DNA of 32,541 nucleotides. Origin: an uncultured Roseburia sp. GTDB taxonomy: Bacteria; Bacillota; Clostridia; Lachnospirales; Lachnospiraceae. The DNA lies in NCBI GenBank assembly GCA_947573605.1, contig CANPGM010000040.1, positions 1 through 32,541 on the forward strand, in the 5' to 3' direction. Below, in pieces: positions 1 to 32,541 of this stretch (position 1 is its first letter; each line of letters opens with the position of its first letter). A model generated the notes under the pieces. The model was given only the letters and a program-made list of their open reading frames with translations. It had not been told where the DNA came from and did not search any database. Made by a program: the position numbers and the translations under genes.

Positions 1-80
1 TTTGAATCTTTCAAGGTTATTTCACTGTTCAGTTATCAAGGTTCTGATTTCTCTTCTGCGTAACTGTTTTTCGCAGACAC
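1..80 (-). other. rRNA operon leader with boxA-like sequence
   Basis: Read on the minus strand, 46-25 gives a boxA-like antitermination sequence (GAACCTTGATAACTGAAC) of the kind found before 16S genes and in spacers of Clostridia. A second AACCTTGA copy follows at 18-11. A small hairpin (55-60 pairing with 72-77, TCTGCG/CGCAGA) precedes it. No 16S sequence is present, so the rRNA body must start to the left of the window. The identification rests on the boxA-like words plus the tandem strong promoters just upstream; it is an inference. Confidence 0.6.
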
Positions 81-104
81 AATGTTGTTTTCAACAACTT
101 TTAT

Positions 105-133
105 AATATATCATGTCTTTCAATGTTTGTCAA
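105..133 (-). promoter_or_regulatory. Promoter P2 of leftward rRNA operon
   Basis: On the minus strand TTGACA (133-128) is followed after exactly 17 bases by TATATT (110-105). The -35 is embedded in AAAGTTGTTGACAAACATTG. A near copy (AAAGTTGTTGA..AACAACATTG) occurs just downstream near 82-103 without a usable -10, as if the promoter unit had been partly duplicated. Confidence 0.7.
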
Positions 134-199
134 CAACTTTTTTCTTTTTTTTGAAAGAAAAAGATGTCTGCTTCCTATCGTTTCGCAGTCAGCTTGATT

Positions 200-228
200 A
201 TATTATCTCAAAGCGCATAATTTGTCAA
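200..228 (-). promoter_or_regulatory. Promoter P1 of leftward rRNA operon
   Basis: On the minus strand a perfect -35 TTGACA (228-223) is followed after 17 bases by TAATAT (205-200). An overlapping TATAAT (202-197) would give a 20-base spacer. It lies 95 bp upstream of P2, giving the tandem P1-P2 arrangement typical of rRNA operons. Confidence 0.65.
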
Positions 229-289
229 TACATTTTTTACATGATTTTTCAAAAGGCAGATTGAAAATTTAAATGCGACAGAGATTAGT

Positions 290-379
290 ATGAATGGCGG
301 ATATAAAATCTATCTGCCGAGGGGCGCTTACAAGACGTTAAAGGAACAGTATTTTCGCTTTTACTGCGAGGGGGACTGA
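290..379 (+). CDS. Possible 29-aa upstream ORF
   Basis: A short ATG ORF of 29 codons (begins MNGGYKIYLP, ends YCEGD) stops at 379, six bases before the TTG start of the permease. The permease's GA-rich Shine-Dalgarno (368-375) lies inside its last codons. Its own ribosome binding site is weak, and no homologue is recognised. It could be a leader peptide translationally coupled to the permease, or chance. Confidence 0.25.
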   Translation: MNGGYKIYLPRGAYKTLKEQYFRFYCEGD

Positions 380-385
380 ATTAAA

Positions 386-1552
386 TTGAGGAAGCGTTTT
401 CTACTGATTGAAAAAAATCGGGCTGTCGAATTTTTTAAGAAAGAAACCGTGTTGTGCGCGGCGCTTTTCCTTGCGGTTTTGTCGGCATTTTTTGTGCCGC
501 CGGACGCGGCATATGCGGAATATATGGATTACCGGACGCTGGCAATTTTGTTTTGCCTTATGTGCGTCATGGCGGGGCTTCGGAAAACGGGTGTATTCGC
601 CTTTATTGCGGGCAAGCTTTTAGAGCGGGTGAAATGCGGACAGAGTCTTGTTTTCATACTGGTGTTTTTATGCTTTTTCTTTAGTATGTTTATAACAAAT
701 GACGTGGCTCTGATCACTTTTATTCCTTTTACTTTTACCGTGCTTGAATTGCTTGGAGAGGAACAAAAACAAAAACTGATTTTACCGGTAGTCGCAATGC
801 AGACGATTGCGGCTAATCTGGGGAGTATGCTTTTGCCGACAGGTAATCCGCAAAATCTGTACCTTTATGGGAAATCGGAGCTTTCTATTGGCAGGTTTGT
901 TTTGCTGATGCTTCCATATACCCTCTTATCGTTCCTTCTATTATTTGTTTGGAGTATGAGAGTGGGCAAAACGGCTCACAGAGGACCGATACTCGGAAAA
1001 GAGGAGTTTTTACGTCCGAAGGCGTATCCGCTTACCATGTATCTTGGTTTGTTTTTTCTCTGTCTGTTGGCGGTAGGACGGATACTGCCCTGGCAAGCGG
1101 TCTTTGCCGCGGTCTTTTTTATTGTGCTCGTCGCGGACAGGCATGTTTTTGCAGAAGTGGATTATTCTTTGCTGATTACTTTTGCTGGTTTTTTTGTCTT
1201 TATCGGAAATCTGGGGAGAATTTCTGCTTTTCGTGATTTTGTACAGAGTATTCTTATCGGAAGAGAGACGTATGTTTCCGTTTTTGCAAGCCAGATTATC
1301 AGCAATGTTCCTGCAGCTTTGTTATTGTCCGGTTTTTCGGATCGTTACAGTGAATTAATTGTCGGTACGAATCTTGGAGGGCTTGGCACTCTGATTGCGT
1401 CAATGGCCAGTCTGATTTCGTATAAATACATAGCGGCGAAGGAAGGAAAGCGTAAAGGAAGCTATCTTGGCTTATTTACGGCAGGTAATATCTGCTTTCT
1501 GGCTGTACTTTTGATACTGTATTATATGATAAAGACAATGGCTCAGAGATGA
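386..1552 (+). CDS. SLC13/ArsB-like anion permease
   Basis: A 388-aa polytopic membrane protein with about 9-11 hydrophobic segments. It resembles the SLC13/CitMHS/ArsB ion-transporter superfamily: a first-half re-entrant motif (near residue 150, LPTGNPQNLYLYG) and a second-half motif SNVPAALLLSGF fit the paired Asn-Pro hairpins of that fold. The substrate cannot be read from sequence; dicarboxylate, citrate or another anion are candidates. The TTG start at 386 is chosen because GAGGGGGA (368-375) sits about 10 bases upstream. The length is shorter than the roughly 420-480 aa usual for the superfamily, but both halves are present. It is convergent with the dCache gene. Confidence 0.75.
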   Translation: MRKRFLLIEKNRAVEFFKKETVLCAALFLAVLSAFFVPPDAAYAEYMDYRTLAILFCLMCVMAGLRKTGVFAFIAGKLLERVKCGQSLVFILVFLCFFFSMFITNDVALITFIPFTFTVLELLGEEQKQKLILPVVAMQTIAANLGSMLLPTGNPQNLYLYGKSELSIGRFVLLMLPYTLLSFLLLFVWSMRVGKTAHRGPILGKEEFLRPKAYPLTMYLGLFFLCLLAVGRILPWQAVFAAVFFIVLVADRHVFAEVDYSLLITFAGFFVFIGNLGRISAFRDFVQSILIGRETYVSVFASQIISNVPAALLLSGFSDRYSELIVGTNLGGLGTLIASMASLISYKYIAAKEGKRKGSYLGLFTAGNICFLAVLLILYYMIKTMAQR

Positions 1553-1560
1553 CATGCAAA

Positions 1561-1585
1561 CGGCAGTTTTTTATTTAATCTGCCG
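1561..1585. terminator. Weak hairpin between convergent genes
   Basis: CGGCAG (1561-1566) pairs with CTGCCG (1580-1585) around a 13-base A/T-rich loop, between the permease and the dCache gene. There is no clean T-tract on either strand, so termination is only a guess from position. Confidence 0.3.
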
Positions 1586-1650
1586 GAACAAGTCAGAAAA
1601 AATGCCTTTTGACAGCCGAATCCTGTTGACAGAAAAACAGTTTTGAAAAA

Positions 1651-2568
1651 TCATGTCAGTCCCGCCATAAATAAAGCCACAAAAATGATGACTGCCACAG
1701 CAATCACAACCGCCACGCATATCATCGTAAGAAGCGGCCCGGTTACATTCGACACAGGCACTACAACGCCAAGTTTCCAACTGCTTCCTTTGATTTCCGA
1801 GACGGCAAAATAGCACATACTTCCGTCATAATCCGCAAGCTTTTTTACACGGCCGTCCGTTCCTTCCATCAACTCCTTAAGGCCCGGCATTTTTTCGGAA
1901 ACTGCAACCGCTTCATGCTCCGTTGGCTCGTATTCACTGTTTTTATGGACAATATAGCGCCCGCTGCTGTCCGCCAGAAAACCGTAAACTCCTTTTGCAT
2001 AACGGATACTCTCTGTCAGATCCGTCACCGTGCCAAGCGTAACGTCCAGACCAATCACGCCTGCCAGTTCCCCTTCTATGTAGATTGGCGCTGCAATTGT
2101 GGTACACATTTGATTTGTCAGCACATCCCAGTAAGGATCCGTCACAATCACGTCTTTCGCCTCTGCAGCCTGCCCGTACCATCCGCGCGCTACCGGATCA
2201 TAGCCCTCCGGTATCTCCGCCTCCCGGTTGGACTGGATAAATCTGCTGTCTTTTGTACCGCAGTATAGATTCAATAGTTCTTCTCTTCCCGCTGCATGTA
2301 CGTCTACAACAGACTGAATAAAGTCCGTATCGAGACTTCCTCCCGCCTGTATACTGTCCGCCGCTCCGTCTGCAAGCATTTTCTCATTTTCCATCCATGT
2401 ATTGATTTCTTCCGCATATTTCTCTGCATTTAACTGCAGCGCTTCCGTCTGTTCCTGAATCATACGGTTTCCGGCAATTGAAATAATCCCGACAGTAGTC
2501 AGAAGAATACTTGCAATCACAATAGCCGTGACACTGGCCGTAAGCCTTCCCTTTATTGTCCTTAACAT
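1651..2568 (-). CDS. dCache sensor without output domain
   Basis: 305 aa: TM helix 1 near residues 11-33, an extracellular dCache_1 domain (about 35-275), TM helix 2 near 279-302, then a stop three residues later. There is no HAMP, methyl-accepting, kinase or GGDEF domain. The Cache core carries Y123, R128, W130, Y131 and D175 in the pattern Y-x4-R-x-W-Y followed by Y146 and GLD, which matches the amino-acid-binding motif described for dCache_1AA sensors. An amino acid ligand is therefore inferred. AGGAGG lies 8 bases before the ATG, and the gene starts 12 bp after its upstream neighbour, so it is probably the last gene of the NRPS operon. Downstream DNA shows no HAMP-like sequence in another frame, so the truncation looks native rather than a frameshift. 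Confidence 0.8.
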   Translation of the reverse strand: MLRTIKGRLTASVTAIVIASILLTTVGIISIAGNRMIQEQTEALQLNAEKYAEEINTWMENEKMLADGAADSIQAGGSLDTDFIQSVVDVHAAGREELLNLYCGTKDSRFIQSNREAEIPEGYDPVARGWYGQAAEAKDVIVTDPYWDVLTNQMCTTIAAPIYIEGELAGVIGLDVTLGTVTDLTESIRYAKGVYGFLADSSGRYIVHKNSEYEPTEHEAVAVSEKMPGLKELMEGTDGRVKKLADYDGSMCYFAVSEIKGSSWKLGVVVPVSNVTGPLLTMICVAVVIAVAVIIFVALFMAGLT

Positions 2569-2580
2569 GCCCTGCTCCTC

Positions 2581-3084
2581 CTAAACTTCATGCCCGGAAA
2601 TCATTGCGATATTCAATCCGTTTATACTGTATTGCATTATTTTCTCTTTGATCTGCTCCGTCCTCTTTTTATTGGTATCCTGTTTCTCGTAAATATCATT
2701 CAGCAAAAGCTCGATATTTTTCTGCATAACGATAAAAGTATGCACCATATTTTCCATAATATCAATGGCATTCCGCGGATGATTCCTGATAAATTCTTCC
2801 AGAAAGTCCTTTTCTATCCGCATCAGCAGTACCTCGTTATATGCAACTACCGTATAAACGGAAGGCTGTCCGGACAACACGTTCATTTCTCCAAAACATC
2901 TGGCTTTGGAATAGATTCCGATCAAATACTCATCCTTCTCTCCATATCTCATATACACGGCAACAGAACCTGATAAAATTTTGTACATTTCCTGGTATAC
3001 GGTACCTTCCCTCATTATCACGTCGTCTGCGTGAAACGTCAACAATTTCGACTTATCCGTTCCGCTTGTAAATTCTACATCCAT
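2581..3084 (-). CDS. Cyclic-nucleotide-binding domain protein
   Basis: 167 aa with a Crp-like cNMP-binding beta-barrel (about residues 12-120; FGEMNVLSGQPS resembles the phosphate-binding cassette, though the canonical Arg of the FGE-x-A-L-x(3)-PRAA motif is absent). A helical tail (about 120-155) follows, with no helix-turn-helix. It is therefore probably a ligand- or protein-binding module, not a transcription factor; true cAMP binding is doubtful. GGGAG precedes the ATG. It lies 22 bp after the RsbW-like gene and 12 bp before the dCache gene, in one apparent operon. Confidence 0.75.
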   Translation of the reverse strand: MDVEFTSGTDKSKLLTFHADDVIMREGTVYQEMYKILSGSVAVYMRYGEKDEYLIGIYSKARCFGEMNVLSGQPSVYTVVAYNEVLLMRIEKDFLEEFIRNHPRNAIDIMENMVHTFIVMQKNIELLLNDIYEKQDTNKKRTEQIKEKIMQYSINGLNIAMISGHEV

Positions 3085-3106
3085 CTGTCATCTCCCACTT
3101 TCTTTT

Positions 3107-3514
3107 TCAGATATTCTTTTTGATTCGGAGAATGTTCTGTCCGTTTTTATACTCATAGGAAATCTCATCCATGCTTTTTTTCACCATATAAATTCCAAGT
3201 CCGCCGATTTTCCTCTCGTCCGCAGAAAGCGCCGTATTCGGATCAGCCTTTGAGAGCGGATCGTACTGTATGCCGTTATCAATGAACGTAATCAGAACCG
3301 CCAAAGGCTGATCCGTTACCTCTACGCGGACCGTCGCAGGTCCGACGCCCGGATGATAAGCGTAGTGTGCGATATTTCCAAACAGCTCGTCAATTGCAAT
3401 CGCAATCTGCATCTTTGCTTTTCCCGAACATCCGAAACTATCCAGTTGTTCGTCCACAAAAGAAGTGACTTGTAAAATATTTTCAACTGTCGCATCAATT
3501 GTTAATTCTTTCAT
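3107..3514 (-). CDS. RsbW-like anti-sigma factor/serine kinase
   Basis: A 135-aa GHKL ATPase of the HATPase_c_2 (RsbW/SpoIIAB) type. Visible motifs are an N box (D42-E43..G46-N47), G1 box (D79-N80-G81) and G2 box (G94-G-L-G97), so ATP binding looks intact. Such kinases phosphorylate an STAS antagonist and sequester a partner. The start at 3514 is preferred over one 13 codons upstream because AAAGGGG precedes it and the ATGA overlaps the stop of the phosphatase gene by 4 bp, a classic translational coupling. The partner that it controls is not encoded nearby; no sigma factor is seen in the window. Confidence 0.85.
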   Translation of the reverse strand: MKELTIDATVENILQVTSFVDEQLDSFGCSGKAKMQIAIAIDELFGNIAHYAYHPGVGPATVRVEVTDQPLAVLITFIDNGIQYDPLSKADPNTALSADERKIGGLGIYMVKKSMDEISYEYKNGQNILRIKKNI

Positions 3515-4959
3515 TGGATATCCCCTTTCATTGGCGCCCTGTACTCTAAACAAAGCATGGTAATATCGTCAAACTGAGGCGCGTCTCCCACAAATACGTC
3601 AATATCTGATTTTATTTTAGCAAGCAGCTCTGACGGCGGCAAAGACGCATGTTTGCAGAGTATTTCCCCAAGCCTTCCCATTCCGTAAAGCTCGTTTCTT
3701 TTGTTCGTCGCTTCCGTTACGCCGTCCGTATACTGAAAAATCTTATCGCCCGCTTCAAGCTGCAAGGTTCCGCATTGATACCGCACGCCTTCCATACCGG
3801 CAAGCACAAAACCCGCCCGAATTTTATACGGTTCAAACATTCCGTTTCCTCTGCGGATAAACGGGATTTCATGTCCTGCATTTACGAACCGAAACTCTCC
3901 CGTTACCAGATCAAGCACTCCTTCAAACGCAGTGATAAACAAGCCCTCGCTGTTAGACTCACACAAAAGCTCGTTTACTTCGGTAAACACTTCGCCCAAA
4001 TCTCTGCCCGGCTGCGTATGATCTTTAATCAGCGTTTTTCCGATTACCATAAATAACGCCGCGGGAATGCCTTTTCCCGATACGTCCGCCACAACGACGG
4101 CAAGATGCCGTTCGTCCACCATAAAGAAATCGTAGAAATCACCGCCGACTTCCTTTGCAGGGTCCATCGTCGCATAAATGTCAAATTCTCTGCGTTCCGG
4201 AAAAGCGGGAAAAATACAGGGAAGCATGGACTTTTGAATATTTGTCGCAACGCTTAGTTCCGCCGTTGTTTTCATAGTCTTAGCGCTCTGATTGATGGAA
4301 TAAAAAATCATCCAGAATTCTATCACAAAAATAAGGCTTACCGTAATATACAGCAGAAAAAACCAAACGCTGTCAGGATAAATCCCGACACTGTTCGTTA
4401 CAAGATTGATCATATAAAAACCGACGACGGAAATAAAGAGCGCAGGCAGAAATACCGCCATTTTTCCCCCGACCGCCTCTATCGTACGATGGATTGTTTT
4501 TTTCAGAAACCGCGCATACAACACGGATAAAAACGAATAAATCACAAGCTTGAGTCCGATGAAAAAAACCAGATTTTCCATATCATACGGACTTTCTCTG
4601 ATAAAACCAAGCGCCGGCGCAACAAGCGTATCCGTCGTTCCGCAAAGCATAAATGTGCTTACATTTGCAATCAGGCAGGCCATCAAAGAAATAGACAGCT
4701 TAGTAGACCAACTGTCCTTATACAAAAACTGCGGCACGATGCATACAAGTGCGGACAATCCTAAAATGCCCACCGCATCATTGTATAAATCGATCGAGTA
4801 GCTTATAAACGCCATGAAATAACCGACGACGGCTCCCGCCGTCCAGACGGCGGCTCTGATGATTCCCCTGTATTTTGGGGTAAGCGTAATTCCGGTAAGC
4901 AGTCCGGCAAAAACGGACGCCAGAAAAACCGCAAAGCTCCAAAGTGCAACAGACGCCAT
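3511..4959 (-). CDS. Membrane RsbU/SpoIIE-type PP2C phosphatase
   Basis: 482 aa. The N-terminal 225 residues contain about 7 TM helices. A short helical linker leads to a SpoIIE/PP2C domain (about 255-475) with metal-binding signatures GGDFYD (272-277), A-D292-VSGKG, the YTDG-V motif at D412 and F-D464-D465-IT. All the acidic metal ligands appear present, so it should be an active Ser/Thr phosphatase that dephosphorylates an RsbV-type STAS protein. The RBS GGAGG lies 8 bases before the ATG, 15 bp after the NRPS stop. Placing the phosphatase in the membrane suggests that it reads a signal at the envelope; the N-terminal part has no recognised ligand-binding family. Confidence 0.9.
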   Translation of the reverse strand: MASVALWSFAVFLASVFAGLLTGITLTPKYRGIIRAAVWTAGAVVGYFMAFISYSIDLYNDAVGILGLSALVCIVPQFLYKDSWSTKLSISLMACLIANVSTFMLCGTTDTLVAPALGFIRESPYDMENLVFFIGLKLVIYSFLSVLYARFLKKTIHRTIEAVGGKMAVFLPALFISVVGFYMINLVTNSVGIYPDSVWFFLLYITVSLIFVIEFWMIFYSINQSAKTMKTTAELSVATNIQKSMLPCIFPAFPERREFDIYATMDPAKEVGGDFYDFFMVDERHLAVVVADVSGKGIPAALFMVIGKTLIKDHTQPGRDLGEVFTEVNELLCESNSEGLFITAFEGVLDLVTGEFRFVNAGHEIPFIRRGNGMFEPYKIRAGFVLAGMEGVRYQCGTLQLEAGDKIFQYTDGVTEATNKRNELYGMGRLGEILCKHASLPPSELLAKIKSDIDVFVGDAPQFDDITMLCLEYRAPMKGDIQ

Positions 4960-4974
4960 TTCGACACCTCCATA

Positions 4975-7900
4975 TTAAAATAAATACATTCCGTCCAAAG
5001 CAGATAAATACTTATCCAGATAATCTTCGGTTATCATACTCCACCCTTCTGACAATTCCTGTATATAGCGATTGGTTTCCTCCTGCGTTACGACAATTTC
5101 ACGGCGTGTACGCTCCGTTTCGTCCGTAAAAAGACCTTCCATCTGTTCTCTGCCCGCTTCCGTCCGCCTAAGCTTCTGCAAAAGTTCTTGAAATGCCTGA
5201 TCCGACAATACGTCTATCGAATAGCCAAGCTTACGGATTCCTTCAAACAAATCGGCAAATTTTACTTCCAGCGGAGGATAGACATGAAATGCAGCCGCTT
5301 CGTCTCCCGTAGCCGCCAATGACACAATATTGTGCGCCGTCTCGTCAACGGGCGAGAAATTTACGCTTCCGTTATACACAGACGCCGGAACTGCGCCTAT
5401 TTTAACATAGGATGATAGTCTGCGTGTAAATGCGTTAGAACGCAGGTTCATTTGAAATTCTCCGTCACGGATTCGTCCCTGCAGGTTTCCGACCCGCATA
5501 ATTTTAATTTTAAGCCCCCGGTCGACTGCCGCGCGCAGCATTTCATATTCCGCCATATATTTGGAATAAATATAGCGATTGGATATTTCCTGCCCGATAT
5601 AAAAATCCCCTTCGCCAAACGTTTCCTTTTCTGCCTTTCCGTCCGTCATTCCCGCGACACTGATGGTAGAAACCTGACATAACGCCGCATTTTCTTTTTC
5701 CGCAAAACGTATCAGATTTCTGACGCCGTCCGTATTGATTTCCTCCAATGCCGTTCCATAGGAAAAATGAGCGACGTTCGCAGCGGAATTTATAATCGTA
5801 TTAATTTTATGGGGACAGCTTTCTGAAAAAAGGTCCGGGTTTGTAATATCTCCCTCCATAACCGTCCATTTTTCGCCGTAACTTTGCGAAAAATCCTCTT
5901 CCGCATAATAAAACAGCGCTGCTTTTACGCGTCTTTCGGCGCTGTTCTTCTTCTTCGAACGCGCAAGACAGACAATCTTATTGCATATACCGGGACGCTT
6001 TAACAATTCGATCAGAAGATGGATACCAAGATATCCCGTCGCTCCGGTCAATAGCACGTTTCCGAGGCTTACCCTGCTGACGCTCTTTCCCGTATGCGCT
6101 GCAAGATACTCGTTAAAACCGTGATAATCGAGCATTTTAAGATGAAAGCCGACCACATCTTTTTCTTTTTTGTATAGCTTTTCAAGCAACAGAGAAGGCG
6201 TCGGGTATTTGTAAAAATCACCGTACTCCAACTGATTTTCCGAAAGTCCCAGTTCTTCTTCCAGGCGCAGCATTACAGTAACCGCACTTAAAGAATCGCC
6301 TCCAAGCTCAAAGAAATTATCGTCCAATCCAATTTGGGGAACACCCAGTATTTCTCCGAAAATTTTGCATACTCTTTTTTCTTTTTTTGTGTTTGCTTCC
6401 CTGTATACGCGTACGTATTCTATGGATTCCGCTCCAAGCGCTTTGAGGTCGGTTTTTCCGTTTGGGGTCTGGGGCATTTCCTTTAATTCTTTTAAAACGT
6501 CCGGCACCATATACGACGTCAGCCTGGATTTCATAAATGCTTTCAATTCCTCTGCATCCACTTTCTCCTGATCGGATACCGTATAAAATCCCACCAAATG
6601 ATCTGTTTTTTCTATTTTACGCACCATACAGCAGCAGGCGGCAATATTGGGAAATTCTCCCATTACATTTTCGATTTCCGAAAGCTCTATCCGAAGGCCG
6701 CGCAGCTTTACCTGTCTGTCGTTCCTGCCGCGATACTTAAGTCTCCCGTCTTCCGTAAAAAATCCCAGATCGCCGGTTCGATACAACCGCAGACCATTCC
6801 ACATAATATATTTATCTTCCGTCTCTTTTGGCCTGTCTTTATAACCGATACCTACCCCGTTTCCGTAGATACAGATTTCTCCGACCGCGCCGTACGGGAC
6901 CGGCTTTCTCTCCCGGTTCAGCAGAACAATTCCCATGTTTGCAATCGGCTTTCCGATGGTCTGCGCATCGTTTGCTTCGGTAATTGTTGCCCCAATTGTG
7001 GTTTCGGTCGGGCCGTAACCGTTATAAATTCGTATTTGGTAGGTATCCTTCAACCGCCTGACCAGACTTCCCGGCAGAACTTCCCCGGCCGAAAGAATTG
7101 CCCCGACATTTAAAAGCGCCTTCGTAAAAGCCGGATTGTTAAGATAAGCCGTAATTCTGGAAGGGGTGCAATGTAAAATATCCGCTCCGTGGCGCATGAT
7201 GTGCTCCGCCAGTTCCCCTGCGTCCATCATTGCTTTTTCATTGCCAAGTTCGACAAACAAGCCGTTCATAAGCGGAACAAAAATTTCATAAAGGAAAATG
7301 TCAAAACATACGGAACCGATGGCTGTGATTCCTTTGCAATTTTTTGTAATATCACGATTAAACGGATTATTATCGGGATGAACGATATTAGCAATTCCTT
7401 TGTGCGAAAGCATTACGCCTTTTGGCCTGCCCGTCGTACCTGAAGTATAAATCATATAGGCGGGATGATCCTGCCGGACTACGGGCAGAAGTCCGGGTTC
7501 CGCTTTCTGCATGATAAGGTCATTGATCTCCAAATAGGAATCATAATTTGACATTCGGACATCCGAAGAAGAAATCAAACAGACTGCCCGGCTGTTCTCC
7601 ATAATATAAGAAATACGGTCCGGCGGATAAGCAGGATCCACCGGGATAAACGCTGCCCCGGCTTTTGATATGCCGAAAATCGTCGGAATCAATCGTTCAT
7701 CCCGTTTAAGCATAAATGCGACGTAGTCTCCGCTTTTTATACCTTGACGAATTAACCCTCCGGCGATTCTGTCGCTTAGTTCGTCAAGCTCCTGAAACGT
7801 CAGTTTTTTATTTCCCGCATACAAAGCGGGCTTTTCTGCATATTGCTTTGCGGCGCATTTCAACATGGAAGGAATGGTAAGCTCCGTTCCGATCTCAAAT

Positions 7901-9189
7901 GACGGTCCTTTTACCGAAGCAGCTTTCTCATATTCTGCGTCTCCGATCGACTGAATTTCCGAAACCGTCCTGTTCTCCATCCCATCCGAGAGAATTTGAA
8001 ATAACGCTTTGCTAAAATCCTCCGCTTTTTCCTTTGTATAAACGCCCCCGCAATAGTCAAGCAAAAGCGATAAACCGCCTTTTTCATTATAAACTGCAGT
8101 GAGCGTCATATGATTCTTCATATCTCCCGCCACACTGAAACTTACGTTGTATTTTAAATCCGTTTGATATCGAAACCGGTAGAAGTTAAACACGTATTCG
8201 GAAAGAGCTTCCGATATCATATTTTCGTCACGCAAAGCCGATAAAATGCGGTCATATCCGACTCTTTTATGTGCAGACGCCTCTCTTGCAGCGCGTTCCG
8301 TTTTTTTACATAACTCCAAAAAGGTATCTTCCTGAGTTACGGTAACTCTGACCGGAACCAGAAGCGTATAGCAGCCCAGAATGTCCATCTGTTCCGGCCG
8401 GCGATTTAAACGCGGCATCAAAAACACCGCATCCTTTTTATCGGTAGCCTCTGACAGATAAAGCGCATATGCCGCCGCCAAAATATAAGGAACGGAACAA
8501 TGTTCCCGCTCTGAAAACGACGTTATTTTCTCCATCAGGGCTCCCGGCACGGAAACGACACTTTTACACATATTTGATTCGTCACTCTTTTCCGGAAAAA
8601 CGGACGGCTCAAATTCTGCGTCCGAAAAATACTGTCTCCAGAAATCTTCCTCTACAGCCTCGCCTCTGGCGCTGTCCGCGTCAAAAACAGACTTCTCTAT
8701 TTCTTTTCCGGCGAGTATATCAAGAACTCTCTGGACAAACAGGCTCATACCGTAACCGTCAATAATTAAATGATGAAACCGCACATATAAAAAGACTCCG
8801 CCTCCCAGAAGAGGAATCACTTCCGCTTCATAGAGCCTTCGGTCTATATCCATAGAAAGCCGATCCGATGCGTCCATATATTCGCGGGCCCGGTCGTAAA
8901 ACCGTTCCTCCGTAATACTGCACCCGCTTTTCTTCTTATCCCCGTAAACAAGCGTCCACTCGCTTTTACCGCGGTGTAAAGAGGCGGTAAAAATATCGGC
9001 GCTGTCAAGCGCCGTATCTGCCGCCTCCTTTACTGACATAGAACTTCCTTCCGGCAAATGAAGCTTTAAAGAAATCGTATTTTGCGCGCCGCCCCAGAAG
9101 ACCTGCTCCGTATCTGCAATTGCTTTCTGAGACAGACTTAATCCCTGTTCTTTCATAGCTTCTTTGCGTTTCTGATTTACTGTTCCCAT
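4975..9189 (-). CDS. Single-module NRPS, C-A-T-reductase
   Basis: 1,404 aa. Condensation domain (about 20-430) with H139-H140-xxx-D144-G145 intact. Adenylation domain (about 440-915): phosphate loop 581-591 (YTSGTTGRPKG), GYGPTETT near 724-731, YRTGD near 803, catalytic K912. Carrier domain with phosphopantetheine Ser966 in LGGDS. C-terminal thioester reductase (about 1040-1400) with Rossmann motif GATGYLG (1049-1055) and catalytic Y1206/K1210 plus S1174/T1175. The expected chemistry is activation of one amino acid, acylation or condensation of its amine, and NAD(P)H-dependent release as an aldehyde or alcohol. By simple motif alignment the specificity code is D-I-Y-H-L-A-G-I-G-K; I cannot assign a substrate. 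No thioesterase, second module or phosphopantetheinyl transferase is in the window. Related C-A-T-R enzymes of gut Clostridia are known to make amino aldehydes and pyrazinones. Confidence 0.93.
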   Translation of the reverse strand: MGTVNQKRKEAMKEQGLSLSQKAIADTEQVFWGGAQNTISLKLHLPEGSSMSVKEAADTALDSADIFTASLHRGKSEWTLVYGDKKKSGCSITEERFYDRAREYMDASDRLSMDIDRRLYEAEVIPLLGGGVFLYVRFHHLIIDGYGMSLFVQRVLDILAGKEIEKSVFDADSARGEAVEEDFWRQYFSDAEFEPSVFPEKSDESNMCKSVVSVPGALMEKITSFSEREHCSVPYILAAAYALYLSEATDKKDAVFLMPRLNRRPEQMDILGCYTLLVPVRVTVTQEDTFLELCKKTERAAREASAHKRVGYDRILSALRDENMISEALSEYVFNFYRFRYQTDLKYNVSFSVAGDMKNHMTLTAVYNEKGGLSLLLDYCGGVYTKEKAEDFSKALFQILSDGMENRTVSEIQSIGDAEYEKAASVKGPSFEIGTELTIPSMLKCAAKQYAEKPALYAGNKKLTFQELDELSDRIAGGLIRQGIKSGDYVAFMLKRDERLIPTIFGISKAGAAFIPVDPAYPPDRISYIMENSRAVCLISSSDVRMSNYDSYLEINDLIMQKAEPGLLPVVRQDHPAYMIYTSGTTGRPKGVMLSHKGIANIVHPDNNPFNRDITKNCKGITAIGSVCFDIFLYEIFVPLMNGLFVELGNEKAMMDAGELAEHIMRHGADILHCTPSRITAYLNNPAFTKALLNVGAILSAGEVLPGSLVRRLKDTYQIRIYNGYGPTETTIGATITEANDAQTIGKPIANMGIVLLNRERKPVPYGAVGEICIYGNGVGIGYKDRPKETEDKYIMWNGLRLYRTGDLGFFTEDGRLKYRGRNDRQVKLRGLRIELSEIENVMGEFPNIAACCCMVRKIEKTDHLVGFYTVSDQEKVDAEELKAFMKSRLTSYMVPDVLKELKEMPQTPNGKTDLKALGAESIEYVRVYREANTKKEKRVCKIFGEILGVPQIGLDDNFFELGGDSLSAVTVMLRLEEELGLSENQLEYGDFYKYPTPSLLLEKLYKKEKDVVGFHLKMLDYHGFNEYLAAHTGKSVSRVSLGNVLLTGATGYLGIHLLIELLKRPGICNKIVCLARSKKKNSAERRVKAALFYYAEEDFSQSYGEKWTVMEGDITNPDLFSESCPHKINTIINSAANVAHFSYGTALEEINTDGVRNLIRFAEKENAALCQVSTISVAGMTDGKAEKETFGEGDFYIGQEISNRYIYSKYMAEYEMLRAAVDRGLKIKIMRVGNLQGRIRDGEFQMNLRSNAFTRRLSSYVKIGAVPASVYNGSVNFSPVDETAHNIVSLAATGDEAAAFHVYPPLEVKFADLFEGIRKLGYSIDVLSDQAFQELLQKLRRTEAGREQMEGLFTDETERTRREIVVTQEETNRYIQELSEGWSMITEDYLDKYLSALDGMYLF

Positions 9190-9223
9190 ATTTTTCTCCC
9201 CGCCATTTTACCTGTAGCAGTTT

Positions 9224-9526
9224 TTATTTCTTCTCAATCGTTAAAATCTCGGAAAAACCGGTAACTTCAAAAATTTCCATAATCGTATCGTTTACGTTTG
9301 TAACCTTCATTTTCCCCTGTTTGTTCATTGTTTTCTGTGTTCCCAGCAGAACACGCAGCCCGGCCGATGATAAATAATCCAGTTCTGCCATATCAATCGT
9401 CAATTCCGTAACGCCTTCAATGGAACTGTTTACCGCTGCCTCCAGACTCGGCGCGGTATTGGTATCCAGTCTTCCTTCGAGAGCAAAGCATAATTCGGTT
9501 CCTGTTCCTGTTTTTGTAATTTTCAT
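9224..9526 (-). CDS. RsbV-like STAS anti-anti-sigma factor
   Basis: A 100-aa STAS domain protein of normal length for RsbV/SpoIIAA. The conserved LSSAGLRVLL segment holds the predicted phospho-acceptor serine. Dephosphorylated, it should bind an RsbW-like kinase; the RsbU-like phosphatase would reset it. The start at 9526 is chosen because AAAGGGAG lies just upstream; an in-frame start 17 codons earlier lacks that signal. It sits 34 bp before the NRPS and 87 bp after the MATE fusion, so its candidate partners are encoded on both sides of it. Confidence 0.9.
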   Translation of the reverse strand: MKITKTGTGTELCFALEGRLDTNTAPSLEAAVNSSIEGVTELTIDMAELDYLSSAGLRVLLGTQKTMNKQGKMKVTNVNDTIMEIFEVTGFSEILTIEKK

Positions 9527-9578
9527 ATTTTTCTCCCTTTCTGCGCTGCTTTTTTGTGCATAACGAGTTTGTGGCAAG

Positions 9579-9600
9579 TCATTTCCGGCTTTGCAGCGGC
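9579..9600 (-). repeat. Short palindromic leader motif, copy 1
   Basis: The plus-strand sequence TCATTTCCGGCTTTGCAGC resembles TCATTCTGCCGCTTTGCAGC at 13789-13808 and the version at 19452-19469. It lies in the gap between the MATE fusion and the STAS gene and could form a small hairpin in the mRNA. Confidence 0.3.
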
Positions 9601-9613
9601 CTCTTTTTTATTT

Positions 9614-11386
9614 TTAGATTGTGATCATTAAATTGTTCATACTCATGGTATTTGCATAGGAAACATCTTTTGAAAGACCAAGTACCATGCGAATCCCTAC
9701 ATTCTCTTCGGGATGCTCCCTGTCAAGCTCCCAGCTTTCCACTTTTTCCTTTAAATCGAATCTCCGGCAGTCGTCCCTCAGCCTCAGAAGAATTTCGTCT
9801 TCTTTTATTATTACGCGTATATCAATACTGTGCCTTTTGCCGTCGCTAAAACCGTATTGTACGGTATTCCCGGCCATTTCCTCAATACAAAGAGACAGCA
9901 GACAGGTTCTGCGGTCGTCCACTCCGTGTTTTTTGCAAAAATCGCCGACCCGTTCGGACAGTCCGATTACTTCCTCCATACTATGTACGGAAATCGAAAT
10001 GCCGTCCTCTTCCGGTATACAAAAATCATCCGGCAGAAACAGCATTTTATCTATTCCTTTCGCCTTTGTATTTTTACGGAAGAACGCGCAGCATAAGAAA
10101 ATCACAAGCAAAAGCAGCTGCCCGGCCGGAAACGCGGCCCAAACTCCGTCAAGACCGAACAAATGTGAAAGAGACACTACGCACGTAATAACACAAACCA
10201 GCTCGCTGCCGATATTAAACAGATACGCGCCCTTTTGATTGCCGATTGCCTGTAAATAGCTTCCTATAATCATATTCAGCGCTGCGAGCGGCAGCGACAA
10301 GGCATACCATCGAATCGCATCGACGGCCATTACACGCACAACCGCATCATCCGGCAGGTAAAGCTGCGCCGCAAGCGGGGCGGCGGCAAAGACAAGCACC
10401 GCAAGCGCGCCGATTCCAAGCACCGCATAGCGAGCGGCAATCTGCAGCAGATGTCTCAGTTCGTTCATATCCTGTTCTCCCGCAAAAATTCCCGCGATCA
10501 AAAGTACTGCGCCGCCGATTCCACATGCGGGCGCGCCTACAAAAAATTTGATATTGTTCTGAATGGACATAGCCGTCATACCGGCCGTCGCTGCAATCGA
10601 GAGTACGACAGCATTTGTAAAAACAGGTCCCAGCGCCCGGCAGAACATGCTGATGCCCCGCGGCAGTCCGCCCGTAATAATCGGAAGCGTTCGTTTCCAG
10701 TCGTCCTTTTTTAATGAAAAGCGAAACATCCGGTCTTTTTTTACAAAGTGCGTCAGCAGCACCGCAAGCGCAGCGATATAACTGACGGTAGTGCCAAGAC
10801 CGATACCGACAAGTCCCAAATCAAGTACTGCCACGAAAAACAGATTTGCAAGAATATCGGTTACGGCAACAACTGCGCTCGCCAGATTCGCGCGCCGGGA
10901 GTCCCCGTCCAGCTGCACGATCGGAGCCAGAATCACAACGAGGACATTTGCCGGCGTACCCAGAAAAAGACCGATAAGATAACTTTTCGTATAAGGCAGC
11001 AGCCCCGCGGAGGCGCCGCGCGCGCCTAAAAGCGTGCTGAAAGGACCTGCGAAAAGAATACCCAGTATTGTTAAGATCCCGGAAAACAGCAGGCCCAGTA
11101 CGCAGGTAAGAGAAAAAATTCCTTTTGCTTCCTCCATTCTTCCGCTTCCGACGCTCCTTGCGCACATTGTCTGGCAGCTTACCATCAATATTCCGCTCAC
11201 AATTGCGACAATACTGAAATAAGGCGCCGCAATTCCATATGCCGCCATCTCTGTCGAACCCAGAAAACGGCTGGTAATCAGACCGTCGACGACACAGGAT
11301 ACCGCATTTGCCAACTCTACCATAGTCATAACCGTCATTGTACCTATAAACTGTTTTTTCGTAATGGAAGTATATTTTTCCCGCAC
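9614..11386 (-). CDS. MATE transporter fused to RsbW-like ATPase
   Basis: 590 aa. Residues 1-440 form a MATE-family multidrug/metabolite exporter with about 12 TM helices in two similar halves. Residues about 460-590 form a cytoplasmic HATPase_c_2 domain like RsbW: N box E502-E503..N507, a weak G1 box (RDD at 537-539, without the usual Gly) and a G2-like ENVGIRMV near 561-568. A typical MATE protein is about 450 aa, so the tail is an added domain. The start is GTG with GAGAGGG 8 bases upstream. It begins 38 bp after dgt and leads into the STAS gene. The inferred role is export of the NRPS product, gated or reported through STAS binding; kinase activity is uncertain because of the G1 change. 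Confidence 0.88.
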   Translation of the reverse strand: MREKYTSITKKQFIGTMTVMTMVELANAVSCVVDGLITSRFLGSTEMAAYGIAAPYFSIVAIVSGILMVSCQTMCARSVGSGRMEEAKGIFSLTCVLGLLFSGILTILGILFAGPFSTLLGARGASAGLLPYTKSYLIGLFLGTPANVLVVILAPIVQLDGDSRRANLASAVVAVTDILANLFFVAVLDLGLVGIGLGTTVSYIAALAVLLTHFVKKDRMFRFSLKKDDWKRTLPIITGGLPRGISMFCRALGPVFTNAVVLSIAATAGMTAMSIQNNIKFFVGAPACGIGGAVLLIAGIFAGEQDMNELRHLLQIAARYAVLGIGALAVLVFAAAPLAAQLYLPDDAVVRVMAVDAIRWYALSLPLAALNMIIGSYLQAIGNQKGAYLFNIGSELVCVITCVVSLSHLFGLDGVWAAFPAGQLLLLVIFLCCAFFRKNTKAKGIDKMLFLPDDFCIPEEDGISISVHSMEEVIGLSERVGDFCKKHGVDDRRTCLLSLCIEEMAGNTVQYGFSDGKRHSIDIRVIIKEDEILLRLRDDCRRFDLKEKVESWELDREHPEENVGIRMVLGLSKDVSYANTMSMNNLMITI

Positions 11387-11424
11387 CTTATTTTCCCTCT
11401 CTTCTGTTTCATGCTCTGTGCCGC

Positions 11425-12888
11425 TTAAAATCCTTCTAACACCTGGTATGTCTCTTTTGCTTCCGTATCGGTCATGCCGCTGATATAATCTACGACCATA
11501 AGCAGCCGAAGATACAAATCATAGGCTGTATCGCCCGTACGCGCCGCCAGGTAGTCGTCCTGATACTTCTGCGGTATGAACTCGAGATATTTTTGCGTAA
11601 CCAGATTCATGGAACAATTTCCCTGTCCGGCCTCCCAGCAAAGCGCGGCCGGAACGAACTGATCCAGAAGCGACCGGATGATCTTTTGCCCCGATAACTC
11701 CTGTTTCAACAGTTCCCTGTAGGGATACGTGTACTTTTTCATAATTCCTTTCAGAATATCAGCCGTAAAAACATACCATCCGTCCGCTAACAATTCCTGC
11801 TGAAACTCTCCGTTCATAATTTTTTCGTAGTTTCTGAAAAAAGAGTAGGCTGCCGCATAAATCAGCCAGTTTTTTACATATTCCAACCAGCCGGAATACG
11901 CATACTTTTTGTCTTTTTCGTCTTCCGCTCCTATGAAACGCTTTTTCAAATTGTTTAGAATCTCCATCGTCGCCATCTGCTGCAGCTCATGAAATTCGTC
12001 CCCGTCGTCCGGTATTTTCGCAATCTCCGTTTCAAAATATGAAACGACGGTATCTATGGAAAAAAGATTCATTCGGAGGGAATCCTCCAAATCCGAAATC
12101 ATATAGGCAATATCGTCCGCCGCCTCAAGCAGCCAGGTAAGCGGATAACGTGACATTCCTTCCACTCCGGCGTTGCTTCTGACTTCTTCAAACTTCTCTT
12201 TATCCGCCAGAAAATATCCCCACTTATGCACCCGGATATCGCTGCTTTTACTATTGCTATGAAGGGAAGCGACCGGGTATTTAATCAGTGTATTGATCGT
12301 CGCGCAGGAAATATTCATTTCCCGGTACTTCGGAAGCCTGGCCGCGCGAAAAAGAATCCGAAGCGCTTCGGCGTTCCCTTCAAACTGTGTCAGGTCCCGC
12401 TTCATCTGCTCGTTCAATAGTTCTCCAACCGGCTTTCCCTGAAAAGCAAACGCTGCATCCGCAAAAGCATTCTGAAACCAGCTTCCGATTGACGCCTCTC
12501 CGAAATGTCCGAAAGGCGGATTTCCGATATCGTGCAGCAGTCCCGCGCAGGATAAAATCGTAGAAAAATTCCGGGCATAGCGTTCGGTATTTTCCCCAAA
12601 ATCCACCGCGTATTCTTCGCCCTTTTTGTTGCATGCAATCATTGCTCCGAGCTGTTTGCAGATGGACGACACCTCCAGAGAATGGGTCAGCCTTGTTCGG
12701 ACATGCCCTCCCCGGACAAGCGGAAAAAGCTGCGTCTTATCCTGCAGATTACGAAACAGCCTGCTGTTTATAATTTCTATGTAATCTCTTTCAAAGGCAT
12801 CGACCGGATATGCTTTCCATGACGCAGGTCCGTCTTCACGCGGTATCTGCATTTCTTTTGAAAGTAAACTTTCCCATTCCATCTTCAT
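11425..12888 (-). CDS. dgt: Deoxyguanosinetriphosphate triphosphohydrolase-like HD protein
   Basis: A 487-aa HD-domain protein of the dGTPase (Dgt) family, which hydrolyses dNTPs to deoxynucleosides and triphosphate. The metal-binding residues are visible: H69 in RTRLTHSLEV, H119-D120 in LLHDIGNPPFGHFGE, and a later Asp in EAADDIAY. The start at 12888 is chosen because AGGAGG lies 6 bases upstream; an earlier in-frame start would overlap the VOC gene. It is 25 bp after the VOC gene and 38 bp before the MATE fusion, so it may be co-transcribed with the NRPS set. Substrate preference among dNTPs cannot be told. Confidence 0.88.
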   Translation of the reverse strand: MKMEWESLLSKEMQIPREDGPASWKAYPVDAFERDYIEIINSRLFRNLQDKTQLFPLVRGGHVRTRLTHSLEVSSICKQLGAMIACNKKGEEYAVDFGENTERYARNFSTILSCAGLLHDIGNPPFGHFGEASIGSWFQNAFADAAFAFQGKPVGELLNEQMKRDLTQFEGNAEALRILFRAARLPKYREMNISCATINTLIKYPVASLHSNSKSSDIRVHKWGYFLADKEKFEEVRSNAGVEGMSRYPLTWLLEAADDIAYMISDLEDSLRMNLFSIDTVVSYFETEIAKIPDDGDEFHELQQMATMEILNNLKKRFIGAEDEKDKKYAYSGWLEYVKNWLIYAAAYSFFRNYEKIMNGEFQQELLADGWYVFTADILKGIMKKYTYPYRELLKQELSGQKIIRSLLDQFVPAALCWEAGQGNCSMNLVTQKYLEFIPQKYQDDYLAARTGDTAYDLYLRLLMVVDYISGMTDTEAKETYQVLEGF

Positions 12889-12913
12889 TTCCGGCCTCCT
12901 CTCCTTTTTCGGC

Positions 12914-13495
12914 TCAGTCTCCGATATCCGTATGTCCCTGCTCAAATTCCCACTGCAGACCATACTTATCAATAAAGTAAAAATATTTTGTATTTCCTAA
13001 GATATCAGCCGCGTTTTGTTTGGACGCCGCATCGTTTTCCTTTTCCGGATCAAAGAAGCGGAACTCAGACGGATCCGTTTTACTGATCTGAAAGACTTTG
13101 TAATCATCCGTTGTATTAATCAGCGTTACATCCGGCTGCGCTTTTATATAGTTAAATGCTTCTTCTATATTGACTACTTTCAGCGCAACATGCCTTGCTC
13201 CGCTGATATCGTTTGCTTTAAAAATCACCGGCTCCTGTCTTCCCTTCGGCGAATGATAACACATCAGTTCAATCGTGAACTTCGTTCCCGGCACATCCAT
13301 AAAGCCGATAGAGACCTCCGCCTCCTCCGCCTCTTTTATAAATCCGCCCGCCCGAAAAAATCCGGGATTCTTCCAATGCGGAATATACTGATTCGGAACA
13401 GCTCCTAAAATTCTTTCATAATAGTGAAACGCTTCCTCCACATCATTTACAAATATACAAACATGAGATAAGCCCGTATATACTGGTTTTTCCAT
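12914..13495 (-). CDS. VOC/glyoxalase-family protein
   Basis: A 193-aa protein of the vicinal oxygen chelate superfamily. The N-terminal half begins with the usual LSHVCIFVNDVEEAFHYYER strand-helix. A second module includes ARHVALKVVNIEEAFNYI and ends with DKYGLQWEFEQG, giving candidate metal ligands His and Glu. The family includes lyases, dioxygenases and resistance proteins, and the reaction cannot be assigned. A GGAAAGG-rich RBS precedes the ATG by about 8 bases. It is probably co-transcribed with dgt. Confidence 0.75.
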   Translation of the reverse strand: MEKPVYTGLSHVCIFVNDVEEAFHYYERILGAVPNQYIPHWKNPGFFRAGGFIKEAEEAEVSIGFMDVPGTKFTIELMCYHSPKGRQEPVIFKANDISGARHVALKVVNIEEAFNYIKAQPDVTLINTTDDYKVFQISKTDPSEFRFFDPEKENDAASKQNAADILGNTKYFYFIDKYGLQWEFEQGHTDIGD

Positions 13496-13520
13496 TCTGA
13501 TAACCCTTTCCTTTCCGTAA

Positions 13521-13542
13521 CCTGCGGTATTATGACCGCAGG
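13521..13542 (-). terminator. Hairpin between Cys-rich gene and VOC gene
   Basis: CCTGCGGT (13521-13528) pairs perfectly with ACCGCAGG (13535-13542) around a 6-base loop, 40 bases after the Cys-rich gene. No T-tract follows on the minus strand, so it may be a processing or attenuation hairpin and not a true terminator. Confidence 0.4.
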
Positions 13543-13581
13543 CACAAATTCGCTATTTTACAGTTATGATTCGCAGGATTT

Positions 13582-13779
13582 TTAAATGATTCCCTTGTCG
13601 CGGCATAATGCCTCTATGCTTCTGTCATATGTAGCTTCCGCCTCTTTGGAAAAAAAGCAGCCCGGCACCCCTTCGTCATGGTCTCTGTGATGCGCTACAC
13701 ATTCACAGCATTTTCCGTGTCTCGGACAGTCATAGGTACATGGGCAAGGTCTTTTGTTGTCGCAATTTGTCATCGTCAT
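13582..13779 (-). CDS. Small Cys-rich protein, DUF6485-like
   Basis: 65 aa with seven cysteines, six of them in the first 27 residues (C6, C12, C14, C18, C24, C25, C27), then H29-H30 and a GCFF motif with the last cysteine. The pattern C-x-C-x(3)-C..CCEC..HHR..G.PGCFF resembles the DUF6485 family of small proteins in Clostridia; metal binding is likely but its role is unknown. GAGAGGAG lies immediately upstream of the first ATG. A second ATG two codons on has better spacing (about 9 bases) and may be the true start. It has a long structured leader. Confidence 0.7.
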   Translation of the reverse strand: MTMTNCDNKRPCPCTYDCPRHGKCCECVAHHRDHDEGVPGCFFSKEAEATYDRSIEALCRDKGII

Positions 13780-13783
13780 CTTC

Positions 13784-13808
13784 TCCTCTCATTCTGCCGC
13801 TTTGCAGC
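13784..13808 (-). repeat. Short palindromic leader motif, copy 2
   Basis: The 18-mer TCCTCTCATTCTGCCGCT (plus strand, 13784-13801) is identical to 19447-19464. With a 2-base gap the match continues through GCAGC. In both places it sits directly over the ribosome binding site of a minus-strand gene. Confidence 0.4.
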
Positions 13809-13873
13809 ACTTTCATCAGAAAGAGCTTTGCGCGTCGGCGCAAAGTTCAGGTTGAAGCGTTTTTATTCAACCT
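13809..13873 (-). other. Structured leader of the Cys-rich gene
   Basis: Two perfect hairpins stand in tandem: CTTTGCGC/GCGCAAAG (13826-13833 with 13838-13845, loop 4) and AGGTTGAA/TTCAACCT (13849-13856 with 13866-13873, loop 9). A smaller CTTTC/GAAAG pair follows at about 13810-13824. Neither strand has a T-tract after them, so on the minus strand they look more like a folded 5' UTR than a terminator. No known riboswitch class was recognised. Confidence 0.4.
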
Positions 13874-14005
13874 TTATTTCTAAATCCAAGTGTGTATTTT
13901 TTGCAGTTATCCTATGATAACAGAAAAAAATCTCACTTAGAGCCATTCGGCACAATTGGCATTTTTTCCGGTATAATTTGCATATGCATTTCAGAAAGAA
14001 AATAC

Positions 14006-14033
14006 TTGCGCTTTCTTGTAGATGTGTTAGAAT
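14006..14033 (+). promoter_or_regulatory. Probable typA promoter
   Basis: TTGCGC (14006-14011) and TAGAAT (14028-14033) are separated by 16 bases, about 50 bases before the start codon. A separate TATAAT at 13972-13977 has no good -35 partner. Confidence 0.45.
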
Positions 14034-14083
14034 ATGGGTTTGGGTAAATGTACTTATAAACGCGGAATGAAAGGAAAAGAACT

Positions 14084-15919
14084 ATGAAAATGAAACGTGA
14101 TGATGTACGTAATATTGCAATTATCGCACATGTTGACCACGGTAAAACGACTTTAGTCGACGAACTTTTAAAACAAAGCGGCGTATTCCGCGACAATCAG
14201 GCCGTTTTGGAGCGCGTAATGGACTCCAACGATATTGAGAGAGAACGCGGTATCACCATTCTTTCCAAGAATACGGCCATTACCTATAAAGGCATCAAAA
14301 TTAATGTCATCGACACACCGGGTCACGCCGACTTCGGAGGCGAAGTAGAGCGTGTCTTAAAAATGGTAAACGGCGTGATTCTTGTTGTGGACGCCTTTGA
14401 AGGCGTAATGCCGCAGACAAAATTCGTTTTGATGAAAGCGCTTGAATTAGACCTGCCGGTTGTCGTCTGCGTCAATAAAGTAGACCGCCCTGAAGCCCGT
14501 CCCAACGAGGTTGTCGACGAAGTTTTAGAGCTTTTTATGGATCTCGACGCTTCGGACGAGCAGTTAGACTGCCCGTTCGTCTTTGCTTCCGCAAGAGACG
14601 GTTATGCCGTCTGCGAAATCGGAGATCTGATCAATAATAAAAAGGATATGGTTCCGTTGTTTGAAACGATTATTCACCACATCCCCGCTCCGGAAGGCGA
14701 CCCGGATGCAGGTACGCAGGTTTTAATCAGTACCATTGATTATAACGAATATGTCGGCAGAATCGGAATCGGAAAAATTGATAGCGGCAGTTTAAAAGTG
14801 AATCAGGACGCCCTTGTCGTAAATCACCACGACCCGGACAAGCAGAAAAAAGTCCGCATCAGCAAACTGTATGAATTTGACGGGTTAAACAAAGTCGACG
14901 TCATGGAAGCGGGCGTCGGATCCATTGTCGCCATTTCGGGTATTGCGGATATTCACATCGGAGATACGATTTGTTCCGTGGACAATCCCGCTGCGATTCC
15001 GTTCCAGAAAATTTCCGAACCGACGCTTTCTATGAACTTTATCGTAAACGACAGTCCTCTGGCCGGACAGGAAGGCAAATATGTCACCTCCCGCCATATC
15101 AGAGACCGCCTTTTCCGCGAATTGAATACCGACGTTTCTCTTCGCGTTGAAGAAACCGACAGTCCGGACAGCTATAAGGTTTCCGGCCGCGGAGAGCTTC
15201 ATCTGTCTGTTTTAATCGAAAACATGCGCCGCGAAGGCTATGAGTTTGCGGTCAGCAAGGCGGAAGTGTTGTATCATACCGACGAAAACGGGAAAAAGCT
15301 GGAACCGATGGAGCTTGCCTATGTCGACGTACCGGACGAATTTACCGGAACCGTTATTGATAAATTAAGCCAGCGAAAGGGAGAATTCATCAATATGCGC
15401 CCGATTACCGGAGGTTATACCAGACTGGAATTCCATATTCCGTCACGCGGATTAATCGGTTACCGCGGAGAGTTTTTAACGGATACAAGAGGAAACGGCA
15501 TTATCAATACTATTTTTAACGGCTATGACAATTACCGCGGAGACATTTCCTACCGCAAGCTCGGTTCTCTGATTGCCTACGAATCCGGCGAATCCGTGAC
15601 GTACGGCCTGTTTTCCGCACAGGACCGCGGTTCTTTATTTATCGGGCCCGGTGAAAGGGTCTATGCCGGAATGGTCATCGGTTCCTGCTCAAGAAACGAG
15701 GATATTGAACTGAATGTCTGCAAGAAGAAGCACCTGACCAATACGCGTTCCTCCTCTGCGGATGAAGCGCTCACCCTTACACCGCCGAAAATCTTAAGTC
15801 TTGAGCAGGCGCTTGATTTCATTGATGTTGACGAGCTGCTGGAGGTAACGCCAAAGAGTTTGCGCATCCGTAAACGTATTCTGGATCCGACGCTTCGTAA
15901 AAGGGCGAACATGAAATAA
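14084..15919 (+). CDS. typA: Ribosome-associated GTPase TypA/BipA
   Basis: A 611-aa translational GTPase of the EF-G-like TypA/BipA family. The P-loop A15-HVDHGK-T22-T, RGITI switch I, DTPGHADF and NKVDRP motifs are intact. Domains II, III and V and the BipA-specific C-terminal domain follow (SRGLIGYRGEFLTDTRG region), ending in a lysine/arginine-rich tail. It acts on ribosomes, in assembly and stress or low-temperature growth. The length is normal. GAAAGGAAAAG precedes the ATG; a second ATG two codons later is also possible. It is monocistronic with its own promoter and terminator, and is the first plus-strand gene after the long minus-strand block. Confidence 0.97.
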   Translation: MKMKRDDVRNIAIIAHVDHGKTTLVDELLKQSGVFRDNQAVLERVMDSNDIERERGITILSKNTAITYKGIKINVIDTPGHADFGGEVERVLKMVNGVILVVDAFEGVMPQTKFVLMKALELDLPVVVCVNKVDRPEARPNEVVDEVLELFMDLDASDEQLDCPFVFASARDGYAVCEIGDLINNKKDMVPLFETIIHHIPAPEGDPDAGTQVLISTIDYNEYVGRIGIGKIDSGSLKVNQDALVVNHHDPDKQKKVRISKLYEFDGLNKVDVMEAGVGSIVAISGIADIHIGDTICSVDNPAAIPFQKISEPTLSMNFIVNDSPLAGQEGKYVTSRHIRDRLFRELNTDVSLRVEETDSPDSYKVSGRGELHLSVLIENMRREGYEFAVSKAEVLYHTDENGKKLEPMELAYVDVPDEFTGTVIDKLSQRKGEFINMRPITGGYTRLEFHIPSRGLIGYRGEFLTDTRGNGIINTIFNGYDNYRGDISYRKLGSLIAYESGESVTYGLFSAQDRGSLFIGPGERVYAGMVIGSCSRNEDIELNVCKKKHLTNTRSSSADEALTLTPPKILSLEQALDFIDVDELLEVTPKSLRIRKRILDPTLRKRANMK

Positions 15920-15994
15920 AACCGTTTCAAACTCGCCTCTCTCAACAAATAAAATACGCTATGCAGGGTCCGATTTAATCCTTACATTTCAAAG

Positions 15995-16030
15995 CAGCCG
16001 CGCGAAGTCGTTCGTACGGCTGTTTTTTTT
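15995..16030 (+). terminator. Intrinsic terminator of typA
   Basis: CAGCCG (15995-16000) pairs with CGGCTG (16017-16022), with an inner CGAA/TTCG stem, followed directly by T8. It lies about 75 bases after the typA stop and is convergent with the M23 gene. Confidence 0.85.
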
Positions 16031-16043
16031 GCCTGTGAAAGAA

Positions 16044-16473
16044 CTAGTTCTCCTCCCCTTTCATCTCATATTTCCGTCTCCATTCCTTCGTTCCTTCCAC
16101 TTTATAGACCTCGGAACGGTTTTTATAAAGAAAACGCGTCAAATTATAACAGCTAATCCAGATTTCGTTTCCGTTTGCACGCCGTTCTTCGTCAAAAATC
16201 AGTTCAATTCCGAAATGAAGATGTACCTGATCAATATTATTTACATTTTCGGTTTTGCTGTATCCCGTATGCCCCATGTAGCCGATTACTTCACCTGCCG
16301 TTACGCGACTCCCTACCTCAAGTTTTTCCTGATATGGATAATTCTGCCTTAAATGCGCGTAATAATAATACCGTTTGTTGTCAAAGCTTCGGATTCCGAT
16401 TCTCCATCCGCCGTACTGGTTCCATCCAAGCGCTTCCACCGTACCGGATTCTACCGCTATTACCGGAGTGCCG
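16044..16473 (-). pseudogene. M23 peptidase, C-terminal part (split gene)
   Basis: This is the 3' part of an M23 (LytM-type) zinc metallopeptidase gene; the 5' part is at 18814-19443. It encodes GTPVIAVESG, the beta-rich core with YYAHL (His246 of the restored protein), AGEVIGYMGHTGYS and the zinc-binding H290-L-H292, then a basic tail. It lacks its own start codon, RBS, membrane anchor and the first zinc ligands, so it should be silent as it stands. The reading frame is intact across the 13-bp core at 16461-16473, the left boundary of the inserted element, so precise excision would restore the gene. Confidence 0.9.
16461..16473 (+). repeat. Left attachment core (att site)
   Basis: TACCGGAGTGCCG, identical to 18814-18826. 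It encodes GTPV in the M23 gene on the minus strand. Flanking bases differ immediately outside the core, as expected for hybrid att sites of a serine recombinase. Confidence 0.88.
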
Positions 16474-16522
16474 CTAGTTATAATAAATTGAATTTCAGCA
16501 GGCAAAAGAAACTGATTACAAA

Positions 16523-16551
16523 TTGACGCAACGCCTATTTTGACGTATAAT
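16523..16551 (+). promoter_or_regulatory. Promoter of the element's XRE gene
   Basis: TTGACG (16523-16528), a 17-base spacer and a perfect TATAAT (16546-16551), 50 bases before the start codon and inside the element. Confidence 0.75.
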
Positions 16552-16601
16552 GTACCCGAAAAAACTTTTGACTGTTACTTTTGGAAAAACGGGAGGAAAA
16601 A

Positions 16602-16829
16602 ATGATTAAATATTATAGACTGTTTGATCTGCTGTTACGACGGGGCTTAAAAAAAACTGACCTTTCCACTCTGGCGGGGCTTTCCTCTCCTACCCTGGCG
16701 AAACTGTCAAAAGGAGCCGTCATTACCAGTGAAACCATTGACCGGATCTGCCGCGCCCTAAACTGCCAGCCGGGAGACATTATGGAATATATCCCGGACG
16801 AAGAGGACAATCCGACCTGTCCCAAATAA
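16602..16829 (+). CDS. XRE-family HTH regulator of the element
   Basis: A 75-aa single-domain helix-turn-helix protein. It starts MIKYYRLFDLL and carries the recognition region TDLSTLAGLSSPTLAKLSKG, then a C-terminal helix RICRALNCQPGDIMEYI typical of the small HTH_26/YozG-like XRE proteins. GGGAGG lies 5 bases before the ATG; seven extra upstream codons are possible but have no RBS. It is the first gene inside the left end. By analogy with such elements it probably controls recombinase expression. Confidence 0.85.
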   Translation: MIKYYRLFDLLLRRGLKKTDLSTLAGLSSPTLAKLSKGAVITSETIDRICRALNCQPGDIMEYIPDEEDNPTCPK

Positions 16830-16931
16830 AACGCCGTATCGTGAACCATCTATGCGTTCCCTCCGAAGCGAAGGGGCTGCGCAGTATACCGGCATTGCTG
16901 CGTTCGCTCTTTCAAACGCATCGTTCATACG

Positions 16932-17105
16932 TTACTCAGTCGTTTCTCTTTGAAAGTCCATTACTTCTTCCAGCGTTTTCCCTTCCATTTTCGCCTGCAT
17001 TTTTCTAAGATAATAAATTTCTACAAGCGCGCGCGTCAGCCTGTCAGAAAACCCTTCCGTGATTTCAACGGTGCATTCCAGCTCCTTCTCTTTTTTCTTC
17101 GCCAT
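16932..17105 (-). CDS. 57-aa charged protein of the element
   Basis: A short but convincing gene: AGGAGG lies 9 bases before the ATG at 17105 and the frame runs 57 codons to TAA. The protein begins MAKKKEKELE, has a CTVEITEGFSDRLTRALVEI core and a helical, charged C-terminal half. It is transcribed divergently from the recombinase. I do not recognise a family. Its size, position and charge make a recombination directionality factor or small regulator possible, but this is inference. Confidence 0.6.
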   Translation of the reverse strand: MAKKKEKELECTVEITEGFSDRLTRALVEIYYLRKMQAKMEGKTLEEVMDFQRETTE

Positions 17106-17162
17106 AAAGCAGCACCTCCTGTAAAATCTTATGCCCGAATGGTTGTACTACTTTACTGTTTA

Positions 17163-17204
17163 TTGACTTTCAATGATACGAAAGATATAATGACTGTGCG
17201 AAAG
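17163..17204 (+). promoter_or_regulatory. Recombinase promoter with candidate operator
   Basis: TTGACT (17163-17168), a 17-base spacer and a perfect TATAAT (17186-17191). The spacer holds a CTTTC/GAAAG dyad (17167-17171 and 17180-17184). A second GAAAG lies at 17200-17204, exactly 20 bp (two helical turns) after the first. A repressor bound here would block the promoter. Confidence 0.65.
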
Positions 17205-17254
17205 GATAGCCGCAAATACTGCTTTTTCCTATAAAAAAGAAAGGCATTGACAGA

Positions 17255-18793
17255 ATGACAATTGGAATCTATGCAAGAAAATCCGTATACCGGGATAACA
17301 GCGATTCTGTTCAGGTACAGATTAAAGCCTGCAGAGACTATGCGAATATTGTATTCCACGAGAAAGAGCTTGAATTTAAAATATACGATCGGGACGAGGG
17401 TTTTTCCGGAAAAAATACGAACCGTCCGTCCTTTCAGGAATTGATCTCCGACGTAACGGCGGGAAAACTGGATGCTGTCATGGTTTATAAGTTAGACCGC
17501 ATCAGCCGGAGCGTCAAAGACTTTTCCGATACTTACGAAACGCTGCAAAAAAACAATGTCGCGTTCCTGTCGGTAAAAGAAACGTTCGATACTTCCACGC
17601 CGATCGGACGTACTGTGATGTATATCCTTGCGGCCTTTGCCCAGCTTGAACGGGAAAATACGTCGGAACGCGTCTCCGACAGTATGACGGCATTAGGCGC
17701 AGGCGGAAAATGGACCGGAGGAAAACTGCCTGCCGGAATGAAGTCCGTCCGAAAAATGGTCGGAGAAAAGGAGCATTCTTTTCTCCTTGTAAATGAGGAT
17801 AAAATTGAAATTGTAGAAGAAATCTACCGGCTCTATCTTTCCGGAAAAAGTATAACCGGCATTGAACGATACTTTCGGGATAACGGGATCCGAACGGAGC
17901 AAAATAAATTTTTCGGGGCAAATCAAATCCATTCCATCCTGGCAAATCCCGTTTACTGTTCCAACGATCCGGAGGCCTATGCATATTTTAAGGACAAAGG
18001 ATACCTGCTCCCCGCAAAAGAGCAGTTTGACGGAACAAAAGGCTTAATCGGATACGGCAAAACCAGACAGGGCAATACGCGGGTAAAAAACGAAAACTGG
18101 TCCGTCGCAATCGGAATACACAGGCCCGTAATTCCCGCTTCAGACTGGATCCGATGTCAGAAACGGTTTGGGGAAAACAAAATGTACCGGGGAAATAAAT
18201 ACGAGTCCGGTATCTTGAAAGGGATTCTCCGCTGTCAGTGCGGCTCCAGAGTCGACATCAGAACCTATTCCAAACACAATCGTCTCTTTTCCTACTATTA
18301 TTGCGCCAAAATGGCGCGCCAGGGAAAAACAGTATGTAATACCGAATATGTCCGCGTCAATATCATAGACAATTTATTTATACAAAAGCTGCAGGAAATA
18401 AAGCTGAACCCGGAAAGTATTGTCCTAAAAACAGATACGGAGTATATCAACACGGATAAGCTGAAAGCGGACGTAAAGAAAGCAGAAACCGCTATTGCAA
18501 ATCTTACGAAAGTTTTAATGGACAATATGACGTCTTCCGCCTCCGGCTATATTATTGCCCAAATCGAAACACTTGACAGAGAGAAAAGCCTTCTTGCTCA
18601 AAAACTGGAAGCTGCGGAACGAAACAACAGAAATGTTTTCTCGGCTGTAGATACAAAAGCGTACATACATAAAAACATCTGCCATTTGCTGAATCATTTT
18701 GACGACATGTCCTATACGGAGAAAAACGAGTTACTGAGAAACACCGTTACATCCTGCATCTTAACGGAAAAAGGCATTCGGATTGTTTTCTAA
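17255..18793 (+). CDS. Large serine recombinase (integrase)
   Basis: 512 aa. The N-terminal resolvase/invertase catalytic domain (about 1-150) has the nucleophile Ser10 in IYARKS and the conserved R82/R85 in KLDRISRS. A recombinase domain (about 160-290) follows, then a zinc ribbon with Cys pairs (RCQCGS and YYCA..VCN) and a C-terminal coiled coil (about 390-480). The architecture and length fit large serine integrases that catalyse att-site integration and, with a directionality factor, excision. It ends 20 bp before the right att core. The RBS is modest (GAAAGG about 12 bases before the ATG). It is probably active, since all key residues are present. Confidence 0.93.
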   Translation: MTIGIYARKSVYRDNSDSVQVQIKACRDYANIVFHEKELEFKIYDRDEGFSGKNTNRPSFQELISDVTAGKLDAVMVYKLDRISRSVKDFSDTYETLQKNNVAFLSVKETFDTSTPIGRTVMYILAAFAQLERENTSERVSDSMTALGAGGKWTGGKLPAGMKSVRKMVGEKEHSFLLVNEDKIEIVEEIYRLYLSGKSITGIERYFRDNGIRTEQNKFFGANQIHSILANPVYCSNDPEAYAYFKDKGYLLPAKEQFDGTKGLIGYGKTRQGNTRVKNENWSVAIGIHRPVIPASDWIRCQKRFGENKMYRGNKYESGILKGILRCQCGSRVDIRTYSKHNRLFSYYYCAKMARQGKTVCNTEYVRVNIIDNLFIQKLQEIKLNPESIVLKTDTEYINTDKLKADVKKAETAIANLTKVLMDNMTSSASGYIIAQIETLDREKSLLAQKLEAAERNNRNVFSAVDTKAYIHKNICHLLNHFDDMSYTEKNELLRNTVTSCILTEKGIRIVF

Positions 18794-18804
18794 ACGTTTC
18801 AATT

Positions 18805-19443
18805 TTATATCACTACCGGAGTGCCGATCTGCCCCATCATATCATGGCCGAGGTGCTCCCTTTTATATCCGTAACTGCGCGAAACTCCAAAATCATCGTA
18901 GTCGTTATACGGAAAATCTCTTGCTATCGGAGAGAACGCTTTTAATCCGTATTTTTTTATATATTCTCCGTTTGAATCGGCCGTCTGAATTTCATATTCG
19001 CCGACATATTCCGCAAGAACGGCGCCGTATGCTTCCAAATAATAGGAATAATATTTGAGATCCGCCGAAGCCTGTTCCATCGTCGTTTCTCCCGAAAGAA
19101 TTTTATCGGCAATTTTTCGCATATCGGATACGGCTCCGGCGTCGAACTCGCCACCGTTTACCGCCGCAGTATAAGAAAGAAGCTCAATCCAGTTTAAATG
19201 AATCTCCTTTCCGTATGTATTGACATCGTACTCATAGGCCTTGCAAAGCGCTTCGTAAGAGATGTTAAAATCCACCCACTTAATCCCGTCTCCGGCTGTC
19301 GTTACCGTCTTACGGCTCCAATCATATTCTGTAATACAAAAAACGCCAATAGAAATCAGCAGCGCCGCCTCTAAGAGAATCCCCGCTGCCAGCCATTGAC
19401 GTATCCCGGTTCCTTTTCTTTTTTCGATGCTCTTTCTTCTCAT
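18805..19443 (-). pseudogene. M23 peptidase, N-terminal part (split gene)
   Basis: The 5' part of the split M23 peptidase gene: a basic N-terminus, TM anchor (about 19-38), an extracytoplasmic alpha-helical region (about 50-160) and the beginning of the LytM domain with SYGYKREHLGHD (zinc ligands H197 and D201). It then runs into the element and stops after two foreign codons, giving 212 aa. The RBS GAGAGGAAAT precedes the ATG at 19443; another ATG four codons upstream has none. As it stands the product lacks the HxH zinc motif and cannot be an active peptidase. Once rejoined to 16044-16460 it would be a normal-length 348-aa membrane-anchored endopeptidase. Confidence 0.9.
18814..18826 (+). 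repeat. Right attachment core (att site)
   Basis: TACCGGAGTGCCG, an exact copy of 16461-16473 in the same orientation. On the minus strand it encodes GTPV at codons 207-210 of the M23 gene, immediately after the zinc-binding HLGHD. Confidence 0.88.
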
Positions 19444-19446
19444 ATT

Positions 19447-19471
19447 TCCTCTCATTCTGCCGCTGCAGCGG
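19447..19471 (-). repeat. Short palindromic leader motif, copy 3
   Basis: The 18-mer TCCTCTCATTCTGCCGCT is shared with 13784-13801. Here it is followed by a perfect 14-base palindrome GCCGCTGCAGCGGC (19460-19473 region) directly before the M23 ribosome binding site. Confidence 0.4.
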
Positions 19472-19590
19472 CTTTTGGGCTTTCCGGAAATACATATTTT
19501 CCAATTATTTTCTTTTTATTATATGAAAAGAAAAGAGCTTTTTATCACAACAGTTTCATCTGTGCAGTTATTCGTAATCGGCTTCTCCGT

Positions 19591-20454
19591 TTAAAAAACA
19601 ACCCCTGCAAGTTCCGCCAGCAGTCCCCAAAATACGCCGATCCCGTACAGCGCAGCAATAATCCCCGCATTCTGTTTCCAGTTGCGGTTCAGACGGAAAA
19701 GCACCGGTATGCCGACGCCGGCATTGACCAAAAGACCGGAAAGCATTGCTCCGGGGGAAATCACTCCGCTTAGATACAACTCCGTAATAATTACCGACGA
19801 AGCGCAATTCGGAATCAGGCCGATAAGCGCGGCAACAAGTTCGCCTACCACCGGCACGCCTAAAAACAGTCCTGCCAGGCGCTCCTCTCCGACCGCTCCA
19901 ATTACCGCGTTTAACGCAAACGAAAGCAGGAAAATATAGAAAAATATCTTTCCCGTATGTTTTACGGCAGAAAGTAAAACGCCGTCCTCACAATGACAGT
20001 TTTCTTCTTCACAGACGGTATGGATATCCATTTCGCGTTCTTTTTTCCGTAAAATCCCCGTATAGACCGCCTCGGCCAAAAAGCCGGAAATGCAGGCGAT
20101 TACCGCCTTAAAAACAAGTATTTTTACTATTGTATCTATCGGTACCGATTCCGCAAGCAATACCGGCAGCATTTCATCGGAAGTAGAAAGATAAACCGCA
20201 AGCAGAGTTCCTACCGTAATCACTCTTCCCGCATACAGACTTGACGCGGCCGTAGAAAAACCGCACTGCGGGACAACGCCCAATACGCCGCCCCACAGCG
20301 GTCCGAATTTTCCCGCCCTCTTTATTCTTCCGCTTATTTCCTTTCCCGTTCCATGTTCCAGTAATTCCATTACCAGATAAGTCAGAAAAAGAAAAGGCAG
20401 AAGCTTTACGCTGTCTGCAGCCGCATCCAACAACAAATCAAACATAAAAACCAT
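19591..20454 (-). CDS. ArsP_2-type putative metal(loid) exporter
   Basis: 287 aa with about 8 TM helices in two similar halves. Each half has a Pro-x-Cys motif (GVVPQCGFSTAAS near residue 60 and LIPNCASSVIITELY near 215). A cytoplasmic loop is rich in His, Cys and acidic residues (HTVCEEENCHCED). This resembles the ArsP_2/DUF2899 family, annotated variously as arsenic efflux protein or manganese transporter. The loop suggests soft-metal binding. The substrate is unproven. It starts 5 bp after the mnmA stop, with its RBS inside the mnmA end, so it is an operon partner. Confidence 0.78.
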   Translation of the reverse strand: MVFMFDLLLDAAADSVKLLPFLFLTYLVMELLEHGTGKEISGRIKRAGKFGPLWGGVLGVVPQCGFSTAASSLYAGRVITVGTLLAVYLSTSDEMLPVLLAESVPIDTIVKILVFKAVIACISGFLAEAVYTGILRKKEREMDIHTVCEEENCHCEDGVLLSAVKHTGKIFFYIFLLSFALNAVIGAVGEERLAGLFLGVPVVGELVAALIGLIPNCASSVIITELYLSGVISPGAMLSGLLVNAGVGIPVLFRLNRNWKQNAGIIAALYGIGVFWGLLAELAGVVF

Positions 20455-20459
20455 CCTCT

Positions 20460-21539
20460 CTAACGAAGAATTACACCGCCTCCGGCGACATAACCGCCGT
20501 CATATAGCACGACTGCCTGCCCCGGCGTTACCGCGCGCACCGGCTCCGAAAATTCACAACAGATTTCGTCCGCTCCGGTTCGGAATACTCTGCACTTTGC
20601 TCCTGCATGAGAATAGCGGATTTTTGCCAAAACTTCCATTCCGTCCGTAATCTGGCCGATTGCCATAAGATTGATATGTCCTGCATAGAGACGCTTTTTA
20701 TAAACCTCTTCGTCCGTACCAAGAACAACTTCATTTGTTTCCGGCCTGATTTCCGTAACAAAGGCCGGATAACCCAATGCAATTCCAAGCCCCTTTCGCT
20801 GTCCGACCGTATAATGCGTAATTCCTTGGTGTCTGCCCAGCAGGTTCCCGTCCGACGTAATAAAATTACCGGGAGGGGAAACCGTACCGCACATCCCGTC
20901 AATAAATCCCGCATAGTTTTGATCCGGAATAAAACAGATCTCCATACTGTCCTTCTTATGCGCTACCGGAAGACCGATTTTTTCGGCAATGGCGCGTATT
21001 TCATCTTTTGTGTAGTCTCCTGCCGGCATTAAAGTATGCGCCAGCTGTTCCTGTGTCAGACTGTATAATGCATACGTCTGATCTTTTTTTGCCGTCACGG
21101 AATTTTTTATCGCATACCGCCCGTTTCCCAGTCTCTCAATTCTTGCATAATGGCCGGTGGCAATATAATCGGCCCCGATTTCCATACTGCGTTTTAAAAG
21201 CGCCTCCCATTTTACAAAACGATTGCAGGCAATGCAGGGATTCGGCGTTCGCCCTTGTAAATATTCCGCCACAAAATAGTCTATGACCTTCTCTTTAAAT
21301 TCTTTCTTAAAATTCATCACATAATAGGGAATCCCAAGACGCTCTGCTACTCTCCTTGCGTCCTCTACCGCTGAAAGTCCGCAGCAGCCCCCATTTTCTT
21401 CAAGTGTAAATTCATCTTCCTCCTGCCATATCTGCATTGTCACTCCAATTACGTCATAACCCGCTTCCTGAAGCAGATAAGCCGCGACCGAAGAATCCAC
21501 GCCTCCTGACATCCCAACCACAACTTTTTTTCCAGCCAT
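20460..21539 (-). CDS. mnmA: tRNA-specific 2-thiouridylase MnmA
   Basis: A 359-aa PP-loop ATPase that thiolates U34 of tRNA-Lys/Glu/Gln. Visible features: the PP-loop SGGVDSS (11-17), Cys102 in TPNPCIACN and the persulfide-forming Cys202 in [10 protein letters not shown], then the C-terminal beta-barrel domains. The length is normal. The start at 21539 is chosen for GAGAGGGAAT just upstream; an in-frame start 11 codons earlier has no RBS. It is transcribed from a near-consensus promoter about 130 bases upstream through a leader with several hairpins. Confidence 0.96.
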
Positions 21540-21549
21540 ATTCCCTCTC

Positions 21550-21645
21550 AAAAAAACTTCACTTCGTGACATTCATCATGCGTCTTGCGACGCAGTTCTG
21601 TATTGTTAAAAATATAACGTCGGCGAATGGTAAATCCGCCGACGT
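21550..21645 (-). other. Hairpin-rich mnmA leader
   Basis: In the 5' UTR on the minus strand: ACGTCGGCG pairs with CGCCGACGT (21645-21637 with 21625-21617). TGCGTC-GCAA-GACGCA follows, a GNRA-type tetraloop hairpin near 21594-21579. A small TCAC-GAA-GTGA stem is followed closely by T7 (21556-21550), which looks terminator-like. Attenuation is possible. No T-box or known riboswitch was recognised. Confidence 0.4.
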
Positions 21646-21672
21646 CAAACATACTACCGTTTATTTTCTATG

Positions 21673-21701
21673 ATTATATCATTAAATACCTGTACTGTAA
21701 A
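21673..21701 (-). promoter_or_regulatory. mnmA promoter
   Basis: Minus strand: TTTACA (21701-21696), a 17-base spacer and TATAAT (21678-21673), with transcription expected to start near 21666. Confidence 0.75.
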
Positions 21702-21909
21702 GCCCGCCGCATAAATAATTGTCGCTGTCGCTTTCTTAATGCTAATAGGAATTTCTCGCAATCCAAATGTGTATTCTTTCGACAATTTGTACAATTATAA
21801 AGTAAAAAAAGTTTCTTTTTTGTTCATGATTTATTCATATCTAACTGCTATAATAATATTATCGAATTGAAAAACAGATTTATTTTACTTGATAAATTTT
21901 TTCATAATA
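21702..21909. other. A/T-rich intergenic stretch without gene
   Basis: Between the mnmA promoter and the ung hairpin no convincing gene is seen. A 43-codon plus-strand frame from 21739 lacks an RBS. The word AATCCAAATGTGTATT near 21764 is close to AATCCAAGTGTGTATT near 13884, both several hundred bases upstream of minus-strand genes; the meaning is unknown. Confidence 0.4.
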
Positions 21910-21934
21910 GCCCGAATACCTGCGGTATTCGGGC
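21910..21934 (-). terminator. Strong hairpin after ung
   Basis: A perfect 11-bp stem GCCCGAATACC/GGTATTCGGGC with a 3-base loop, 10 bases after the ung stop. The minus-strand sequence beyond it is A/T-rich but without a clean T-tract. It probably ends the ung transcript. Confidence 0.6.
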
Positions 21935-21944
21935 ACTCCTCATT

Positions 21945-22628
21945 TTATGCGTCTATATTTTCAATCTGCCAGTCTATCGGCTCCGCTCCGTTTGCTTTTA
22001 AAAATTCATTTGCCTGACTGAAATGCCTGCACCCGAAGAATCCCCGGTATGCGGAAAGCGGACTCGGATGAGGCGCCTTTAAAATCAAATGTTTCGGATT
22101 TGTCAGCATCGGAATTTTACTCTGCGCCGGTTTTCCCCACAGCAGATAGACAATCGGCCGATCCTGCGCGTTGACTGCCGAAAGAATCGCATCCGTAAAC
22201 TTCTCCCACCCGTGGCCCTGATGGGAATTTGCCTGATGCGCCCGTACCGTCAGCACTGTATTTAACAAAAGCACTCCCTGATCCGCCCATTTTTTCAGAT
22301 ACCCGTTATTCGGTATGTAGCAGCCCAAATCTTCTTGCAGTTCTTTATAAATATTCTGCAGTGAAGGCGGCAGTTCTTTCTGAGACGGCAGAACCGAAAA
22401 CGACAGACCATGCGCCTGATTTACGTTATGATAAGGGTCCTGTCCTAAGAGAAGTACTTTTACTTTGCTAAGCGGCGTAAAATGCAGCGCGTTAAAGATA
22501 TCGTCCGCAGGCGGATATACTACCGTCTTTCCGTATTCTTCCTTTACAAACGTATACAGCTCTCGATAATAAGGTTTTTTAAATTCCGTTTCAACTGCGT
22601 CCAGCCAGTCATTTGTAATCATTGCCAT
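21945..22628 (-). CDS. ung: Uracil-DNA glycosylase, family 1
   Basis: A 227-aa family-1 UDG that removes uracil from DNA in base excision repair. Motifs: the catalytic water-activating loop GQDPYH (D64 in residues 62-67), LLLNTVLTVRAHQANSH, LLWGKPAQ and the Leu-intercalation motif HPSPLSAYRGFFG. The length is normal. GAAAGGA precedes the ATG. It is the last gene of a run with hisF and hisH, 31 bp after hisF. Confidence 0.97.
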   Translation of the reverse strand: MAMITNDWLDAVETEFKKPYYRELYTFVKEEYGKTVVYPPADDIFNALHFTPLSKVKVLLLGQDPYHNVNQAHGLSFSVLPSQKELPPSLQNIYKELQEDLGCYIPNNGYLKKWADQGVLLLNTVLTVRAHQANSHQGHGWEKFTDAILSAVNAQDRPIVYLLWGKPAQSKIPMLTNPKHLILKAPHPSPLSAYRGFFGCRHFSQANEFLKANGAEPIDWQIENIDA

Positions 22629-22659
22629 AGGAATCCGTCCTTTCTTTCTCCTGCGTTTT

Positions 22660-23427
22660 TTAGCGCATCCTTCTCACCGATACGTTGCGCGACGCCAGCT
22701 CTTCCTTCAAATCGGCAATCGTCAGCTCTTTAAAATGAAACAGCGACGCCGCAAGCGCCGCATCCGCACACCCCTCTGTCAGCACCTCGTAAAAATGCTC
22801 CGTCTTTCCCGCTCCGCCTGACGCAATCACCGGAACAGAAACGTTTTGCGCAATTGTGCGCGTCAGCCCCAAATCATAACCTGCTTTCGTCCCGTCACAA
22901 TCCATACTGGTAAGTAAAATCTCCCCCGCTCCGAGCCGGTCGACTTTCATTGCCCATTCTACCGCATCGAGTCCGGTATCGATTCTGCCTCCGTTTTTGT
23001 ATACGTTCCAACCCGAACCGTCCGGTCTTTTTTTTGCATCAATAGCGGCGACCACACACTGACTTCCGAACTTGTCCGCCGCATCTGAAATCAAATTGGG
23101 ATTTTGTATCGCTGCGGAATTGACCGATATTTTATCGGCTCCCTCCCGAAGCAGCATTTTAAAATCATCAACGGTACGAATTCCGCCGCCCACCGTAAAA
23201 GGGATAAATACTTTCTCCGCGACTTTTTGCACCATGTCCACAACCGTACTTCTGTCGTCAGAAGTCGCCGTAATATCAAGAAATACCAACTCGTCTGCGC
23301 CTTGCAGGTCGTATGCGGCGGCAATCTCCACCGGATCGCCCGCATCTCTTAAATCAACAAAATTAACTCCCTTCACCACACGTCCCCGGTTGACGTCCAG
23401 ACAGGGAATGATTCTTTTCGTATGCAT
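22660..23427 (-). CDS. hisF: Imidazole glycerol phosphate synthase, HisF
   Basis: The 255-aa (beta/alpha)8 cyclase subunit of IGP synthase, which with HisH converts PRFAR and ammonia to IGP and AICAR in histidine and purine metabolism. The catalytic Asp11 in [10 protein letters not shown] and the second Asp in VVAAIDAKK (about 130) are present, as are the phosphate-binding GGGIRT and ASGGAG motifs. It lies 33 bp downstream of hisH. Other his genes are not in the window. Confidence 0.97.
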
Positions 23428-23460
23428 ATTACGTTCTCCATTTCAGACGATTAGAACCCC

Positions 23461-24066
23461 TTAAAGTTTCGTAAAATTCTTTAATATGCGAAGTCCTTCC
23501 GTACTGCTCTTTTCCGGATGAAACTGGCAGGCAAAAATATTTTCCTTTTCTACCGATGCATGGATCTGCACGCCGTATTCCGCCGTGGCTTTTACAGATG
23601 TCTCATCTGCGGCCTGTAAATAATAAGAATGGACAAAATAAACATATGGCGATTCGTCCATCCCAACGAACAGCGTTCCGTCGTTTTTTAAATTCAGAGA
23701 ATTCCAACCGATATGCGGAACCTTAAGTCCCGTCTGCTCCGGCAATTTCAGTATATTTCCTTTAAGGAGACAAAGTCCTTCTACGCCGGGACTTTCCTCA
23801 CTGCTTTCAAACAAAAGCTGAAGTCCAAGACAAATCCCCAGCAGAGGCGTACCTTTTTCTGCAATTTCCTTAATGGCCTTATCCAGCTCATATTTTTTCA
23901 ACTGAGTCATTGCGTCGCCAAACGATCCGACTCCGGGAAGAATGACGCGCTCGGCGCGTGCAATCTCCCGAAACGTTCTCGTGATAACGGCTTCTTCTCC
24001 AAGCGCCGCAAGCGCTTTTTCCACACTTTTTAGATTTCCCGCATCATAATCAATAATTACCGTCAT
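23461..24066 (-). CDS. hisH: Imidazole glycerol phosphate synthase, HisH
   Basis: The 201-aa class I glutamine amidotransferase subunit that supplies ammonia to HisF. The nucleophile is Cys79 in LLGICLGLQLL; the His-Glu pair is in CQFHPEKSS near the C-terminus; oxyanion-loop PGVGSFG is at 44-50. It overlaps the upstream 551-aa gene by 4 bp (ATGA), so its translation is coupled to that unrelated-looking protein. Confidence 0.97.
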   Translation of the reverse strand: MTVIIDYDAGNLKSVEKALAALGEEAVITRTFREIARAERVILPGVGSFGDAMTQLKKYELDKAIKEIAEKGTPLLGICLGLQLLFESSEESPGVEGLCLLKGNILKLPEQTGLKVPHIGWNSLNLKNDGTLFVGMDESPYVYFVHSYYLQAADETSVKATAEYGVQIHASVEKENIFACQFHPEKSSTEGLRILKNFTKL

Positions 24067-25718
24067 TCTACTGCCTTTTCCAAGCCAAGCCTTTTAAGAA
24101 TCTGATAAATCTCTACGGAATATTCCGTTCTGTCTTCTATACCGTACAACCTGAGCGCCTCTTCCTTCGAAATGCCAAAGGTGGATACGAGCGCGGTCTC
24201 AACTGCGCTTTCCACGCCGTTCAACTCTCCGGTACATCCGTATTCTTCCGCATCAAATCTGTATTTTTCACATCTTCCGGCAGCGCGAATCAAAGAATCC
24301 AGCGCCATATCATATACTTCCGACTTCATCAGTCCCAGATATGCCTCGTATTCTCCGGAAATCATCGCCATAATCCGATAACGCTCATATGTACCGGCAT
24401 CCTTCTCTTTTACATCGACGCCAGCAATCATGCGAAACGCCTCATTGTAATTGCCTCTGTCATAGGCGCTTTTGGCATCCGAAAAATGATTGGTATATCC
24501 GACCAGATTTGTACCCGCTATAATTAAGCCAAGAAGGGAACCCGTCATGATAAAAATAAGAATGACGGGGACTTTCGGCAATGGCGGCGAATGATCCGGT
24601 TCCTTCGGCGGTTTCGGAGGTTTCTCCTTCTTTGGCTTCGGCGGTTTCTTCGGCTTTTCTTTCGCCTTTTCCTTCTTTTCCTTCTTCTTCTTTTCTTTTT
24701 TCGGTTTTTCCGCCTTTTTCTCTTTTGCCGGTTCCGCAGCAGCGCCGAGCTCATTTAGCATCTCAAGACTGCCCTCCGCGGCTCCGTTTGCCGACACGCC
24801 TTTTTTTGCGGCTTTCTTATTGCCGGAATCCTCTTCTTCTTCGTCGTCCGCACCAAATAAAATCAGACCGAGCTTGGAGAAAAATCCTCCCTCTCCTTTT
24901 TCCTGCGCCTGCTTTTTCGGCTTTTTGCCCGTCTTGCCGGACTTTGTCTCCGGTTCCTTCGGTTCTTCTTTTGTATTCTCATCCGCGGAAATCTCCGCAT
25001 TCAAACTATTTAGCAGCTCTTCCGCGGAAGCCTCTTCGGGTACGCCCCCCTGTCCCATCAGATCCTGTACGGATTCTCCTTCCGCCGCGAGAATGTCCTT
25101 AATATCCGAAAATCCGACGTCTGACCCGAAGATATCAAGCAGACTCGGCTCTTCCAGATTGACAGAAGCTTCCGCTCCTTCTGCGGATGCCGCATTCTCT
25201 TCCTGCGTATCCGGTATAAGCTGACTTAACGCTATTTCGTCCAGTTTATCCGCAATATCCGAAGAGAGGCCTTCCTCCTGTTCTTTTCCGGCATTCGGAT
25301 TCATCGTATCTATCATCAGATCGCCCAATGAATCGGCCGATACCGTCTCCTCCATCTCCTTTTTCGCGCTGTCCACAATCTGACCCAGATCTTCAATCAG
25401 ATCTCTGTTCTCTTTTGGCGCTTCCGGCTCCTCAGGTTCCTGCTGCTCTGGCTCTGCCGCAGGTTCCTCCGCAGCAGACGCTGCGTTTAAATTCATTTCC
25501 TGTTCAAAATCTTTCAGGAAATCTTCGTCTCCGTCGCCTTCTAACAGCTCCTGCTCAAACTCCTTTAAAAAAGCCTCCGCCTCGCTGTCAATTTCCCGTC
25601 GCGTTGATTCTTTTTCTTCACTGAATGCATCCCCATCATCCAAACCCGGTTTCTTCTTTGCGCCTCCGTTCGACATCTCCTGCAATAACTGATCCAGATA
25701 ATCTTCTGATTTGCTCAT
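24063..25718 (-). CDS. Large acidic single-pass membrane protein, unknown
   Basis: A 551-aa protein that I cannot place in a family. Residues 1-290 are acidic, Glu/Ala-rich and probably largely disordered, with short recurring amphipathic helices (FLKEFEQELLEG and FLKDFEQEMN are near repeats). Residues about 330-378 are a Lys/Pro tract. One TM helix follows at about 382-402. The C-terminal 150 residues are folded and helical, with TPR-like pairs (SAYDRGNYNEAFRMIAG). A long acidic cytoplasmic part next to a basic stretch at the membrane suggests a scaffold. GGAGG lies 8 bases before the ATG. It overlaps hisH by 4 bp. Confidence 0.75.
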   Translation of the reverse strand: MSKSEDYLDQLLQEMSNGGAKKKPGLDDGDAFSEEKESTRREIDSEAEAFLKEFEQELLEGDGDEDFLKDFEQEMNLNAASAAEEPAAEPEQQEPEEPEAPKENRDLIEDLGQIVDSAKKEMEETVSADSLGDLMIDTMNPNAGKEQEEGLSSDIADKLDEIALSQLIPDTQEENAASAEGAEASVNLEEPSLLDIFGSDVGFSDIKDILAAEGESVQDLMGQGGVPEEASAEELLNSLNAEISADENTKEEPKEPETKSGKTGKKPKKQAQEKGEGGFFSKLGLILFGADDEEEEDSGNKKAAKKGVSANGAAEGSLEMLNELGAAAEPAKEKKAEKPKKEKKKKEKKEKAKEKPKKPPKPKKEKPPKPPKEPDHSPPLPKVPVILIFIMTGSLLGLIIAGTNLVGYTNHFSDAKSAYDRGNYNEAFRMIAGVDVKEKDAGTYERYRIMAMISGEYEAYLGLMKSEVYDMALDSLIRAAGRCEKYRFDAEEYGCTGELNGVESAVETALVSTFGISKEEALRLYGIEDRTEYSVEIYQILKRLGLEKAVE

Positions 25719-25750
25719 TCAGGGCACCTCCATGTATAAAAACTTAATCA

Positions 25751-25777
25751 GGGGATGTGATGCAACATCACATCCCC
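25751..25777 (-). terminator. Terminator after cheV
   Basis: A perfect 12-bp stem GGGGATGTGATG/CATCACATCCCC with a 3-base loop, 17 bases after the cheV stop. On the minus strand it is followed by TGATTAAG and then T5. Confidence 0.65.
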
Positions 25778-25793
25778 ACTCTGTGTCTGAAAA

Positions 25794-26699
25794 TTATGCC
25801 ATGCTCTTTTCAATCAAATCGTCGATTGCGCCGACAAGCAATCCGATCTCCGGCTTCGTAAGCTGCGCATCCGCACCAAGCTGTTCGCCTTTTCTCCGCA
25901 TCTCATCATTTACAAGAGAAGAGAAAATTACCAACGGTATCTGCTTAATCACCTCATCGCTTTTACATAATTTTGTAAGTCTGTGCCCGTCCATCAGCGG
26001 CATCTCTATATCCGTAATAATACAATGAACCTTTTCTCTTAAATCTCCGGTCTCTTTGAATTCACATATCTTATCCCATGCTTCCTGGCCGTTCATTGTA
26101 ATCACCAGCTTCGTATAACCCGCCTTCTTTAAACATTCCGTAATCAATTTGCTAAGAAGCGGGGAATCTTCCGCAATCAAAATCGGCGATCCGCTTCTGT
26201 CGCGTTTCGGAAGGTTCTCAAGATCGGATACTCTTAAGCCTGTATCCGGGCTGATATCCGTTACAATCTTCTCAAAATCAAGGATAACAACGAGCTTGCC
26301 GTCCAGCTTGATGACTCCGGTCGAAGCGCTGTTCTCCTCCGTATTAATCGTAGAATCCGGCTTAATGATATCCTCCCATGAAACACGGTGGATTCCGATG
26401 ACCTGATCTACATGAAATGCAATATTAAGCTTATTAAAGTTCGTGATAATAAACAGTCCTTCAAAATCAACATCCGGCATTCCGAGACATTTTTTCAGAT
26501 TAATTACCGTCATCATTGTATCACGCGGCATAAAAATCCCTTCCACACAGGGATGGGCGTTCGGAATCGGCGTAATTTGCTGATAGGAAAGAATCTCACG
26601 AATCTTTGCTACATTAATACCATAGTAATTATTGCCCAGTGTAAATTCCAATACCTCAAGTTCATTTGTTCCCGACTCTAACAGAATATTTGTATCCAT
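25794..26699 (-). CDS. cheV: CheV chemotaxis coupling protein
   Basis: 301 aa: an N-terminal CheW-like domain (about 10-155) joined to a response-regulator receiver (about 172-300) with phospho-acceptor Asp230 in CIITDIEMPLMDG, acidic pair E177-D178 and a Lys in LTKPE. CheV couples chemoreceptors to CheA and adapts by receiver phosphorylation. The start at 26699 is preferred for GGGAGG 9 bases upstream. It has its own promoter and terminator. No cheA or chemoreceptor gene is in the window. Confidence 0.93.
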   Translation of the reverse strand: MDTNILLESGTNELEVLEFTLGNNYYGINVAKIREILSYQQITPIPNAHPCVEGIFMPRDTMMTVINLKKCLGMPDVDFEGLFIITNFNKLNIAFHVDQVIGIHRVSWEDIIKPDSTINTEENSASTGVIKLDGKLVVILDFEKIVTDISPDTGLRVSDLENLPKRDRSGSPILIAEDSPLLSKLITECLKKAGYTKLVITMNGQEAWDKICEFKETGDLREKVHCIITDIEMPLMDGHRLTKLCKSDEVIKQIPLVIFSSLVNDEMRRKGEQLGADAQLTKPEIGLLVGAIDDLIEKSMA

Positions 26700-26764
26700 T
26701 CTTATTTTTCCTCCCGCGAAATGATTTCGGCACAAAAAGATATCTTCTCATCGCCTTTGTGTAC

Positions 26765-26793
26765 ATTATATCATATAATGAAAAAAGATTGAA
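26765..26793 (-). promoter_or_regulatory. cheV promoter
   Basis: Minus strand: TTCAAT (26793-26788), a 17-base spacer and TATAAT (26770-26765), within a very A/T-rich gap after the lipoprotein gene. Confidence 0.55.
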
Positions 26794-26809
26794 ACATTTT
26801 TCACACAAT

Positions 26810-27547
26810 TTATAAATTTATCTTAAATTTATTTTGATTGACTTCTACAAGCAGCTGCAGCCCCTCAAATACCTCCGCATCTTCCTCCGTTTCGAAAAAC
26901 AGAACCACCCGCTGCGTTTCTCCGCTCTCAAGTGTTTTTTCAAAGGTGGAAAAATCGTTTGAAAGCAGCGTCTGAACCGGCGCAGCCTTTTTCTCCGCCC
27001 CGCTCTCATCCGTATAGACCGCATGGAAAGTCGGACTCATCGATAAGCTGTCCACGGCGGCTGCAGCGCCGCTTTCATTTGTAATGTCAAAGTTCAGAAC
27101 CAGATAAGCTTTGCCTTCGGGCGCCTCCAGCGCATATACATCCTTTTCCATATACGCTTTTTTTACTTCACAGCCCTGATAGGACAGCGTCACTCCATCC
27201 GCAGCGACCAAACGATTCAAATCTCCTTCCGGCACGGTTTCCTCCGGCGCCGCCTCTCCGCCGCCCTGATTCTCCGTTCCTTCCGTGCTGCTCTCGCTCT
27301 CGCTGCCTTCCGGTTCGTCCATCGACTCAACCGGCTCCTCTGTCTCTTCTTCGACCGCTTCGTCCATATCCACGTATTTGATTCCTTCCGTTTGAAGTTT
27401 GTTATATTTGGATATAATATGAGCGGAATAGCTTACAATTGCGCTTCGTTCCTGTTCCGTCAATTCGTAAGGCTCTGCGCCGCACCCTCCCAGTACAAAT
27501 GCGCCTGCCAGACAAAGCGCTGCCGCCCTGATTTTTACACTTTTCAT
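26810..27547 (-). CDS. Lipoprotein with C-terminal beta-sandwich
   Basis: About 245 aa. It has a type II signal peptide with lipobox LGGC near residues 19-22, a helix, an acidic Glu/Ser/Gly-rich linker (about 65-105) and a C-terminal DUF4352-like beta-sandwich (GKAYLVLNFDITNES..). Such domains are found on surface lipoproteins of unknown ligand. The start is uncertain: the GAAAGG site is 1 base from an ATG at 27559 and 13 from the one at 27547. It follows the histidine kinase closely and is probably its cell-surface partner. Confidence 0.75.
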   Translation of the reverse strand: MKSVKIRAAALCLAGAFVLGGCGAEPYELTEQERSAIVSYSAHIISKYNKLQTEGIKYVDMDEAVEEETEEPVESMDEPEGSESESSTEGTENQGGGEAAPEETVPEGDLNRLVAADGVTLSYQGCEVKKAYMEKDVYALEAPEGKAYLVLNFDITNESGAAAAVDSLSMSPTFHAVYTDESGAEKKAAPVQTLLSNDFSTFEKTLESGETQRVVLFFETEEDAEVFEGLQLLVEVNQNKFKINL

Positions 27548-27577
27548 AATCACAACCATGCCTTTCAAACTTTTCTC

Positions 27578-29083
27578 TCATACCTGACTGCCGATATCCA
27601 GTTCAAACCAGAATTCCACGCCGTTTTCTCTGTTTATGACGCCGCACTCGCGGCGCATAGACTGCATAATCGCCCTTACTATAGAAAGCCCGATCCCGCT
27701 CCCGCCGTATTCTCTGGTCCTTGCCTTATCAACTTTATAGAACTTCGTCCAGATAAGCTCCGTCTCTTCCTCGGGAATCGGATCTCCCGTATTAAAAACG
27801 CTGACCCGAACACAATCCCGCTTTTTCGTATAAAAAATTCGGATTTTATTTTCATATTTTACATGATGAATGGCATTGCTTACATAATTTGTCAGCACTT
27901 CTTCTACTTTAAACTCGTCCGCCCACACATAACACGGCGCCGTCTCGTCAAACTCCAGCTCTGTCTGACGTGAGGAAAGCAGAATCGAATTGGCGCCTGC
28001 AATACCGGAAATCAGCTCCGTCAAATCAAATCGTTCCATAACAACGTCCTCATTGCCGAATTCAAGCTGATTCAATGAGAGCAGTTTCTTTACCATTCGG
28101 TTCATCTTATCCGTCTCATCAGTTATGACTTCACAATAAAACTGCCTGCTCTCCGGGTCGTCGTGAATACACTCCGAAAGTCCCTCGGCATATCCCTGAA
28201 TCAACGCCAAAGGCGTTTTCAATTCATGCGAAACATTGGATAAAAATTCCTTCCGCATCTCGTCAATCTGTATCTTTTCTTCAATATCCTTCTGAAGCTT
28301 TATATTCGCCGTTTTCAATTCGGAAATCGTATCTTCCAATGCTACGGAAAGGCGGTTAAAGTGTTCTCCCAACTCATCAATTTCATTTTTTCTTTTCTTT
28401 TTACAATGATACTTTGCCTCAAAATCCAGCTCCGTCATCTTTTGGGAAATGTCCGTCAGCTCCAGAATCGGAACCATAATTCTTCTTGAGACAAAAATAA
28501 TAATGACAGAACTGACAATAATAGCAAACGTTCCTACAAATGCGAGAAAGCGGCTCGATATATTCGCGCTTTCCCGGATACTCTCAAGCGCCGAACGCAT
28601 CAGAATCAGATTGCCGTTTGAGAGCGTGCCGTATAAAATAAGATATTCGGAATCCAGTCTCGTATTCCGCTGTCTCTGTATTACATAGTGATTTGCATCT
28701 TCAAGAATAAACGTCTCTTCATCCGGGTTGCCAAACAGGATGTTTAAAAACTCCACCAAAACTGTCTGGTTATTATTTGCGGAAGAACGCACAATCGTGC
28801 GATCCGAACTGATAACCATGATTGTAATATTTCCGTTGGCGCACAGATTGTCAAAAGTAACGTCAAAGGAACCGGACATAAGCTCTCCTCTGTCGGCAGC
28901 GGCGTCAATGGTATAAAATCCGTCCCGCAGAGTATTTTCTTTATTCAGAAGATAAAACTTTTCAATAAATGTCGCATTTAAAAACCAGCACAGTAAAACG
29001 GTCCCTGCCACCAACCCTACGCTGATTCCCATCAGCTCTCTGGTCAGAGACCCCCTCATTTCTCTTTTTTCCATTCCTGTCAT
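27578..29083 (-). CDS. Membrane sensor histidine kinase
   Basis: A 501-aa classical sensor kinase: TM1 (about 17-40), an extracellular sensor (about 45-175), TM2 (about 178-199), HAMP (about 200-255), HisKA with His286 in FLSNVSHELKTPLALIQGYAEGL and a HATPase domain with N box NYVSNAIHH and G boxes through GGSGIGLSIV. The signal is unknown. The RBS at 29083 is poor; starts at 29074 or 29056 are possible. It pairs with the response regulator 77 bp upstream. Confidence 0.92.
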   Translation of the reverse strand: MTGMEKREMRGSLTRELMGISVGLVAGTVLLCWFLNATFIEKFYLLNKENTLRDGFYTIDAAADRGELMSGSFDVTFDNLCANGNITIMVISSDRTIVRSSANNNQTVLVEFLNILFGNPDEETFILEDANHYVIQRQRNTRLDSEYLILYGTLSNGNLILMRSALESIRESANISSRFLAFVGTFAIIVSSVIIIFVSRRIMVPILELTDISQKMTELDFEAKYHCKKKRKNEIDELGEHFNRLSVALEDTISELKTANIKLQKDIEEKIQIDEMRKEFLSNVSHELKTPLALIQGYAEGLSECIHDDPESRQFYCEVITDETDKMNRMVKKLLSLNQLEFGNEDVVMERFDLTELISGIAGANSILLSSRQTELEFDETAPCYVWADEFKVEEVLTNYVSNAIHHVKYENKIRIFYTKKRDCVRVSVFNTGDPIPEEETELIWTKFYKVDKARTREYGGSGIGLSIVRAIMQSMRRECGVINRENGVEFWFELDIGSQV

Positions 29084-29160
29084 AATTTTATTTCATATTT
29101 GACACATTGTCAATTGTTTTCAACTTGCGGGCATAATTTAACACGGAGCGCCGCCGAAAT

Positions 29161-29847
29161 CTAAGCGCTTCCGATTTCAAATTTGTAACCCATGCCCCAG
29201 ATTGTTTTGATATAATCTCCTTTACTTCCAATTTTAGCCCGAAGCTTCTTTACATGTGTATCAATCGTTCTCGCATCTCCGAAATAATCGTAGTTCCATA
29301 CATGATCCAGAATCCGCTCCCTTGAAAGAGCGACGCCGGCATTTTCCATAAAATAAGCCAGCAGTTCAAATTCTTTATAGCTTAACTCAATCGGACGGCC
29401 CTCTACGGTTACGAGATGCGCTTTTTTATCAAGACGAATGCCGCCCATTTCCAGACAGGCGTCCGCCTCCTCTGTCACACCGCTTCTTCTCAGTATCGCT
29501 CCGACTCTTGCAACCAATATTTTCGGTGAAAACGGCTTGGAAATGTATTCGTCTACGCCAAGCTCGAAACCCTCAAGTTCGTCGCTCTCCGCTCCTTTTG
29601 CAGTCAACATAATTATCGGCGTCTTTGAAGTCTCCCGAATTTCCCGGCAGACCTCAAATCCGTTTCGTTTCGGCATCATAACGTCAAGAATAATCAGCGC
29701 AATTTCTTTTTCCTGGTAAAACAAGTCCAGCGCTTCCTCGCCGTCCGCAGCCTCAAGCACTTCGTAGTTCTCTCTTATCAGAAAATCTCTGACCAGCTTT
29801 CGCATCCGGCTTTCATCATCTACAACAAGAATCTTTAATTTCTCCAT
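29161..29847 (-). CDS. OmpR-family response regulator
   Basis: 228 aa: receiver domain with D10-D11, phospho-acceptor Asp55 in IILDVMMPKRNG, Thr in MLTAKG and Lys in ISKPFS. A C-terminal winged-helix DNA-binding domain (about 130-225) ends with IKTIWGMGYKFE. It is the expected partner of the kinase downstream. It begins 1 bp after the preceding small membrane protein gene, so translation is tightly linked. Confidence 0.95.
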   Translation of the reverse strand: MEKLKILVVDDESRMRKLVRDFLIRENYEVLEAADGEEALDLFYQEKEIALIILDVMMPKRNGFEVCREIRETSKTPIIMLTAKGAESDELEGFELGVDEYISKPFSPKILVARVGAILRRSGVTEEADACLEMGGIRLDKKAHLVTVEGRPIELSYKEFELLAYFMENAGVALSRERILDHVWNYDYFGDARTIDTHVKKLRAKIGSKGDYIKTIWGMGYKFEIGSA

Positions 29848-29848
29848 A

Positions 29849-30397
29849 TCAGTCCCCTATGCCGTACATCTTTTCCTTCTCCCTTACTGCGGCTTCGCGT
29901 TCGGTAAGCTCCTGTTCCCACGCCTCGTAACGGTTGATAATCTGTGTTTCATAATTTAAAATATTCGGACTGCTGCCCGTCATACTAATCAGAAACATTA
30001 CAACCACGCAAACCGCCAGCACAATATTTAATACCAGAGAACCCTGTATGACTTTTTCCGGCAGACTGCCGACGATGCCGCCCGCCTTTTTTCTCCGCTC
30101 CGCCTCATAATCACGGTACGCAACCGGAATCGGACGGATGTCTTCTCTCCTGATATAAGGAATGGTTCTTAAATATTCCTGAAGTTCTTTCAGATAGGAA
30201 AATCCCACAACCGTCTCAAACAGCCTGCCGTCTACCATTTTATTATAGACCTGCAGTACCATCTCAGGATAATCCATATCCGTCTTTCCCCGGATATATT
30301 CCACTCCCTTCATCTCTTTTTTAGCAAGTTCCGCCTCTTCCTCGTTTTTAAAACTGAATCCGCCTACCGTAAATACCTTGTCATTATTTTTCGACAT
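29849..30397 (-). CDS. Small single-pass membrane protein, unknown
   Basis: 182 aa, no family recognised. A soluble N-terminal part (1-100) begins with VGGFSFKNEEEAELAKKE, a helix with SPOR-like or ACT-like alternation. One TM helix lies at about 119-140. A short coiled-coil C-terminal tail follows (WEQELTEREAAVREKEK). It overlaps the end of the diguanylate cyclase gene by 14 bp and abuts the response regulator gene, so it is likely part of this signalling unit. Confidence 0.7.
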   Translation of the reverse strand: MSKNNDKVFTVGGFSFKNEEEAELAKKEMKGVEYIRGKTDMDYPEMVLQVYNKMVDGRLFETVVGFSYLKELQEYLRTIPYIRREDIRPIPVAYRDYEAERRKKAGGIVGSLPEKVIQGSLVLNIVLAVCVVVMFLISMTGSSPNILNYETQIINRYEAWEQELTEREAAVREKEKMYGIGD

Positions 30398-31859
30398 ATC
30401 TGTTTATTCCTCTTTTTATTTCATAAAATGTAACTCTGTTTTTGCCGTATTCCTTTGCTTTTTCAAGCGCTTCGTCGGCACAGGAAACAAGCGCCTGAAA
30501 AGAAGCTTTCATTCTCTGGTTATAAGAAACGCCGATACTGATGGTAAGATGCAGATCCCCCGCCTTCCCAAACCCCTCTTCCGCAAATTTTAACCGAAAT
30601 TCTTCAATCCGGCTCTCCAAAAGGCTCATATCCTTTACGTCTTTGATAAATACCATAAATTCGTCTCCGCCGAACCGGCTGCAGATCCCGTTTCCCCCGA
30701 AGCTTTCTTTTATATTTTCGGCAAGCGTACGGATAATCTCGTCTCCGACCGCGTGCCCGAAACTGTCGTTTGCCAGCTTAAAATCGTCAATATCGATAAA
30801 CGCCATCGCGTCTGTAACCTGTGCGGAACGTTCCATAAGATGCTGTTCCACCTCGTTCATAAATGCGTTTTTATTCAGCAGTCCCGTAGTCAGGTCGTAT
30901 TTACTCCGCTTTTCAAACTCTCTTTTTTTCTGTTCCAGTCTCTGAAGGCTCTTGATATTTTCGAGATTCTGCCTGCGGAACTGCTTAAGGGACTGCTCGT
31001 ACTCCCTGAACAGAACCATAAAATGCCTGCAGGCATTCCGGCAGCTTACTTCGTCTCCGTACAGTTTCTGGTAGTGAACCTCTATTTCGTCCAATCGTAC
31101 CTGCAGTTTTAAAAAGTCCGTGGGACGCAGCTTTTCCTGCAATACGTCAAGCATCCTTCTCGTCTCGACGCCCTTTTTATTCTCAAGCATAAAATCACAG
31201 ATGTCGACGTAAAAGTCGATTTTCTCTACAAAACGTTCGTCCTGCTCCAGACGGCGCATGATCTCCCGCAGCAGCTCCCCGACACGCATTGTATTTCCCT
31301 GATATTCTTCCAGATAAAGATCCAAAATACATTTGGTCAGCAAAAATTCATTTCCCGCCGCGATCAGATAATAATTTTCAATTTCTTTCTGCATATACAG
31401 CGCATCTTCGTAGCACTCCATTCTACAGAGCAATCCCGCAATCTGAATATTGGAAAGCAGAACCAGCAGCATGTCCTGCCGTTTTAAATCGTCTTCGGCC
31501 GTTTTCCTGGCCATCCGATAATAATTCATCGCCTTATTATATTCCCTGCAGCTCTGATAAAGAAGTCCGATATTTAAAAGCGAAGAAACCAATCCGTCCG
31601 TATTCCGGTTATTCTCCGCCGACTCATAAGCCGACAGATAATAATCAAGCGCTGTCGTTTCATATCCGGAAAAGAAAAACAGCATCCCCAGCGTATTGTA
31701 CGCATCTGCCTCAAGATACTGATAATCCGTGCTTTTTTCAATGCTTAAGCACTTCGATAGTTCTACAACCGTGTCCTGATATCTTCCTTTTAAAAACGCT
31801 GTCTCACCGCGTAAAAAAGCCGCTTCCGCCATTTCCCTTTTCGTAATTTCCGCTTTCAT
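30384..31859 (-). CDS. TPR-repeat diguanylate cyclase
   Basis: 491 aa. Residues 1-290 are helical TPR-like repeats (YNTLGMLFFFSGYETTALDY and NIGLLYQSCREYNKAMNYYR are clear units). A coiled coil (about 290-325) leads to a GGDEF domain with GGDEF at 397-401 and the upstream DLTTGLLNKNAF and FIDIDDFK motifs, so c-di-GMP synthesis is expected. I see no RxxD I-site before GGDEF, so product inhibition may be missing. There is no signal peptide; it is cytoplasmic. It is the first gene of a five-gene unit with its own promoter. Confidence 0.9.
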   Translation of the reverse strand: MKAEITKREMAEAAFLRGETAFLKGRYQDTVVELSKCLSIEKSTDYQYLEADAYNTLGMLFFFSGYETTALDYYLSAYESAENNRNTDGLVSSLLNIGLLYQSCREYNKAMNYYRMARKTAEDDLKRQDMLLVLLSNIQIAGLLCRMECYEDALYMQKEIENYYLIAAGNEFLLTKCILDLYLEEYQGNTMRVGELLREIMRRLEQDERFVEKIDFYVDICDFMLENKKGVETRRMLDVLQEKLRPTDFLKLQVRLDEIEVHYQKLYGDEVSCRNACRHFMVLFREYEQSLKQFRRQNLENIKSLQRLEQKKREFEKRSKYDLTTGLLNKNAFMNEVEQHLMERSAQVTDAMAFIDIDDFKLANDSFGHAVGDEIIRTLAENIKESFGGNGICSRFGGDEFMVFIKDVKDMSLLESRIEEFRLKFAEEGFGKAGDLHLTISIGVSYNQRMKASFQALVSCADEALEKAKEYGKNRVTFYEIKRGINRYVEK

Positions 31860-31910
31860 AACCTTAACCCTGCCCTTCTCACAGTCTGCTAAGATACATC
31901 TTTATTTTCT

Positions 31911-31939
31911 ATTATAAAAAAATCCGCTTCTTTTTGCAA
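31911..31939 (-). promoter_or_regulatory. Promoter of the cyclase-led operon
   Basis: Minus strand: TTGCAA (31939-31934), a 17-base spacer and TATAAT (31916-31911), 52 bases before the start codon. Confidence 0.7.
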
Positions 31940-31973
31940 GACGATTTCAAAATGCTGCAGAAGAAATCAAAAG

Positions 31974-31997
31974 AAATGCAAAAATTATTTTGCATTT
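31974..31997 (+). promoter_or_regulatory. Perfect dyad, candidate operator
   Basis: Arms AAATGCAAAA (31974-31983) and TTTTGCATTT (31988-31997) are exact inverted copies around ATTA. The dyad lies between the divergent promoters of the cyclase operon and the BlaI-type gene, 17 bases before the -35 of the latter. It does not look like the TACA/TGTA dyad of classical MecI/BlaI sites. Confidence 0.55.
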
Positions 31998-32014
31998 TGC
32001 GGATTTTTCCGATA

Positions 32015-32042
32015 TTGACAGATATTTATGATAAGGTATGCC
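32015..32042 (+). promoter_or_regulatory. Probable promoter of BlaI-type gene
   Basis: A perfect TTGACA (32015-32020) is followed after 16 bases by TATGCC (32037-32042), a poor -10. This spacing fits a regulated promoter. Confidence 0.5.
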
Positions 32043-32073
32043 TTACAAAAAACGCTTCAATACGGAGGATTTT

Positions 32074-32397
32074 ATGGAAAAAATTTCAAACTGTGAAAAA
32101 ATGATTATGTCTGTAATATGGGGATGCAGCGATCATCCCAGTCTCCATTCGGTTATGTCAACCGTCAACCAGAGATACGGAAAAGAATGGAAACCTCAGA
32201 CCGTCTCCACTTTTGTCACCAGACTTGCCAAAAAAGGATATTTGAACGTTTACCGCAAAGGCAGATATTCCTATTACATGCCGTTAATCTCACTGACGGA
32301 ATTCCGCAGACAGACATTAGACGATCTGGTTACGACTCTTTACGGCGGAAATATAAACGCCTTTAAACGCCAGATTCGTGAAATATACGGCCCGTAA
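32074..32397 (+). CDS. BlaI/MecI/CopY-family repressor
   Basis: A 107-aa winged-helix protein: NCEKMIMSVIWG, the recognition helix region KPQTVSTFVTRLAKKGYLNVYRKGRYSYY, and a C-terminal dimerisation part, shorter than the usual 120-130 aa. The family represses beta-lactamase/mec or copper genes and is typically inactivated by a BlaR1-type protease or by metal. The start at 32074 has GGAGG 5 bases upstream; an in-frame start at 32038 lies within the -10. No protease partner or target gene follows before the window ends. Confidence 0.88.
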   Translation: MEKISNCEKMIMSVIWGCSDHPSLHSVMSTVNQRYGKEWKPQTVSTFVTRLAKKGYLNVYRKGRYSYYMPLISLTEFRRQTLDDLVTTLYGGNINAFKRQIREIYGP

Positions 32398-32491
32398 GGA
32401 GATTGATTCTCTGTCGCCAGGATTAAGATGTCAAAAGGCTCTCCTCGTTTTGAACCGGCAAAGAGCATTTAGCGAATCCTATAAGGCAAAA

Positions 32492-32537
32492 AATAGGCTT
32501 CGCCTATTCAGCTCCCCTGCCCCTCAATCTTGAGGGG
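32492..32537. repeat. Pair of short hairpins at the window end
   Basis: AATAGGC/GCCTATT (32492-32498 with 32502-32508, loop TTC) is followed by CCCCTCAA/TTGAGGGG (32520-32527 with 32530-32537, loop TC). The second resembles the GC-rich palindromic intergenic repeats of Clostridia. The structure may continue past the window. Confidence 0.4.
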
Positions 32538-32541
32538 TGGG

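Follow-up and report, generated by a model that had tools for sequence, protein, structure and literature searches.

A complete partner switch, consisting of a membrane SpoIIE-type phosphatase, an RsbW-type kinase and an RsbV-like STAS antagonist, is encoded together with a reductase-ended nonribosomal peptide synthetase (NRPS) and a MATE exporter that carries a decayed RsbW-like domain (MATE-W) in the window, i.e., the whole stretch of 32,541 nucleotides from an uncultured Roseburia sp. that was analysed here. The kinase and phosphatase motifs of this switch are intact, its genes are linked to those of the synthetase and the exporter, and the parts co-occur in other genomes. The best-known role of partner switches is to regulate sigma factors; with a probability of roughly one half, we read the present one as a sigma-independent switch that would act directly on a natural-product pathway, on the exporter and perhaps on the synthetase too. 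Like the RsbU/RsbV/RsbW and SpoIIE/SpoIIAA/SpoIIAB systems, it combines a PP2C phosphatase, a STAS antagonist and a HATPase kinase, but it differs from both in having no sigma factor, an NRPS within the operon and an additional decayed kinase domain on an exporter.

The block occupies positions 1651-11386 of the minus strand (Table 1). ORF positions and Pfam matches agree with the seven consecutive genes described in the first-pass annotation; in the order of transcription, 87 bp separate MATE-W from the STAS gene, followed by distances of 34, 15, -4 (an ATGA overlap), 22 and 12 bp, and these short gaps suggest that the block may be transcribed together. As a dGTPase gene closely precedes MATE-W and is itself preceded by a VOC/glyoxalase-like gene, the upstream border may lie near 13495. 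The dGTPase, which likely starts later than its ORF, near 12888, probably belongs to the island; at E 1e-100, 0/29 further genomes from the genus have it. Membership of the VOC/glyoxalase-like gene is uncertain; its relatives (86-87% identical) adjoin MATE-W in loci L122 and L124. Further downstream, the cNMP-binding protein has relatives in loci G045 (73%) and L115 (61%), and the dCache sensor is indeed an orphan, as no output domain accompanies its dCache_1 match and a search behind its stop codon for a lost one revealed none and no longer frame. The window also contains a serine recombinase (17255-18793), and another adjoins locus L177.

Table 1. Genes of the block and its upstream neighbours.
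Feature	Position	Strand	Evidence and remarks
VOC/glyoxalase-like protein	12914-13495	-	Pfam; precedes dGTPase
dGTPase	ORF 11425-12972	-	ends 38 bp before MATE-W start; corresponding position in G045
MATE-W (MATE exporter + C-terminal RsbW-like domain)	9614-11386	-	Pfam MatE 1.5e-28, HATPase_c_2 6.9e-10
STAS protein (RsbV-like antagonist)	9224-9526 (ORF 9224-9577)	-	Pfam STAS 3e-16; likely Met start at 9526, read from translation
NRPS C-A-T-R, 1404 aa	4975-9189	-	Pfam Condensation, AMP-binding, PP-binding, NAD_binding_4
SpoIIE-type PP2C phosphatase, membrane	3511-4959	-	Pfam SpoIIE 3.6e-45
RsbW-type kinase	3107-3514 (ATG 3514)	-	Pfam HATPase_c_2 4.9e-20
cNMP-binding-domain protein	2581-3084	-	Pfam cNMP_binding 3.4e-17
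dCache sensor without output domain	1651-2568	-	Pfam dCache_1 5.7e-24

That phosphatase, kinase and antagonist form a complete switching core, as had been proposed, is borne out by Pfam and by the motifs of the three proteins. The phosphatase has a hydrophobic N-terminal sensor part of about 230 aa (judged by eye), followed by GGDFYD at 272, DVSGKG at 292 and FDDIT at 463, which we take to be the metal-binding Asp motifs. In the kinase, the gene of which shares the ATGA overlap with the phosphatase gene, the N-box, DxG and GGLG are all intact. The STAS protein carries a phosphorylatable serine within its SSAGLR motif, and Ser54, counted from the likely Met start, is presumably the phosphoacceptor, as it aligns with SpoIIAA Ser58; besides that of the spoIIA operon, this is the only free STAS protein of the genome. 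The switch proteins have sequence relatives among the solved RsbW-RsbV and SpoIIAB-SpoIIAA structures, the kinase matching RsbW and SpoIIAB and the STAS protein RsbV and SpoIIAA. Between the STAS and phosphatase genes, and hence embedded in the switch as first described, lies the NRPS, which has relatives among PDB structures and whose C, A, T and R domains are all recognisable, with core motifs HHLIIDG at 139, GGDSL at 963, GATGYLG at 1049 and YIYSK at 1206; its product would be an amino aldehyde or alcohol that is capped and set free by reduction. Reductase-ended NRPSs of gut Clostridia were reportedly the subject of a Cell paper in 2017, and the window NRPS resembles them in its reductase end and its host group. 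No paper on the combination seen here was found in the literature search, which covered open-licence full texts.

The exporter's fused HATPase domain, which the first-pass annotation had taken for an RsbW, is present, but a working second kinase is improbable. This domain (about residues 460-590, with EEMAGN at 502 and RDDC at 537) matches RsbW in a profile comparison at 98.9% and 2e-17; the AlphaFold model of MATE-W has a pLDDT of 85.6, and the MatE matches fall in two stretches of its membrane part, MATE structures spanning profile positions 10-434. DxC replaces DxG and the GG of the GGLG box is absent, so that the domain is probably not an active kinase and looks, from its residues, like a docking or receptor domain; the N-box E and N are kept, as in 21 of the 40 MATE-W domains with the window's included, and nucleotide could thus still be bound. 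Complete kinase motifs occur in 0/40 MATE-fused domains versus 86/86 free RsbW proteins, the latter partly selected by pattern (the best 80 of at least 577 confirmed RsbW relatives were used); RsbW-like ORFs outside these classes, such as long histidine kinases and ORFs that were truncated or of odd length, were omitted from this count. Since the RsbW search patterns contain kinase residues, the fair comparison is that of the sequences not found by them: 0/24 transporter-fused domains versus 34/34 free or SpoIIE-fused RsbW proteins.

MATE-W fusions form one clade (38/38 plus L056, support 100/99). A gene for STAS, SpoIIE, RsbW or NRPS was found in 17/20 loci seeded with MATE-W, versus 0/20 control loci with a plain MATE that were hand-picked among the matches listed for matches stopping before the RsbW-like part; at most six MATE candidates were scored per genome, and these results hold among the matches listed. 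In the other three MATE-W loci (L040-L042), the part that was read contains no gene of a switch. Members of the subfamily accompany not only NRPSs, but also other enzymes (GH3, LPG-synthase-like), which makes the NRPS one cargo within a wider design. In related switch loci, a similar RsbW-like domain is found on ABC, SDF and EamA transporters, as detected with domain profiles trained on the very loci collected for analysis; the transporter family was checked with Pfam in 2/8 SDF (L146, L154), 1/2 EamA (L143) and 3/9 ABC cases (L039, L120, L143), and a Foldseek search with the SDF model returned only transporters among the 50 matches listed. As for STAS, L082 has such a domain joined to an AMP-binding ligase, and fusions with APH-type kinases occur as well. 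Of the 75 SpoIIE places, 12 were in the set beforehand and 51 joined it, 47 of them strong and 4 weak; the remaining 12, all weak, stayed out. The four weak loci (L110-L113) were tallied apart in the switch-locus counts.

Beyond the window, conservation of gene order, on which the original description hinged, was recovered: the order STAS-NRPS-SpoIIE-RsbW is kept in 5/5 genomes in which this synthetase was found (at least three genera), namely in the window, in G045 (same genus, with an insertion) and in L177, L178 and L249. NRPS identity across these loci is 48-64%, phosphatase identity is 70-81% in three of the other loci, and sensor-phosphatase and synthetase are present in the identical 3/397 family genomes. 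Judged from these comparisons, the arrangement is more than chance, because other genera show the core order too and none of the 20 plain-MATE controls has a switch or NRPS gene. MATE-W, however, is not an invariant part of the NRPS locus, as it is missing from L177, L178 and L249, which have the core nonetheless; a plain MATE adjoins the core in L249, but it falls outside the MATE-W clade, which gives no support to reading it as a MATE-W whose domain was lost. No transporter with an RsbW-like domain was seen in the L178 genome, several weak HATPase matches in longer ORFs having been left out, and the exporter is therefore not the core's sole output.

In our preferred reading, the sigma-independent switch would work as follows. 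The membrane phosphatase would sense a signal via its membrane part and dephosphorylate the STAS protein, to which RsbW would return the phosphate at the expense of ATP. The unphosphorylated STAS protein would then bind proteins of the pathway rather than release a sigma factor, its likeliest receptor here being the decayed domain at the C-terminus of MATE-W. Export would track the phosphorylation state, and so, probably, would synthetase activity or docking, through the STAS protein. In this scheme, we infer that the STAS protein binds the exporter domain, in which direction control runs and what kind of input is sensed.

Partner switches without sigma output have precedents. In Pseudomonas aeruginosa, the SiaABCD switch likewise acts on an enzyme, SiaC targeting the diguanylate cyclase SiaD, although the part of this source available to us mentions no transporter fusion (PMC7647112); the window phosphatase scores 42.5 bits against the SiaA model NF038263 (cut-off 700) and falls outside that family. 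For RbaVW(Y) of Rhodobacter capsulatus, which are homologues of partner-switch proteins, no sigma factor has been identified either; their output is gene transfer agent production, and the accessible part of the report describes neither a transporter nor an NRPS (PMC3999984). By analogy with SiaC, the STAS protein could gate the NRPS at the enzyme level and the exporter domain could be secondary. The STAS gene directly precedes the NRPS gene in 5/5 core loci, three of them without MATE-W, and the ligase fusion of L082 points the same way; we nevertheless consider this account rather unlikely, as it leaves unexplained the RsbW-like domains on a MATE subfamily and on three other transporter families, and 10/20 MATE-W loci have no NRPS.

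We regard as more doubtful still a classical switch in which RsbW would sequester a sigma factor whose gene lies outside the locus and whose regulon has the locus as a member or a target. An intact RsbW and a STAS protein are the usual parts of such systems, sigma-like genes occur in 6/127 switch loci, and in L114 a sigma-like ORF immediately precedes RsbW; yet such a gene also occurs in 2/20 plain-MATE control stretches. The absence of a sigma gene from the locus, asserted at the outset, is confirmed by its gene content. A SigB/F/G-type model exceeds its cut-off at two places in the genome only, both read as SigF and SigG, which look sporulation-specific, and by this model no cognate SigB/F-type sigma of the RsbW/SpoIIAB subtype was found; RpoD, FliA-like and ECF sigma factors, which the genome also encodes, belong to families outside it. 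Taken with the counts of sigma-like genes, these observations disfavour a sigma target within the families that the model covers. Far less probable is that switch and NRPS are uncoupled neighbours gathered on a mobile or accessory island: the patchy distribution in the genus (a MATE-W orthologue only in G045, among the matches listed) and the two serine recombinases would fit, but not the order conserved at such NRPS divergence, the identical co-occurrence across 397 genomes and the transporters and enzymes to which a switch domain is physically fused.

A broader idea, which we put forward tentatively and with the odds against it, is that gut Clostridia employ partner switches to plug enzymes into transporters under the control of phosphorylation. 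STAS would mark the enzyme side, whether free next to an NRPS or joined to an adenylation enzyme or APH-type kinases, and the kinase-dead RsbW-like domain would mark the transporter side (MATE, ABC, SDF, EamA). The dephosphorylated STAS would dock enzyme on transporter, so that a single step would couple synthesis with export, or import with phosphorylation, or uncouple them. The window would then hold the NRPS-exporter version.

If the sigma-independent reading is true, a switch partner welded to a transporter within biosynthetic operons would provide a direct post-translational gate on the making and release of metabolites by gut bacteria. Many RsbW loci without a sigma factor would thereby gain a testable output, and the pairing of MATE-W with STAS would offer a genomic handle to overlooked biosynthetic operons.

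The window carries, as the first-pass annotation had described, seven adjoining minus-strand genes running from 11386 to 1651, to which Pfam assigns the domains named there (see table); counted from the tabulated Met start of STAS, the gaps are 87, 34, 15, -4, 22 and 12 bp. The partner switch encoded among them was rightly called complete, the motifs of antagonist, kinase and phosphatase all being intact. Upstream and in the same direction lie a dGTPase gene, 38 bp ahead of the exporter, and a VOC protein gene. The dGTPase is probably a member of the island, because it occupies the same place in G045, a genome of the same genus (68% identity between both), and had no match at E 1e-100 in any of 29 other genus genomes (G045 lay outside the 30 searched). 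Promoter-like sites were close to background (26 vs 20.5, sd 4.5), and terminator-like sites exceeded it (27 vs 14.4, sd 3.6) and gave no clear block border. The VOC protein is 86-87% identical across species, near MATE-W (MATE exporter with a C-terminal RsbW-like domain) and STAS genes. A large serine recombinase close to the locus hints at mobility, and two window ORFs have no Pfam matches.

Features of the window and of related switch loci (L handles are locus stretches with local coordinates)
Feature	Coordinates	Strand	Remarks
MATE exporter with C-terminal HATPase_c_2	window 9614-11386	-	block gene 1 in transcription order; Pfam
STAS protein	window, start = Met at 9526	-	block gene 2; Pfam
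NRPS, C-A-T-R		-	block gene 3; 1404 aa; Pfam
SpoIIE phosphatase		-	block gene 4; N-terminal part hydrophobic; Pfam
RsbW-type kinase		-	block gene 5; Pfam
cNMP-binding protein		-	block gene 6; Pfam
Orphan dCache	window, low end 1651	-	block gene 7; Pfam
VOC protein	window 12914-13495		counterparts L122:3959-4540, L124:3959-4540, L115:3348-3734
Large serine recombinase	window 17255-18793
ORFs without Pfam matches	window 24063-25718, 18805-19455		551 aa, 216 aa
STAS fused to APH-type kinases	L176:10432-11610, L155:2800-4542, L188:8840-10402		also as STAS-APH-RsbW
STAS fused to AMP-binding ligase	L082:16883-18790
Amino-acid-type ABC ATPases, C-terminal decayed RsbW-like domain	L039:5136-6227, L071:10652-13384, L075:12721-15453, L120:1-3396, L143:14290-15411, L145:3848-4942, L147:10347-13199		switch loci
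SDF-type symporters, N-terminal decayed RsbW-like domain	L146:5579-7228, L147:13280-14929, L188:7173-8819, L138:6233-7888, L168:4902-6527, L154:720-2312, L117:10410-12017, L191:6348-7973		type confirmed by Pfam in L146 and L154
EamA-type transporter, C-terminal RsbW-like domain	L143:5678-7477		Synergistaceae MAG
Long proteins without Pfam matches	L049:12219-16001, L049:1856-6253		G107; 1260 and 1465 aa

The proposed arrangement recurs in relatives, the core order STAS-NRPS-SpoIIE-RsbW being kept in G045, L177 and L178. G045 reads, from the low end, RsbW, SpoIIE, NRPS, STAS, an insertion (ABC transporter and GHKL gene), cNMP, MATE-W and dGTPase; L177 (uncultured Clostridia MAG) and L178 (uncultured Lachnospiraceae MAG) share both the order and the sensor part of the window, and L249 (genome G400) has STAS, NRPS, a SpoIIE-RsbW fusion and a plain MATE. 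L178 and G256, a genome within the window's family, are one contig of identical sequence (136288 bases). The NRPS of these loci are 64% (G045), 49% (L177), 50% (L178) and 48% (G400) identical to that of the window, and seven other compared NRPS 31-34%; read by eye at what we take to be the adenylation pocket positions, the residues match in all five core loci except for one Tyr/Phe exchange. Sensor-phosphatase and synthetase occur jointly: the SpoIIE sensor part is present in 3 of 397 family genomes, and the window-type condensation domain is strong in the same three, with one further weak match (G501, 6.9e-15).

No sigma factor lies at the locus, as had been noted from the sequence, and the SigBFG model exceeded its cut-off in only two sporulation-type places of the genome, the spoIIA operon and contig C10, read as SigF and SigG; matches below it include RpoD-like and FliA-like proteins. 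The genome has eight HATPase_c_2 and three STAS matches, the latter in the window, in the spoIIA operon (C23) and in a SulP-type transporter (C17), the last two assigned by reading the proteins. Sigma-like genes occur in 6/127 switch loci (SpoIIE-seeded 2/47; RsbW-seeded 4/80, these being the best 80 of at least 577 RsbW relatives), in 0/20 MATE-W-seeded loci and in 2/20 plain-MATE controls. Since such a gene immediately precedes RsbW in L114, some relatives may be of the classical sigma type.

Matches to the window MATE-W reach the RsbW-like end (query residue 580 or beyond) in at least 17 of 194 genomes, its own included. A MATE-W profile search returned 66 proteins at E 1e-10; the top 22, window protein included, measure 566-674 aa, and 20 of them have both Pfam domains precomputed. 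When 71 MATE domains were placed in a maximum-likelihood tree, the 38 recognised fusions all fell in one clade (support 100/99), the sole additional row being L056, which has a C-terminal tail that the profile does not recognise. The association with switch genes is conserved: a free STAS occurs in 12, SpoIIE in 10, RsbW in 9 and an NRPS in 10 of the 20 loci seeded with MATE-W, which come from 17 genomes. At least one of these genes is present in 17 of the loci and none in L040, L041 and L042, compared with 0/20 plain-MATE control loci. Further neighbours are GH3-type ligases, LPG-synthase-like proteins, PPTases and one protein each of the ATP-grasp, acyltransferase and APH types; in G107, two long proteins flank a group of MATE-W, STAS, SpoIIE and RsbW. 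The window's own genome has a second MATE-W on contig C61 (L038:1-9117), in the order NRPS, MATE-W, PPTase; this C-A-T-R NRPS is 34% identical to that of the window and differs in its adenylation pocket. As the short contig C61 has no STAS, the window STAS may serve both exporters.

The exporter's extra domain is a decayed kinase-like domain, and similar ones occur on other transporters, whose family assignment was Pfam-checked in part of the members. When each domain profile was compared pairwise with that of RsbW, the match was 98.9% / 2e-17 for MATE-W, 97.6% / 3.7e-12 for ABC ATPase C-termini, 96.4% / 1.1e-9 for SDF N-termini, which Pfam does not recognise, and 93.0% / 3.5e-7 for EamA C-termini. 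In AlphaFold models of MATE-W (pLDDT 85.6) and an SDF member (74.7, below 40 mid-domain), the domain has the same layout: one strand, then a pair of helices, a pair of strands, a second pair of helices and a final pair of strands. Across 170 aligned domains, six kinase positions are complete in RsbW (86/86), SpoIIE-fused (23/23) and STAS-APH-fused (2/2) domains and in none on MATE (0/40), ABC (0/9), SDF (0/8) or EamA (0/2) proteins; the RsbW-seeded set was retrieved with patterns that include kinase residues, and the fair comparison, outside it, is 34/34 vs 0/24. MATE domains are not uniformly dead, E and N being retained in 21/40, the window's included. The EamA locus L143 also encodes STAS, an LPG-synthase-like protein and dCache-SpoIIE-RsbW.

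Among the best 80 of at least 577 RsbW relatives, 24 loci have an RsbW-like domain on a transporter (MATE in 14, SDF in 8, ABC in 6 and EamA in 2, more than one such transporter being present in some), 16 a STAS-enzyme fusion and 7 both. Only 2 of 47 SpoIIE-seeded loci not already retrieved via MATE-W have such a transporter, and therefore many of these switches have another output. Partner-switch outputs besides sigma factors are already known: SiaABC acts on SiaD (PMC7647112), no sigma factor was found for RbaVW, and the same paper remarks that partner switches can control enzymes (PMC3999984). An account of gut NRPS-like fatty acid amide enzymes does not mention SpoIIE or STAS in the part available (PMC13142362). 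No paper among the open-licence full texts searched places an NRPS or a MATE in a partner switch, and the claim of novelty extends no further than that literature.

We infer that STAS would bind the exporter's RsbW-like domain, and perhaps the NRPS too, in a phospho-dependent manner. That the exporter is the only output is counted against by the lack of MATE-W in 3/5 core loci. Two ABC transporters that carry a decayed domain lie elsewhere in the L177 genome, one adjoining a plain MATE gene that is truncated where the stretch ends; in the L178 genome none was seen in a check that excluded weak HATPase hits in longer ORFs. The reading that STAS acts on the enzyme side is supported both by its adjoining the NRPS in 5/5 core loci and by its fusions to an AMP-binding ligase and to APH-type kinases, which may partner the same switch on that side.
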